Below are positions 1 through 64,000 of a stretch of 64,000 bases of DNA, piece by piece; position 1 is the stretch's first letter, and the number at the start of each line of letters is the position of its first letter. Origin of the DNA: Aurantiochytrium sp. KH105 (Eukaryota; Sar; Bigyra; Thraustochytrida; Thraustochytriidae); NCBI GenBank assembly GCA_003116975.1, contig BGKB01000002.1, positions 124,001 through 188,000 of the forward strand. The letters are read 5' to 3'. The notes beneath the pieces are model-generated. The model was not told the origin of the DNA, made no database searches, and was given only the letters and a program-made list of their open reading frames with translations. Position numbers and translations under genes: made by a program.

Positions 1-917
1 TTGGCAGCGATGATGGTGCCAGTCCACGGACAGAAATGATCGATGTGCCTGATTATTACTTGCGCCTCGACGTCGTACACGGCACGAGGCTGTCGATACG
101 TTTGCGCTGGGTCACTGAATGTCCACGAGGAGTCCTTTGGAGAGTCGTGAATTCTTTGGATTCCGGGATCTGTGCACGCTGTGATGCAAAACGAGATGAT
201 CACCACGAGCAAAAGAACGCCTCCAGCAATGCCAAAAGGCATTGGCAAGTTTGGTAGACAGGCAAAGAACACAGAAAGGCTCACACAAAGGATGAGCATC
301 AGCGTAATGCAAATCATGGGCCAACATGGGCCAACCACACACAACAACTTGGGCGTACCGTCAGGGAGAGTACGCTCTGCCAGCACATACATGCGCCCGA
401 CTTGGCGTACATACCACGGCGGTGACGGAACCTCGGCAGAAATGCAAAAACGGTCTGGCTTGTACACGGGGTATCGGTACACACGCGCCGGGTCCATTGG
501 CACGCCAACCCCTGGCGTATCGTCGCTGTCATCGTTAGTTTGTTCGCTTGGAGTACTCGACTTTGGAGTGGCAGGTTGTACTGAGGCAGCGGAAGAGGCT
601 GCCGACATTGGCGACGCTGGTGCCGTCGGCGGCGTCGTGGTAGTGGTTGCGGGCGTTGTTCTTGCTGCCCCAGCTCGAGGCGCCCTCGCTGGCGGGCTTA
701 CTGCCGTGGACGCCGCGCCTGACTGCGAGGACGCAGCTCCCTGCGAAGCTACGACGCGCGCGGCCGATGTCGCCTGGGCGGGTTTCGCAGCGCGCTGCGC
801 CATTTGCACGTTCGACCGGGCCTTGGTCGCCGTCGCAGGCGCGCCCTTGGCCGAGGGCGCGAGCGTCCGAGTCATCTTGGCCTTTGCCCCGTCGGATCGC
901 GAGTCGGCGCCGGCCAT
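1..917 (-). CDS. DHHC-family protein S-acyltransferase, partial (C-terminus beyond left edge)
   Basis: The minus strand is open from the ATG at 917 to the window edge, about 305 codons with no stop. The first ~145 residues are low-complexity Ala/Ser/Thr/Pro. Then come two hydrophobic membrane segments with a short loop (around PMICITLMLILCVS and FGIAGGVLLLVVIISF), followed by the juxtamembrane DPG motif (ACTDPGIQ). The cysteine-rich domain then begins and ends in DHFCPWTG, matching the DHHCPWVGN active site of palmitoyltransferases with the same spacing from the upstream PRA motif. The acceptor cysteine and first histidine are kept; the second His is Phe. The zinc-binding HC-x2-C-x2-C positions are all replaced (YDVEAQVI). 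Family function is S-acylation of membrane-associated proteins in the endomembrane system. Whether this variant is active is open. The family assignment is firm; the rest of the protein lies outside the window. Confidence 0.82.
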   Translation of the reverse strand, partial: MAGADSRSDGAKAKMTRTLAPSAKGAPATATKARSNVQMAQRAAKPAQATSAARVVASQGAASSQSGAASTAVSPPARAPRAGAARTTPATTTTTPPTAPASPMSAASSAASVQPATPKSSTPSEQTNDDSDDTPGVGVPMDPARVYRYPVYKPDRFCISAEVPSPPWYVRQVGRMYVLAERTLPDGTPKLLCVVGPCWPMICITLMLILCVSLSVFFACLPNLPMPFGIAGGVLLLVVIISFCITACTDPGIQRIHDSPKDSSWTFSDPAQTYRQPRAVYDVEAQVIIRHIDHFCPWTGTIIAA

Positions 918-1420
918 GGTGCGGCGGAGCCGGGGGAGGGGGGGGGGGAGGGTCTGCCTGTACGTATGATCGCACGCCAAGCTCTTCGCGCTCACGGCGG
1001 TTGCCAGCGCCGACCCAGCGCCGCGTGGCGCGCGCACGCGAAGTCCACCTCGAGTTCGGGTTTGCACGTGCGAGCGAGCGCTTGCGCGTCGTGTTGATAA
1101 TACACGATCAAGGTCAACCACAGCTAGTTGCATACAACGTTGGTTCGTGGTCCTTGAAAACAGCACATAGAAGTGGACGGGGCAAACGTGTATGTAAGGG
1201 CGACAAGATGAGGGCGGATGATGTGCGAGCGCGCAGATGGGTCGTTCGGGACGCTCTTCTCGAGAGAAGCGTGAGAGAATGGAAACGTCGACAGGCTTGA
1301 TTTGATTAAATATGAAATTAGGCCTACGAATCACCACACTCTGCTTTTGTTGTCAGTGAATCAGGCTGCCTCTCTCACTTTCGCTTCTTCATGTATACCT
1401 CTTCGCATCACGCTTGAAAA
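918..1420. other. intergenic, upstream of the DHHC gene
   Basis: About 500 bases with a poly-G tract near 940-948. Only overlapping, compositionally biased reading frames occur. This is the likely promoter/5' region of the minus-strand DHHC gene. I see no defined element. Confidence 0.4.
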
Positions 1421-2176
1421 ATGAATCTATTCACAAACGTTTCTGGGACCACTTCCCTTCTCAACACGCCCTGGTGGTCCTCATTTTCGTCCCAATATTT
1501 ATGTGCGCTGATGCTCTGCTCCGCTCCTATTCGCCATCATTACATTGTGCCTCGTGGCAAGCATGAAAGCGGAGTCATTCAATGGTTTGCAATTGTTTCT
1601 CCCTGCTTCCCGGAATGCATGCTGGTTTGGGATTCTATGAGTCTCTACGCTGTCCTTGAAACGATACCGGTGGAATTTAGAATCCCTTTTAGTGAAGCAA
1701 ATCAAGGAGGATTACGGATTGTATCCGACACAATTGGCCTTCCGCCGGATGTGGTACGCAGTCATGCCAGTCGCTGTAAAAGAGCTAGCACTACTCGCAT
1801 TGAAGGCGCAGGGTCTGCATACATAAGCAAAAAACAAGAGCCAATAGAAAGCAAAAGCAATCGCGCGTTCTTTCTTTCGGTTTTGTGTTGTTCCATGTTA
1901 TTATTCCTTGATCTGTCGCAAAAGAATGTCCGAGGCAAGCAACGACTACGTTGGCAAGGGGGAAAGCCGTGGGATCACCACGCAAGTGAACAGCGAGCTT
2001 CGACACCACCGCGTATGACGACGGACTTGCTTGCGTTCAGATGCAGAATCTTGGCAAACAATGTCTGTCTGTACAGACAGCTGCTGGAGGGGCATGCGAT
2101 CCGTTCGTGCATCTCTGCGCGGGCTCCCTCGAGTGCCTTCGCAACGAAGTTGAGGAACTCCCTTGCGGCGCTGTGA
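1421..2176 (+). CDS. unsupported hypothetical reading frame (251 codons)
   Basis: An ATG-started frame of 251 codons in a lower-GC stretch. The predicted product is rich in Ser, Arg and Cys, has one hydrophobic stretch near the middle (FFLSVLCCSMLLFLDL) and no domain I recognise. No homologous copy is present in the window, and codon use does not show the G/C-ending bias of the clear genes nearby. It may be a small lineage-specific gene or a chance frame; I lean to chance. It is listed because it is the only long frame in this stretch. Confidence 0.15.
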   Translation: MNLFTNVSGTTSLLNTPWWSSFSSQYLCALMLCSAPIRHHYIVPRGKHESGVIQWFAIVSPCFPECMLVWDSMSLYAVLETIPVEFRIPFSEANQGGLRIVSDTIGLPPDVVRSHASRCKRASTTRIEGAGSAYISKKQEPIESKSNRAFFLSVLCCSMLLFLDLSQKNVRGKQRLRWQGGKPWDHHASEQRASTPPRMTTDLLAFRCRILANNVCLYRQLLEGHAIRSCISARAPSSAFATKLRNSLAAL

Positions 2177-2349
2177 CGCCTTGGAAAGGGAATGGAGCTT
2201 TCATCAACAACACTGCTATCCAAACATCTGCCTATCAGATAGACTACGCAATTGTGATTAGAGGTGTTACGCTCATTATCGCTTATTTGGGACACCTAGT
2301 ATATGAGTTCTACTTGCGGCGCTGAAGGCATTACTTCCTTCAGAGCAGG

Positions 2350-2400
2350 TCAGTCAGTCAGTCAGTCAGTCAGTCAGTCAGTCAGACAGTCAGACAGACA
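2350..2400. repeat. (GTCA)n microsatellite
   Basis: About ten tandem CAGT/GTCA tetranucleotides, degrading at the right end into CAGA variants. They lie just upstream of the kinase-derived frame. Confidence 0.95.
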
Positions 2401-2408
2401 GGGAAAAA

Positions 2409-3356
2409 ATGCAAGAAGGCGACGATACTCTTTTGTTGCCATCCATGCGAGAGCTCCTCCAGAAGAAGACGTCACCACCTTCTTCTCGAACCCAACCTAG
2501 ACCAGATCAGCCACCGAATAATCGACGCAAGGTGAACGAGAGTGTGCGTCCATCCCCGCCGCCAAGCACAGACGATCCGGAGATCTATACAGAGCTGGTT
2601 CAACTCAAGGCTAACATTGTTGAGGTCATTTCGAACCACAGTCACCTCTCTTCCTGGAAAGACATTGAAGTAGATGCTCTCGACGTAGCTCTCTGCTGGG
2701 CAACCTCAGCAAAGAAACAACCATACTCCCCAGCACCATCAGTACGTGGGCAAGAGCAGAACATCGCCGATGTTATTCTAATAGAGACTTCGTCGCGTCT
2801 TGATCGTCTTCTGTTCGCTGACAAGTCTTTGCGCTCGACGATCGCCGCATTCATCCATCACGAGCTCATTTTAATGTTTGGCTCACCTTGCTTTGTAATA
2901 ACCATGATTGATTGCTCTCTTTCTCCATCTCAATTGCCGGGCTTCCTCTCTCTCTCTTCCTCGTATGCACACACCAAGGTTCGAGCTTGCCAGGCTCCCT
3001 CGCCAACGAGCATGTCGCATGAAACTACACCAACAAGTGCGACTCGTGGTCTCTCGGCGTCATTCTCTTACGTCATTCTCGTGGCCTATCACCCCTTTGA
3101 CCCATATGGAGACTCCACGGACAACGAGATTTCGTATCGCATCACACGCGGAAATTGGAGCTTCGACGATGAAGCCTGGGAGGCCATTTCCAGCGGCGCC
3201 AAAGATCTCATCAAGCACCTTATTTGCGTCGACCCCTCGCAGCGCTTTAGCATGGCGCAGGTTCTTGCGCACCCGTGGTGTGGATTGCCCAGCACAATCA
3301 GGTTCCGGCCTGCGGAATCCCTTGTCCGCAGTCAGTCGCTCCAAGCTGACGCCTGA
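2409..3356 (+). pseudogene. decayed CAMK-type Ser/Thr kinase C-lobe
   Basis: The last ~100 codons (about 3066-3355) encode a typical CAMK-group kinase C-terminal lobe: AYHPFDPYGDSTDNEI, a GAKDLIKHLICVDPSQR segment and the closing AQVLAHPW. Just upstream the subdomain IX sequence NKCDSWSLGVI is present but in another frame (about 3030-3063), so one extra base separates it from the rest of the lobe. Further upstream only GSPCFV (near 2880) resembles the activation-segment end. No Gly-loop, VAIK lysine, HRD or DFG can be found, and the first ~150 codons of the frame have no kinase similarity. I read this as the 3' remnant of a kinase gene, at least one frameshift old. An unrecognised intron with a sequencing indel is the alternative. 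Confidence 0.6.
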
Positions 3357-3653
3357 TGGATTGCGAACGAGAGCGGGAGCCCGACAAGGCGCGTGCCGCG
3401 TCGTCGTGTGCGAGCACGCGCGCGAGGGAGCCCGGTTTACTAATCGTGTCACGTGCGCAACGCGCTCGAGTGGGTAGCTCTCAAAGCGTGCACGCAGGGC
3501 GGGGCGGCAGCGCCACGAGCAAAACCAAACGCAGAGCGAGCAGACCCAGAACCCGGCCGGTTCGGTCGGGTGGCAAAAGGCACGGTGCCGAGGCCGCGCG
3601 AGCACGCGTGGGCGGGAGGCGGTAGATAGAAAGAAAGAAAGACGAAGAACAAT
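3357..3653. other. intergenic, GC-rich
   Basis: About 300 bases of Arg/Ala-biased GC-rich sequence ending in a GAAA-rich run (3630-3645) just before the next ATG. It is the probable promoter/5' leader of the downstream gene. No other element seen. Confidence 0.4.
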
Positions 3654-5579
3654 ATGGCTGCAAGCGGAGACACGCCGGCGTTCACGCTGTACGACGCGCT
3701 TGCTCGCACGCCCATGGCGCACTCCGCGTTCACAGACGAAGTCGAGATAGTGGCCGATCCAAACGAGGCCAGGGCAGATCGCGAAGATTTGAAGATGATG
3801 ATGACTGTATCTGGTGCTGGAGGTCAATTACGCGGCATTGAGCCCGGCAGGTTGGTTTTGTGGGATACCTTCGATGCCGATGTGGCTCCCGAGCCTACCG
3901 AGGCTGCCATCTTTGCAAGGCACATTTCTCCACTTCGCTTCGAGACCGCGAGGCGGGAACCAATCCCTCTACGAACGAACGAGGAAGATGCACTCCATCT
4001 ACTTAGGTCCTGTTTCATCATCAACTGCGAGTATGTGTTTGCAGACCCGGAATTTGGCCTCAATGAGATGAGGGTGAGATTTCATTCTCAGCCTACGGAG
4101 AGAGGCGCGAGGCCTGACGCTCTGTGGTCAAGGTCTTTATATCCCGAAAATAGCGCGCCGTTGTCGCCGGACTTGTTTGGCACCCGACGCGGGGCAAGCG
4201 CAAGAAGCGCAAGAGTCATCTTGGCTCATGAGCACAAGTCCCCTTTCAAGTTTCCTTACAAAGCAACGTTCGACGAGATGCTGAGCGATGCGGTCGACTT
4301 TCTCGTTGATGAGGATCCACATTTTGATGAGGACGAGGAATATTCTCAGCACGTCACGTGGATGATCGCCAACCGTCTGCATCATTACTACGCCGAACAC
4401 GACCTCGTGGGCTTCTCTGAAAGTGTTGCCCGCGACTCCAGCATTCCGGCAGGTAGGAAACACGATCTCCTCTACCCGATTCGTCAGGTCTACGCATACA
4501 TGTTGCGAACCTTTTGCCGCTTTGGCGTCCTCAGCACTACGAACATTACCTAGTTCCTGAAGTTAGAGCCGGACAACACCCTGAAAATCACCAAGGGTTA
4601 CGACTGTACCGGCAACACCGAAGCTACGAATCCAAAGTACGCCTACTTCCGACTTCTTCTCAAGGCTTCGAAAGGTTCTCGTCTGACATTGGACAGCACA
4701 ATCCTCGATCGCCTGGGACGAAACGCAAACCTCAACGTCGCGGGGTCTCCGTGGAGAGAGGTTTTCGATCGGATTGTCGCAGCACGCGCCGGCACCGCAC
4801 CTGGCTCAGGTGCAGGAGCAGGTGCAGGAGCAGGTGCCAGCGTAGGAGGGGCAACTACTACCCCCCACCAGGTCTCAGCGGGACAGCCAGGTAGTGTGGC
4901 AGCAGACGTGTCTGGTGGTGGTGCGGCGCCACCAGCACCAGTACCATCCGACGGCGACGACGAAGCGCGGCTGGTTTTTCTCCGCAAGACACTACCTCTG
5001 GACCAGTCGGTCTTCCCATACTATGGGGGTATGAAGGATCTCCTCTGGGAGAATTCGGACGCGTACGGCCATCTCATGTCCGTCAACACCGGGGGCCTGG
5101 AGCAGCTGATCGCTGTGAAAACGCCTGAAGTCGACCCTTACCGTGAGCGAGACGACGAAACCGAACAAGAAGAGACAAGGCTTCTTCAAGCTTTCACGAA
5201 CGAGATTGAGGTGTACGAGACTCTTCGACCGCTCTGGGGTTCGCGGCACGTGCCTTGGTTTCTCTATGGAGGTCGCCACCTCTTTTCCGACTTTGTTGTC
5301 GCAACAACGTGGGAGGGCCAGTCGCTGAAAAGCCATTTTGGGATGCCCAGCCAATACACGAAGGCCGTAGTGGACAAGGCGAGGGAGACTCTTCTCATGG
5401 TGCATGGCCTCGGTGTCGCTCTTCGTGTGGACGAGCCGGAAGACCTGGCCTCCACTTTTGTCATGGACGACCACGGAGAAGTTCGTCTGACTCGTTTCAG
5501 GAACGCCAACATCAAAGCAACGCCTGTCGAGCTTGCGCAAGACGTCCAAGATTTCAACATGCACTTTCTCCAGGAGTAG
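3654..5579 (+). pseudogene. Crinkler/FunK1-like kinase-related protein, interrupted
   Basis: A two-part protein family. The first part (from the ATG at 3654) carries an acidic region and a stretch ending in a Q-x-x-x-Y-M ... FGVLST motif that I associate with Crinkler C-terminal and fungal FunK1-type proteins. The second part contains a Gly/Ala-rich linker (AGAGAGAGA) and a kinase-like lobe: IAVKTPEVD (candidate ATP-binding Lys), FTNEIEVYETLRPL (candidate alpha-C Glu), then a region where the catalytic loop and metal-binding motifs are hard to recognise. The coding frame looks broken, about one break, with both halves otherwise well preserved, so the damage looks recent or could be an assembly error. 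In oomycetes and fungi such proteins act as nuclear effectors or in genome conflict; that role is not shown here. Confidence 0.5.
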
Positions 5580-6487
5580 ATAGTGTTGCAAGTGTGTGGC
5601 CATGTAATTTTTTAAGACCGTCTTTTTATAAGAGCAGGAGCAAAAATATACGGAGATTTGACAGACCCGAAAATCCGCACTTGCGTTTCGCAGACCGCGG
5701 CGAGGACGCCTGGCTTCGGCTTGGCCTGGAGAGCGCGAATCTGGTCTTTTCGAGCCACGAAATTTCGTAGACGGAAAGTTATCGCGTTTGCGGGCCGCGT
5801 GGGGTGGTGGTAATAGGCGCTAATATGGGCAGAGAGTTCCCAGTCGTAATAGGGCAAAGGTAGACGCAAAAGCGCCAAATAAGGTACCAATGACTGTTGA
5901 AATTCCCAGCATCCTGAACAAGCTCCTGGTGTAGTGAGCGATGACGTCTTGTTCGAGGGACCGCTTTGGGGAGTACACTTGCTAAATGTGTTTTGTTGTG
6001 GCACATTTCTTGGTCCTCGTCGGCCTGGGCGTCATGCTTCAACGAGCGGTGCANGCCCGCGCAAAGTCGCCCTTTCGCGCAGTTCTGCGCTGGTCCATCG
6101 TCGATGATTAGACGCATGAGGTGAAAAAAGGGGGGTGACACAACTTTACAACGAAGGCTTGCACGGCCGTGCCGCCGGGTGTTCTGGGCAGCCAGGCGGC
6201 GGCGGAGCGAGCCTGCGCGCCGGCGAGGCGATTGGCTGAAGTGCGGAATATCGCGAGTGCCAAATCTCCGTACACCAATATGGGAAATCGTCTCCTGGTC
6301 TTACGTGGAGACGGTCTTAAATTAATTCGCCTTGATAACTTTCGCATCCTCGTCCTCAGCTTTGTCCCAATAATCATGTGCGCCTGATGCCTTCGTGCTA
6401 TTATTTTGCTGCACGTTTCCGTTGGCGCCGTCCTTCTTTTTCGTCCCAAGATGGCGAGCTGTATCCTCATCATGTGCTGTGTAAAGT
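5580..6487. other. intergenic, contains one undetermined base
   Basis: About 900 bases between the Crinkler-like gene and the Roc-COR-TIR gene, which converge here. Only short overlapping frames occur. One ambiguous base (n) lies at 6054, marking a weak spot in the assembly. I see no feature. Confidence 0.5.
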
Positions 6488-9314
6488 TTACCCTTTGTTT
6501 GTTTCAGCATGACTGTGCGCTTTGATCATTTTCCCTGTCGTCTCTCGACGCCTTCCGAAAGTTCGATTCATGTCCATGATTTTCAGCATGATTTGGCGCT
6601 TCAGACAGATGAGCCAACGCGACTTCTTCTTCTTCTGCGATGCCTTGCCATCCACTTCTGTATCTGCAAGAGCCATCGTTCCCTCAGTGTCGTTGCCATG
6701 CTCGCATGTCGATGCTTCGGAAGGCTTTTCCAATTCCTCCTGCAAGTCAAGGACTGCTTTGATTTCCTGTGCGAGAGCGTCAACCTCGTCCGACTCGCCT
6801 CCTTGCAGCATTGAAACGTGAAGCCGGACACTACCCCATCCGAGACCAAATGAGCCCTTCCACTTGCTCTGGTCAAGCATCTCTTCGTCCAATATGCAGG
6901 GGATCATTTTTGCGGGCTCGACCTGATGAAAGGCGTAGTGAAACTCAGCTCGGCAATAGTTGGGCCTTGCTCCTCTGTCATTGACCTTGTCCATGTACTC
7001 ACGAGTTACAAAGACCACAAAAGCCTTGCTCTGTTCAATGCCTTCTGCTATGGAATCAAGTAAGAGCGATTTGACATTCTCTCCGTCGACCCAAGTACTG
7101 ATATTGCGCTCCTCGAGCGCATGAGCCACGGCTTTCACCTTTTCGTGGATTGCTTCATCTTTGCCCCAGGCGTGCGAAAGAAATACGTCGTACGTCTTCG
7201 CCTTTATCGAAAGGGATGGGTGAAATCTCTTCGATGCTTCACAACTTTCCAAAAATGGTGCAAACGCGGACAAGAATAGACGCTTTCCCGGCTGTAATGA
7301 CTGAATTTCATTTGTCCCTGCACTCTCAAAGCCATCCACGGAAGCGCACGCGTCCTTTTCATCAGTGCCATCTGAGCTCAGAAACAGATCCCCTTTAACC
7401 GAAGATGAATTGATGGAATCGAGACAACGTTTGAGGACCTTGACGTGGTTGGCCAGGCTTTTGCCCTCACAACGTTTGAAGTACAGCATCACGCGATTTC
7501 CCTTCGTCTCAAGAACCATGTACACATTATCGAAGTAGATGCTTGCAAAGTTTGAGAAGATGTCAGAGTTGACGACGCCCACGAGATCCGGAAGGCTTTG
7601 TACAAGGTTGGCAATGAAACGCTGAAAAAACACCCTTTGGAAGGATAGCAAACTCAATGTACGCCAAGACGCGCTGCGTGCTCAGCTTCTCCAAAGCTTT
7701 TCTCTTTTTTTCATCGCCGACAGATTGCAAAAGGCTTGGCAACAAAAGAGAATCCGGTCCCACCTCCTCGTCATCCCAAGGGCATGCCATCATAAGAGAC
7801 TTCATCAGCTCTATGAGGTAGTCGAGCGGCTTACCTTCCCAGAGCCACTTGAGTAGATCTCGACTCGCAACTCCACGTCCTTTCCAGGCTTTAAGCGCCC
7901 CCCTTAGATTGTTTGGAATCCCCTCACCGTACTGAAGGTTATCAGCGTGTGCCGTCTTACGACTTGGCTCGCAAATGACTTTCGATAGAATCTGCAGCAA
8001 CCCCTGCGGCCGAATTACGACATACTGGCGCAACACGTCCGCCTGACATGCCGATAGATGCACGAGCACGCCAACTCTATGCATATAGGCGAGCATCGAG
8101 TGCACGTCCTTTTCATCAAAGCACTTGTCGAGAAGAAGCTTCTCTACCACGTCCAGTTTCATTATGTCCTCATTTTGTGAGACTAGCTCTCTCAAGCAGT
8201 CGGTCCACCATGATGGAATCTTATCTTTTACATAGCCCTTCTCCCCAACAGCCCGAGACAGAGCTTTGCAAAGACGCGAGATATGCTTACCCTGGTCGTC
8301 CTGATCAGTAATTTCGATTGGGAAAAACTGGAGGCGTTTCTCTCCATTTTGCAGGAAATTTAGCTCGCATTCATTACTGCACCGTAACTCTTCCATTAGG
8401 GTCGTGCTGATTGTCTTATGATCATCGGGGTCTGATATTTGGTGTAAATGTGTTCCCACAAGCGCAACATCGGCCTTAGGTACGTGCAAGCGAATGGAGT
8501 CAATCCAAAATTGAAGAGCCTGAAGCGCGTCCTCCCTTGGGCGTAAACTCTCGTCGCCTTTCTCGACGGAAAGCTCTGCAGGTCTTTCTCGATCTAGTAC
8601 CTCACGCATGTCGAAAACCAGCACATACGCGCCATATTGCGTCAAAAACATGTGGTGCAAGGCGCAGAAGACCTCCTGTCCACCATAGTCGCAGATTCTG
8701 AAATTAATGTCTTCGTGCAGCGTACAATCCTCTTCTTTGATGGACGAGAATGAGGAGGCGTCAAGTGTGCGATAATTTTCCTTCGCAATTGTGAATTCGC
8801 GTTGGGTACAGTTATTTGGAAAGCTTATCGGGCGGTTATTGTCGTTCAGATCAGGCTCGCCTTGATCGAGCCGATCGGGCGTGTAATCATCTCTGGTGAT
8901 CGATCCGTGATTTGCATTGAGAAATCTGTTCAAAAGTTGGCAGACTGTCGAAGTTTCCTTGCCTACGATTACAAGATTTGCACGGCCCCAGCGTATATTT
9001 TCACCGGCCGTGGGCACAATTTGTGTATTACAATTTCCTTCCGCAATGCAATGGGCGGCATCGGACGATGCATCCTGAGACATAGACGACTCACTTGAAA
9101 TCGTGCTCGCCGACGCGTTTGCGTCATCCGGGCGAATTGCGTCGCGAGCAAGACTATGTTCACACAAGTTCATCCGTTCATCGCAACATTCGGGCTGGCC
9201 AGGCAGGCAATGTTGCGTCTCACCCAAGATCGACTTCGTAGCATACCTGACAGTTTCACTGCAAGCGTCTTCCATCTCGAGCTTCTTCTCTCCAAGCGAC
9301 TCGGAGACAGACAT
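6488..9314 (-). CDS. Roc-COR-TIR protein (ROCO-family GTPase-like receptor), one frame break
   Basis: Starts at the ATG at 9314 (the longer frame begins at GTG). Residues 1-110 are low-complexity. Residues ~114-235 form a Roc domain: a degenerate P-loop (VIVGKETST, without the usual GKT/S spacing), an intact switch II DYGGQE at 209-214, and VGTH at 286-289 in the G4 position. A COR domain follows (IRPQGLLQIL, then LAYIEFAILPKG). A TIR domain lies at about 7195-6800: YDVFLSHAWG, WVDGENV, and YCRAEF holding the glutamate expected in NAD-cleaving TIRs. The tail is basic and lysine-rich. The frame changes once, at a run of six A/T at 7625-7630 inside the COR domain. The downstream frame has no ATG start of its own and continues the COR domain directly, so one gene is meant; an assembly indel or a recent mutation is likely. 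ROCO proteins are signalling GTPases; TIRs signal in immunity or cell death. Confidence 0.8.
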
Positions 9315-9510
9315 TCTTTTCACCGCTTACTGGTTGAGCACAGGAAGTCGAGATTGCTTTCGTTTCAGGGCGCACTCGTTTCAAGACGCGCCAGACTTTG
9401 CAAGTTTGACTGAAGTCTTGACTCCGACGTGTTGTATGGCTCTTAAAGCAGTTGACCTCGATATTAGCAGTCTCTACCTTGCGAACACGGGTTCGTAGGA
9501 CGCGCGATAT
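9315..9510. other. short spacer upstream of the ROCO gene
   Basis: Likely promoter or leader of the minus-strand ROCO gene; no recognisable element. The tandem duplication begins immediately to the right. Confidence 0.3.
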
Positions 9511-10460
9511 TACGGGTTTGACGAACTGCGTGCGAACATGCTGCATCAGCACTTTCCCTGCCGAGCGCAACACATCAGTAGCAGCGCCAGTTGGTCGAGG
9601 TGTTCTATCTCTGTTGATTGCTGTGCTACAGAACGGATATCCTGCCCGTTCTCAATCTGAAGCTCTGAATAACTACAGTAAAGAGTCGACAATATGGGAC
9701 GTTTACGGTCCCGTTTGACCGAACGGATAAAATTTACCCACTCTTCTGGCTCGGGACCCGGGCTTCATAGGACCTAACGGACAACCAGGATCCAGCGTTG
9801 TTCTTGTTTTGGCCATACCACAATGCGCAACTTCCTTTTCGCAAGTCGCGGCCGCGCCGACGCACCGGCGACCACGGCGCGGGATTCATTGGCGACGATA
9901 AATGACTTTCGGTCAATCGGTCTGTCGGCATGCTGTAATACGTTCCGTCGAGACGGTGTGTCGTCGAGCAAAAGAGCAAAAGTTCGTGCTGACGGGTTTG
10001 ACGAACTGCGTGCGAACACGCGGCAACAGCACTTTCCCTACCGAGCGCAACACATCAGTAGCAGCGCCAGTTGGTCGAGGTGTTCTATCTCTGTTGATTG
10101 CTGTGCTACAGAACGGATATCCTGCCCGTTCTCAATCTGAAGCTCTGAATAACTACAGTAAAGAGTCGACAATATGGGACGTTTACGGTCCCGTTTGACC
10201 GAACGGACAAAATTTACCCTCTCTTCTGGCTCGGGACCCGGGCTTCATAGGACCTAACGGACAACTAGGATCCAGCGTTGTTCTTGTTTTGGCCATACCA
10301 CAATGCGCAACTTCCTTTTCGCAAGTCGCGGCCGCGCCGACGCACTGGCGACCACGGCGCAGGATCCATTGGCGACGATAAATGACCTTCGGTCAATCGG
10401 TCTGTCGGCAAGCTGTAACACGTTCGGTCGAGACGGTGTGTCGTCGAGCAAAAGTTCGTG
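9511..10460. repeat. 480-bp direct tandem duplication (two copies)
   Basis: Copy 1 runs 9511-9990 and copy 2 from 9991 to about 10460, both beginning with the shared ACGGGTTTGACGAACTGCGT. By eye the copies differ at only a handful of positions, plus one short indel at the right end of copy 2 (missing about 10 bases of the AGAGCAAA stretch), so the duplication is recent. No coding frame is conserved convincingly. The block lies upstream of the ROCO gene. Confidence 0.93.
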
Positions 10461-10773
10461 CTTGCACGTCTTTTGGAGGAGAGAGAGATGAAGAAGTACA
10501 GAGGAGAGATCCGGTGAGATGTGATGAGATCCGATAAGATCCGTCACGAATGTGCAGTACGACTAAAATTTGTTGTATATTATTTCCTCCTTAGAATTCG
10601 TTTGACTGGAGTTCGACGGGGTCGAAACGGAACTTCAAACAAGCCAAGATCCTGCCACGTATGATTTATTCACAAAGACTAGAGCGGCCCCAACAATGGC
10701 AATGACGAATCACACAAAGGACTTGATCGGTTGGCACAGCACGGTGACGTTGATCTTCTCGCTAAAGTTTGAA
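10461..10773. other. intergenic
   Basis: About 310 bases downstream of the minus-strand Efg1 gene. It includes a purine-rich GAGAGAGATGAAGAAG segment and repeated GAGATCCG-like words near 10505-10545. No gene seen. Confidence 0.35.
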
Positions 10774-11601
10774 TCAGAGGAAGAAGTCGTCTTGCTCGAC
10801 ATCGTTACTGGGGTCCTCGTGGGCGCCAAGATCCGCCTTGGAGGTGACAGTGTCGCCGAGCAAAGTCTCCGTCGCGTTCTGGTCCCCGTCGGCCTCGTCC
10901 TTGTTTTGGCTTGCATCATCTTCATCTGCATCGGCTGTTGCATTCGTCTCGTTTTTACTATTGTTTTTCATCTCAGGCAGCTTCTGCTGCGCAGTATTTT
11001 TCTTGGGCTTGTAAAACGAGGTAAGCTCGGCGTCGGTGCCTCGTGGCGTCCGGCGAGCAACCGCGCAGGCCCGCTGCCGGCACTTTGTGCGCAGATCCTG
11101 CTGTTCCTGCGAAAGCTTGTCGTTAAAAAGAGAAATGTACTCTGTGTCGTGCGGAAAGAAGCGCGTGTATCGAAGGTCGGTGAGGAGTTTCTTTTTTACG
11201 TCGAGGAGCGCCTGGTCCTCAGGACTGTCCTCCAGCTTTCGGAGAACCTTTTTCAAGGTGCGTTCGACCTTTTGACGCTCAAAGAACTTGACGCGATGAT
11301 TCTTTCGCGCAATGACACGTTCGCGTTCGTGATCGCTCTCGGACTTTTCCGGTTTGTGGCGGCCGTACTTGGCCACCTTGCGCGAAGGTGGGCGGTCCTG
11401 GCGCGCCTTGCGTTCACTGGCCTTGCGTCGGGCTTCCTCCTCGGCAGTGCCGCGCTCGTCATATCTGTTTAGCGCACGCGATCTCTTGGCCTCGCGCTCG
11501 CCGTCCTTGTCCTTTGAGCCCTCGTCGCGCCCGCGCTTGTCGTCGCGCCGCCGTTCGCGTGGCCTCTTGCTCGTGGCCATGGTCTGCCTGGGACCAGCCA
11601 T
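10774..11601 (-). CDS. EFG1: rRNA-processing protein Efg1-like
   Basis: I start the protein at the ATG at 11601 (MAGPRQTM); a second ATG lies at 11580, and the longer frame to 11808 begins at GTG without conserved sequence. The core matches the Efg1 family: KYGRHKPEKSESD, then a long basic helix KNHRVKFFERQKVERTLKK, then DLRYTRFFPHDTEYISLF, the Tyr...FP...YISLF signature. The ends are low-complexity: a basic Arg/Lys/Asp N-terminus and an acidic Asp/Glu/Asn C-terminus ending DDFFL, as usual for nucleolar assembly factors. Efg1 in yeast is needed for 18S rRNA maturation in the early small-subunit processome. The gene is intronless and followed upstream by the head of the long IQ-motif gene on the same strand. 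Confidence 0.8.
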   Translation of the reverse strand: MAGPRQTMATSKRPRERRRDDKRGRDEGSKDKDGEREAKRSRALNRYDERGTAEEEARRKASERKARQDRPPSRKVAKYGRHKPEKSESDHERERVIARKNHRVKFFERQKVERTLKKVLRKLEDSPEDQALLDVKKKLLTDLRYTRFFPHDTEYISLFNDKLSQEQQDLRTKCRQRACAVARRTPRGTDAELTSFYKPKKNTAQQKLPEMKNNSKNETNATADADEDDASQNKDEADGDQNATETLLGDTVTSKADLGAHEDPSNDVEQDDFFL

Positions 11602-11954
11602 GTCGATGTCGATGCGCCTTGACGGCCCGCTCGCCGCCGCAACGCTGCAGGAGCGAGACGCGCGGGGCCTCGTCGCGCCCTCGCTGCCGCGCCCGAGCGC
11701 GACCAGAGCAGTTCCGCTGCGCCGGAGGACTCTGCTCCAGGCAGCGATTCGTTTCCACGCTGCAAAGTTTGCAAAGTGGAGTTTGGTTGGTCCCCGTAAC
11801 TCGAGCACTAGCAGGGGCGCCGTCTTCGCGTTCTTGGAGTCACAATCTCGCTCTCGGGGAACGCATGGCGCAGGGGGGGGGGCTTAGGGCATAGGTTTGG
11901 CATTCTTGCGGCTTGGAAAGACAAAGACAGGATGTGCTGTTATGGCTTTTACAT
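11602..11954. other. spacer between Efg1-like and IQ-motif genes
   Basis: About 350 GC-rich bases containing the Efg1 promoter/leader and the 3' end of the upstream minus-strand gene. An open frame continues upstream of the Efg1 ATG but has no ATG and no conservation. A poly-G run is at 11873-11882. Confidence 0.4.
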
Positions 11955-14900
11955 TCATAGAGCTGGCGCGGTGGTCAAAATGCTGCTGCTGCTGCTGCTG
12001 CTACTGTTGGAGGAGGACTTGTGCGATGGCTTTTCCTTGGCCTGTCGCTTTTTTTGAGCTCGTCGCTGCGCCAATTCCTTGCGCAGAGCAGCAATTTCGG
12101 CCACCTCCTCATCGCTATCGAGGCTTGTGAGGTCGCTATCAGAATCCCCCGCTCTGCCTGCAGACGCACTTCGCTTCGAGCTGCGCTTTTCACCGGTAGC
12201 ATTTCCCGCCTTTGCACTCCTTTTTCTATTCTTCTTGTTCTTGTTCTTGTTCTTGTTCTTCTTTGACGCTTTGTTGGTCTTTCTCGGTGCGTCATCGCTT
12301 TTCATTGCTGCAATTGTCGAGGAGCTCGGCTTCTGGGTGGCCGCAGCTTCAACCTCAAAGTCATCATCGTCCTCATAATCATAGTCCTCTGCATCGTCGA
12401 AGTCATCGCCTTCATCGTCTTGTTCATTGCTGCTGCTCGAAGAGAAGCCTGCAGCCTGACCACGCGCGATGGCCACCGGTGAGATGAGAATCTCTTGCGC
12501 AGGTAGTTTGAAGCGAACGTGTTTTTCTAACTCAGCTCTGCGTTGGCGAGCCGCCCTCGCGCGCACTATCGCCTGCACGCGAATGGCTGCTCTCTGGCGC
12601 TCCCTGAATATCCGTCGAAATCTATACCAAGACTGCAAGAGCCGCACGCTTGAGCGCCCCAGCGCAAGCTGGCGACACGCAGACGTTTTCCGCTGCCACG
12701 ACTGAATGCGTTGCGCGGCAATGCGCTCTAGTTCATGAAAGAGTGCTTCTTCGCGCGCCCGGACTGCGGTTGGCGACTGACACGCGGGGCGCGGAAGGAC
12801 GCACACCAGAGGATCGGCGTTTTGCGGATCAATTCGAAGCTTGCAGTCCATTTCTAGCATTGTACGTTCTGTCTGCGAATGCTGAATCGACACTTGGGCA
12901 GTCCAAGGCTCACGCACAGCAACAAGTTTGGGAGAGAGAGCCAAAAAAGTATGGCAGACTCCGCGCGGCGCAGGCAAGTCTGCCCAAAGTTCACTCTCGG
13001 CGAGCATGCCGGCAGCATCGTGTCTAAAAGTACGGCGCGAAGGGTTCGCAAGCCAAAGTGACTCGCTCACAGCCACTACACTGCCGCGCGCGTCTCCTTG
13101 AACGATTATATTGCTTTCAAGCGAGGCACCAAAGCCTGCAGCAAGCTGCGCTTGAAGAAGCGCAGACTGCTTCGTCATGTTTTCCACAGCGTCATCACGA
13201 AAGTCAGCCACCACCCCCGAAACCTGCGCAGACAAAGCAGGCGGCTTTTTAATCAACTTGGCTGCGAGTACGCGAACGTGCTGTGCGACCACAACGTAGC
13301 ACGTCCAGTCACCGTGACGACCATCATGCGCGCGCCCAAAGGTCTGCAGCGCCATACCGTTCATGAACACACTTGCAGAAACCTGAAGCGGGGCGCACTG
13401 TGGACGCATCCAATGATCTTCGTGCGCGTCAGCATGTGCCGTGCCATCGCCACGGCCAATCACAAGACTGCAAGCGTGGGGAATATCGTGCTGGAGACCG
13501 TGCTGGAACTCAATCCACTGCTCGTCAACGGAGAACGCGGTCAGTGTGCCGACCGCCTTTCCGGCAAAGCGAGCGACACGAACGCCCTTGACAAGATCTG
13601 GATGCGCAGCGAGACCCAGGACATGAACTCTGGTCACTTGTTTGCGCGCGCAAGAGTACCCAAGCATGGAAAATGACAAGAGACTGCGAGAGACCGCGCG
13701 CCACACGTCGGTCCGTAACATGACGTGGTCGGGCCGTACGCTTGCAACAGAGACAGCCACCTCCGAATTTTGTCTCGGCGAATCGTGCTGAGAAAGTTCT
13801 TTTCCGTCTTGCTCAGCCTCTGTCTGCAAAGACATCAAGGGTCCTTGATCCATGAGCCTGCAGTGTAGGATGCCCTTGGGTGACCTTTTTACGAGACGCG
13901 CGGACATCCATTGCCCGTGCATCTTCACAAGCACCGGGGCGCCTCGCGCCAGCGCCTGATATCCAAGAGTCTGACGCAAGCCGAGACTTTGTTCTGCCTC
14001 ACAGCGACACGTGCACCATCCTTTTACCGAGGCCGAGGCCTCGTGGACGCGCACAATAAATCCACCATTCGATTGAGTGTTTTTGCACAGACAAACGCCT
14101 GCGCGCACAACGGTGTCCGAGACAAGCGTGGCCCACTTTTGTCTGGGGCGAGCGCTGTCAATGACGAGATCAAGCGCCTCTCCGGCTTTGTAGTTGGACC
14201 ACGCTTCCAAAGCATGGTCTACTGCATTTGTCAAAGATTCGTCTCGTTCGTCTTCGTCGCAACTGTCGTACACCCAGGGTTCCTCATCCTCATTGTGGGC
14301 CTCGGGTTGAGCACCTGCTTTATTGTCTTGGCGACCCACATAAAGTCGGCAATGAGATTCCTCGGAAGCCGCAGATACCGATGAAAAGATCCAGTCCTCG
14401 TCGTCGAGTGCATGTACATCGACAACAGTACCCCAGTACTCGTCAAAGGCGACGGTCCCGGATGCGTCGGTGACCAAGGTTGATACGGAGGGCTCTGACA
14501 CAATTTTGCTGTCGGCAAGACCGCGAAAGCGAAGGCCTCTGCGATCAGCCTCAATCCTGACGCGAATCCCTGCGCCAAGCGCGCATCCGCTAATAGACTG
14601 GAGGCGCACCTGCACGCGTTCAATACGCATGGCTACCAAGCAAAGTGCGGCTGGTCCATTGGTGTCAACGTAGACTTGGCTCATGGGTGATACGAGTTCC
14701 CATCCGGCGTGTCGAACCGAAAAGACGAGCGTTGACCCCTGCTCAACCTCGACATAGCAGATTGGGCTGCTTGTCGAGGACAAATTCGCAAGTGAGCCTC
14801 GGTGGCCATCCGCAGGATCAGCAGGATCAGCAGCAAAGATGGACAATTGGTACCCGGCGGCATCTGTGCACGCCAGACTAGCGCCTTGTGTACCTCGCAG

Positions 14901-15425
14901 GTCATCAAGCATGCCGATGGGGCGGCCTGAATAGGCATCGGTGACAATCAGATGCATGCGCTGGAGCGGGCGGACGTTGTTGTCATCGTCGCCGCCGCTT
15001 GTATGTGACGACGGACGCTTATGGTCGAGCGCAGGAGTGCGAGCAGGTGCAAGTGAGATATCTGGAGCAAGGGGTGCATGTTGACGGATATCGAGCCCAA
15101 GAAGCGACCGCACGCGCTTGAGGACACAACGCGCCGAAGGAAACCTGCCCCGTCGAACCTTGCTAAAGATTGAATATCTGACACCGCAGACGACAAGATC
15201 GATTTCGAAAGAGCCAAGGATGACTTTTTCAGGCCGCTTTTCCCTTATGATCTCGACGACAAGGGGCGAGTTGGCCAGAGCACGAGTGACTTCTTCTTGC
15301 AAGGCTTCTTTGATCTCCTCCCAGAGCGCCTCATACCGTTGCGGGTCGTGTCGCGTGGAGACTTGGCGGGCGCTCGCATTCGGCACGACGAGGCCGCGCA
15401 CCTGCACATGCAGCTGGGCTGGCAT
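11955..15425 (-). CDS. large IQ-motif (calmodulin-binding) protein of unknown role
   Basis: An intronless ATG-started gene of 1156 codons. Residues 1-110 form a compact, possibly folded region (LGSFEIDLVVCGVRYSIF). Residues ~150-860 contain beta-rich segments with repeated VTDASG and VTDAYSGRPIG phrases, reminiscent of Ig/carboxypeptidase-regulatory-like folds, but I cannot name a family. Residues ~895-965 hold two to three IQ-type helices (AAQRIQSWQRK, VRLLQSWYRFRRIF, AAIRVQAIVRARAARQRR), the clearest functional clue: binding of calmodulin or a related light chain. The last ~190 residues are disordered: an acidic block (DDEGDDFDDAEDYDYEDDDD), a Lys/Asn tandem (KNKNKNKNKK), basic KRS repeats, and a poly-Ser end encoded by a CTG/AGC run at 11984-12009. 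No signal peptide or membrane segment. Confidence 0.75.
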   Translation of the reverse strand: MPAQLHVQVRGLVVPNASARQVSTRHDPQRYEALWEEIKEALQEEVTRALANSPLVVEIIREKRPEKVILGSFEIDLVVCGVRYSIFSKVRRGRFPSARCVLKRVRSLLGLDIRQHAPLAPDISLAPARTPALDHKRPSSHTSGGDDDNNVRPLQRMHLIVTDAYSGRPIGMLDDLRGTQGASLACTDAAGYQLSIFAADPADPADGHRGSLANLSSTSSPICYVEVEQGSTLVFSVRHAGWELVSPMSQVYVDTNGPAALCLVAMRIERVQVRLQSISGCALGAGIRVRIEADRRGLRFRGLADSKIVSEPSVSTLVTDASGTVAFDEYWGTVVDVHALDDEDWIFSSVSAASEESHCRLYVGRQDNKAGAQPEAHNEDEEPWVYDSCDEDERDESLTNAVDHALEAWSNYKAGEALDLVIDSARPRQKWATLVSDTVVRAGVCLCKNTQSNGGFIVRVHEASASVKGWCTCRCEAEQSLGLRQTLGYQALARGAPVLVKMHGQWMSARLVKRSPKGILHCRLMDQGPLMSLQTEAEQDGKELSQHDSPRQNSEVAVSVASVRPDHVMLRTDVWRAVSRSLLSFSMLGYSCARKQVTRVHVLGLAAHPDLVKGVRVARFAGKAVGTLTAFSVDEQWIEFQHGLQHDIPHACSLVIGRGDGTAHADAHEDHWMRPQCAPLQVSASVFMNGMALQTFGRAHDGRHGDWTCYVVVAQHVRVLAAKLIKKPPALSAQVSGVVADFRDDAVENMTKQSALLQAQLAAGFGASLESNIIVQGDARGSVVAVSESLWLANPSRRTFRHDAAGMLAESELWADLPAPRGVCHTFLALSPKLVAVREPWTAQVSIQHSQTERTMLEMDCKLRIDPQNADPLVCVLPRPACQSPTAVRAREEALFHELERIAAQRIQSWQRKTSACRQLALGRSSVRLLQSWYRFRRIFRERQRAAIRVQAIVRARAARQRRAELEKHVRFKLPAQEILISPVAIARGQAAGFSSSSSNEQDDEGDDFDDAEDYDYEDDDDFEVEAAATQKPSSSTIAAMKSDDAPRKTNKASKKNKNKNKNKKNRKRSAKAGNATGEKRSSKRSASAGRAGDSDSDLTSLDSDEEVAEIAALRKELAQRRAQKKRQAKEKPSHKSSSNSSSSSSSSILTTAPAL

Positions 15426-16387
15426 CTCCCCGCCGCAGCCGCAGCTTCATTTGCAAACGTTCGCCTCGCCGATCGATTGATCGATCGTGACGATCTCGAC
15501 GCAAAAGCGCGCGTTCGTTCGCGGCAATAAAGAAGTCCGAGTCGTCTGTCAACGGATACATTCATCCATCATCATCATACTCTTATTAGCTCTCCTGGCT
15601 GGCTGGTTGCGCGACCGCGAGGAGCAGGCATCTTGGGCTAGCTGCTAGGCGAGGACTGGCTGGGCGCCAAGCGGCCACGTCAGGCCAAAAAGACATTTAA
15701 TGCGCAAGCCGCTGCCGCTTGCCATCTTGGTCCGCGCGTGTCTGCCTCCTCAGTCGCAGCACGACGCTCAGAGCTCATCGTGCTCATGCTCGTGCTCGAC
15801 ATACCACAAGGCTTCCTGTCTGCTTCGCAGGCCGCGCTTGCGTGGCCGCAGCCTCTTGCCACTCCTTCCAGCCAGCCTGGTGCCGCCGCGCGTCGCCTTT
15901 TGCCAGCCAGAGCGTCGCCGGTTCGCGGGCGTGCGCGTGCGAGCGTATCCGCGAGTATAGCAGTGTCTCCTTCTTGCAAGCGAGCACTAGCAGCTGCCGG
16001 GCTGCAGCAGCAGGGCAGCGACGACGATCGATGATGAAGCCGCCGTCACGAGACAGAGCAAGCTCGCTCTCTCTCGCGGGCAATGAAAGCTTGGCAACGA
16101 AGATCGGGCGAACGATTGAACGAGGGAGGGAAGCAACTCCTGCAGCCCGCGCCCCTCGCCTCGCGTCGACAGATGGTCAGCCAGACGGCTTCCCCATGCC
16201 GAACCCTTTTCCTTGAAGCCACCGATCTTGTGCGATAACTAACTTGACCATCCGTTGGCCAGCGCGACAAGCGACACGACTGCGAGCGTCAGCGGCATCT
16301 ACCTCGCCGTGAGTCCGCCTTGCTTTTGCTCCCTCTCGCGTTCGCGGCTGCGGCTTCCACCTTCCACCTGCCACTGCCACTGCCAAC

Positions 16388-16454
16388 GATGCGATGCGAT
16401 GCGATGAGATGCGATGAGATGCGATGTGATGCAGTCCAGTGCAGTGCAGTGCAG
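16388..16454. repeat. (GATGC)n then (AGTGC)n pentanucleotide repeat
   Basis: GATGC/GATGA pentamers run from 16388 to about 16430 and turn into AGTGC pentamers up to 16454. The two arrays differ by one base per unit and look derived from each other. Confidence 0.9.
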
Positions 16455-17099
16455 GCAAAGCATGCGTGTCTCGCGGAAGCCGCAGCCGCCGCGTCAAAAG
16501 GTTCGCTCATCATCACAAGCGTCACGGGCCTGCAATTTCCTTCTTGGCTAGTTCCGCTGTCCAACCGCTGCTGTCCCGTTCTGCGCACGGTGGGCTCGCT
16601 TGCTTGCTTGTCCTGTCCTGTTCGCAGAGGCTTCTTTCTGCTGCTGCAGCTGCCGGTTGCTGCTGCTGCTGGTGTGGACCGGAATGCAATGAAATGCGCT
16701 GAAATGAAATGCGATGCGCGCGCGACAGCGACGGCCACCTTCTTGACTTGCTATTGCCTTGAAGAGGCAGCTTCTTCTCCAGCCAGCCCGAGTTTTCTTC
16801 TGGCTACTTTTACTTCTTCATGCAGTGCATGGCATTGCCGTGCAGTGCAGTTGCAGTCTCACTGTCAGTCCTCCTCTCCCGGCACCCACTCCACTCCATC
16901 CATTCGCAGGTGCCGGGCGAGCCCTAGTGTTTCCCGTGGTGCACCCTTAGCGCACGAAACTCCTTTCCTTTCGGCGCGCGCGACGTCATCACCTTTCTTC
17001 CCTCTTATTACTACTGGGCCTACTAGGAGCCAGTTTTTTGTACAGTAACCGCGCGCCGAAGCCCACCACGCGAGAGCTCGGCGTCGCCGCGCGCCTGGC

Positions 17100-17134
17100 C
17101 ACTGCACTGCACTGCACTGCACTGCACTGCACTG
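17100..17134. repeat. (CACTG)7 pentanucleotide repeat
   Basis: Seven perfect CACTG units. The unit is the reverse complement of the CAGTG unit in the array near 16431-16454. Confidence 0.95.
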
Positions 17135-17173
17135 GCCACATCCAGGACGAGCTCCGGGACCTGGCCTGCGCAG

Positions 17174-17211
17174 CTCGTTCGCTCGCTCGCTCGCTCGCTT
17201 GCTCGCTCGCA
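17174..17211. repeat. (GCTC)n tetranucleotide repeat
   Basis: About nine GCTC/TCGC units with two single-base variants. Similar runs occur near 19230-19275, 46990-47023 and 63668-63695, so this is a common simple repeat of the genome. Confidence 0.92.
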
Positions 17212-18168
17212 CGGGGTTGGCTTGGGTGCCTTACATTAGTGCTGCTCTGTTCTGCACTTCACTTCACGGTCCTCGTGGCGGCCATGCTCGCTCTACTACC
17301 TCCGCCAGCACATCCATCCACCACTGATTCCATTTGCAGCACCGCTGGCACGGCTGGCTCGCGTCGGAGACCACTTTCCCCACGTCGGAGGCCGTCGTCA
17401 CGCGAGCCTGCGCAGGTGCCGCCCGTGCACGCGCTGGCAGCGCAAGCAAGTGCTCGTAACCGCTGTCGCTGTCGCCGCCATTGCCATTCTCCAGCGCCAC
17501 GCCTGGACCGCGAAGCGAAGCCCGTCTTGCCTCGCTCGCCCCGCCGACTGTGATGATGCCGCCTGCTGCGACCACCGTTTGCACCTAGGCCTATCCCGCG
17601 ATCGCCAATTTCCTCCTCCACCTCCATCTCCATCTCCTCCGATGCGATGCGATGCGCCGCCAGCGAGTGCACGCCCTGAAAATGGATGGATGATGTCGCT
17701 CTCGGCGGTCCTTTTCCGCGAGTCCACTCGCTCCCGCCGAGCTCGTCACGAGTCCACCGCGCTCGTCAACACCCTCGTCGCCAGCGTCACCGTCGCGGCG
17801 TCATCGCAGTCAACTTCGAGCGTGTGCAATGGGCTCGGCGGTGCTGGCGGCGCGCCTCCTCTTACTTACTGTTCCTGCTGCGTCGCCGGCTGCGCGAGGC
17901 GGCAGGAAGCACACCGCGGAGGAGGAAGCGGCGCAGATGCTCTGGCTGCAAGGATGTAGTAAGGGGGCGGGGCACGAATAATGTGTGGATGGGCTTGTAG
18001 GAGGTAGTGGACCTCGTGCTGCCAGGTATGGCTGGAGGAGGAGGAGGAGGAGTGGCGGCGGGTGGGCGGCGAGGCGAGCGGAGCAAACCCGAAACTTCTC
18101 AAGCCAAAACTTAGCAATCAACAAACGGACCAAGGCACGAACCCGAGACAAGTCTTTGCTCAGCGAAA

Positions 18169-18450
18169 ATGCTCCGCCAGACCATCGTCCGCGCTGCCCG
18201 CGTGCAGCAGGCTGGTGCCCGCAAGATGAGCACCCAGGCCGCCGAGAAGTTCCCCCTCAAGGGCATGTCCGAGGGTGGCCACCCCCAGGTGCTCCAGCGC
18301 GACCCCCCCGTCATGGAGAAGTGGTTCAACGCCAAGGCCTCCCCGGAGATCCTCCCCATCATCGGCATTGTCGGCTTCGCCCTCGGCCTCGCCACCTACA
18401 AGACCTTCGTCGTCGACGGCATGAGCAAGCCCTTCGTCAAGCGCCTGTAA
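18169..18450 (+). CDS. small mitochondrial inner-membrane protein, B12D/NDUFA4-like
   Basis: A 93-residue protein starting at ATG 18169. The first ~25 residues (MLRQTIVRAARVQQAG...) are basic, hydroxylated and free of acids, a mitochondrial presequence. The mature part has one membrane segment (SPEILPIIGIVGFALGLATY) led by a Pro-Glu-x-x-Pro entry, as in the B12D/MLRQ (NDUFA4) family of respiratory-chain accessory subunits, and ends in SKPFVKRL. Family members associate with complex I or IV. Nearly every codon ends in C or G (CTC, AAG, GGC, CCC), far stronger than in neighbouring genes, which suggests high expression. The family call rests on size, topology and the PE-x-P entry and is moderate; another small respiratory-chain or ATP-synthase subunit is possible. 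Confidence 0.65.
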   Translation: MLRQTIVRAARVQQAGARKMSTQAAEKFPLKGMSEGGHPQVLQRDPPVMEKWFNAKASPEILPIIGIVGFALGLATYKTFVVDGMSKPFVKRL

Positions 18451-19318
18451 ACATGGCATGTTGCCGCTGCTGCTGTATCAAATTCACACAGAACTAAACA
18501 TAAACCCACCTGACCGACTATTCATTCACTCCTTCATTTTTTTTCTACCATTTAGGTTACTAGGCCTATCGTCGTTGTGTCGTTTGTTCTTGCTTGCCTT
18601 TTGCCCTGCTTTCCCTGGTCGCTCTCTGGACTTTTGGTGGCCGACGAAGCTCGTAGGAGCAGCCGCCACATGACGATGGGTCTATAGACCTACTGTGGCG
18701 TAATACTTGATTTTATTTTTCCTCAACCAAAAAGTTTAGGCTGGGTAGGCCTAGTACGAGCGTGTCCAACATGGTTATGTCTGCGCGCGACGTGGCTCAC
18801 TTGAGCACAACGTATTGTCAAGAACACAAAGAATCAACAACAGCAACAATAACAACAAAAGAGAGAACATGACCTGCAGGGACAGACTACAGTTTTTTAG
18901 GACCAAGTTCGCTCCATTCTTGCTTCTCTCTGAGCCAAAGCGAGCGCGCACGATATCCTCCTCCTCTTCCTCAAAACACGTGTATCGCATTTGCATCGTC
19001 TCATTGCTTGCATGGATTCATTAATCATGCTCCAGGAAGGGCATTGCAATGCGATGGAAAAAACACTCGCAACAACAAGTGGCGCGGCCTAATTTCACTC
19101 GCCTCTTGGGGCAAAGCCCAGCCAACAAAAGGAAAACAGCAGGCAGACATGCTAGGCTGCCGCACCTGCACGATGCTGGTGCGCGCGGCATCAATCAGTT
19201 CGAAGTTCATTTTGATTCGAGAAAACTTTCACTTCGCTCGCCTTCGCTCGTTATCGCTCGCTCACTCGCTTGCTTGCTTGCTCTCGCGTGCAAAAGGACA
19301 AACTAGGAAAAAGAGTCT
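18451..19318. other. spacer between convergent genes
   Basis: About 870 bases with AT-richer stretches, holding the 3' regions of the B12D-like gene and the amidophosphoribosyltransferase gene. Two copies of the palindrome TAGGCCTA lie at 18561-18568 and 18746-18753. A CAACAACAGCAACAATAACAAC stretch is near 18834-18858. No gene. Confidence 0.45.
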
Positions 19319-20908
19319 CTATACTTGTGACGGAGTCGAGCGCACGCTCTGCACGCTCTGCTCGCGCGTAAGCTTGGCAAAGTCGTTGCGCTCCTCAGCC
19401 AGAGAGGAAAAGTAGTTGACGTCGACGTCGTTGGTCACGTACGAACCAGAAAACGTCGAACCCTCAAAGGTCTTGAGTTCAGGGTTGATGGCGCGCACGG
19501 CCTCCTCAAGGTCGTCGAGATCCTGAAAGAGGACCCAATCGCACTTGAGCACCTCCGCAATCTCGTCACTCGTCCGGTCAAAGGCCACGAGCTCGCTGGC
19601 CGTCGGAAGGTCAATGCCGTAAATGTTGGGATGGCGAATCTCCGGCGCAGCGCTGCAGAAAAACACCTTGTTGGCGCCCGCATCGCGCGCCATCGAAACG
19701 AGCTGCGTCGATGTGGTGCCGCGCACGATCGAGTCGTCCACGAGCAAGACATTGAGCCCCTCGAACTCGGCGCGCACCGTGTTGAGCTTGAGACGCACGT
19801 TCTTCTTACGCTGCGACTGCTCGGGCATGATGAAGGTCCGGCCAATGTAGCGGTTCTTGATGAATCCCTCGCGGTACGGGATGCCCATGCGGTGGGCGAG
19901 CGCCAAGGCCGAGGTGCGGCTCGTGTCCGGGATCGGGATAACCACGTCGATCTTCTCGTTCGGGTGCTCGCGCATGATCTTGTCCGCCAACTTCTCGCCC
20001 ATCTGCAGTCGCGACTCGTACACGGACACGCCGTTCATGATCGAGTCCGGGCGCGCAAAGTAGACGTACTCAAAAAGGCAAGGCACCACCGTGTTGCCGT
20101 CGCCCACGAGCTGCTTGGAGATGAGGCCAAGGTCTTCGCGCGGCTGGTTCGGCTTCATCGGCACCGCCAGCATGCACTCGCCAGGGCGGACGTCGCGGAG
20201 CATGTCAAAGCCCAGGGTGTCCGAGGCCACCGACTCGGAGCTAAAGACGTAATCGATGCCGCCCTCGAGCGTCTGGCTCTTGCGGCTTCCCACCATGATG
20301 GGCCGGATGCCCCACGGGTCGCGAAAGGCCAGGACGCCGACGTCGTGGATGAGCATGACCACCGCGTAGCCGCCTCGGCAGAGCTCCATGGTGCGCTTGA
20401 CAGCGGCGAAAATGTGCTCGGGCTCGATCTTGGCCGTACGCTGGCCGCCGCGCGAGTCGAGCTGCAGACGCAGCTCCTCGGCAAAGACATTGAGCAGCGC
20501 CTCGCTGTCGCTCTGGGTGTTCAGGTGCCGGTGCAGGCCGCGGACGTGGTCCTGCAGCTGGTTCTTGTTCGTCAGGTTGCCATTGTGCGCGAGGGCCAGG
20601 CCGCACGGGTAGTTGTTGTACATGGGCTGCGCCTCCTCCGGGGACGAGGTGCGGCCTGCCGTGGGGTACCTGCAGTGGCCAATTCCGCAGTTTCCCTCGA
20701 GCTTGAGCATCTCGCCCTGCGTGAACACGTCGCGCACCATGCCCAGCCCCTTGTGCTGGTTCAACTGCGTCGAGTCCTCGGTCGTGCGCGACGTCACGAT
20801 GCCCGCCGCATCCTGCCCGCGGTGCTGCAGCACCGTCAGCCCGTCGAAGATCGCCTGTCTGCAGTGCGACGTCGTGTCCGCCAGCAGCAGCGCCAGGATC
20901 GCGCACAT
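19319..20908 (-). CDS. purF/ADE4: amidophosphoribosyltransferase (purine synthesis, first step)
   Basis: Catalyses PRPP + glutamine to 5-phosphoribosylamine, the committed step of de novo purine synthesis, in the cytosol. A full-length intronless protein of 529 residues. Residue 2 is the catalytic N-terminal cysteine (MCAILALLLAD), exposed on Met removal, so there is no propeptide, as in E. coli and yeast enzymes. The class II glutaminase domain shows LQHRGQDAAGI, GHCRYPTAG and LAHNGNLTN. The phosphoribosyltransferase half shows EYVYFARPDS, GIPYREGFIKNRYIGRTF and the PRPP loop VLLVDDSIVRGTTS at about residues 384-397. I do not see the CxxC that ends the 4Fe-4S subtype, so an iron-sulfur-free enzyme is likely. 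The start is fixed by the catalytic Cys. Confidence 0.97.
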   Translation of the reverse strand: MCAILALLLADTTSHCRQAIFDGLTVLQHRGQDAAGIVTSRTTEDSTQLNQHKGLGMVRDVFTQGEMLKLEGNCGIGHCRYPTAGRTSSPEEAQPMYNNYPCGLALAHNGNLTNKNQLQDHVRGLHRHLNTQSDSEALLNVFAEELRLQLDSRGGQRTAKIEPEHIFAAVKRTMELCRGGYAVVMLIHDVGVLAFRDPWGIRPIMVGSRKSQTLEGGIDYVFSSESVASDTLGFDMLRDVRPGECMLAVPMKPNQPREDLGLISKQLVGDGNTVVPCLFEYVYFARPDSIMNGVSVYESRLQMGEKLADKIMREHPNEKIDVVIPIPDTSRTSALALAHRMGIPYREGFIKNRYIGRTFIMPEQSQRKKNVRLKLNTVRAEFEGLNVLLVDDSIVRGTTSTQLVSMARDAGANKVFFCSAAPEIRHPNIYGIDLPTASELVAFDRTSDEIAEVLKCDWVLFQDLDDLEEAVRAINPELKTFEGSTFSGSYVTNDVDVNYFSSLAEERNDFAKLTREQSVQSVRSTPSQV

Positions 20909-22034
20909 CCTCTCCGCTTCTCGCTCGCCCGCTCGCTCGCCACCACGAGCTCGCCCTCGAGCTCCGCGTCTGCTGCCGCTCCTGCGCCCTCTCTGCTAGT
21001 AGTGTAGCGCGGAGTCGTTGGCCCCGTAACCGCCTCCGCCAGCGCCCGCGGCCCCGCTGGCAGCCAGCCCCTCCGGCGCTGGCCGCTGGCTGCGCTGCCG
21101 CCTCTGCGCAAGGCCGCGCCTGCGCTCGCGCCGCGTCGACGCGCGCCTGCCGCGCCTCTCCCGCGCCGCGCGAGCGGCGAAGGCGGCGAGAGCGGCGGCT
21201 GCAGAGGCCGCGCCGCGAGCGGCAGGCGCCGGAAGGGCTGGCTGCCAGCGGGGGGCGCCCTGCGCCTCTCCGCGCCGCCGCCGCGGTTTCGCCGCCGCCG
21301 CGCAGCGCTTGGCGGCGGGCGCGCGGGGCGAAACCGCCGTGCGGAGGCGCCCGGTGCCCCCCCACCCGCAAGGTGTGTACCGGCCGGGTCTGGTACACTT
21401 GGAGTTGTGCATGGCGATGCGCTTGGGGACCTGGAGGAGGCGGAGTTGGACGCGGAGCTGGAGTTGGACGCAGAGTTGGACATGGCGTCGGGGGTGGGTG
21501 AGGAGGGGGATGGCCGGGATGGGGCGGGGTTTGGGAGGGCGGGGCCGAGGCCGAGCGTGCCGTTGAGCCCAGGCAACGGCGAAGCGAGATCGTTTCTCTT
21601 GGCCGGACGCCGTTGGGTGCGGGCTCTGCGAGGATGGAAACGAGTAGCTAGGAGATGAAGGCAAGGATAAAAGACACAAACACAGGCAAACACAGGCGTG
21701 GCCGCCGCGAAAAAGAGATGAAAAAAGAGGACAAAGAAAGAAACCGACGCCGTTGGCGGACACGGGGGACCGGGTGCGCTGGATTTTGGCCCGGACCCGC
21801 CGGCCTGGCTGATGAAAATAAGATGGGAAGACTCGGAAAAATACGGGAGGCGCCGTTGGAGCGGCGGCACAGACGCGTTACCGGTACAGATCGACCTCGA
21901 GAGTTGACGAACTGAATCTTCAGCAGGACGTAAGCGAGGCGAAAGATGCCGTTGGAGGGCACGTGAGCCGCCGGCCTGAACACCAACTGTAAACTCTGAG
22001 GCGCCACTGCCACGAGAATTGTTCGAAAGGAGGG
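20909..22034. other. intergenic, extremely GC-rich then mixed
   Basis: The first ~600 bases are Arg/Ala/Pro-biased GC-rich promoter-type sequence; long frames on both strands are compositional artefacts. From about 21850 a word GCCGTTGGAG recurs, foreshadowing the 220-bp repeats to the right. No gene supported. Confidence 0.4.
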
Positions 22035-22450
22035 GGGTCAAAGATGCCGTTGGGGCAATGGGGCTTTCTTTCCTCACCGTTACAGCGGCTGCAGCAGCAG
22101 AACCCAACATATGTTAAACCCAAACGAGTCGTGCCAGTTTGGATAAATTTGAAAGACGGAATTAGAGTCACGAATCCAAACACCAACTATTTGTAAGCAA
22201 ACACATGAGGCTGACCCGGAACGATTGCGCTACGAGATCCGCTCCAAAGAGAGGGGGTCAAAGATGTCGTTGGAGCAATGCGACTTGCTTTCTCCACCGT
22301 TGCAACGGCTGCAGCAGAGCACAACATGTATGGAAGTGTCGTGCCAATTTAGGTAAAATTATAGAAAAATAGACAGGATTCAAGCCACGAATCCAACCAC
22401 CAACTATCTGTAAGCAATCTCATGAGGCTGACCCGAATCGATTTCTCATA
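22035..22450. repeat. 220-bp direct repeat, two diverged copies
   Basis: Copy 1 covers about 22035-22226 and copy 2 about 22255-22450. Shared landmarks include GGGGGTCAAAGATG (period 220), CGGCTGCAGCAG, CACGAATCCAA, CACCAACTAT and CATGAGGCTGACCCG. Divergence is roughly 15-20 percent by eye, so older than the 480-bp duplication. A partial third unit (AAGATGCCGTTGGAG, CACCAACT) lies at about 21940-22000. It sits just 3' of the TIR-NACHT-WD40 gene. Confidence 0.85.
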
Positions 22451-22478
22451 AACGTAAACAACAAAATGGTTAAATTTT

Positions 22479-25400
22479 TTATCCGTGACCCTCCGGCTCC
22501 TTTACAGTGAGGATCCGGAGCTCGCCATTACTCTCTGTGAACGCATACAAGTTGTCTTCCGTTGGAATGGACACGCTCACGGCACTTTCCATCGTATAGC
22601 CGCAAGCCAAATCTCGGTCGACGTGTCGGCCAACGACCTTCCATCGAAAGCTTTGAACTACGGAACGAGAAGGTGGAGCGACTTCACTACGCCAATTCAG
22701 CCTTTGAGACGGCGTCGCCGTAGCACCAGACAAGTGATAGCCGGAAGGACGGCTATTCTGGTCCCAAACAACAAGAAAACTGTCGTCACCCGCTCTGCGT
22801 GCTGATTCTAAGCAAATGTGCTCAAGCACAATGTCTTCGCGAGGGATTCTCTCCATTAACTCATGAGGAGGTTGCGCACTCCAAAGGCAGATCTCGTGCA
22901 ATGCTGCAGTTGCAATGTACTTATCATCTGTCGCGATCGACTTGACTGAATGTCGGTGCTCGCTTTGTAGAACTCGCTTGAGCGCCCCGTCTTCAGCATC
23001 CCAAACCCGCACTTCGCCACTCTCGTGCCCACTCACCAGCAGCCGTTCTCCGAGAAACATGGCGCATGTAGCCGGCGAAGATGTTGACTCACCATTGCCG
23101 CTTGAGGGCGCCTGGTCACTGCAATCTTTCAAGTGAAGAGCGCCATCCTCGAACCCGCATAGCACGGATGATCCCGATTCATCCAAGGCTACAGCCTCGA
23201 CACGTTGATTGTGATCGTCAAATTCATGCATCGGCGCCGCACCTTGAGCAACGCCGAGCTGAAATGACCAGACACGCACCGTTCTGTCAACGGATCCACT
23301 CGCCACCACCCTGTTCCTCGTTGCAATTGAGGTCACTCTCCTCCTGCTTCCTTGGAGAATAGTCTGCGGTTCATCGTGTCCGGCGTCGTCTAGCGACGAC
23401 CACACGCAGATGTTACCTCTGGAGCCGCCTGAAACAAGGAGACCGTCACCCACGGCTACACACATGCAATTGTCGCGGACGCTGTTCCCGAAAGATATTT
23501 CACGAGTCAGAGAAAAATTCGGTCGCGAGAAGATCCAGATTTTACACTGCCTCGTCGCGCACACGACATATCTGGGGTCAATATCCACATCTTGGATAGA
23601 TCTACCCGATGAGGAGGGTCGAAGCGTTTCGACAACATGTGTGGTATCGGTGATCCTCCAAATTTTGCATTCTCCGTTGTCCAAACCGGTCACAAGATGG
23701 TCTTCGCTCATCGCCATACAATTGACGCGCTCATGTGGATCCCCAAAAGGATCCATTTCACCTGTCTCTGAGTTCAAAATCCATGCTTGTACTGAAGTGT
23801 TGTTGGCCTCAGTGAGACATGCAGCACCCGTGTCTGAAAATGTCACCTTGGTGACAAAATAACCCGGCAGCGTTTGGCTGAATATCTCATTTCCTGTCGC
23901 AAGGTCGATGGCCCGAATCACACTGCCAGAATAGCTCTTTCCGCTCACGAGTGCTCGACCCGAGTTTAACGCCACACTCGAGACCTCGTATGAGGAAAGA
24001 GTGTCAAGTACACGATCCCTCAACACGCTGCTGCCAGCCGTCAGCTGCACCTGAGAATAGGGAACCTGAAATGAAGCAGCGGAAGCGTGTAGTGGATGGT
24101 CTTCGGAGAGACCTCGTGCAAAGCGAATCAGCTGACGCGAGTCCTGCTCGAGCGCGAGGACGTGGTTGCGCAGCATCTCCGCCACCTTTCGCGCGTCTAC
24201 ACTGAGCTGATCCGAGTCAATAATCTGCCCAAGGTCTGTGAGCCAACTTCGGATTAAAGCTCCTTGCTCGAAAAATGCGTCATGTAGATTTCCGTAGTTG
24301 ACCAGAAGGTCTGACAGATCTCCTACATTCCCAGCTTCGACGAGATGATGGACGACATGCTTGGCGCAAAAGGCAAATTCCGAAAGTCTCGAGATGCAAA
24401 ACTTTGCGAGGATCTCATGCCCTCGTCTGAGCTCTGCAGAATATCTGTCTTCGAGGTTTTGGCGGAGGTCTTGGTCCAGAAGGGAAACATTGTCGCCAGA
24501 GATGGCTTGAAAAAGCTGCGGTGCCTCGGCGATTATCGCTCGGACTTCTTGCAAATCCGCAAGCTCCAGAATATACTCCACAGCGCTCACCGGCAATGGC
24601 TCTCGCGTCACACAAAGAGCCAACAGCATTTTTTTCCGTCTGTCACCAGAACTGTCGCAACCGCGACCGCTTCCCTGCAGAAACAACTCGATGGCCTCCT
24701 CAAGGGAAACACTGCCCGCGCCCAATGACCCGCCCGAGATGGAGGCTCCTTGAGACATGCGATTGATACTTCGTCTCGCCTCCCTCATGTTGCCACGACT
24801 TTCATCCACAATTGTTTCGGTTGCGCTGCGGAGTCTCGCTTCGTCGCGAAACACGTTTTTCAGTCCGTCTTTAGCGAGCTTCCCAATGTCTTGAATGTTG
24901 TTTTGCTCCATCGGTTGGATTCTGACATGTGTGCCCCTATCAACAGCAAGCTGCTCGCCAACAGTGGGGTCGCACGAGACAACTAATCCAAGCCAGCTTG
25001 GCATTTCAGAGGACCATCTCTTCTTGACTACGTCCACCAGCCCGTCGTAATCATCAATGTCTCTGCTCAGACCATCGAGAACGACAACACTGCGTTCCGT
25101 GCAAATCACGTTCTTAAGCGGTTGCACCAGGTAGTCATCGAAGAGTTCCCCCACAGGAATGCTACTGAGCCCCCTTTCGCCGTACCCGTTGTTCCTTTCA
25201 GCATCAGGCAGAGTTTCAGCCATGCCAGGATAGGCATCCACGAGCTGCTTTGCAAGACTGAGGATGGCCACTCTTGCACTCTTGACATCGGTTTTTTGCA
25301 CCTCAGGCGTCGCATCGAACGAGTGAGCCGCGTACACCTTGACTTCTTCATCGTTCCGCGCAGAGCGGCTCAATCTCTGAGAGAGTCGTTGCGAGAAACG

Positions 25401-26204
25401 CTGAGCTGCATCCCTCACACCGCTGCTATGAGTATTACTGCTCCTTATCGTTGCGTTCGGAATCGCACGATGTTTGACAAAAAGTCCACCCTGCGCTGCA
25501 AGTTCAGCCACGAGAACGGACTTGCCCATACCGCTCCCAGCACTGATAATAAATGGCTTCTTGAATGCTGAGTCAGGGCTACGATGCCAAATGAATACGC
25601 TCTGCAGTACCCATATTCTTGTACCTTCCACAAAGTCACTCCTTTTCTTGTTCAATGAGATGCGAGACTTCGATTCATCAACCTGAGCCATCGGCCGCCC
25701 GGTCGTGCTCTTACCCATTTCTTTCTTCAGCTTGTCTATTTTCTTATTGATACTCTTTGCAACCGTTTCTACGTTTTCATCCTTCCTCATATCGAGCCAC
25801 ACGATCTCTCCAAGATGGCCAAGAATGCGCGCTTCGATCTTTTGGGGCCACCGATCAACGATGCTCTGATCTTGCACGACGGTGGAAAAGAATTTGGGAC
25901 CCTTTTTCAACGTCGCAACATTGAACTCATACCTGCAGTTCGAAGGGTCTCTTGCCCTTCTTACCACCCGCGTCTCGTAATCCTTCGTGAGGATAAAGAT
26001 GACGAGATGACTGTTCTCAATCGCCGAGCCAATTTGTAGGTCGAGAGATTCTGACTCCAGTTCTTCCGTGTCTTGGAAAATCTTCCGCTCGTACCGGCTC
26101 ACTAGCTCGGTTCTGAGCAGATTCACCCGATCTTGGTGAAGAGCATCATTCCCCCACGCGTACGAGATAAAGGCGTCGTAGTATTCCTCGCCTTCATCGC
26201 TCAT
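22479..26204 (-). CDS. TIR-NACHT-WD40 receptor (NLR/STAND-type)
   Basis: The longer frame to 26570 starts at TTG and its first 122 codons are low-complexity; I start at the ATG at 26204 (MSDEGEEYYDAF), giving 1241 residues. TIR domain at ~8-150: YDAFISYAWGND, FQDTEELE, ENSHLVIFILTKDY, and CRYEFNVA holding the glutamate expected in NAD-cleaving TIRs. NACHT-type STAND ATPase at ~200-430: Walker A SAGSGMGKSVLVAEL near residue 220 and Walker B SVVVLDGL near 371. A helical region follows to ~720. Residues ~735-1230 are divergent WD40 repeats (ASGSVDRTVRVWSF, VSGHESGEVRVWDAEDG, GLDNGECKIWRI), probably one beta-propeller or part of two. This is the standard plan of a sensor whose propeller detects a ligand and whose oligomerised TIR signals. 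Intronless and apparently intact; no signal peptide, so cytosolic. Confidence 0.92.
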   Translation of the reverse strand: MSDEGEEYYDAFISYAWGNDALHQDRVNLLRTELVSRYERKIFQDTEELESESLDLQIGSAIENSHLVIFILTKDYETRVVRRARDPSNCRYEFNVATLKKGPKFFSTVVQDQSIVDRWPQKIEARILGHLGEIVWLDMRKDENVETVAKSINKKIDKLKKEMGKSTTGRPMAQVDESKSRISLNKKRSDFVEGTRIWVLQSVFIWHRSPDSAFKKPFIISAGSGMGKSVLVAELAAQGGLFVKHRAIPNATIRSSNTHSSGVRDAAQRFSQRLSQRLSRSARNDEEVKVYAAHSFDATPEVQKTDVKSARVAILSLAKQLVDAYPGMAETLPDAERNNGYGERGLSSIPVGELFDDYLVQPLKNVICTERSVVVLDGLSRDIDDYDGLVDVVKKRWSSEMPSWLGLVVSCDPTVGEQLAVDRGTHVRIQPMEQNNIQDIGKLAKDGLKNVFRDEARLRSATETIVDESRGNMREARRSINRMSQGASISGGSLGAGSVSLEEAIELFLQGSGRGCDSSGDRRKKMLLALCVTREPLPVSAVEYILELADLQEVRAIIAEAPQLFQAISGDNVSLLDQDLRQNLEDRYSAELRRGHEILAKFCISRLSEFAFCAKHVVHHLVEAGNVGDLSDLLVNYGNLHDAFFEQGALIRSWLTDLGQIIDSDQLSVDARKVAEMLRNHVLALEQDSRQLIRFARGLSEDHPLHASAASFQVPYSQVQLTAGSSVLRDRVLDTLSSYEVSSVALNSGRALVSGKSYSGSVIRAIDLATGNEIFSQTLPGYFVTKVTFSDTGAACLTEANNTSVQAWILNSETGEMDPFGDPHERVNCMAMSEDHLVTGLDNGECKIWRITDTTHVVETLRPSSSGRSIQDVDIDPRYVVCATRQCKIWIFSRPNFSLTREISFGNSVRDNCMCVAVGDGLLVSGGSRGNICVWSSLDDAGHDEPQTILQGSRRRVTSIATRNRVVASGSVDRTVRVWSFQLGVAQGAAPMHEFDDHNQRVEAVALDESGSSVLCGFEDGALHLKDCSDQAPSSGNGESTSSPATCAMFLGERLLVSGHESGEVRVWDAEDGALKRVLQSEHRHSVKSIATDDKYIATAALHEICLWSAQPPHELMERIPREDIVLEHICLESARRAGDDSFLVVWDQNSRPSGYHLSGATATPSQRLNWRSEVAPPSRSVVQSFRWKVVGRHVDRDLACGYTMESAVSVSIPTEDNLYAFTESNGELRILTVKEPEGHG

Positions 26205-26680
26205 CGCGCTCTTTTTCCTCTTCTTCCTGCCCCCAGCTCGCGCGGGCCGCGCGCGCGCGCTCGCCACTTCTTCTGCAGCAGTTCGCCGATCGTAGAGCGC
26301 CTTGGGCTGGCGCGAGCCGCCTCTCGCGCGCGACGCGCTCGCGCGGGCGGCGCGACCGAGCGCACGAGCGGACCGAGCGTTCTCCGCGTACTGCCGCCAC
26401 GTGATTCCGATTTGCCGCCGCTTCAACTGCAGCAGCGCGTGCACACAACCAGCTGGCAGGCTGCTTCCCCGGATTCCCGCGTCTGAAGAGACCGAACAGA
26501 CCTTGGCCCAGAGCGACGACGGAAAAGCCAAGGAAAACGCAAAGGGCTCTCCCAACCAAATTGGAAACAAGAGCAGAGCTCAAAGAGCAAAGGAAAGATG
26601 CCGAGAAAGCGACTTGAGCGGCCAATATTGGAACAAAGGTCCCAGTAGCATAGCCGTCGTCGTGCTCAGGAACCACATCT
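26205..26680. other. intergenic, upstream of the TIR-NACHT-WD40 gene
   Basis: About 475 bases, GC-rich near the gene and mixed further out. The open frame upstream of the ATG is Arg/Ala-rich without ATG support. It contains the promoter; no recognisable box. Confidence 0.4.
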
Positions 26681-26741
26681 GGGCAAGGGAAATGACATTC
26701 TTAGATATCATTATTTGTTCTGGATGTAATGATTAGCGCAC

Positions 26742-27812
26742 TCAAAGCATGAAGAGACCAGCGGCGAGCGACAACACGAAGCTGACGCCAAGAACGCGAC
26801 GCGTAGCAGAATTCGGAGAAGTCCCGTCCGTATCATCCTCTCCATTGCTCCCAGTATAAGGAGTATAAGTAACGACCCCGGGACCAGCAACGGAGTCGAT
26901 CCAGCTCTTATACGCCGCAACGTTCGTATAGACACCGGGATATCCACCGCGATCGCATCCATCGCTAAAAGAGGCAATCCCGAGCTGAATGTCTTCTGAG
27001 CCCTGAGTAAGGAAAAGGGGGCCACCAAAGTCGCGATCGCAGATGCCCTTGCCAGGAGCCGCCGCACACAAGTACTGATCGAGATCAGAAGAAAGTTCGT
27101 ATGCACTTGCACAATCGTCTGTATCGACAACGTTCAAGTAGACGCTCCGCAGCTCATCGTTGTATGGGTCTTCATTCGTCGCGCCGTATCCGAGGACCTG
27201 GACAGATGTTCCATTGTTGATCGAGGATCCAGCATCCGCAAGCGAGACAGGAGCAGGCAAATCCGCAGGATCCATGTATTGCTGAATTTCGACGATGGCA
27301 ATATCGTTTTCTAAAGCACCGCTCGTCAAGACAGAAAATTCCGGGTGAGGGTGGAGCAGAACACCGCTGGTGCGCTGGTGATATTGTACCATTCCTCATA
27401 AAGCCAGAAAGCATCCTCATCGTTCGAGTATTCAAAGAGGTCGTCGAAGAAGAAAAGGGCATAGAAATACGTGATTATCGAACGATTCGTCGGAATGCAA
27501 TTTGCTGCAGTGAGAAAGAAGTGAGAAGTAGCTTGCAGAGCCAATGTATGACCCTCCACAGTACTGGTGAGTATCATCATCGAAGTAGAACTCGATATGC
27601 ACCATCCAGGGATTGACCGTAGGACTGATTGTCGTTCCTCCAAAAATACGAGGGTTTACTCCTTTCTTGACAGCCGACTCATCAAAGCGAAGCTCGCGGT
27701 CCATCGTAGCGCGCGGAGAGCCGAATCCGAGAGCTACGCTAGGGCTCGTCCAGCATGCAAGCACGGTTGCCAAGATCATGCAGGGAACGAGCATGCTCGC
27801 GCCAGCCTTCAT
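26742..27812 (-). pseudogene. trypsin-fold pseudoprotease, copy 1 (frame-broken)
   Basis: Begins with the same signal peptide as copy 3 (ATG at 27812, MKAGASMLVPCMILATVLAC). S1A-fold landmarks follow: RIFGGTTISP (the IVGG site), CGGSYIGSAS, FFLTAANC, ENDIAIVEI, LGYGATNEDP, DRDFGGPLF, GYPGVYTNV. The catalytic His is Asn, Ser195 is Phe, and Asp102 is kept. The frame is broken twice relative to copy 3: a 2-base deletion just after GSAS (about 27535) that copy 2 shares, and another change near 27390. C-terminus: Thr/Ser-rich stalk and hydrophobic end LSLAAGLFML, a GPI-signal type tail. Expression as a full protein is unlikely. Confidence 0.75.
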
Positions 27813-28663
27813 CTTTTTTCTTTGATTGTAAGCAAACGTCGATCGATATCTTTTGGTTTGGGATTTGCCGCATGAGCTCTGCGCGCTGCTGCTGCATCTG
27901 CGCCATTGCGTGTCAAGCATGCACCTCGCTTAGGATGCATCGCGAGTGTGTGTATGATGTGTGCAGCATCGTTGAAGAACGACGTCAGAGCGTGTGGGAC
28001 GTGTCCAACGTTCCCCGTGCGCTGAAAGTAGCTTGTCCACTGGAACGCGACCAGACCATACTTATCTTCGTACACCCATTACACGTTGCATCTCATCCAA
28101 TTGCACAGGCCTGCACGGGGCGGATCTTCGCCGAGCCTGTCAAAAAAAGATTGTATACGCCCCAGTCTGCGCATGTGCGCTCGGCCCAGCCTGTGCACGT
28201 GTCCAAGGTTCCGCGTGTGCAGAAAATAGCTTATTCACTGGACACCTTAATTTACACGCTGGACCTCACCCGATTGCACGGGCCTGCACGAGGCGGATCT
28301 TCGCCGAGTCTGTCAAAAAAAGAGTGTACAGTATACACCCAAGCCTGCGCACATGTCCAACGTTCCCCGTGTGTAGAAAATAGCTTATTCTTTGGACACC
28401 CAAAAGTTGGACCTCACCCGATTGCACGGGCCTGCACGGGGCGGATTTCGCCGAGCCTGTCAAAAGAAGAGTGTATACACCCCAGCTTGCGCAAGTGTCC
28501 AACGCTCCCCGTGTGCAGAAAATAGCTTATTCACTGGACACCCAAATTTACATGCTGGACCTCACCCGATTGCACGGGCCTGCACGAGGCGGATCTTCGC
28601 CGAGTCTGTCAAAAAAAGAGTGCGTACACCCCAGCCTGCGCATGCGCGCTCGGCCCAGCCTGT
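27813..28663. repeat. promoter region then diverged ~150-bp minisatellite
   Basis: 27820-27900 is the upstream block conserved in all three pseudoprotease units (AAGCAAACGTCGATCGATAT, CATGAGCTCTGCGCGCTG). From about 28001 a unit of roughly 140-200 bp recurs with starts near 28003, 28201, 28355 and 28497. It is marked by GTCCAACGTTCCCCGTGTG, AAAATAGCTTATTCACTGGA, CCTCACCCGATTGCACGGGC and GAGCCTGTCAAAAAAAG. Single copies of the same unit occur in the other two units (near 31149 and 35041). No protein-coding role seen. Confidence 0.8.
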
Positions 28664-29783
28664 GCACGTGCGTTCCGGTTCGCTGTGCATGCTGCAGCTG
28701 TTCACGCTAAAAGTAGGCCTATTGGAACTTAGGAGTCAGGTGCTCGCGAAGACATCTCGTATACTCATCCGTTACAGACGTGCGTCATCCACAAACCTCA
28801 GCACAGGCGTCACGTTGCAGGTCGGCCGGCCGGCGAGCGGCCAGCGCGCGCGGCCCGGTCGTGCGACGCGCGCGCGCGCCGCAATGCACACGCCGCAGCG
28901 CGCGCCGGCCCGGACGGCCATGGACACTTCGCAGCGCGCACACACCGCCGGCCGCGCGCCGCCGCAATGCACACGCCGCTCCGCACGCGGCACGGCTGGC
29001 CGGTGCGCACGCCGCGGCGCAAGCCCTGCAGCGCGTTCGCCCGTCGAGACGGCCGGCCGCTCGGCCGCGCGGCCCCTCCCAAACTATCGAACTTGAGAAG
29101 AAAATACTGCGGCGAGTAATGGTTTCTGTTGGTTGGCGGTCGGTGCACGATACTATTTTAGGCTTTCTGCAACACGCATTCACGCCGTTTTTCTTTGCGT
29201 TCCCATTGGGTGCGCTGGCTATACAAGTTGCAGATCAAGCCGTAGCTATAGATAGTAGCACTTCGACCTCTCAATTTGTGACAAATCGCGATTCAGAAAA
29301 GAGAAGTTGAAGTTTCGATCAATTCTGGCTAAACTTCGGGAATGGCGGCATCTAGTACCCGGAATTCTCGGCGAATTCTTTTCACCGATGGGCGGCAGGC
29401 TCGGGTAGTGCCACTAACCGAAATTCCCGGCTGCCATTAACCCACTTCTTCAATTACCTTCTGGGTCTCCTTTATTCTTGTGATTTGGCGACCTGGTCTC
29501 CGCCCTCCTTGCAAAGTTGCACCGAGATTCCTCTGGTGGGCGTGGAGCTGCTCGCGCGGGCTGCTGACGCCTAACCACGGTCGTCAGACCCGCGGGGCTG
29601 GTCGAAGCTGCGCCGCTGCAGCGAGTAAGCGAGCCCTCGTCGCGCGTCAGTGCGAGCCGCGCCCTGCGGACGTGCAGAGGCTGTTCATGCGCCCTCATCG
29701 TTCGCGCAAGAGCCCGTGTAGCGAGCCGTGGCCCGGAGCGCGGGATCGCAAATGGCGCGATGGCGGAAGCACCTCAACGTCTG
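28664..29783. repeat. 1.1-kb linker duplication, copy 1
   Basis: Nearly identical to 32617-33755: a moderately AT-containing left end, a very GC-rich centre (28820-29080), then a mixed stretch to the pseudoprotease 3' flank. The copies differ mainly by one extra ~36-bp tandem unit in the right-hand copy (32870-32905) and scattered substitutions. Short frames inside (for example on both strands of 28780-29100) are mirrored in both copies but show only GC-driven composition. I could not assign it to a known mobile-element class: no transposase, target-site duplication or clear terminal repeats. Confidence 0.85.
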
Positions 29784-29843
29784 GGCAAGGAAACTCACAT
29801 TCTTTGATATCATTAATTATTCTGAATGTGATGATTAGCGCAC

Positions 29844-30906
29844 TCAAAGCATGAAGAGACCAGCGGCGAGCGACAACACAAAGCTGGCGCCAAGAATGCG
29901 ACGCGTAGCAGAATTCGGAGAAGTCCCGTCCATCTCATACTCTCCGTTGCTCCCGGTACCAAAAGCATAAGTAACGACACCGCGACCAACAATGGAGTCG
30001 ATCCAGCTCTTATGAGCCGCAACGCTCGTATAGACACCGGGATATCCATCGCGAGCGCATCCATGGCTAAAAGAGGCAATCCCAAGCTGAATGTCTTCTG
30101 AGCCCTGAGTAAGAAAAAGGGGGCCACCAACGTCGCGATGGCAGATGCCTTTGCCAGGAGCCGCCGCACACAAGTATTGATCGAGATTGGAAGAAAGTTC
30201 GTATGCACTTGCACAAGCGTCTGTATCGACAACGTTCATGTAGACGCTCCACAGCTCATCGTTGTCTGTGTCTTCATTCGTCGCGCCGTATCCGAGGACC
30301 TGGACAGATGTTCCATCATTGAGCGAAGATGCAGCAACCGCAAGCGAGACAGGAGGAGGCAAAACCGCAGGATCCTTGTATTGCTGAATTTCGATGATGG
30401 CAATATCGTTTTCTAAAGCACCGCTCGTCATGACCGAAAATGCCGGGTGGGGGCTGAACAGAACATCGTGGCCGACAGTGTAATTTGCAACTTCAAACCA
30501 GAAAGCATCTTCGTCGTTCGAATATTCAAAGAGGTCGTCAAAGAAGAAAAGGGTGTAGAAATCAGAGAGACTCGAACGATTCGTCGGAATACAATTTGCT
30601 GCTGTGAGAAAGTAGTGAGAAGTAGCTTGCAGAGCCAATGTATGACCCTCCACAGTACTGATGAGCATTTTCATATAAGTAGAACTCAATATGCACCATC
30701 CAGGGATTGACCGTAGGACTGATTGTCGTTCCTCCAAAAATACGAGGGTTTACTCCTTTCTTGACAGCCGACTCATTAAAGCGAAGCTTGCGGTTCAATG
30801 TAGCGCGCGCAGACCCGAATCCGAGAGCTCCGCAAGGGCTCGTCCAGCACGCAAGCACGGTTGCCAAGATCATGCAGGGAACGAGCATGCTCGCGCCAGC
30901 CTTCAT
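29844..30906 (-). pseudogene. trypsin-fold pseudoprotease, copy 2 (one frameshift)
   Basis: Same organisation as copy 3: signal peptide from ATG 30906, RIFGGTTISP, LTAANC, ENDIAIIEI, CHRDVGGP, GYPGVYTSV and hydrophobic C-terminal LSLAAGLFML. His57 is Asn and Ser195 is Val. It carries the same 2-base deletion after the GSAS motif (about 30630) as copy 1, after which the frame is open to the end. The shared deletion means copies 1 and 2 descend from one already-broken copy, or one was copied from the other. An alternative splice event skipping the lesion is conceivable but I see no clear sites. Confidence 0.78.
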
Positions 30907-31916
30907 CTTTGTCTTTGTTCTTTGGGTATAAGCAAACGTCGATCGATATCTTTTGGTTATAGATCTGCTGCATGAGCTCTGCGCGCTGCTGCTTCATCTG
31001 CGCCGTTGCGTGTTAATGATTGGCAGAAATTGTTGCATGCACCTCGCTACCTCGCTTATGATCGATTATGTATTTCCCTTCAAGTTAGGGTTCAGCGCGA
31101 GTGTGTGTGCAGCTTCGTCGAAGAACGACGTCAGAGCGCGTAGCACGTGTCCAACGTTCCTCGTGTACAGAAAATAGCTTATTCACTGTTATGCGACCAT
31201 TTTGGACGCCCAAAAAGGACCTCATCCGATTGCACGAGACTGCAGAGGGCGGGTACTCAACTCGGTCAATAAGAAGAAAGTACGCGCCCTGGCCTGCGCA
31301 TTTGCGTTTCGCCCAGCCTGCGCATTTGCGTTCCGCAGGGGTCAGGACATCGCAACTGATCCGCTACAGACGTATGCCATCCACGACTGTCAGGCTTGAC
31401 AAGATTGTCACATTGCAGGTCAGCCAGCGAGCGACCAGCGCGCGCGACCCGCGCGCGCCGCAACGCCCGCAAGTCCTGCAGCGCAAGCCCTGCAGCGCAC
31501 GCCCGCGAAACTCCATATCTTCATCAACGACTAAGATTAAGAGTCAAACATCAGTACAGCCTGCGCATTTGCGTTCCGCCCAGCCTGCGCTGCGCACTTG
31601 CGTTCCGGTTCGCTGTGCAGTGCTGTTTACAGTAAGTAGTAGCCTTGTGCGCTGAAAATACTGCGGCGAAGACTCTAGGCTACGCATTTGCGATTCTGTA
31701 GGCTGTGCACAATACTGTCTACGCTTTTTGGACGCTTCCTCATCGTTTCCTTTTGCGTTCCCAAAAGGTGCACTGGCTATACAAGTTGCAGACCAAGTTG
31801 TAAGCAGTACTTTGACCTCTCAATCTGTGGCAAATCAATATTGAAAGAGTATAGGTAAATTATTGACCGTTGATAAAGACATAAATTGCTGTTGATCTTT
31901 AGAGAAAGAACTCGGC
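30907..31916. other. duplicated spacer, unit B
   Basis: Parallels 34883-35807: the pseudoprotease upstream block (30920-30990), one copy of the ~150-bp minisatellite unit near 31149, then GC-rich CTGCAGCGCAAGCC repeats (31470-31500), and a mixed stretch to the 3' end of the VWA remnant. No gene of its own. Confidence 0.65.
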
Positions 31917-32598
31917 TCAAACCTTAACAAGGGGGGGCGCAGCGGCATCCTCTGCACAGCCGCAGTCGCCAATGCAGCCACCCTTGTGACCGCCACAGCC
32001 GCACGTCTCGTCGCAAGCGCATTTCTCGCGCTTGCGTAATTGCGATCCGAGCCGGCGCGAAAAAGATCCTTGGGAGACCATTACCGAGGCCAGTACTTCG
32101 AGCTCTTCGATGCGCTGAGACGCGCGCCGAAGGCGATCGATGCGCTTGACGATTATGCTCATGACGCCCGCGCGTGCCTTTTTCGATTGTTTCAACCTCT
32201 TCGTCTCCTTGTTGTGCTCGTGCTCAATTGTATCTGTGGGGAAGGGAACGAGATCGACGTCTGACGGACACTGCATTCCAATCGCTTCAGCCATCTCTCG
32301 CGGAATCTGCATGCTGTCGATTGCTTGGAAGACCTCCAAAAGTACGTTCGCGACCTTCTCGTTGGAGAGCTCGTCTCGATCAAGAACACTGAGGCCATAG
32401 TCAATGAGCTTGATGGCGGTCCGCAGCTCACTGTATTGTAGCGCATCGGGATCATCTTCAGCTTTAGTAGCCGCATCTTCAAGAGATCTTTTCGTGAAGA
32501 CCCGTGCCTCCGGAGAGGCGTCGTTTTTCAAATCGTCAATGCATGAATCTCCTCCAGCAATGCTTCCCGCTTCAGCGTTGCAATCACCCTTGCTGGCA
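31917..32598 (-). pseudogene. truncated class I VWA gene (C-terminal third only)
   Basis: About 680 bp nearly identical to the 3' third of the complete gene at 35808-37700: same KLIDYGLSVLDRDELSNEKV, AIDSMQIPREMAEAIGMQC and cysteine-rich tail KCACDETCGCGGHKGGC. It lacks the VWA domain altogether. A 4-base deletion near 32543 breaks the frame before the segment ends, and at about 32598 the sequence switches abruptly into the GC-rich linker. So this is a remnant produced by the segmental duplication, not a gene. Confidence 0.88.
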
Positions 32599-33755
32599 CG
32601 TGCGTTCGGCCCAGCCTGCGCACGTGCGTTCCGGTTCGCTGTGCATGCTGCAGCTGTTCACGCTAAAAGGGAACTTAGGAGTCAGGTGCTCGCGAAGACA
32701 TCTCGTACTCATCCGTTACAGACGTGCGTCATCCACAAACCTCAGCACAGGCGTCACGTTGCAGGGCCGGCGAGCAGCCAGCGCCCGCGGCCCGGTCGTG
32801 CGACGCGCGCGCGCGCCGCAATGCACACGCCGCAGCGCGCGCCGGCCCGGACGGCCATGGACACTTCGCAGCGCGCCCAGCCCGGACGGCCATGGACACT
32901 TCGCAGCGCGCACACACCGCCGGCCGCGCGCCGCCGCAATGCACACGCCGCTCCGCACGCGGCACGGCTGGCCGGTGCGCACGCCGCGGCGCAAGCCCTG
33001 CAGCGCGTTCGCCCGTCGAGACGGCCGGCCGCTCGGCCGCGCGGCCCCTCCCAAACTATCGAACTTGAGAAGAAAATACTGCGGCGAGTAATGGTTTCTG
33101 TTGGTTGGCGGTCGGTGCACGATACTATTTTAGGCTTTCTGCAACACGCATTCACGCCGTTTTTCTTTGCGTTCCCATTGGGTGCGCTGGCTATACAAGT
33201 TGCAGATCAAGCCGTAGCTGTAGATAGTAGCACTTCGACCTCTCAATTTGTGACAAATCGCGATTCAGAAAAGAGAAGTCGAAGTTTCGATCAATTCTGG
33301 CTAAACTTCGGGAATGGCGGCATCTAGTACCCGGAATTCTCGGCGAATTTTTTCACCGATTGGCGGCAGGCTCGGGTAGTGCCACTAACCGAAATTCACG
33401 GCTGCCAATCAGAACCTACTTCTTCAATTACCTTCGGGGTCTCCTTTATTCTTGTGATTTGGCGACCTGGTCTCCGCCCTCCTTGCAAAGTTGCACCGAG
33501 ATTTCTCTGATGGGCGTGGAGCTGCTCGCGCGGGCTGCTGACGCCTCACCACGGTCGTCAGACCCGCAGGGCTGGTCGAAGCTGCGCCGCTGCAGCGAGT
33601 AAGCGAGTCCTCGTCGCGCGTCAGTGCGAGCCGCGCCCTGCGGACGTGCCGTGGCTGTTCATGCGCCCTCATCGTTCGCGCAAAAGCCCGTGTAGCAAGC
33701 AGTGGCCCGGAGCGCGAGGTCGGACATGGCGCGATGGCGGAAGCACATCAACGTC
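32599..33755. repeat. 1.1-kb linker duplication, copy 2
   Basis: Second copy of the block at 28664-29783, joined on its left to the truncated VWA remnant. It contains a ~36-bp internal tandem duplication near 32870-32905 (CGGACGGCCATGGACACTTC twice), absent from copy 1. Identity elsewhere looks above 95 percent by eye. Confidence 0.88.
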
Positions 33756-33817
33756 CGGGCAAGATAAATCACATTCTTAGATATCATTGTTTATTCTGAA
33801 TGTGATCATTAGCGTAC

Positions 33818-34882
33818 TCAAAGCATGAAGAGACCAGCGACGAGCGACAACACGAAGCTGACGCCAAGAATGCGACGCGTAGCAGAACTCGGAGAAGTCC
33901 CGTCCGTATCATCCTCTCCATTGCTCCCAGTATAAGAAGTATAAGTAACGACCCCAGGACCAACAATGGAGTCGATCCAGCTCTTATACGCCGCAACGCT
34001 CGTATAGACACCGGGATATCCATCGCGAGCGCATCCATCGCTAAAAGAGGCAATCCCGAGCTGAATGTCTTCTGAGCCCTGAGTAAGAAAAAGGGGACCA
34101 CCAACGTCGCGATGGCAAATGCCCTTGCCAGGAGCCGCCGCACACAAGTACTGATCGAGATTAGAAGAAAGGTCGTATGCACTTGCACAAGCGTCTGTAT
34201 CGACAACGTTCACGTAGACGCTCCGCAGCTCATCGTTGTCTGGGTCTTCATTCGTCGCGCCGTATCCGAGGACCTGGACAGGTGTTCCATCGTCGAGCGA
34301 GGATCCAGCAGCCGCAAGCGAGACAGGAGGAGGCAAATCCGCAGGATCCATGTATTGCTGAATTTCGATGATGGCAATATCGTTTTCTAAAGCACCGCTC
34401 GTCAAGACAGAAAATTCCGGGTGGGGGTTGAACAGAACATCGTGGCCGACAGTGTAGTTTGCAATTTCAAAAAAGAAAGCATCTTCGTCGTTCGAATATT
34501 CAAAATGGTCGTCAAAGAAGAAAAGTGCATAGAAATAATAGAGAGACGAATGATCCGTCGGAGTGCAATTTGCTGCAGTGAGAAAGAAGTGAGAAACAGA
34601 GCTTGCAGAGCCAATGTATGACCCTCCACAGAACTGATGAGTAACATCATTGAAGTAGAACTGAATGTGCACCATCCACGGATTGACCGTAGGACTGATT
34701 GTCGTTCCTCCAAAAATACGAGGGTTTACTCCTCTCTTGACAGCCGACTCATCAAAGCGAAGCTCGCGGTCCATCGTAGCGCACGCAGAGCCGGACCCGA
34801 GAGCTATGCTAGGGCTCGTCCAGCATGCAAGCACGGTTGCCAAGATCATGCAGGGAATGAGCATGCTTGCGCCAGCCTTCAT
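33818..34882 (-). CDS. GPI-anchored trypsin-fold pseudoprotease, copy 3 (intact)
   Basis: An intact 354-residue S1A-family protein from ATG 34882. Residues 1-28 are a signal peptide (MLIPCMILATVLACW core). The chymotrypsin fold starts at RIFGGTTISPTVNPW and keeps CGGSYIGSAS, ENDIAIIEI (Asp102), LGYGA, CHRDVGGPLF and GYPGVYTSV. But catalytic His57 is Asn (LTAANC), Ser195 is Val, and the oxyanion Gly193 is Arg, so it cannot work as a serine protease. A Thr/Ser/Gly-rich stalk leads to a terminal hydrophobic segment (LGVSFVLSLVAGLFML) with nothing after it, the pattern of a GPI-anchor signal. A surface binding protein is the natural reading. The partner is unknown. Two broken paralogues lie at 26.7 and 29.8 kb. 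Confidence 0.85.
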   Translation of the reverse strand: MKAGASMLIPCMILATVLACWTSPSIALGSGSACATMDRELRFDESAVKRGVNPRIFGGTTISPTVNPWMVHIQFYFNDVTHQFCGGSYIGSASSVSHFFLTAANCTPTDHSSLYYFYALFFFDDHFEYSNDEDAFFFEIANYTVGHDVLFNPHPEFSVLTSGALENDIAIIEIQQYMDPADLPPPVSLAAAGSSLDDGTPVQVLGYGATNEDPDNDELRSVYVNVVDTDACASAYDLSSNLDQYLCAAAPGKGICHRDVGGPLFLTQGSEDIQLGIASFSDGCARDGYPGVYTSVAAYKSWIDSIVGPGVVTYTSYTGSNGEDDTDGTSPSSATRRILGVSFVLSLVAGLFML

Positions 34883-35807
34883 CTTTGTTCTTCAAAATTC
34901 TAAGCAAACGTCGATCGATATCTTTTGGTTTGGGATCTGCAGCATGAGCTTTGCGCGCTGCTGCTGCATCTGCGCCACTGCGTATTATTTGTTAATTTAA
35001 ATTAAATGCTTGGCAGACGTCGTCAGAGCGTGTGGCACGTGTCTGACGTTCCCCAAGTACAGAAAATAGCTTATTCACTTATTCACTGTTACGCAACCAT
35101 TTCGTACGCCCAAGAAGGACCTCATCCGATTGCACGAGACTGCAGAGGGCGGATACTCGCCGAGCCGGTCCATAAAAAGAAAGTACGCGCCCCGGCCGGC
35201 GCATTTGCGTTTCGCCCAGCCTGCGCAGGGGTCAGGACATCGCAACTGATCCGCTACAGCCGTATGCCATCCACGACTGTCAGGCTTGACATAATTTGTC
35301 ACATTGCAGGTCAGCCAGCGAGCGACCAGCGCGCGCGACCCGCGCGCGCTGCAACGCCCGCAAGTCCTGCAGCGCAAGCCCTGCAGCGCAAGCCCTGCAG
35401 CGCAAGCCCGCGATACTCCCAATCTTCATCAACGACGAAGATTAAGAGTCAAACATCAGTACAGCCTGCGCATTTGCGTTCCGCCCAGCCTGCTCTGCGC
35501 ACTTGCGTTCCGGTTCGCTATGCAGTATAGTAGCCTTGTGCGCTGAAAATACTACGGCGAAGACTCTTGGCTACGCATTTGCGATTCTGTAGGCTCTTCA
35601 CAATACTGTTACGCTTTTTGGACCACGCTTCCTCATCGTTTCCTTTTGCGTTCCCAGAAGGTGCACTGGCTACACAAGTTGCATACTAAGCCGTAAGCGG
35701 CACTTTGACCTCTCGATTTGTGGCAAATCGATCCTGAAAGAGAAGTTAAATTATCGATCGTTGATAACGACATAAATTGCTGTTGATCTTTAGAGAAAGA
35801 ACTCGGC
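34883..35807. other. duplicated spacer, unit C
   Basis: The upstream block AAGCAAACGTCGATCGATAT is at 34900-34930 and is shared by all three pseudoprotease genes, so it is the best candidate for their promoter. A single minisatellite unit (near 35041) and a CTGCAGCGCAAGCC tandem (35370-35410) follow. No gene. Confidence 0.6.
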
Positions 35808-37700
35808 TCAAACCTTAACAAGGGGTGGCGCAGCGGCATCCTCTGCACAGCTGCAGTCGCCAATGCAGCCACCCTTGTGACCGCCACAGCCGCACGTCTC
35901 GTCGCAGGCGCATTTCTCGCGCTTGCGTAATTGCGATCGGAGCCGGCGCGAAAAAGATCTGCGGGAGACCATTTCCGAGGCAAGCACTTCGAGCTGTTCG
36001 AGGCGCTGAGACGCGCGCCGAAGGCGATCGATGCGGTTGGCGATCATACTCATGACGCCCGCGCGTGCCTTTTTCGATTGTTTCAACCTCTTCGTCTCCT
36101 TGTTGTGCTCGTGCTCAATTGTATCTGTGGGGAAGGGAACGAGATCGACGTCTGACGAACACTGCATTCCAATCGCTTCAGCCATCTCTCGCGGAATCTG
36201 CATGCTGTCGATTGCTTGGAAGACCTCCAAAAGTACGTTCGCGACCTTCTCGTTGGAGAGCTCGTCTCGATCAAGAACACTGAGGCCATAATCAATGAGC
36301 TTGATGGCGGTCCGCAGCTCACTGTATTGCAGCGCATCGGGATCATCTTCAGCTTTAGTAGCCGCATCTTCAAGAGATCTTTTCGTGAAGACCCGTGCCT
36401 CCGGAGAGGCGTCGTTTTTCAGATCGTCAACGCATGGATGAATCTCCTCCAGCAATGCTTCCCGCTTCAGTGTTGCAATCACCCTTGCTGGCACCTCGAT
36501 GCTCGGTCCGTCTTCGTCGTCAATAATGTCAATGCGCAGCTCCAGAACAAGGACGTTCTTACGATCGGGAGAGTTTCGGCGGTGCGTATGGACTTGAATC
36601 GTTGCGAAATGCAAACCCTGTACCGATCCCTGTTGACCATCGAAAAGGACTGGAACGCTCAAGGAAAAGGCGCGAGACGAGTTGAAGGCACCCTTAGCGA
36701 GGTCAATCTCACAGGAATGCTCCGTCTGCGACTCATCCTCGTAAAGAGTAAAATCCTTGGGGAGGCGTTTGAGCTTTTGCTGATTCAATTGCACCAGTCC
36801 GCGAGCTTCCTCGGGAATGTGGACAGAGAGGGTGTTTCCCCAATTGGAACCATTAATGCGACGAGTGTTCGTTTCAGCGTTCTCGTTGGTACCGTTAATA
36901 GTTAGTGTCCCCGAGAAACGAGCACGGAGCTCATTCAGAAAGGCAATGGCGCTCTCGTCCGTGTCGATCGGAAATGTGTGCAAGTTGCAGGAAGTAAAGA
37001 CTTGGCCTTCGAGACCTCCTTCCTCGCATTTCCGAAGATTTGCTACGCGGCGCAGAATATCCTTTGTTATGCTGTGAGTTTCTTCGGGATCTCCCGCCCA
37101 CCCGTCACTTGTGAGACGAATTTCGAGTCGCTCAGGAAGCTCTTCCGCGGCCGAGGAGAACTGAGACTCGAGTCTCAAAAGCTCCTCAAATCCAGTTGCC
37201 ATTTGGGTTCCGCCGTCTGCGTTCAGATTGTCAACCTTTTGCATGAGATCGGCGACGCTTGCTCCATCGAGCTTGACAAAAGGCGAAACGCACGTTGCCA
37301 CATGATTGAAGGCAATCACGGCGCAGTGGATATCCTCATCGTCCACATCGAGCTGGCTGATCCAGTCTCCAAACAATTTCTTTGCCTGAACCGAGCGATT
37401 GCCAGCCATGCTCCCGCTAAAGTCCATTAACCACACCACAGAGTACCCTCCCTTGTCCTCCACCTCAGCGAGCGTGTACTTGACGTGCAGGAAGACCTCA
37501 TCTCCCATGGTGTCCAGATTGAACGTCTCCGGGTATCCCACTTCGAAGGAGGAGAAGACGTCATTCGAGTCATGAAGGGTCGCCCAGGTCTCCTTGCTCT
37601 TGCTCGTCGCTTCGGCTTCGCCATCGGCCTCCAATACGCCATCGACCCCGTCCTCTTCAATGGGCTCCAGCACGTCGCTTTCCTCGTCTAGGGTTGCCAT
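35808..37700 (-). CDS. class I VWA protein, Cys-rich tail (gene VWA-I a)
   Basis: The frame to 37748 starts at TTG; the first ATG is at 37700 in good Kozak context (A at -3, G at +4), giving 630 residues. An acidic N-terminus is followed by a VWA domain at ~75-260 with a complete MIDAS: DFSGS (~residue 90), Thr in GGTQMATG, Asp in TSDGWAG. Next is a beta-rich region with NGSNWGNTLSVHIPEEAR and LPKDFTLYEDE, a helical region (KLIDYGLSVLDRDE), and a C-terminal cluster KC-x-C-D-x2-C-x-C-GG-x2-GGC-x-G-x-C-x-C that probably binds zinc. No signal peptide or membrane segment. VWA domains with MIDAS usually bind a protein partner through a metal ion. The truncated copy at 31917-32598 derives from it. 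Confidence 0.85.
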   Translation of the reverse strand: MATLDEESDVLEPIEEDGVDGVLEADGEAEATSKSKETWATLHDSNDVFSSFEVGYPETFNLDTMGDEVFLHVKYTLAEVEDKGGYSVVWLMDFSGSMAGNRSVQAKKLFGDWISQLDVDDEDIHCAVIAFNHVATCVSPFVKLDGASVADLMQKVDNLNADGGTQMATGFEELLRLESQFSSAAEELPERLEIRLTSDGWAGDPEETHSITKDILRRVANLRKCEEGGLEGQVFTSCNLHTFPIDTDESAIAFLNELRARFSGTLTINGTNENAETNTRRINGSNWGNTLSVHIPEEARGLVQLNQQKLKRLPKDFTLYEDESQTEHSCEIDLAKGAFNSSRAFSLSVPVLFDGQQGSVQGLHFATIQVHTHRRNSPDRKNVLVLELRIDIIDDEDGPSIEVPARVIATLKREALLEEIHPCVDDLKNDASPEARVFTKRSLEDAATKAEDDPDALQYSELRTAIKLIDYGLSVLDRDELSNEKVANVLLEVFQAIDSMQIPREMAEAIGMQCSSDVDLVPFPTDTIEHEHNKETKRLKQSKKARAGVMSMIANRIDRLRRASQRLEQLEVLASEMVSRRSFSRRLRSQLRKREKCACDETCGCGGHKGGCIGDCSCAEDAAAPPLVKV

Positions 37701-39769
37701 TGTTGCTCGCAAGGTTGGCGGACTGCTCTGGTAGTGCGGCCGGCCCAAGGAGAAGGCCGTCGCGCGATCCGACCTCTTGGCCGCGCTAAGCTTTCTCTAC
37801 GCCAAAGTAGTTTGTTACAAGTTATACAATAAAAGCAGACTTTGGCGACCCTTTCTCTTCCTCTTCCTTTTCTCACGTCTCCTCTCTTGCTCCTTCTCTT
37901 CTTCCTCTTCCTTTTCACAAGAAGACTCTCTCACGCGGCTCCGTCGCTCCGTCGCCGCGGGCTGCACGCGCTGCTGCGGTGCTGCTCGATCTTTGTTCGC
38001 CCTTGACATCGGGCACCAACCAATCAAGAGAAGGACAAGAAGCCGCGGCGCGTGCGTCTGCATGGCGTAGCCATGCCGCAGCGCAGCCAGAAAGTCGAGG
38101 TCGCGATTCTTGAGCGGTGCGCGGACGGAGCCTGGCGGCTCGAGGCGCACACACGCGAGCCGCGGCCACCTAAGAAACCGAGTCTTGACGAAGAGACGCG
38201 GACACGGCGCGGAGCCTCGACGCTCGTGCCGGCGGCAGCGGCACGCGGCAGCGGCGCGACGGCTGCTCGCTGCAGCGTCCGACTTCGAGACGTGGAGCCA
38301 AACGCCCAGTCTGCTCGCTGAATGGTTCGTTGGCCGGTGGCGGCTAGCTGGTCTGTCCTGATTGATGGCTCCGCACTAGCTTTTTGCGGGGCCGGGCAGC
38401 GTGAAAAGTCTCAGTAGTAGACTTCACTAGCCAGAAAACTTAAGAGTAATAGCTTTCAGTGCGCCGACGTATAGTCGAAACATCGCTGATGGTATTGGAA
38501 AAAAAGACCTGCAGCGACGTCTGCCTCTTCCTCCTCTTTCATCTTACAGGAAAATATCCTCACGCGGCTCCGTTGCCGCGGCAGCGGGCTGGCTGCACGC
38601 GTTGCGCGGGCGGCACGCGCTGCTGCTGCAGCTGCCAGCTGCGCGATCTCCGTTCGCCCTTAACACAGGCCGCCAACCAATCAAAGAAAGGGCAAGAAGC
38701 CGCGGCGCGTGCGTCTGCACGTAGCCATGTCGCAGCGCAGCCAGCAAGTTGAGGCCGCGATTCTTGAGCGGTGCGCCCGGTTTGGCGGACGGAGCCTGGT
38801 GGCTCGGGGCGCACACACACGAGCCGCGGCACCTAAGAAACGGAGCCTTGATGAAGAGACGCGGACACGGCGCGGAGCTAGCCTCGACGCTGCGTGCCGG
38901 CGGCAGCGGCACGCGGCGCGACGGCTGCTCGCTGTCGCGTCCGACTTCGAGACGTGGAGCCAAACGTCCATATGCGTCGGTTCACCGGTCGGCTGGTGTG
39001 GATGGATCTTTGGCCGGCTAGCTGGTCTGTCCTGATTGATGGCTCCGCACTAGCTTTTTGCGGGGCCGGGCAGCGTGAAAAGTCTCAGTAGACTTCACTA
39101 GCCAGAAGACTTACAGTATAGTAATAGCTTTCAGTGCGCCGACGGAGCCGAAACATCGCTGATATTATCGAAAAAGACCTGCAGCGACGTCACGGTCTGC
39201 CTCTTCCTCCTCTTTCATCTTACAGGAAAACTTCCTCACGCGGCTCCGTTGCCGCGGCAGCGGCTGCGGGCTGCACGCGTTGCTGCGGGCGGCACGCGCT
39301 GCTGCTGCAGCTGCCAGCTGCGTGATCTTCGTTCGCCCTTGAGACCGTCCGCGAAGCTATCAACAGAAGGTCATGAGGCCGCGGTGCGAGCGTCTGCATG
39401 GCGTCGAGCTGCAGCGCATCCAGTCACCACGAGGTCGGGGGCCTTTGAGCCGTGCACGCACTTCGGCGGACGGAGCCTGGTGACTCGGGGAGCGCACACA
39501 CACATATAGACACGAGCCTCTGCGCCAAGATGAAGCGACTGCGACGAGCGCACGGCGCCGAAAGAGCCTCGACGCCCGACGGCAGCGGCACGCGGCGCGA
39601 CGGCTACTGCAGCTGCTGCTGGCTGCAGCGTCCGACTCCGAGGCCTGAAGCCTCCGTGTGCGTTGGTCCAGAGGACAGCTGGTCTGCAGGCCGCAGAAGC
39701 TCCACATGCGGAACGGGGGGCAGCGTGGAAAATCATTATTTTGTTTTTTGGAGACGGGTGACTACACGA
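37701..39769. repeat. three-copy ~650-bp tandem repeat
   Basis: Three units begin near 37930, 38563 and 39236 at CTCACGCGGCTCCGT and share GTTCGCCCTTGA, CCAACCAATCAA, GCCGCGGCGCGTGCGTCTGCA and GCGGACACGGCGCGGAGC. Units 1 and 2 also share CGCACTAGCTTTTTGCGGGG and CTTTCAGTGCGCCGACG. Unit 3 is the most diverged. Each unit start is preceded by a pyrimidine-rich tract with TTCATCTTACAG (units 2 and 3), which looks like a 3' splice site. Frames inside (for example + 38052-38321 and + 38709-39035) are only partly conserved, so I do not call a gene. Confidence 0.85.
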
Positions 39770-41701
39770 CTAATAACATTCGGCCTGCTCCTTGATCTGC
39801 GGCAGAGTGTCATGGGTGCTTGCGGCGCAGCCGCAATTGCCGTAGCAGCCGCCGTCACGACCGCCGCAAGCGCAATCATCGTCACATTGACATTTCTCGC
39901 GCCTCTTCATCTGCACGCGAATGCGTCGAGCGAGCGATTTGCGAGCAACGAGTTCACTCGAGAGTTTCTGGATCTCGGCCACGCGGCCTGAAGGCCGGCG
40001 GATCTTGTCAATCTTCCTCGTGAGAATATCGATGATACCCTTACGGGTCTTTTTCGATTTTGACACGGTCGCGTCCGGAGAACTCGACGACGATGGGTTT
40101 TTGCCTGATGGAAACGGGACGAGATCCTCGTCCGAAGGATTATCCAGGCCGATAGCCTCGCAAAGGTGCCGCGGAATCTGCATTGTATCGATGGCTTGAA
40201 AAATCTCGAATAAGAGATTCGCAGCTTCCGAGTTACTCATCTCGGATTCTTCGTTCTCGTTGATCATCGCGAGGCCATAATCAATGAGCTTCATCGTAGT
40301 TTGCAGCTCAAACCATTCAAGAGCCTCGGGGTCATCCTCGACCTTGACATAACAATCTTCGAGGGAGTCTACAGTTTCGTCACGAGCTTTCGATGAAGCG
40401 TCATCTTTGAGCTTGGTGATGACAGGTCGGAACTCCTCCTTCACGGCCTCTCTCATGATCGTTGCCCTCATCTCTGCCGGGGGGGGTGGCATTGTAAAAT
40501 CTTTCGAGGTCGAGATGCGCAATTTGACCTCGACTTTATTCTTGCGAGCCGCCGCTGCTCCGCGATGTGTTTGCACCTTCAGTGTTGCAAAGTGAAAATC
40601 GGTAAGCGGTTCTTCCAAAGAATCGAGCAAAACCTCGATTGTAAACGTGCGCTTTGAGCCACTGGCACCTTTGGCAAGATCCATTTCGCAGTGATATTCA
40701 GAAAGTGCTTCATCTTGGTAGAGCGTAAAGTCTTTGGGGAGATTCTGACGGAGGTACTTGCGATTGATTTGAAAATTGTCGCGAGCTTGTTCTGGGATGT
40801 CGACAGAAAGGGTATTGCCCCAATTCGAACCGTCCACATAGCGAACATTTTCGAGACTTTCCTGGCCTTGGGATCGAATCGTCATAGTTCCCGTGAAGGT
40901 TTTCGTGAGTCCAAGCAAGAATTCAATGGCGCCGTCATCGGCATCAATGGCAACCGTATGAAGGTTGCACGAGGTGAAAACCTGTCCCGAAATAGCGTCT
41001 TCTTCTTCGTCGTCGTCGTGGCCGTTCCGGAACCGTTGTATGTCTCGCAAGAGGCTCGCGGCTCGATCGTTTGTCTCATCGCGGTCAAATGCTTCTCCAT
41101 CACTGGTAAGATGAATTTCGAGGCGTTCTGGGATTTCTTCTTGAGCACCAGCGAGCTCAGTCTCAAGTTTGATAAGCTGCTCGAATGCGTTGTTCATGTA
41201 TGTGCTGCCGTTCGCTTCCAAAGCATTCACTTTATCCTGGAGATCGGCGACAGATTCCGCATCGAGCCTAACAAAGGGAGAAACGCAAGTTGCAAAGCTC
41301 TCAAACGAGATGACTGCGCAATATATTTCCTCTTTTTCAAGATCGAGTCTCGTGATCCAATTCGAGAATATTTGCTTCGCTTCTCTCTCACGATCACCAT
41401 ACATACTCCCGCTAAAGTCCATGAGCCACGCTGCAGCGTACCCTCCCCTTTCTCTGACCTCATTGAGCGTGTACGAGACATGCAGCCGAATCTCATCGCC
41501 TTCGCTGTCGAGGGAGGCCCCGGCCGGGTGCGTCACGTCAAATGTTGAAAAGATGTCGTTCGAGTCGCTGACGACGGTGAACCCACTCCCAGCGGGCTGC
41601 GACTGCCGCACGTCGTCCGCCTCAGCCGCAGCTGCCGCGGCTGCGGCGCCGTCGGCTCCCGCATCCTCCCCTTGCGGAGTCGGCGTCGTCTCTTGCGTCA
41701 T
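39770..41701 (-). CDS. class I VWA protein (gene VWA-I b), head-to-head pair 1
   Basis: The frame to 41833 begins at TTG; the ATG at 41701 (MTQETTPTP, A at -3) parallels the start of VWA-I a and gives 643 residues. MIDAS is complete: DFSGS in AAWLMDFSGSMYGD, Thr in GSTYMNNA, Asp in LTSDGEAFD. It shares the downstream plan of VWA-I a: DGSNWGNTLSVDIPEQAR, LPKDFTLYQDE, KLIDYGLAMI, AIDTMQIPRHL and the tail KCQCDDDCACGGRDGGC. It reads away from the class II gene at 42756, with a 1.05-kb shared upstream region. Sequence identity to VWA-I a is moderate, so the duplication is old compared with the nearby segmental copies. Cytosolic by lack of targeting signals. Confidence 0.85.
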   Translation of the reverse strand: MTQETTPTPQGEDAGADGAAAAAAAAEADDVRQSQPAGSGFTVVSDSNDIFSTFDVTHPAGASLDSEGDEIRLHVSYTLNEVRERGGYAAAWLMDFSGSMYGDREREAKQIFSNWITRLDLEKEEIYCAVISFESFATCVSPFVRLDAESVADLQDKVNALEANGSTYMNNAFEQLIKLETELAGAQEEIPERLEIHLTSDGEAFDRDETNDRAASLLRDIQRFRNGHDDDEEEDAISGQVFTSCNLHTVAIDADDGAIEFLLGLTKTFTGTMTIRSQGQESLENVRYVDGSNWGNTLSVDIPEQARDNFQINRKYLRQNLPKDFTLYQDEALSEYHCEMDLAKGASGSKRTFTIEVLLDSLEEPLTDFHFATLKVQTHRGAAAARKNKVEVKLRISTSKDFTMPPPPAEMRATIMREAVKEEFRPVITKLKDDASSKARDETVDSLEDCYVKVEDDPEALEWFELQTTMKLIDYGLAMINENEESEMSNSEAANLLFEIFQAIDTMQIPRHLCEAIGLDNPSDEDLVPFPSGKNPSSSSSPDATVSKSKKTRKGIIDILTRKIDKIRRPSGRVAEIQKLSSELVARKSLARRIRVQMKRREKCQCDDDCACGGRDGGCYGNCGCAASTHDTLPQIKEQAECY

Positions 41702-42755
41702 GGTTGATGGCAGGGATCGGTGATGCGGTTTTGCCTTCGTAAATAGTTGCAAAGCAAGACCTCCAGACATCCCCCCTCCAATCGTCACCTCCTTGCAGCC
41801 AACCAGCCTGGCGGAGGGCTTTCTGCGCACCAAGAGCTAAAGAAAGCAGGCGCCTGCACACTACCACCTTCACGCTCGCCTCCAAGCTGAGCCCCGCAGC
41901 GGTCGTGGAGTTGCCGCGTGTCCACGCAGAAGAAGCAATGGGTAGTAAGCAGTGTCTCCGCACAAGTCACGCGCCGTACTCGCGCAGAGCTCGCGCTCGC
42001 GACACGACCGCCTTGCTGCTGCTGCCGCTGCTGCTGCCGCTGCTGCTGCCCCTCGGCTCGACGCAAGGTGCCGCAATGGCCGTGTTGCTCCTGCCGTGCC
42101 GCTCGATCCAAGGAGCGCAGACCTGGCGAGAGGAAAAGCGGAGAAACCCGCACCACCGTCCGGTCAGCCAGCTGCGGGTGTGCACGCGGGTGCCGTCTTC
42201 CACCTCTCGCCTTCCGAGGCACGTGCAGCGCGTGCCGCACGCGCCGGCCTGGGCGCGGCTGACCAGGCGGCTGCGGACGCCAGTCACGTCGACCGACGCG
42301 CCCTCTGCACTGCGTCTCGCGAGACGCCGACGCCGCGCCAGGCTGCCACGCACGGCCAGGCCGCTGCCACTGGTGGCTCGCGGACCGGAGGCGCGGCACG
42401 CGCGAGAGCCGCCCTCGCGCAGCCCCTTACTTGGTCAGTTGCATGCTACCACTGCTGCCGCGGTCTCGGTCCCGCGGCGCGCCCCTGCTCGCGCCATATG
42501 TATGACAAAGCGGCGCGCGCAGGGCGCCCGTGGCGCTGCAGCCTTCGCGTGCCGCGAGAGCGACGCGACTAGCGATCTATCTGGACGGAAGTGGGCGCAG
42601 GCGACGGCCGCGGGCATTGAGCCCACCTTCCGAGATAATCAGCAGCAGGGGATCACACCTGCCAGACCGCGGTAGCGGGCAAAGGCGCAACGCAGGCGAA
42701 CAGAGTCTGAGTTAGGTTAGTCTTGCGCGGCGGCAGCGGCGAGAGGACCAACACT
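41702..42755. promoter_or_regulatory. bidirectional upstream region of VWA pair 1
   Basis: 1.05 kb between two divergent ATGs, GC-rich, with CTGCTGCTGCCGCTGCTGCT runs at 42015-42055. Frames on both strands (such as + 41905-42675) are biased in Arg/Ala and have no domains. By position it must contain the promoters of both VWA genes. No specific box identified. Confidence 0.5.
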
Positions 42756-44870
42756 ATGCCTAGTAGCGGAGAAGACCCCGAAGCGGGGATCTTGGTGCAG
42801 GCGGGGCACGAGTTGGTCACCACGGAGGAAGAAGAGTTGAGACTACTCGGCACTGTCGAGTCACCGACGGGGACCGGAGAATGCGAGCGTGCGGTGGTCC
42901 TCGTGCTGCTGGACACGAGTCGAAGCATGAGCGACCTAGACGAGGAGATCAGAGAGACTTTTCATCTGGAAAACCGTATTTCCGTGATGCGGGAAGTTCT
43001 CGCAAATGTGGTGGGGCAGCTGACTGAAGATGACATCTTCGGGCTCGTCACCTTCAACAACAGAGGAAATGTCATCATCCCCTGTGACTATGCCAACGAG
43101 GAAAATCGCTCTGTCTGGAAGCGTCTCATGGAGAATGACGAGCTTTTCAACTGTAGAGGGCGAACAAATATGGAAAGAGGAATTAACGCAGCCGTAGAGG
43201 AACTCGACAGGATCAAACAAGATGAGAACCTTCGAAACTCGAGTGTGATCATTCTCGGCGATGGCGAAGTATCAAGTGGCGCGGGTTTTGTGAACTCAGG
43301 GAATCCAGATGACAACGGAAGAGCTATTCGGGAGCTAAGGCGTGCCGTTGAGACGAAGTTGGAAGAATCGGATGAACTTGATGTCTGCATCAACGCCTGT
43401 TTGGTCGGCGACAGCATTGAATCAAGTCTCATGAGAGTGGTCACGAAAGAATGCGGCAACAGCGGACAAATGCGGATTTGCTCGGGCGCTTCCTCTAAAG
43501 TCGTAGATTCGACGTCATTCATGCATTCGTTGATCCAAACCGCCCGGCGTACCATCCAAACCGATCAGAGGAAGATCATCACCATCACGGCTCTCGATGG
43601 AGTCACCATCACACCGAAAGCTCCATTCTCCAAAGCAGGCGCCAACGCTGGGACGCCAGGACGGTGCGCTCTTATATGCAAGGAGATAGAACGTGGCTGC
43701 GTCTACGAAGTCCACGTGGCTCGCGAAATTGAAAAGGCAACCTCCAATTTCATCTTTTCGGCGTCGTTAGATGAGATTGAAAGCGACACCGATGCATTCA
43801 AGGTTGCCAAGGTCAACTGCAACGTTTGGCCACAAAATCGCCCTCCTCACCTCATCACTGTCAAGCGTCACTTCCATTCCACCCCTCAGCCAAGACCTTC
43901 GGTCGTTGCTCGAAGCGTGGCATTTGAGAAGCAGCACGAAGTGGTCATGTACCTCGAGAATCGTTCTCAACAAGAGCCCGCTGAACAAATCGACAATCTC
44001 GACCAAACGACGGAAGAGATTGAGGAATTGAAAAGCGATCAGAAACGTTTGAGTAAAGTTCACGGAGCAAAGGATGCGAAGGCTAAGAATCGATTCCGAC
44101 AAATTTTTAACGTCCTCGAGACCGCTCTCCATGATTTGAAAAGTATACGAGAAAAGTTTGAAAGTGACGAGGACCCCGACATTGAACACTACGGCACTCT
44201 CGTCAGCGAGTCTCTGCGGTCGTTTGCTGACACTCTCAGAATTGAAGTTCCGACGGAGAAAAGCAAAGCCTTCGACCCACGCTTCGTGGACAAGCTGACT
44301 ACAGAGAGATACTATCTTTTGAAAAATCAGATGAAAGAAGAGCTTGATAAGGTTGCAGAGCTTCAAAGAGTTCAAGGATTTGAAGGACTCTCGACCAGCA
44401 ATGAGGCTTCTCCGTATCAACATGCTCTCATGAAGGAGCTCGATAGGTTGTTCTATGCAGACACTCACCCGGACGCCGACAGCGAAGACTTTGCGAGCGA
44501 AAACGATGGGGGCGATGGCAGCGATGGGGGCGATGACAACGATGATGATGGTGGTGGTGAGAGTGATGGTCAGGAATCACGAAGAGAGAGCCTCGCGAGT
44601 CGGGTTTCTCAATCGGCCCGTCGTTCCAGTCGCCGACTATCACGCAGATCGAGACGTCGCTCGGCGGCGCGCTCACAACCTAGAGATGATCGCGGAGGAA
44701 CTCCGGCAAGCTCTGCTGCTATGGCCGAGGCATCGGCTGACGTTCGAGACGCCTTGGGGAACCTTGCTCAAGCAGGAGGCCTCGCAATTCGCGCGCTTGG
44801 TAATTTTGCCGCTTCTTATTTGTTCTCTGACAGTGGCCAAGACGACTCCGGTAAACGCGATAACAAGTAG
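42756..44870 (+). CDS. class II VWA protein (gene VWA-II a), head-to-head pair 1
   Basis: Starts at ATG 42756 (the frame from 42723 begins at TTG); 704 residues. The N-terminal half is a VWA domain with full MIDAS: DTSRS in VLLDTSRSMSDLDEE, Thr in CRGRTNMERG, Asp in LGDGEVSSGAG, plus DDIFGLVTFN. This is followed by a beta-rich segment (CALICKEIERGCVYEVHVAREI) and a long helical, probably coiled-coil region (DQTTEEIEELKSDQKR to LHDLKSIREKFESD). Late regions are a low-complexity acidic Asp/Gly block (44500-44570), a very basic Arg/Ser block (SSRRLSRRSRRR) and a mildly hydrophobic Ala-rich end. The internal MIDAS and fold place it with, but clearly apart from, class I. Its 3' end faces that of VWA-I c only about 105 bases away. 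Confidence 0.85.
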   Translation: MPSSGEDPEAGILVQAGHELVTTEEEELRLLGTVESPTGTGECERAVVLVLLDTSRSMSDLDEEIRETFHLENRISVMREVLANVVGQLTEDDIFGLVTFNNRGNVIIPCDYANEENRSVWKRLMENDELFNCRGRTNMERGINAAVEELDRIKQDENLRNSSVIILGDGEVSSGAGFVNSGNPDDNGRAIRELRRAVETKLEESDELDVCINACLVGDSIESSLMRVVTKECGNSGQMRICSGASSKVVDSTSFMHSLIQTARRTIQTDQRKIITITALDGVTITPKAPFSKAGANAGTPGRCALICKEIERGCVYEVHVAREIEKATSNFIFSASLDEIESDTDAFKVAKVNCNVWPQNRPPHLITVKRHFHSTPQPRPSVVARSVAFEKQHEVVMYLENRSQQEPAEQIDNLDQTTEEIEELKSDQKRLSKVHGAKDAKAKNRFRQIFNVLETALHDLKSIREKFESDEDPDIEHYGTLVSESLRSFADTLRIEVPTEKSKAFDPRFVDKLTTERYYLLKNQMKEELDKVAELQRVQGFEGLSTSNEASPYQHALMKELDRLFYADTHPDADSEDFASENDGGDGSDGGDDNDDDGGGESDGQESRRESLASRVSQSARRSSRRLSRRSRRRSAARSQPRDDRGGTPASSAAMAEASADVRDALGNLAQAGGLAIRALGNFAASYLFSDSGQDDSGKRDNK

Positions 44871-44975
44871 TAAAAGACACTTTAAAATCGTTGAAAAAGC
44901 TTTTTCATGTGCATGGAATAAGCATTGATCTTTTTTCACGAGTGAGGCGTCAATTGGCGGTTTCTTCCTCTCTCC

Positions 44976-46952
44976 TTAAGCCGTGGCGTCAATGGATGAG
45001 GGTTCCTGGTCCTCCGAAATGGCAGGCATCACGTGCACAGCAACAATACCATCAGAGGCTGTGTTGTCGCCAAATTGAGACGCAGTGTCGGCACAGCCAC
45101 AGTCGCCGAGACAGCCACCATTCTTTCCACCGCAGCTGCACTGGGCGTCGCAGTGGCACTTCTCGCGCTTGCGAAGAACAGACTTGATGCGTCTTCGCAG
45201 CGATTCACGGAAGACGAGTTCATCGACAAGCTTATTGGCGTCAGGCTTTTCATCTTTGCGATCCGAAGAGAGCATCCTGTCGATGTTACGCGTGAGCATC
45301 GTGAGGAGACCTCGCTGCACCGTCTTTGTCTTTTTGGCCACGTTGCCCATGACAGTTGGTCGACGCTCCGTTGCAAAGGGAAAGAGCGGTCGCGGGCGAA
45401 GCATATTGATAAAGCTTTTGCTCGAGACAACCTTGGCCAGGTCCGCTGGGATTTGCATAGTGTCGATGGCGACAAAGGTGCGATAGAGAAGATGCGCGGC
45501 GTCCTTATTCGTGAAGCTGGACATATCGCGATCCAATTGGCGCAGGGCATGGTCGATGAGCTGAATGGTCGTTTGCACCTCGGCGTACTTGACAGCCTCC
45601 TCATCCTCCTCCGTTGGGTCAGTCTGGTCCCTGAGCGATCTCTTTGCGCCCTCTCGCGTTCGCGGGGACTCGTCATTTTCGAGATTTTTGCTCTGTTTGT
45701 GCGCCTCCTCCTTGGTGTCCTCGCGGCGCTCGATGGCGCGAACGCGCGCGGGCCTCTTTCGAGCTGCATTCGGAGGGTACATTCGCGTGGTGCACAGCTC
45801 AAGCACGAGCTCATCCGTGCGATTGATGACCTCGCCGCGCTGACCGCGCTTTCGCCCTTTCGAGAGCGAAGACCCCCCGCGCATCGTTGCGATGCGCGCT
45901 GTGCAAAAGTGAAAGTTGTTGACACACGTGTCAACTTCTGTGGTCAGCAGAATAGGTACCGAAAAGGTGCGGCCCGATTCGCGTTCTCCCTTAGGGAGGT
46001 CGATTTCACAGTACGTCTCCGTAAGCTCTTCGACCTTAAAGTCCTTGGGCAATCGGCGCTGAAGCACAGGGAGGTTAAAGCTCACATCGTTTCGTGCGCT
46101 CTCTGGAATTTCCAGGTAGAGCGTGCTGTTCCAGTTGGACCCATCAACTTGGCGCGCCGTGCCAATCATCTCCTGAGTACCGTCTGGAAGTGTCAGGGTG
46201 CCCGAGACAAGTTCGACGAGTTGCCTGAAAAATTCCATGGCGCCGTCGTCTGCGTTGATAGCATACGCGTGCAAGTCGCAGCCCGCAAAGATGCGCGTGG
46301 GCACTTGATCCTCTTCATCGTCATCCTGGTTACTTTGTCGCGAGGTGTCGCGCAAGGCACGCATCTCGTCTTTCGTCTTACGAAATGCCTCGAGCGCACT
46401 CTCGCCGTCATAAACCTCGCCGTCGCTTGTGACATGAAATTCGAGACGCTGCGGCGGGTCAATCTCTTTGGTAGCCAAGTCGGCTGCGAGCTCCGCTTCC
46501 ATTTCACGCAAAACGTCGAGCGTTCCACTCATGGAGGTGCCGCCATCCGCCTCGAGCTCATTAACGGCCTCCACAAGAACTCGGGCCGATTCTTTTGTGA
46601 GGCGCACAAAGCCGTCACTTATTCTTGAGGCAACACTTTCGAATTTCACGACGGCGCAGTAGATGACGTCTTTTTTCAGATCGAGTCCATCAATCCACGA
46701 GGCAAACTGCTCCTTCGCCTTGGCCTCGGACTGCCCGTACATGCTGCCGCTAAAGTCCATGAACCACACGACTGCATACGCTGCGTTGCTCGCTGCATAC
46801 TTTGCCAGCTGGTACTCCATGCCCACGGTGAGCTCGTCGGGTCCCATGCGAATGCGTCGCTCAAAGCTTGCTGCGAATCTCAGAAACACATCGCTCGAGG
46901 CCGACACCTCCGCCTCGTTCTCGTCGAGCCCGTTCCGCACAAACCCGGGCAT
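44976..46952 (-). CDS. class I VWA protein (gene VWA-I c), head-to-head pair 2
   Basis: The frame to 47156 contains an Arg/Lys/Ala-rich extension; I start at the ATG at 46952 (MPGFVRNGLDENEAEV), giving 658 residues and a start aligned with the paralogues. MIDAS: DFSGS in VVWFMDFSGSMYGQ, Thr in GGTSMSGT, Asp in VTSDGEVYD. Shared landmarks: DGSNWNSTLYLEIPESAR, LPKDFKVEE, QLIDHALRQLDRD, AIDTMQIPADL and the cysteine tail KCHCDAQCSCGGKNGGC. It differs by a basic insertion (KGRKRGQRGEV) and a longer C-terminus after the Cys cluster. Convergent with VWA-II a and divergent from VWA-II b. Confidence 0.85.
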   Translation of the reverse strand: MPGFVRNGLDENEAEVSASSDVFLRFAASFERRIRMGPDELTVGMEYQLAKYAASNAAYAVVWFMDFSGSMYGQSEAKAKEQFASWIDGLDLKKDVIYCAVVKFESVASRISDGFVRLTKESARVLVEAVNELEADGGTSMSGTLDVLREMEAELAADLATKEIDPPQRLEFHVTSDGEVYDGESALEAFRKTKDEMRALRDTSRQSNQDDDEEDQVPTRIFAGCDLHAYAINADDGAMEFFRQLVELVSGTLTLPDGTQEMIGTARQVDGSNWNSTLYLEIPESARNDVSFNLPVLQRRLPKDFKVEELTETYCEIDLPKGERESGRTFSVPILLTTEVDTCVNNFHFCTARIATMRGGSSLSKGRKRGQRGEVINRTDELVLELCTTRMYPPNAARKRPARVRAIERREDTKEEAHKQSKNLENDESPRTREGAKRSLRDQTDPTEEDEEAVKYAEVQTTIQLIDHALRQLDRDMSSFTNKDAAHLLYRTFVAIDTMQIPADLAKVVSSKSFINMLRPRPLFPFATERRPTVMGNVAKKTKTVQRGLLTMLTRNIDRMLSSDRKDEKPDANKLVDELVFRESLRRRIKSVLRKREKCHCDAQCSCGGKNGGCLGDCGCADTASQFGDNTASDGIVAVHVMPAISEDQEPSSIDATA

Positions 46953-48160
46953 CGTGCTCGCCCTCGCCCTCTCGCCTTTCCCACGCTTGCACGCTCGCTC
47001 TCTCGCTCGCTCGCTCGCTTGCAAGTGTCTCGCCTTCTGTTTGCTCCGTTTGCGATTTGCTGTGGCGCGCTGCAGCTGGCTGGCCGGGTGGTGTCCACGG
47101 GAAGATGGGACCGGGCCGCTCGACCGCCTCTTCGCGTCCGTCTCCCCTGCGCGCACCTTTCACTCCGCACGCGAACTTCGAGCTTTGGCATTCTGCATCA
47201 TCCATCCGCAAGACGCAGGTCCAGGGGGTGGTTGGGGCCGCGTCTCGTGTCGCACGCGCGACGCGGTATTCTCGAGCATGGCATGGCGTTTCTCTCGGTC
47301 CGCGTCATGTTGTGTTCATGGCGCATAGAAAGAAACCTAGTAGTAGGCCTAGGCGTATACGTACCATTGGTATACGCCTAGTATCATGATTTGCGACAAG
47401 GTTTCATTGGCCGTCCCGCCCCACTGTGTTTCCATACTTCATTCCAAACCCCCGGAATTCTTTCAATCGTTCTCTTCTCACTCCGCCAGTCAAGATCCTC
47501 TTCACGCCAGCTCCCGTACCGCCGGTACCGCCGCCTTTATCACGATTCTCACTTTCGTGCTGCAGCCTGCGCGTCCTCCCGCCGCGCCGCGACCGGACGC
47601 GCTCTTCGACCTCAGGCTGCGAGGGCCGCGCCGCGCCTCTCGCGGCCGGCCGCCCGCGCCGCGCCGCGCCCTCGCGCGCGTCTCTTCGAAGGAAGAGTCC
47701 GCTCGCCGCACGTGCCGCGCTGCACGCGCTGCACGCGCTGCACGTGCTCTGATGGTCTGCTCGATCGATCACCAGCCAAGGCAGGTGACAGACAGTGCGC
47801 AAAATTTGTCCTCGAGTGGCCGCGCGGCCAGCGGGGCGCTGCAGCCTGCCCGCCTGAAACCCTCGGAGGCGCGCGGCGTGGGTGCGGCGGGGTGGACACC
47901 GGCGCTGGAATCGAGGGACGGTGGACACCAGCCGGTGCGGCGCGGCGCGGCGTCCAGCGCGCGCGCCCCAGCTGAGCGTGCTGCTGCTCAGCAGCGTGCG
48001 GCAGCCTGGGCTCTTTTTATAGAGACGGCCTCTTTGGGTCGAGCGGGCAGCGCTCAACGAGGAGCGCGGCAGACCCTTAGGCCGCCGGAGCAAGTACACC
48101 TTACATTCGCTCGTTGCAGTTGGTTGCTTCGTTCGTTGATTGCTTCGTTCGTTTAGGATA
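46953..48160. promoter_or_regulatory. bidirectional upstream region of VWA pair 2, with hairpin
   Basis: 1.2 kb between divergent ATGs: a GCTC-type microsatellite at 46990-47023, a strong 12-bp inverted repeat at 47349-47381, an AT-richer part near 47385-47460, then GC-rich sequence to the VWA-II b start. Frames here on both strands are compositional and overlap. By position it holds both promoters. Confidence 0.5.
47349..47381. promoter_or_regulatory. perfect 12-bp inverted repeat
   Basis: CTAGGCGTATAC (47349-47360), a 9-base spacer, then GTATACGCCTAG (47370-47381). The left arm overlaps a TAGGCCTA palindrome at 47344-47351. It could be a dimeric transcription-factor site or a cruciform between the divergent VWA genes. 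The function is inference. Confidence 0.55.
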
Positions 48161-49924
48161 ATGAACGTCAACGTTACGGCGGACCTCGACTACGAAGAGG
48201 TCTCCGTCGGGAAAGAGGAGTTGCACGTGTATGGCACCGTCGCGCCGCCCCAGGATGCGCCCGTGGAGAGCGGGGTGCTCGTGGTGGTCGTCGACACGAG
48301 TCGGAGCATGAGCGAAAGAGACAGGGCGCTCGAGGGCATTCACCAGGACCTTGGCAGCAGGATCTCAGTCGTGCGTGGGGCGATCGAGACCCTCATCTCC
48401 GAGGAGCTCAGAGAAGATGACATCTTCGGTTTGGTCGTCTTCAACACGGAGGGCTCCTTATACATTATGAGCGACTTTGCCACGGACCAGAAGCGCCAAG
48501 AATGGCTTTACATCATGAACGAGTATGACCTGGCGAATGAATGTGGCGGCTTAACAAACCTTGAGCAAGGCATGGAGTGTGCCATTAATGAGCTTCGCTA
48601 CGTTGCCGAACAAGGCCGCCGCAGCGCTACACTCGTCGTAATGTGCGATGGCGAAATCACTTCCGGCGCGGGCTTTGTACAGACGGGCCGGAGGTCTGGG
48701 CGCTTCAGGGGCGCCAAGGACCTCGTTCAGGCTATCAATACAATGCTAGAGGAGGAAATTCCGGACCTCAGCGTGCGCATCACGACCTGCGGCATCGGCT
48801 ACGATTTTGATCCTGACGCGCTGCGCATCGTCTCTTCGAAATGTGGCGAAGGCGGCATTTGCGAGGCTCTCGTCGACGAAACGGATCAGGTCACCTTTGC
48901 CACTAGTGTGCTTCGCAAGGAGCTTCAGGAATCGCGTTCCACGGTCGATATTGACAGCGTGACTCTAACGCTCGAAGCCGCTGCAGACACGATCTTGGTG
49001 CCGCGACATCCCACCCCGGAGACGGACGTAGCGGATCCGCAGGGGCGTGGGTCAATGCATTGCGTCGAGCGAGAGGCTGGTAAAAAGTACGATCTCACTA
49101 TCACGCGCCATAGCAAGAACAAGGTGCTTGACTTCAACTTTTCGGCCATACTCGAAGCCTGCGTCGCGCCCTCACCAGACTTCGCAGTGGCCTATGTGCA
49201 GAGTTCTCCACCGGGGTTTAGTAGAGTGCTCATGGTGAAGCGCAGACAAAGTGGTCGCAAAGTCCGTCCCCCCATCCAAGCCCGTGCCGAGGCTTGTGAG
49301 ACACGACACGAGACAGCCACAGACCTTGCTAGGCGCGCACAGAAAACCAACGAGGCACAATTTGAGTCTGCCGAAACCACCGCTGGTGACCTTGAGCAGA
49401 TGGGAAGTCGAGTACAAATGCAAGCGAGACGCTGCGTACGTATTGATGAAACGGCGGCGGAACAATATGAAAAGATTAATGTGGTTGTACGAAAAGCATG
49501 CGCTGACGTCCAAAAGGTCATGCGGGAGATCATTGCGGCACGAGATGAAATGGGTGCTCAGGAGGAGATGAGTCCACAGCAAGAGCAGCACTTTGGGTTT
49601 CGAATCAGCAACAGTCTTGGCACGCTTGCTGGCGTCCTCTGGACCCAGTCTCCTTCAGCCACTTCTGTAGCTTACTCAGAGGAACTCAACGTCAACATGA
49701 CCCAGGAGGAGCGAACGAAGCTGCAGGAGGAGCTCGATGCGCTCCGCTCACTTCAAGCCGTGACAAATTATGCCCATAATCGCACCTCGAGAGAGATTGC
49801 AATGGACCTTGAACGTGTGGCTCGTCTCAAGGAGCTTACAGCGCTTTTTCCACGTGCACAAGGGGGGTTTGTGAGAAGAATGAGCCAGCGCTTGTCGAGA
49901 GGAAGTCAAAACCAGGGCACTTAA
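48161..49924 (+). CDS. class II VWA protein (gene VWA-II b), head-to-head pair 2
   Basis: Starts at ATG 48161 (the earlier frame start is TTG); 587 residues. VWA domain with full MIDAS: DTSRS in VVVDTSRSMSERD, Thr in CGGLTNLEQG, Asp in MCDGEITSGAG; DDIFGLVVFN is shared with VWA-II a. The mid-region CVEREAGKKYDLTITRH corresponds to the CVYEVHVAREI region of its paralogue. The C-terminal third is helical (LARRAQKTNEAQFESAETT, REIIAARDEMG) and ends in a short Arg/Ser tail (RRMSQRLSRGSQNQ). It lacks the acidic Asp/Gly block of VWA-II a. No targeting signal. The best evidence that class I and class II work together is that both pairs keep the same divergent arrangement. Confidence 0.85.
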   Translation: MNVNVTADLDYEEVSVGKEELHVYGTVAPPQDAPVESGVLVVVVDTSRSMSERDRALEGIHQDLGSRISVVRGAIETLISEELREDDIFGLVVFNTEGSLYIMSDFATDQKRQEWLYIMNEYDLANECGGLTNLEQGMECAINELRYVAEQGRRSATLVVMCDGEITSGAGFVQTGRRSGRFRGAKDLVQAINTMLEEEIPDLSVRITTCGIGYDFDPDALRIVSSKCGEGGICEALVDETDQVTFATSVLRKELQESRSTVDIDSVTLTLEAAADTILVPRHPTPETDVADPQGRGSMHCVEREAGKKYDLTITRHSKNKVLDFNFSAILEACVAPSPDFAVAYVQSSPPGFSRVLMVKRRQSGRKVRPPIQARAEACETRHETATDLARRAQKTNEAQFESAETTAGDLEQMGSRVQMQARRCVRIDETAAEQYEKINVVVRKACADVQKVMREIIAARDEMGAQEEMSPQQEQHFGFRISNSLGTLAGVLWTQSPSATSVAYSEELNVNMTQEERTKLQEELDALRSLQAVTNYAHNRTSREIAMDLERVARLKELTALFPRAQGGFVRRMSQRLSRGSQNQGT

Positions 49925-50264
49925 TCTTGCGTTGATGGTTTTGTATTCACTAAAGTTCCTGTTCTTTTGGAAAGTCAATCTCAAAAAAAGTCCCTGTTCG
50001 CTCTGTATCGCAATCATACTTGGTCAAGGTGGGCATTCGAAAGCCCATAACGAGAATTTTATAAGGAAAGAAAACCTGCATCAGTCACAGCCGAAGAAAC
50101 ACTGAAGCAGACAAACGAAATAAAGATAAGTAAAAAAATGATTTCGTGAACAGCCCATCTTGCCTTGCGCGCCGGGAAAATGCGTCGGGAAGGGGCCGGG
50201 AGGGGGGGTGGAGAACGATAGATACTCAAGTCAAGTCTCTTCCTCTCCCCAGCCTCTTCCTAGC
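49925..50264. other. spacer between convergent genes
   Basis: About 340 bases, AT-richer, with 3' ends of VWA-II b and the acyl-CoA dehydrogenase gene. No gene or defined terminator. Confidence 0.4.
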
Positions 50265-52247
50265 TCAGAGGACCGAGCGGATGTTGCCATCTTCGTCACG
50301 CATCGCGCCATTCATCTTGGACGAGAGCGTGCTCCGGTATGTGTCGTGAACAGCAGGATCAGTCATGGGCTCGTACTGACGCGTTACGCGATCAAGCCAG
50401 TACTCGTACATGGCGAAATCTTCCTTGTGGCCTGTCTTGGCAGCGGTGCGCGCTGCGAGACCGCAAATGTAGAGACGTGAGAGATTCATGGTCAAACGAC
50501 GCGCGTTCCACTCGAAGCCCTCAAGGTTCGCAGCGTTGGCCTTGATGTAGCCAAAGACCTTGTCGACCTCGGCGCGAAGCGCATCACCAGCATCGCCACC
50601 CGGGGCCATGGAGCGAAGTTGCTTGAACATGGCTTCAAGAGCCTCGGGCTCGCGTGCGGCGACGCGCAAGAGATCCAGGCTGAGCGTGTTGCTCGTTCCT
50701 TCCCAGATGGGCATGACACTCGCATCCCGAAAGATGGTGGACATATGATTATTCATCACGCCGACTGCTCCGAAGAGCTCGACTCCCTCGCTCATAAGAC
50801 GCACCAGCTCGCGAGAGCAGAATACCTTGACGAGCGAGGTAGAAGCGCGCAAGAGCGCATCCTCGTGCGCCGAAGCCTTTCCGGTCTCGACAAGGCCAAG
50901 AAGACGCGCCACCTCGAGGACAAAGAGTGTGCTGCCACGCACATCCATGTCGTACTCGTACAGGCTCTGAAGATGAAGCGGCTTGTCGACGATGGCCTTG
51001 CCAAAGGCTTTGCGGGTATGCGCAAAATCAATCGCCAAGTTGCGCATGCGAATGCAGTATCCTACCGAAGAAAGCGCAGTGTGCAATCGCGTTACCGTAA
51101 GCATGGGTGACACGGCCTTGATGCCGGATCCTTCCTTGGACAGGAGGTGGGCATGCGCGCCTTCGAGAATGAGCTCGGCCGTTGGAAGCTGCCGAGTCGC
51201 CATCTTGTCCTTGAGGCGTTGAACCTTGATGTTGTTGAGCGGAAGATCGCCAGACCCAGCCAGCGCCGCATCCTCGGGGGACAAATGGTTCGGGTCCTTG
51301 TGGGTCCGCAAGTAGAAGAGCGAGAGCGGCTTTCGCTCACGGTCAAGGTCCGGGGAAGCCTCGTCCGAGAGCGAGGCCAAAGTCATGGTCATTTCACTGT
51401 CGACAGCCGACGTAAACCACTTGTAACCGTAGAGCGCGTGCGTCGAGGTCGCACTGGGGCGCTCGAGCGCAAAGGTCTGTGTGGCACGCGAGAGATCGGA
51501 GCCGCCAATCTTTTCGGTCATCCACTGGCCTGAAGTCCAAAAGGAATCCGGGTCGCGCGTCGTGAGACACTTGTAGGCATGCCGCAGCTCCGCGACGGTC
51601 TTGTCCTCAAGCTTGCCAGTCGAGGATCGGGCGTCGAGGGCATCCTGTTCAGCAAGGACGCCCCCGATGGCGAGGGCAGCGCCATCCGTCATGGCCAGCG
51701 GGCAGCCAAACATGCCGCCGCTCGGGTTAAAGAGCATGAGCTTGAGCACCTGGTGGATGCGTGCCTCAGGGGTGCGCTTCTCGTACGGGATGGAGACGAG
51801 TCCCTCGATGGCCGACTCGCGCTTAAAGTACCGCCAGCCCTCCGCGAGGTGCAGGCGGTCGACGCGCTGGCCCCATTGGTTAAACTGTTCCAGCTGCGGC
51901 GGGAACCGCTCGGCGTTGTCGGCCATTTTCAGGTACTCGGCGCCGCACTTGGCGCCGAAGCTGGCGAGGTCCTGGTCCACTTCGTCCCACTCGTTGCTCT
52001 CCGCAAGAAAGGTCTTGGCGAACCTCTGCAGCGAGACATCCTCGCGCCACGTGTTGCCCAGGCGCGGGCCCGGCTGGAAATCCTGCACGCGCCGCTCCAT
52101 GGCGTCGCGCAGCGCCCGCGCTGCTGCGTCCGTCCCCTCCAGACCTCGCGGCTGGGACTCCGCCGCGTGCGCCTCCGCGCTCAGGCCTCGCGCCGCCGCC
52201 GGTCTCGCGCTCGCGCTCGCTGTGCTGCGCAGGCGCGCCCAGCGCAT
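50265..52247 (-). CDS. AidB/ACDH-11-like acyl-CoA dehydrogenase, probably mitochondrial
   Basis: The frame to 52337 begins at GTG; the ATG at 52247 starts a mitochondrial-type presequence (MRWARLRSTASASARPAAARG), giving 660 residues. It fits the AidB-like branch of acyl-CoA dehydrogenases: a large N-terminal helical domain (FNQWGQRVDRLHLAEGWRYFKRE), the FAD-binding GQWMTEKIGGSDLS motif, KWFTSA, and the C-terminal helical domain with RKAFGKAI and the catalytic-Glu region MPIWEGTSNTLSLDLLR. The family oxidises acyl-CoA to enoyl-CoA with FAD; members of the AidB/ACDH-11 branch often act on unusual or long chains or in stress responses, so the substrate is not predictable. No disruption. It diverges from the EF-hand-like gene with ~690 bases between. 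Confidence 0.88.
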   Translation of the reverse strand: MRWARLRSTASASARPAAARGLSAEAHAAESQPRGLEGTDAAARALRDAMERRVQDFQPGPRLGNTWREDVSLQRFAKTFLAESNEWDEVDQDLASFGAKCGAEYLKMADNAERFPPQLEQFNQWGQRVDRLHLAEGWRYFKRESAIEGLVSIPYEKRTPEARIHQVLKLMLFNPSGGMFGCPLAMTDGAALAIGGVLAEQDALDARSSTGKLEDKTVAELRHAYKCLTTRDPDSFWTSGQWMTEKIGGSDLSRATQTFALERPSATSTHALYGYKWFTSAVDSEMTMTLASLSDEASPDLDRERKPLSLFYLRTHKDPNHLSPEDAALAGSGDLPLNNIKVQRLKDKMATRQLPTAELILEGAHAHLLSKEGSGIKAVSPMLTVTRLHTALSSVGYCIRMRNLAIDFAHTRKAFGKAIVDKPLHLQSLYEYDMDVRGSTLFVLEVARLLGLVETGKASAHEDALLRASTSLVKVFCSRELVRLMSEGVELFGAVGVMNNHMSTIFRDASVMPIWEGTSNTLSLDLLRVAAREPEALEAMFKQLRSMAPGGDAGDALRAEVDKVFGYIKANAANLEGFEWNARRLTMNLSRLYICGLAARTAAKTGHKEDFAMYEYWLDRVTRQYEPMTDPAVHDTYRSTLSSKMNGAMRDEDGNIRSVL

Positions 52248-52935
52248 GAGCGTCTCCGCGGCGCCCGCTTGGCTTTCTCGTTTGGCCACGCCCGGGTTCG
52301 GGCTCTGCCCCGCGACCTTGGAGGAGTTCTCGTCCACGTTTTACTTCCCTGCGATTGTAGCATGGTAGTAGTAGTACTCCTTGGCCGACCTGGTGTAGTA
52401 GTACTACTGGAAACAGCTCGCGGTGTGCGCGTTGCAGTATAGTAGTAGGACAGAGATGGAGCTTATGAGGTCGCAAGAGGTCCCTGCAACCTCCAGCCGG
52501 CCGCGGCGCGAAGCGCGAAGACGGGTCGGACTCGCTCCCCGGCGACCGCCTCTGCGGAAGACGAGACCCCGCGTCGCCGCGGGGTTGGATGAGGAGCTGG
52601 AGCTGGAGCGGGAGCGGGCCGCGCGCTTTGGCTGCGTTGTCGTGCACGAGAAAGGAAAGCCTTGATTTATCGTGCACGAAAAGTCCCAACGGACAACCTG
52701 TCGAGCTTGTCCTCTTTTGCAAGGTGGTTCATGATGAAGAAAGAAATAATAGTGGGAAATGGCACGTCAGCAGTACAAAGTAGCTGGGGGCGTATGTATG
52801 TCTGGGCCGGGAAGCGAGAAGCGAGGTGATCGTAGCAAAGGACGACGACGACGAAGAAGATAGAAGAAGAAGAGCCCGTAGAGAGGCGAAGCGCGTCTCG
52901 TGACGGGCAATGGTGGCGAGGCGAGACGCGCAAGG
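52248..52935. promoter_or_regulatory. divergent promoter region, TAG-rich runs
   Basis: Between the divergent acyl-CoA dehydrogenase and EF-hand-like genes. It includes TAGTAGTAG runs at 52363-52375, 52393-52405 and 52437-52450, and a GAAGAAGATAGAAGAAGAAG purine run at 52852-52872 just before the plus-strand ATG. No gene. Confidence 0.4.
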
Positions 52936-54579
52936 ATGGGCTACTGGCGCAACCTCAAGTGGCAACTGGCCGTACTGCTAGGTCACGAAGATCTGCTTAA
53001 GAAAAAGAAACTCAGGGCAAAACGAACACGTGTTGCTCTTGACGACGAAGAACGCGAGCTGGAAAAGGGGTACTCGTACACATACGTAGACCGGAATGTG
53101 CGAAGAAAATTGCGCCTCTGGCTCTCGCGCTCGGAAATGGACGCCATCGCTCTGCTCTTCGACCAGGTGAGTCAAGAGTACCCAGGCGAGCGCCTGAGTC
53201 GCATCGAATTTCTACACATGATCATGCAGTCTGGCGGTCCGCGCGAGGAACCGCTTTCCAAGAACGATGTTGACGATATTTTGCGACTCTTTGAGCATGC
53301 CAAGTTCGTCCACCGTCGCGAATACGTTGTGCCTGGGAAACAGCACCCCTACATTGCCGAACGGTACAAGAAACGTCGCTGGTATCGGTTTAAACGTGCA
53401 GTGTTGGGCAATCGCTATGTGCAGGCCATGAAAACAGTTCCAAGTGATCTGGTCGAGGATCCAGAGGAACAAAAAGCACGCGCGCGGGAAAAGGACTCGA
53501 TCGACTTGCACGAACTTCTCTTGACCTTTTCATTCTGGAAACGAATTTACGTTGCTGGCGAGGTGCTTGATGGAATGGACGACGTAAGCTTCTTCTTCTT
53601 CCTCTTTGAGGCCGGGGCTCGCTTACGTTTGACTGAGGCAGAGTTTGCCATGGCCATGCGCGTCGTGCTCGAGGCAGTTTATATTTCTGACTACGAAGAC
53701 CCGGTTGGGGTTCCCGTGGACTGTGATCCAGACGAGTATGAACGACAAAAAAAGAAGGAAGAAGTTATCGCAGACCTTGAGGAGCTCGACCGCAATTTTC
53801 TCAAAGACTTTGCCGCCATCGAGGCAGACCGGAAAAAACGCAATCTCGTCGAGCGCTACCTCGATGTGATCTACGACGACGTCGACAAGGCCGAGATGGG
53901 AACCATCGATGCCGAAGATCTACAAGAGTGGCTCGACGAGAACCACGAGGCAGGCGAAGAATTCGTGGACCAGGAAACGGGTGCCCCGGCATTAGAAAAA
54001 GCGTTACAGGCCGTGCGCATCAAGGAAGGCGAGCCGATTGACCGGGAACATTTTTATGCATTTCTGGAGAACTCCCATATTCTGACACATGAACTCCACG
54101 GACAGCTCGAAATTAAGCTCTTCGAGCAGTCGCGACTCATTGCGCACGAGCTTTTCGACATGAAGACGATCCCCTACCTCCGTATTGAGGCTTTCCGACA
54201 GTTCCTGCGCGAATCACCTGACAAACGACTCGCAGCCATGGTTGTTCGCGTATCGCGTGCAGTGCGAAAGGAGTACCAGTCAATCTCACCCCGGGCGCGT
54301 GAGGCTCTTGTAAAGGTGTTGCGCTACCAGTCCTCCAAGCCCAAGTTTGATCCTATCGAAGACGAAGCTGAAGCATTGAAGCAACGAAAACGACTTCAAT
54401 CGCCTACACTCACGGCGCTGCGCAAGGAGTATGCGGATCGATCCCCATTGGAGCGATTGCGTCTCGAGCCGTTATCCCGAAAGATTGAAACGGAGGTGGC
54501 GTCTGCTTATTCCGCTGTCAGCACAATCCAAAGCGAGTTCAACAGCGTTGTTAGTTCAACCTCAAGTGTGAATCGCTGA
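52936..54579 (+). CDS. EF-hand-like helical protein of unknown function
   Basis: Starts at ATG 52936 (MGYWRNLKWQLAVLLG; the frame from 52900 begins at GTG); 547 residues, intronless. Highly charged and helical throughout. Several helix-loop-helix stretches resemble divergent EF-hands: LLFDQVSQEYPGERLSRIEF near residue 75, FFFLFEAGARLRLTEAEF near 230, and YLDVIYDDVDKAEMGTIDAE near 310, the last with Asp-rich loop and Gly-x-Ile but a one-residue offset. No signal peptide, membrane segment or catalytic motif. The closest guess is a calcium-sensing or scaffold protein of the EF-hand superfamily; I cannot name the family. Confidence 0.65.
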   Translation: MGYWRNLKWQLAVLLGHEDLLKKKKLRAKRTRVALDDEERELEKGYSYTYVDRNVRRKLRLWLSRSEMDAIALLFDQVSQEYPGERLSRIEFLHMIMQSGGPREEPLSKNDVDDILRLFEHAKFVHRREYVVPGKQHPYIAERYKKRRWYRFKRAVLGNRYVQAMKTVPSDLVEDPEEQKARAREKDSIDLHELLLTFSFWKRIYVAGEVLDGMDDVSFFFFLFEAGARLRLTEAEFAMAMRVVLEAVYISDYEDPVGVPVDCDPDEYERQKKKEEVIADLEELDRNFLKDFAAIEADRKKRNLVERYLDVIYDDVDKAEMGTIDAEDLQEWLDENHEAGEEFVDQETGAPALEKALQAVRIKEGEPIDREHFYAFLENSHILTHELHGQLEIKLFEQSRLIAHELFDMKTIPYLRIEAFRQFLRESPDKRLAAMVVRVSRAVRKEYQSISPRAREALVKVLRYQSSKPKFDPIEDEAEALKQRKRLQSPTLTALRKEYADRSPLERLRLEPLSRKIETEVASAYSAVSTIQSEFNSVVSSTSSVNR

Positions 54580-54749
54580 CGGACGGACCCTTTTGGGTCG
54601 CGGCAGGGTCTAGTCTATTGGATGCATTGCTGTGCATCGACGCGAAGAGCGTCCGAGCTTTCGAGCTTTGATCGCTCTCCGCAACTGTCTCAAGTTGCAG
54701 AGTCTCTCATGACCGCCTCTAGAAACATGCCGGGGCGGGGCACATGAAG

Positions 54750-55162
54750 TCGGCGCGATCGAGACGTGAGATAACGCGACTGGATCGAGAAATCTCTGCT
54801 GTGGTCAGAGCCGCCAAATTCTCAGAATAATTTTTCGTAAAAACGCCAGGTCTCGTGCTGCCTCGAGTGCCACAGTGGCCATCTCAAACTGTGCTTTAAT
54901 GCGCGAGTCTGGGGCGACCCGATCGAGACGTGAGATAACGCGACTGGATCGAGAAATCTCTGCTGTGGTCAGAGCCGCCAGTTTCTCAGAATAACTTTCG
55001 TAAAAACGCCGGGTCTCGTGCTGCCTCGAGCGCCACAATGGCCATCTCAAGCTTCGCTTTAATGCGCGAGTCTGGGGCGACCCGGTCGAGACGTAAGAGA
55101 ATGCGACCGAATTGAGAAATCCATGCTGTGGTCAGAGCCGCTAGATTTTTTTCCAGTCCAAA
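54750..55162. repeat. tandem copies of the 3' end of the MoeA-like gene (~165 bp)
   Basis: About two and a half diverged units, period 163-166 bp, each carrying AGATCGAGACGTGAGATAACG, AAATCTCTGCTGTGGTCAGAG, CGTAAAAACGCC and CGCTTTAATGCGCGAGTCTGG. They are continuous with the last coding unit of the MoeA-like gene (55163-55312), whose reading VAPDSRIKAQ is still legible on the minus strand in each. So the coding end of the gene was duplicated into its 3' flank. 54580-54749 is ordinary spacer. Confidence 0.9.
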
Positions 55163-56959
55163 CTATTGGAAAAGCGCCGGGTCTCGTGCTGCCTTGAGTG
55201 CCACCGTGACCGCCTCGAGCTGCGCTTTGATGCGCGAGTCTGGGGCGACCCGGTCGAGACGTAAGAGAATGCAACCAATTTGAGAAATCCACGCAGTGTC
55301 CTCGCTTTGACAAGGGCCGGCATTTGCGCGCAAGACTTCAGAAATTCCAGACGCGCGCCGACAGCCCTCCTTTTCCAAGGCGTCGTCAATTTCATTGAGT
55401 GCGCGAAAACTTGCTGCAGCGGGCACAAGCACCAGCGAGAGTCCTTCGTCCAGATGTTCATCATGGAGCGAGCCACGCAGTCGGTCCATGAGAGCCTCAT
55501 CGCTATTCATGGATACAATATCCAGTGCAACATGCGCTGCGCGAGCGGCCTCCGCCAGTCGTGCGGCAGCACCATTCCCAGCAGAAACCAGCGCTCTAGC
55601 CAGCAAAGGACCTGCCGCGGCCTGCGGTCGTGCAAGCATGGTGTGCGTACGTAGGTCTCCAATGATGATCGCTGAGACGAGGGTCCCGGCAGGGATTTCT
55701 GGAGCTCCATAGTGTGCAGCGTGCGGCAGCTCGAGCAAAACATCAGCGCCAAGCATTGAGGGAAGCGCAGAGCTTCTCTGAAAGCCAGTGCTATGAGCAA
55801 GAAAGGTACCTGTTTCTTCATCGCGGGCAAGTCTTGCACGGTGGTATTCGGGGCGTATCGGATCGAGTCGGAGGGGTGCTGCTAGTCTGCATTCGAGCCG
55901 TGAGGAGAGTGGGTCGTGCCAGCCCGCAAGCGTGCGAAGTGCTGGGGCGACGAGGAGGTCAAAGGTCACTGTACCGGAGACTGGATTCCCAGGAAGTCCG
56001 AATACAAGAGTATCGCCCACGGTTGCGAAGACGAGCGGTTTGCCCGGTTTCATAAAGATGCGCTCCACATGCACAGTGCCGCAGCGCTCGAGCGCACCGC
56101 GCACAAAATCGCGGGCACCCATGCTGACCCCGCCTGATGTAATGAGAACATCCAAGGCGTTGTCTTGAATCATATTTTGTAACCATGCGTCACGAGCTTC
56201 TTTATTGTCTTGGTCCGCAAGGATCCCAAGATCGACGACTTCGGCCTTGCCATAGGCAGCGTCCTGAGCTTTGGCAAGAAGCATAGGGCGATTTGCATCA
56301 AAAATGAGAGACGAATCCTCTTGGCGCGCAGAGGCTCCAGGAGCAATGAGCTCGTCTCCTGTGGAGAGCACGCCGAGACGAGGTGCTGCAATCACATGAA
56401 CCGTGGCACGGCCAAACATCGAGAGGATGCCGACCTCGGCAGCGCCCAAGAGACAGCCTTTTTCTATAAGAAGCGCGCCCTCGCGAGTATCCGATCCCGG
56501 GATGCGAACATCAAGGTTGGGGCAAGCTTTCGCCGCCGCAGCGGCCTGTACCAGGATCGAGTGCTCGTGGCCTTCCTCTTTGTTGACGAGTTGCGTCTTT
56601 TCCACTTCGATGACGGCGTCTGCGCCATTGGGGATCATGCTACCCGTGGTCACGTAAACGGCCTGCCTTTCACCAACCACGAGAGCAGGATTATCTTGGC
56701 CAGCTGCCTTGGACCCGATCACCTCAAGGCGAATGTCTTGATCGCTCTGGTGCTGAAGATCTTGCGCCCGGACAGCGTAGCCGTCTTTAATACTTGTGTG
56801 GTGTCTTGGTACATTCCAGGGGGCGCCAAAGTCGTCAGCAAGCGCCCTGCCTAGCGCGTCGAGCGTGTTGCGTTCTTCAATACGGCCTTTGCACCTCTCG
56901 GTCGCCTCGCGCAAGACGGCTGCGAGCGCCTCGGCGACGGGCGTCATGCCAGACGCCAT
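55163..56959 (-). CDS. moeA/CNX1E-like: molybdopterin molybdenumtransferase (MoeA / gephyrin E-domain)
   Basis: Inserts molybdenum into molybdopterin, the last step of molybdenum-cofactor synthesis in the cytosol. Start at ATG 56959 (the longer frame begins at GTG); 598 residues. Clear E-domain signatures in order: HHTSIKDGYAVRA, VTTGSMIPNGADAVI, LGVLSTGDELI, LITSGGVSMGARDFV, IFMKPGKPLVFA, LVFGLPGNPVSG, and an RPEYHRARL C-terminal domain IV. After ~residue 440 comes a ~155-residue extension (LLARALVSAGNGAAARLAEA to the end) that does not show the MogA/G-domain motifs of plant Cnx1 or animal gephyrin; its function is unknown. The last ~35 codons are the unit that is tandemly repeated downstream. 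Intronless and intact. Confidence 0.93.
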   Translation of the reverse strand: MASGMTPVAEALAAVLREATERCKGRIEERNTLDALGRALADDFGAPWNVPRHHTSIKDGYAVRAQDLQHQSDQDIRLEVIGSKAAGQDNPALVVGERQAVYVTTGSMIPNGADAVIEVEKTQLVNKEEGHEHSILVQAAAAAKACPNLDVRIPGSDTREGALLIEKGCLLGAAEVGILSMFGRATVHVIAAPRLGVLSTGDELIAPGASARQEDSSLIFDANRPMLLAKAQDAAYGKAEVVDLGILADQDNKEARDAWLQNMIQDNALDVLITSGGVSMGARDFVRGALERCGTVHVERIFMKPGKPLVFATVGDTLVFGLPGNPVSGTVTFDLLVAPALRTLAGWHDPLSSRLECRLAAPLRLDPIRPEYHRARLARDEETGTFLAHSTGFQRSSALPSMLGADVLLELPHAAHYGAPEIPAGTLVSAIIIGDLRTHTMLARPQAAAGPLLARALVSAGNGAAARLAEAARAAHVALDIVSMNSDEALMDRLRGSLHDEHLDEGLSLVLVPAAASFRALNEIDDALEKEGCRRASGISEVLRANAGPCQSEDTAWISQIGCILLRLDRVAPDSRIKAQLEAVTVALKAARDPALFQ

Positions 56960-57332
56960 GGCTTTGTCTTGCACAATTAGCCGACAGAGAAGCCGACGAG
57001 AAAGCTACCTAAGAGACAAGTGGTCTGCAGGCGTAGAAGACCTGTACGCGCCAGCGCACGGACAACCTCGTGCGTGCGTCCTACTACGGAGTGAGGCTGG
57101 GATTTGTTCGTGTCTGCGTATCCGTCTGTCAATGATAGACTGTGAAGTCTGGTTGCTCCAAGAGGTCCCTTAAAAAGAGGGACCCCAAATTAGGTAATTC
57201 ATCTGAACTTTCGGCCGGGGATGAACGAGTTTACGCTATTGATAACTTAGATAAATTATGAAATCCGAGAAGGAAGAACAGGCAAAGGGCAAGTTTAGAT
57301 GAGTTTTGCACTCTGCGTAGTATCGCTCACAG
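56960..57332. other. intergenic
   Basis: About 370 bases upstream of the MoeA-like gene and 3' of the next minus-strand gene. A small inverted repeat GGTCCCT / AGGGACC lies at 57164-57184. No gene. Confidence 0.35.
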
Positions 57333-58760
57333 TCAGTCTTGAAGAACCTGCGATTGACGATACGATTGTGAAGCAGCCCGCACTTGCTCTCGAATGGATG
57401 ACATTTCAGAATCTAGTAGCTCGAGACGTGACAGGAGGATGCGTGCTGCGTGAGCTGCTCGCTGCGCTTCGGCTTTCGCACGTTGTGATCTTGCCAAATG
57501 GACAGCACATACGACGGCGCAGCCTGCGCTCGAGAGCACAGAGGAACGAATGACATTTTCCCGAGAGGACCTCAAAAGCCACAACTGAGCGATGAGAAGC
57601 GCGCCTGCAGAAGCAAAGGAACCCGAAACAAACACACGTGAGCAAGATGCTGCTCGTAGCGCTTTGAGGGCGCCCGCAATCTTGACGAGCGTGAGTTCCA
57701 TTTCGCGCGAGATGCGCATGACTTCATGCGAGGTTTGCGCGAGACTGCCGTCCACGGACACGCCGTCGTGCCGCAGAGAATGCAAGACGTCGGCCGCGTC
57801 TTCTGCAACAAGTCGGCCGGTATTTTCGGCGTTGATACGAGAGTAATCCCCGTTCACACGCACACCGTCGCCAAATTGGGCGATTTCCACAGCCTCTGAA
57901 AAGACGTCAAGGTCATATCCTTGCTGCTGAGCACGAACAGCCTGGTAAGTCCCGAGTCCAACAAGTGCAGTGGCAACAGCAGTACCTCCGACGAGTGCTG
58001 CGCGTTGCAAGGTCGACTCACCACGGTCGTTGTCGGCTTCTTCGTCGCTCTCCTGTTCCTCATCGTCACGTGTGCGACTCGAACTCCTACGTTCATGCTG
58101 TCGATCCGCATGTTCGCGGCCTGCAAAGGGAGAGCGTCGATACCGCTCGGAAGACGGGCCATATCTCGCTCTAGCTCTCCAATTCGCCTGTGAGCTCGAC
58201 GCCGACGCATAGTCCCAAGAAGACGAGGTTTGCCGCTCATGATGCTGCCTTTCGGTTCCGCTCGCTGCAAGAATTGTATTAACGAGCCGCAGAGCTTCGC
58301 CAAGTGCGCGAGCCAACGAGCTCCAATCCACGGGGACAGCCTGTGAGTTCGTCTTTGCCGCGGCGGCGGCGGTGGCATCTTCATCATGTGAGTCACTGTC
58401 CTCGAGAAGGTGGTCTTCGCGGAGAATTTGCAAGAACTCCACGCACACAGCCTGATTCTTGCGCACGACATCTGCGAGGTCACGTGCCTGTGCGTCAGTG
58501 AGGCCTGCCTCGTGCGCCGGCGACGCTGCGAGCGCTGCGCGGTAGGCTGCGAGCCTCCGCAGGAGTCCTGCGACCCTGGCGGCGGTTCCGGGCTCGGCTC
58601 GCGATCTCCGGGGGGCATCTCGCGGTCTCGCTCGGCCGGACTCTCGCGGCGCGCTTGCGCTCGTCGAGAACGGAGCACGCTCGGCACGGCGGGCAGGATC
58701 CCCGTGCTGCTCGACCCTGCCATGCTCGGCCTCGCGCGCCGCTGCTCGTTCCGTCTCCAT
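57333..58760 (-). CDS. unknown protein with probable membrane segments
   Basis: An ATG-started frame of 475 codons on the minus strand. The first ~70 residues are Arg/Ala-rich, followed by a helical segment (TDAQARDLADVVRKNQAVCVEFLQILRED), a Ser/Arg low-complexity middle, and two hydrophobic stretches: AALVGGTAVATALVGLGTY near residue 255 and FASAGALLIAQLWLL near 395. The C-terminal ~70 residues are helical (RILLSRLELLDSEMSSIREQV). I recognise no family. Alternating helical and membrane segments suggest an organelle-membrane protein. Codon use and conserved-looking helices make it more credible than the frames to its right, but it is a hypothetical. Confidence 0.5.
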   Translation of the reverse strand: METERAAAREAEHGRVEQHGDPARRAERAPFSTSASAPRESGRARPRDAPRRSRAEPGTAARVAGLLRRLAAYRAALAASPAHEAGLTDAQARDLADVVRKNQAVCVEFLQILREDHLLEDSDSHDEDATAAAAAKTNSQAVPVDWSSLARALGEALRLVNTILAASGTERQHHERQTSSSWDYASASSSQANWRARARYGPSSERYRRSPFAGREHADRQHERRSSSRTRDDEEQESDEEADNDRGESTLQRAALVGGTAVATALVGLGTYQAVRAQQQGYDLDVFSEAVEIAQFGDGVRVNGDYSRINAENTGRLVAEDAADVLHSLRHDGVSVDGSLAQTSHEVMRISREMELTLVKIAGALKALRAASCSRVFVSGSFASAGALLIAQLWLLRSSRENVIRSSVLSSAGCAVVCAVHLARSQRAKAEAQRAAHAARILLSRLELLDSEMSSIREQVRAASQSYRQSQVLQD

Positions 58761-60739
58761 GCTCGCTGCGCATGGGCGACTGAGCGGGAATTGCGATTTG
58801 CTCTGCCGGTGCCATCATTGGCCGGTCGGCGCCACTGCGAGGGCCGTCATCGTCGTGGTCGCGGTCGTCACGGCGCGCATCACGAGCAACGAGGGACGAG
58901 CGGAGGTCTCTTTCGCAACGGGGATTTGCCCTTCTCGCTTTGGGTCGGTCGCTCGAGGTCATCGGGTGCGACAGCTCGAGCACGTCACCATTGAGTGAAT
59001 GATCGACTGCGAGTGGCTTCTCCGCATCATCGTCCGAGGCCTTTTTGCCGCCCTCCCATGACGCAGACGCTCGCCAGATTCTCGCGCCGCAGAGCACGTC
59101 TTCTCCGCGCAAAGGGAGTCTGCCTACCCATGGCCTCGCTCTGGCACCCTTCCTTGCAACATCCAATCAATATTCGCCGGCACAGTAGCAGCCATCATTC
59201 CAAGTCTCTCGAGCGAGCTCGGCTCGAGCCACTCGGGCATCCACAGCCGCCAAGACCTCGGCGTCTCTCGGCGCTCGACCTTGGCCTCGCATCCCGCACG
59301 AGCGTCGCCGGGTCTGGAGCTCCACGCCAATGCCGTCGCCAAGACCCCCAATGTCCTAGCCGCCCATCCTCGCGCTCGCTCGCATCAGGGTCAGCTCTGC
59401 GCCATGCGGCCCGACCTCGCCGCCATCCGCGGCTTCTGCCGCGTGCAGAGCCCGACCTCCACGTTCGAGAATTGCAGCTCGAGCTCGAGGAGCTCGACCT
59501 CAAGCCGGAGCTCCAGCGCGAGGTGCATGCAATGGCAGGCCGGTCTGTACGTCGCTCTTGATCAGGACGCGGAGGCGGAAATCGCCTTTCCCGGGACCAA
59601 GTGCACGGCGGCGTAGGTAATAGCACGGGCGCCCAAGTCCTTCTTGGCGCAAAGGACCACTGCCCTGCATGGCGGCCACGACGAGCAGCCCTCGCTCCCG
59701 GACCTCGAGCTCGACCTCGCGAGGATGTGGAGGCCGGTGTCGCCGTGCTCGCGGACTGTGTCCTGACATTGCATTGCAGGGCAGGGCAGGACAGGACAGG
59801 ACAGGAATGCGATTGCAAGAGCGCAAGAGCGCAAGAGCGCAAGAGCGCACGTGCAAGCTGCCGCTCTCGTGGTCGATGTTGGCGAAGTCGCTGGCGTAGA
59901 GGGCGGTCGACAACTATTGAATCGAGGCCTGGCCCGACCGTCCCATCGACCATGGCTGCTGCGACGAGGCGGCGGGCGAGAGAGACAGTCGATCGTTGAC
60001 GACCTGCACGGCCGACCTCTTCGAGCTCGTGGAGGAGCCCGTCGAGAAGACGAGCGTGGGCGGGACTGTTGGCGTGACTTCGGGTCGCACCCCAGTCTTT
60101 CATTCGCTCGCACGTTCCATCACAGCGAAGCGACGGTCGCCATCGCGATGAAATCGATCGATGCCTCCAGTGGAAAGAAACTGTGGCTGTACTGCGAGAA
60201 ACTTACTGCTCCGCAGCCGACAGCAGCGACTTCTGGACCTCCCCGCACCTGAATCGCGCGGCGTGCGGTAGCCGGCAGGCGCGGGTCAGCGGCGACGGTC
60301 GCGGAGGACGGCGCCGAGGCCGTCGACATCGAGTTTCGATCGACACTGCACGCTCCTCACAGGTGGGAGACGGAACTGCTCCCGTTGCAGCTGCAAGTGC
60401 TGGCATTTGGATGGACCGAGATGGGACGGGACCTGGGCCGACCGCGTGGCTCGGCAGGACGTGGACCTTGCATGCATGTCTAGGCAACCCGCGTGCTTGG
60501 CTGCAGACAGTCTGGAACTCGTGGCTGCGCGTGCACGGGCTTCGACTTGGACTAATCTCTGGCCCAGGCCTGGCTGCCGGACCGGGCCGCGCTAGGTTGC
60601 GCATGAAAGCGGCTGCGAATCGATCGGGCCAGGGCGATAGCGCGTGTGAGCAGGGAACAACATTGCATTTCTTGCATGGCCTCGTAGCAGCGTAAAGAAG
60701 GAGAAGAGGCGAGATTGGGATGGCACCTTGGCCATGCCG

Positions 60740-61480
60740 TAGGGTGGATTGAGGTCCTTCCGCAACTCAGGTGTTGAGAGCGAGTTCGGCTTAGAGGCTC
60801 GCGCGCATCTCGAGGCCCTCGAGGCCGCAGCCGCATGCAGACACGAACGCACGCACGCACCCTCGTGCTTACTTGGCTGGTGTAATGGCAGATCAACGGC
60901 GGCATCAAATGCAGAGCTTGCCTGCTTTTATCCGCGCGAGACCTTCCCCTTCGGATGCACTTCTCATGTGCTTGGATCGCGACTCTGCTTGTCGGCCCAA
61001 GTGGTTGGATTGAGGATCCACCTACAAGGTATGGCACCAGCACACGTCGTAAGGCAGAGCAAGAACGCGCGCGTGGAGTAGAATGTTTGCGAATCATGGA
61101 TGTCGCACGCATGCGAACGGGGGACAGGCTGTCGACGGTGGAGATGGCGCGCATCATGCAGGTGATGGCTTAGGATGTCCTCTTTGGAGGTGTCTACGGA
61201 GGGTGGCAACCTCAATCGTGCACAACTTGCCTGCTATTATCCGCGCGAGGGTTTCCTCTTCGGATGCGCTGTTCCTTTCCTTTGAGGGAGACCATGATCG
61301 CGACTATACTTTTCGACACAAATGGTTGGATTGAGGACCCCCACCTTGAGTATTGCACCAGCAAATGTCCCAAGGCGGACCAAATGATCGCGACATCGCC
61401 CAGGACGTCATCTTTGGATACGCCGACGGAGCGTGTCGACCCTACTGGTTGGATTGAGGACTCTCATGTTTCAGTCTGCG
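60740..61480. repeat. degenerate tandem repeat, period about 305 bp
   Basis: TGGATTGAGGA recurs near 60744 (variant), 61004, 61326 and 61449. TGCCTGCT(T/A)TTATCCGCGCGAG recurs near 60922 and 61228, and a TTTGGA-centred segment near 61180 and 61415. Units are diverged with indels, suggesting an old array. Confidence 0.6.
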
Positions 61481-62202
61481 CGGCGCACAGCAGCAAACAG
61501 CAAACTTCGGCACACGGACATACATGGATGACTATGTGGCCTTCGTGAGGCGTTTGATTGCAAGCAGCAAGGATGCTGCGTCGCGTCGAAACATAGGATG
61601 CAATGACAGACCTCCACGCAGATGTAATCCCAGATCCTTGTACGAGCGCGATCTAGAATCGCATAGTGCACGAGCGCTTCGTTTTACGAGAGCAAGGTGA
61701 TTGCTCGTGCCGCTCGTCAAGCTATCGAAGGGAAGCCTCTGAGGACCTTGGCGCCGCAACATGGCGCAGCAACGAGCAGAGGCAACGCAAGCGCATAAAG
61801 CAAACAACCAAAGGGCGCAACGGGGATCTCTCTGCTTGAGTTTATACATTGCAGCGACGCGGAGCTCATGAGCGTGCGTCAATGGACGAAAGTGCGCATC
61901 AACATGGCGGGAACTCGCTCATTTCCGCGAGCATTTGCAAGCAAAAGGATGAGATTGAGATTCATCGTGTACATGCACGCATTCGTAGCCATCGCAAATG
62001 GGCTATTGCTGAACCCTTTGGTTATCAATCGCTTCTTGACTTCGGCAAAGGACGCAAGAAGTCCACGAACGCAGAACAAGCCGCACGTGGAGAGGATGGA
62101 CGGCATGCAGCGGCAACTCCATTGTACGAACCACGAGAAGAAGGATTTCTGCAAAAGAGGTCAAGGAGAGCAGCACTGATATGAACATGGTGAGCATCAA
62201 CC

Positions 62203-62481
62203 ATGGATGATGACGAGCTGAAGCAACATGCGCAGTTGCTGAAGCACAAGCGGAGAATTCTGAATTTCTTGCGACTACAAGCCACGCAAGTGAAGAATAG
62301 CGATTGTCAATGCTTTCCAAAGGTCAAAAGCAATGGAGAAAACGCCAATCAAGTAAGAGCAAGCGCTGCATCCCGACAGCAAAGGGTCGCAGTTTTGTTG
62401 AGTTTGCTGCGAGACAAATTGCTTACCGCCAATGAACAAGGGATGATGACGTCGCAAGGAGGACTTCGCGGAGACACGTGA
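62203..62481 (+). CDS. small hypothetical frame (92 codons)
   Basis: An ATG-started frame encoding a charged, helical peptide (MDDDELKQHAQLLKHKRRIL, later RVAVLLSLLRDKLLTANEQ). It is less compositionally biased than its neighbours and could be a small gene or an exon remnant. No family recognised; chance is possible. Confidence 0.2.
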   Translation: MDDDELKQHAQLLKHKRRILNFLRLQATQVKNSDCQCFPKVKSNGENANQVRASAASRQQRVAVLLSLLRDKLLTANEQGMMTSQGGLRGDT

Positions 62482-64000
62482 CCAAGAAAGGTGAAACTGC
62501 GCATTTGCACGGCGCAGACGCAGACACACATACCTGCAAGTGTACACATGCCAGGTCGATTGGTGTTCTTGCTTGCCATGGCAAGCTGCCGCAAGCAGTG
62601 GTAAGCGAGAGCGACCGCGATGTGAGCGGGAAGGATGGGACAGTCCTGGTGTACACGCACGGAGAGTGGCAAGGCAATTGCACATGGCAGGACTGGTCGT
62701 CCTGCCATTGTGGGTTCGGAGAAAGGGAAATTAGCCAGTCGCAGTCGTCCATCCGTCCATCCTTCCATCCATCAAGCCAGCCATGCATGCCATGAGCCTG
62801 GTTGGTGCTGATGCTAATGGTGCAGTCGGAGAGAGTCATCCTGCTGCTGCCAAGAAGAAAGGAAAAGGCCTGCATTTCCAGCATCGACGCCGCTGCCGAC
62901 TGCACAAAGTGCAAGGAGAGGAAGACGGCGAGCACCGCATTGCAGTCGCTGTCGCGTGCCGTCTGGCCTAGCTCTGGGCGATTCCAAACTGCGCAGAAAC
63001 AGGGTTTTTCTCCTGCGGTTACGGAAAAAAAGGTGCAGTTTGAGGTAGGAAGGTTCGTGCGGGTCCGAATCAATTCGACGCTCGGTTGGTTAATTTCGCT
63101 GGCCAGACTTGCTGCTGGCTGCCAGCGACAGCGGCGTGAAGCGGGATTTCTCCCGAGACCGCCAGCAAGAGCAACCAACCAATTGCACCTGGAGGATGTG
63201 GCCTCGAGCGGGCGGATGTTGCACTGGAGGGTAGGGTTTCTACCGGCCTCCGATTCTGGTCGTTTTGGCTGAAACGCACTGGCGTGACAGGCGGGGAACA
63301 ACATACAGACCAGCCCCGAGCATTGTTGCACCCGTCGGGGCCGGCATCGGGCTTCAAGCAAGCCAAGTGATCTTTCTACCTGGCGAGCCCGTGGCAAATT
63401 TTATGGTTCATCGAGCGACTTCGGTCGACCGGAGGGGAGCAGGGCAAGGAGGATGTGGCGACGAGTGCCAACGGCGCCGATCGGCTTCTTTTTAGCGGCT
63501 CGATGCGAACCAGGATTCGTCTCGTCCACTACCGGTGCCGGCTGCGCAGGAGAGACTGCGCAGCGGCAACCTCGTTTTCGAAGAAAGCTCGAACGAATAA
63601 AAAAAGGGAGAAACGCCAACTCTGCCACTAACTGTAAATGCAAGCTCCGGAAAATGGACCTGTCGCCTGCTCGCTCGTTCGCTCGTTCGCTTGGCTCGAG
63701 CTCGGGCAGGTCCAGCTTGCGCTCGACGTGTGAAAAGGCAGCCAGCCTTCTGCAGCCAGCCTTCTGCGGCCAGCCTTCTGCAGCCGCATGGATTGTTCCT
63801 CCGCAGCCGTATGTCATCATCGCCCCCGTGCAAGCAAGCCACTTCCCTCAACATCACGATCACGCTGGACGCGATCGACAAAAGCGATCTTGAGCCAAAT
63901 CAGACAAACCTAGCCACCGAGCGTTGGCTGCATCGCTGCCTGGTGTTTTGATGCCTGAAAGGAGCCGCTAGCCTCCGGCTCCCGCTTGCCCTTGCATGCG

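Follow-up and report, generated by a model that had tools for sequence, protein, structure and literature searches.

A cluster of two diverged VWA gene families with repeated divergent placement in Aurantiochytrium sp. KH105

In a stretch of 64,000 nucleotides of Aurantiochytrium sp. KH105 (hereafter the window), genes for two classes of VWA protein lie side by side, and a class I gene twice diverges from a class II gene. A sequence-only reading of this DNA had taken the repetition to suggest that the two classes are co-expressed and work together, perhaps as partners in one complex. We asked whether the arrangement supports such a partnership. The features of the locus, in window coordinates, are as follows.

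28640-32599 and 32596-36494: tandem duplication, two abutting copies of about 3.9 kb, 0.938 identity (3,826 aligned positions, gap columns excluded)
31920..32599, minus strand: class I relic, 5'-truncated and frame-broken, located by tblastn and alignment to I0
35808..37700, minus strand: class I gene I0, 630 aa, nearest paralogue I1 (49%)
37896..39686: tandem repeat, about three copies of about 670 bp, between the I0 start and the I1 3' end
39770..41770, minus strand: class I gene I1, 666 aa, alternative start at 41701
41771..42755: divergent gap I1/II1, 985 bp, 69% GC
42756..44870, plus strand: class II gene II1, 704 aa, with an acidic and then Arg/Ser-rich tail
44976..46952, minus strand: class I gene I2, 658 aa, tail-to-tail with II1 across 105 bp
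46953..48160: divergent gap I2/II2, 1,208 bp, 65% GC
48161..49924, plus strand: class II gene II2, 587 aa

The four VWA ORFs reported earlier (I1, II1, I2 and II2) were confirmed in position and strand, and all are intact. With I0 there are five intact VWA ORFs (587-704 codons) inside about 14 kb, and the strand agrees with the class in all five; the cluster runs relic (leftward), I0 (leftward), I1 (leftward), II1 (rightward), I2 (leftward), II2 (rightward). The I1 frame is open from an upstream ATG at 41770, and 41701 is the second in-frame ATG. The divergent spacing, given before as 1.0-1.2 kb, was measured as 985 and 1,208 bp. Of the proposed two class I/class II modules, the divergent placement stands and the matched pairing does not, as there are three intact class I genes and two class II genes. 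The extra intact gene I0, the relic and the tandem duplications around them show that the locus is not simply two matched pairs. The 5' neighbour of I0, across a gap of 2,069 bp, is the class I gene I1 with no class II gene between, and tblastn within the 64-kb window found no class II relic.

Two VWA classes and their predicted architecture

In Pfam searches for VWA, I0, II1 and II2 attain a curated cut-off and I1 falls narrowly below it (22.6 against 23.8 bits), while I2 has no VWA match at E values up to 0.1. I2 is linked to the VWA set by its full-length alignment to I1; it also has a partial match to NCBIfam TIGR03788 with an E value of 5.8e-10 and 38.2 bits, the family cut-off of 551.65 being far above this score. 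The MIDAS signature consists of a DxSxS motif together with T and D metal residues. We take these residues to be D93/S95/S97, T165 and D199 in I0, and D53/S55/S57, T137 and D169 in II1. In alignments of the intact genes the assigned positions are invariant in 3/3 class I and 2/2 class II proteins, so the complete MIDAS previously noted for four genes holds for all five when I0 is counted.

The division into two classes holds as well. An hhalign comparison of class I with class II gave a non-significant probability of 0.8% over the VWA region and nothing behind it (0.1%), leaving shared ancestry of the post-VWA parts unsupported. Forced pairwise identities, 22-24% for the VWA domain and 25% for the part that follows, are at background level. 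Judged from sequence comparison, the classes are two highly diverged VWA families. Pfam at E values up to 0.1 detected a VIT domain in none of the five proteins, and PHROGs matched none of them. Matches of the helical parts of II1 to PADLOC typeIV_Cas7 and of II2 to NCBIfam cas_Csa4 (both E ~8e-4) were taken as coiled-coil or composition noise.

The Cys-rich tail described for class I was resolved as a seven-cysteine pattern, CxCx3CxCx6Cx3CxC, which is present in all three intact class I proteins and in neither class II protein. This tail, which is accounted for by no family searched, is probably metal-binding. A crude hydropathy scan of the five proteins revealed neither a hydrophobic stretch at the N-terminus nor a TM-like segment, the top 19-residue Kyte-Doolittle mean among them being 1.53.

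The class I structure model is poor overall (mean pLDDT 51.8, pTM 0.35). Its residues 101-160, the first half of the VWA core, reach pLDDT 72-84, and the second half (200-290) stays below 50; behind the VWA domain come strands, followed by helices lying in 405-500, where pLDDT is 70-81 from position 411 onwards. The class II model was unusable (mean pLDDT 38.4), and a post-VWA beta part with a helical bundle is visible only in the class I model. In a Foldseek search with this model, the two best entries were the Catenulispora acidiphila VWA protein 4fx5 (516 columns, E 5.2e-10) and ITIH1 (6fpy, E 1.6e-9); 4fx5 shares 13% identity and a TM-score of 0.19-0.26 with it, and the long alignments generally have TM-scores of about 0.2. 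The runners-up among the best 50 of 942 matches include ANTXR2, complement factor B, C2a, alpha-2/delta-1 and Sec24, and because these other VWA proteins and Sec24 lie within a few orders of E, an ITIH-like shape is not distinguished. Searched by sequence against the PDB at E values up to 10, the post-VWA parts gave just weak unrelated matches.

The modelled order, a VWA domain with first a beta part (hybrid-1b) and next a bundle of helices after it, would resemble that of ITIH, VWA5A and Dictyostelium Vwa1, the post-VWA similarity being read from the low-confidence class I model. In contrast, those proteins have a VIT domain, none of which was detected here, and their tails are unlike. Vwa1 is described as an intracellular protein that has lineage-specific paralogues and in which the Ser and Asp of the MIDAS are conserved (PMC10539598).

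Paralogue divergence and local duplication

The protein identity is 49% between I0 and I1, 42% between I1 and I2 and 33% between II1 and II2. Between paralogues, NG86 estimates gave dS of 2.3-3.1 and dN of 0.47-0.76, with a third-position identity of 0.34-0.39. A very recent block duplication, which the sequence-only reading had named as a case that would undo its proposal, is thus ruled out as the source of both modules by the 33-49% identity and the saturated synonymous sites. Five ORFs that stay intact at such saturation point to long purifying selection.

The VWA maximum-likelihood distances (I1-I2 0.86, I0-I2 1.27, II1-II2 1.18) overlap between the classes. One old duplication of a class I/class II pair followed by single-gene copying is therefore sufficient, and the two modules may amount to one event rather than two instances of functional pairing; an arrangement repeated through one duplication counts as one piece of evidence. 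Separate duplications of class I and class II are also possible, since the grouping of I0 with I1 is supported at 54%, and the full-length Kimura distance is larger in class II (1.43) than in class I (1.09 and 1.13).

Younger events are visible next to the pairs. The junction of the approximately 3.9-kb duplication is the truncated end of the relic, which covers I0 residues 403-421 and 423-630 with a frame shifted by a 4-base gap, lacks the VWA domain and keeps the Cys tail. It is 94% identical to I0 over 208 amino acid residues; the 624 bases compared differ by 21 substitutions, and the changed codons are 12 nonsynonymous and 8 synonymous ones. The 11-mer GCACGCGCTGC occurs in each copy of the approximately 670-bp repeat at 37896..39686. 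The cluster is probably still duplicating, for which the tandem copies, the relic and the trypsin-fold copies described below all count.

The account we lean towards is a growing local cluster of cytosolic MIDAS-bearing adaptors derived from an old pair duplication. An ancestral divergent class I/class II pair would have been copied once, long ago, to give the two modules; tandem copying of I1 would later have produced I0, and the 3.9-kb tandem duplication would then have left the broken class I relic, an order that we infer for the older duplications. The proteins are predicted to be cytosolic adaptors in which the VWA domain, with Mg2+ at its MIDAS, would grip a partner protein by an acidic residue, and the beta and helical parts that follow the domain would be a putative scaffold. 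The seven-cysteine tail of class I would hold a metal, probably zinc, and form a second docking site, a role that the acidic and Arg/Ser-rich tail may serve in II1. Class I and class II would not necessarily be each other's ligand.

The divergent gaps and the question of partnership

If the two classes were obligate partners, co-expressed from the divergent gap and joined in one complex, selection would have kept them adjacent, and the MIDAS of one class would hold an acidic residue of the other; both the partnership and this binding detail appear unlikely to us. In their favour, both modules keep their order and strands despite identities of 42% (I1-I2) and 33% (II1-II2), and the gaps share an element of 17 bp whose core is CACGTG.

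42219..42235, plus strand: 17-bp element GCACGTGCAGCGCGTGC, which includes CACGTG, in the I1/II1 gap
47731..47747, minus strand: second exact copy, in the I2/II2 gap

A one-mismatch copy at 47722-47738 overlaps the second exact copy. Within two mismatches the element has three matches in the window, all in the two gaps, where 0.04 are expected, and a shared match of at least 17 bp was obtained in 1 of 500 shuffled gap pairs. The confinement of the element to the two gaps lends modest support to a putative co-regulation. Against this, the element is GC-rich, is in part a 9-bp tandem repeat and is oppositely oriented between the gaps, and a different 17-bp coincidence occurs elsewhere in the window, at 16331 and 45649. 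The two gaps also have 30 10-mers in common versus a mean of 11.4 in random GC-rich window pairs, 0 of 47 of which reach 30, in a small sample and with gaps that are themselves unusually GC-rich; this excess agrees in direction with the 17-bp match. The three upstream regions jointly share four 10-mers (reached in 2/500 shuffles), one 11-mer (17/500) and no 12-mer. The mechanically listed ORFs in the I1/II1 gap (245 aa) and in or over the I2/II2 gap (221 and 256 aa) have no Pfam match.

For one common promoter the gaps are long. In Arabidopsis, divergent pairs show a special enhancement of co-expression only when they are less than 400 bp apart (PMC2851598), and the gaps of 985 and 1,208 bp, measured from ORF to ORF, exceed this Arabidopsis limit for a bidirectional-promoter pair. 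Divergent neighbours are also ordinary here: they make up 4 of the 20 neighbouring pairs among 21 features, a hand-picked list that includes a leftmost ORF truncated where the window begins (no Pfam match) and excludes a 299-aa ORF at 3654-4553 (without a Pfam match) as well as unsupported ORFs. Two of the four are non-VWA pairs, one resting on uncertain ORFs. Taken with the three-to-two gene count, the absence of a class II gene at the 5' side of I0 and the sufficiency of a single block duplication, these observations weaken the step from repeated placement to partnership, although the repeated placement itself holds. The side-by-side placement is real; alone it does not demonstrate a partnership, which is possible.

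A more elaborate version would make class I and class II the cognate halves of an intracellular recognition complex that duplicates as a unit under a common cis-element, each copied pair acquiring a specificity of its own; the region, with its TIR, ROC-COR and inactive-protease genes, would be a hitherto unrecognised protist locus of variable recognition. This strikes us as a long shot. That two unrelated VWA families merely came to lie next to each other, with coincidental strand alternation, is similarly improbable: the two non-VWA divergent pairs and the background-level similarity of the classes would fit it, but five intact VWA genes in about 14 kb with complete agreement of strand and class, and two paralogue splits whose ages overlap, do not.

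Neighbourhood and known systems

Genes of other types nearby could suggest an immune-like region, in which the VWA proteins would be the peptide-binding parts of an intracellular conflict system.

6488-9314: TIR and ROC-COR ORFs (Pfam scan)
22479-26204: TIR-WD40 protein (Pfam scan)

Along with these genes and the local duplication, the window contains three trypsin-fold copies with another residue in place of the expected catalytic Ser, which makes these proteins probably inactive as judged from that position. A further copy of the 11-mer of the approximately 670-bp repeat precedes the TIR-WD40 ORF by about 230 bp. Bacterial vWA conflict systems join vWA proteins to TIR, inactive STAND ATPases and, often, trypsins without catalytic activity (PMC7159879), and the MoxR-vWA-VMAP ternary systems described there have a peptide-binding MIDAS VWA. 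In contrast, the 20 longer window ORFs scanned gave no match to a MoxR AAA+ ATPase or to a third partner such as VMAP or iSTAND (Pfam, E up to 0.1 or 0.001; for a 1,241-aa protein, the best 25 of 35 families). PADLOC VWA families match none of the five VWA proteins, housekeeping genes (PurF, Efg1, acyl-CoA dehydrogenase, MoeA) are interspersed, and the intact trypsin-fold protein starts with a hydrophobic signal-like stretch that the VWA proteins lack. We consider the immune-like interpretation very unlikely.

Pattern searches for class I and class II relatives in viral and genome contig collections gave 48, 138, 33 and 159 matches, none of them a relative by tblastn; the Cys-tail DNA pattern had no match in viral contigs, and I1 had none in phages. 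Because the collections are viral or prokaryotic, these empty searches reveal little about protists. Among the literature matches listed for VWA in thraustochytrids, their kin and stramenopiles, no title concerned such genes. To our knowledge, most intracellular VWA proteins of protists are uncharacterised. Intracellular VWA proteins are present in many protists (PMC10539598). With two VWA families expanding by tandem duplication near TIR-type genes, the locus is a concrete case for asking whether VWA clusters are recognition systems. The five proteins differ from the VWA alpha-kinases in that Pfam detected an alpha-kinase domain in none of them, and the likeness is that of a VWA protein in a stramenopile, VWA alpha-kinases being reported with a weak VWA match in Phytophthora (PMC3019232).

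Divergence and domains of the VWA genes

The four ORFs named in the sequence-only reading, two of class I (DFSGS MIDAS and Cys-rich tail) and two of class II (DTSRS MIDAS and helical C-terminal part), are all in place and intact, but a third intact class I gene and a class I relic also belong to the locus.

VWA genes and class I copies (coordinates, strand, feature)
31920-32599, -, class I relic, left of I0; matches I0 residues 403-421 and 423-630
35808-37700, -, third class I gene I0, left of I1; intact ORF
39770-41770, -, class I VWA gene I1; intact ORF
42756-44870, +, class II VWA gene II1; intact ORF
44976-46952, -, class I VWA gene I2; intact ORF
48161-49924, +, class II VWA gene II2; intact ORF

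The class I proteins are 49% (I0-I1), 40% (I0-I2) and 42% (I1-I2) identical, and the class II proteins 33%. Synonymous sites are saturated, with an NG86 dS of 2.3-3.1 and a third-position identity of 0.34-0.39 in four comparisons. Saturated sites in reading frames that are still open mean that the VWA genes are old and constrained; a very recent block duplication as the source of the modules (the divergent pairs I1/II1 and I2/II2) is therefore excluded.

The residues that we take to form the metal site, assigned by the MIDAS motif, are all present in the five intact VWA proteins, bearing out the complete MIDAS sites proposed earlier. The Pfam VWA cut-off is reached by I0, II1 and II2, with I1 just short of it, and I2 was joined to the group because it aligns to I1 and partially matches NCBIfam TIGR03788, the latter with a score far under that family's cut-off. 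The seven-Cys motif CxCx3CxCx6Cx3CxC forms the C-terminal end of all three intact class I proteins and neither class II protein, and is kept in the translated relic. A simple hydropathy scan found no TM-like or N-terminal hydrophobic segment in any of the five proteins, and searches of viral and prokaryotic sequence collections found no relatives.

Origin of the two modules

The repeated head-to-head arrangement had been taken as a sign that the two classes are co-expressed, perhaps as partners in a complex. The arrangement is real, but a single event could explain both modules, and copies that arise together count as one case of pairing, not as two independent ones. The tree of the five VWA domains joins II1 with II2 (100) and I0 with I1 (54), with ML distances of 0.86 (I1-I2), 1.27 (I0-I2) and 1.18 (II1-II2). 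Because the class I and class II ranges are close enough, a single duplication of a divergent I/II pair, followed by tandem copying of I1, suffices to explain the arrangement, as judged from these distances. The two classes could also have duplicated separately, the class II pair being somewhat farther apart than the class I pairs in full-length Kimura distances (II1-II2 1.43; I1-I2 1.09; I0-I2 1.13).

The relic records a later duplication. Two direct, abutting copies of ~3.9 kb (28640-32599 and 32596-36494; identity 0.938 across 3,826 aligned positions, excluding gaps) meet at its 5' end, and it was therefore probably truncated from birth. It lacks the VWA domain, is frame-shifted by a 4-base gap, and is 94% identical to I0 residues 423-630 (208 residues). 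Over 624 comparable coding bases, the relic and I0 differ by 21 substitutions, which change 12 codons nonsynonymously and 8 synonymously (dN 0.027, dS 0.062). No class II relic was found by tblastn within the window.

Gaps between the divergent genes

We chose 21 features in the window for their Pfam support, for their length or as broken copies; of the 20 neighbouring pairs that they form, 12 are tandem, 4 convergent and 4 divergent. The divergent ones include two non-VWA pairs, one of which depends on a partial kinase ORF and on an ORF at the window edge that matches no Pfam family. In Arabidopsis, according to PMC2851598, co-expression of divergent neighbours is enhanced at <400 bp, a limit that both VWA gaps exceed (985 bp for I1/II1 and 1,208 bp for I2/II2). 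None of the three mechanical ORFs inside the gaps matches a Pfam family.

Elements shared by the gaps are a lead to co-regulation of the class I and class II genes. An exact copy of GCACGTGCAGCGCGTGC lies in each gap, at 42219-42235 (+) and 47731-47747 (-); at up to 2 mismatches, the only extra match in the window overlaps it at 47722 in the I2/II2 gap, giving 3 matches against 0.04 expected. A match of at least this length arose in 1 of 500 shuffled gap pairs. The 11-mer GCACGCGCTGC has 7 copies in the window where 0.30 are expected, each of them in an interval between the genes that we list.

Copies of GCACGCGCTGC (start, location)
26432, ~230 bp upstream of the TIR-WD40 ORF
37964, 38613 and 39292, tandem repeat upstream of I0
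42225, I1/II1 gap
47722 and 47731, I2/II2 gap

However, the shared sequence is GC-rich and in part a 9-bp tandem repeat, its orientation is opposite in the two gaps, three of the seven GCACGCGCTGC sites are copies of a single repeat, the motif was picked post hoc, and a second 17-bp coincidence joins two other places in the window, 16331 and 45649. The ~670-bp tandem repeat between I0 and I1 (37896-39686) has about three copies, two of which share an identical 77-bp stretch.

Predicted proteins and genomic setting

In the class I model (pTM 0.35, mean pLDDT 51.8), the predicted VWA core has a pLDDT of 72-84 at residues 101-160 but under 50 at 200-290. A series of strands follows, then helices within 405-500 (pLDDT 70-81 from residue 411 onwards) and a tail modelled with low confidence. 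Among the best 50 of 942 Foldseek entries, 4fx5 and ITIH1 rank first, followed by ANTXR2, complement factor B, C2a, alpha-2/delta-1 and Sec24. Since the long alignments have TM-scores near 0.2 and such varied VWA proteins and Sec24 follow, this model does not establish where the domains lie. The class II model (mean pLDDT 38.4) is too poor for use, and sequence searches with the regions behind the VWA domain gave no convincing match.

We read the class I and class II proteins as cytosolic adaptors and infer location, metal and binding: the MIDAS of the VWA domain would bind a protein ligand, and the class I cysteine tail would bind metal. Of the proteins described so far, Dictyostelium Vwa1 is the closest in kind; PMC10539598 describes it as intracellular, of the VIT-vWFA type and with lineage-specific paralogues. 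Unlike Vwa1, the five VWA proteins have no VIT match and are therefore not placed with VIT-vWFA proteins.

Neighbours left of the VWA cluster (coordinates, strand, feature)
6488-9314, -, TIR ORF and ROC-COR ORF separated by 43 bp, perhaps a single gene
22479-26204, -, TIR-WD40 protein with a weak NACHT-like match
26745-27812, 29847-30906 and 33821-34882, -, three trypsin-fold copies in tandem

The ORF at 22479-26204 (1,241 aa) combines TIR, NPHP3_N below cut-off and WD40 repeats, like an NLR. The first trypsin-fold copy contains stops, the second a frame break, and the third (354 aa) is intact, with hydrophobic stretches at both start and end. At what we take to be the catalytic His and Ser positions, placed by alignment to VesC, the intact copy carries Asn and Val, respectively. 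All three copies have Val or Phe where the Ser is expected, and two have Asn where the His is expected; this His position is disturbed in the first copy. These TIR, ROC-COR and trypsin-fold neighbours resemble the combination of domains that PMC7159879 describes for bacterial vWA conflict systems. By this analogy the VWA cluster and its neighbours might form a conflict-system-like region, but this is improbable: the 20 scanned ORFs include neither of the partners that define such systems, MoxR and VMAP, and ordinary metabolic genes are interspersed. Two further short tandem duplications lie at 9512-10454 (97% over 463 bp) and 54756-55298 (87% over 380 bp).
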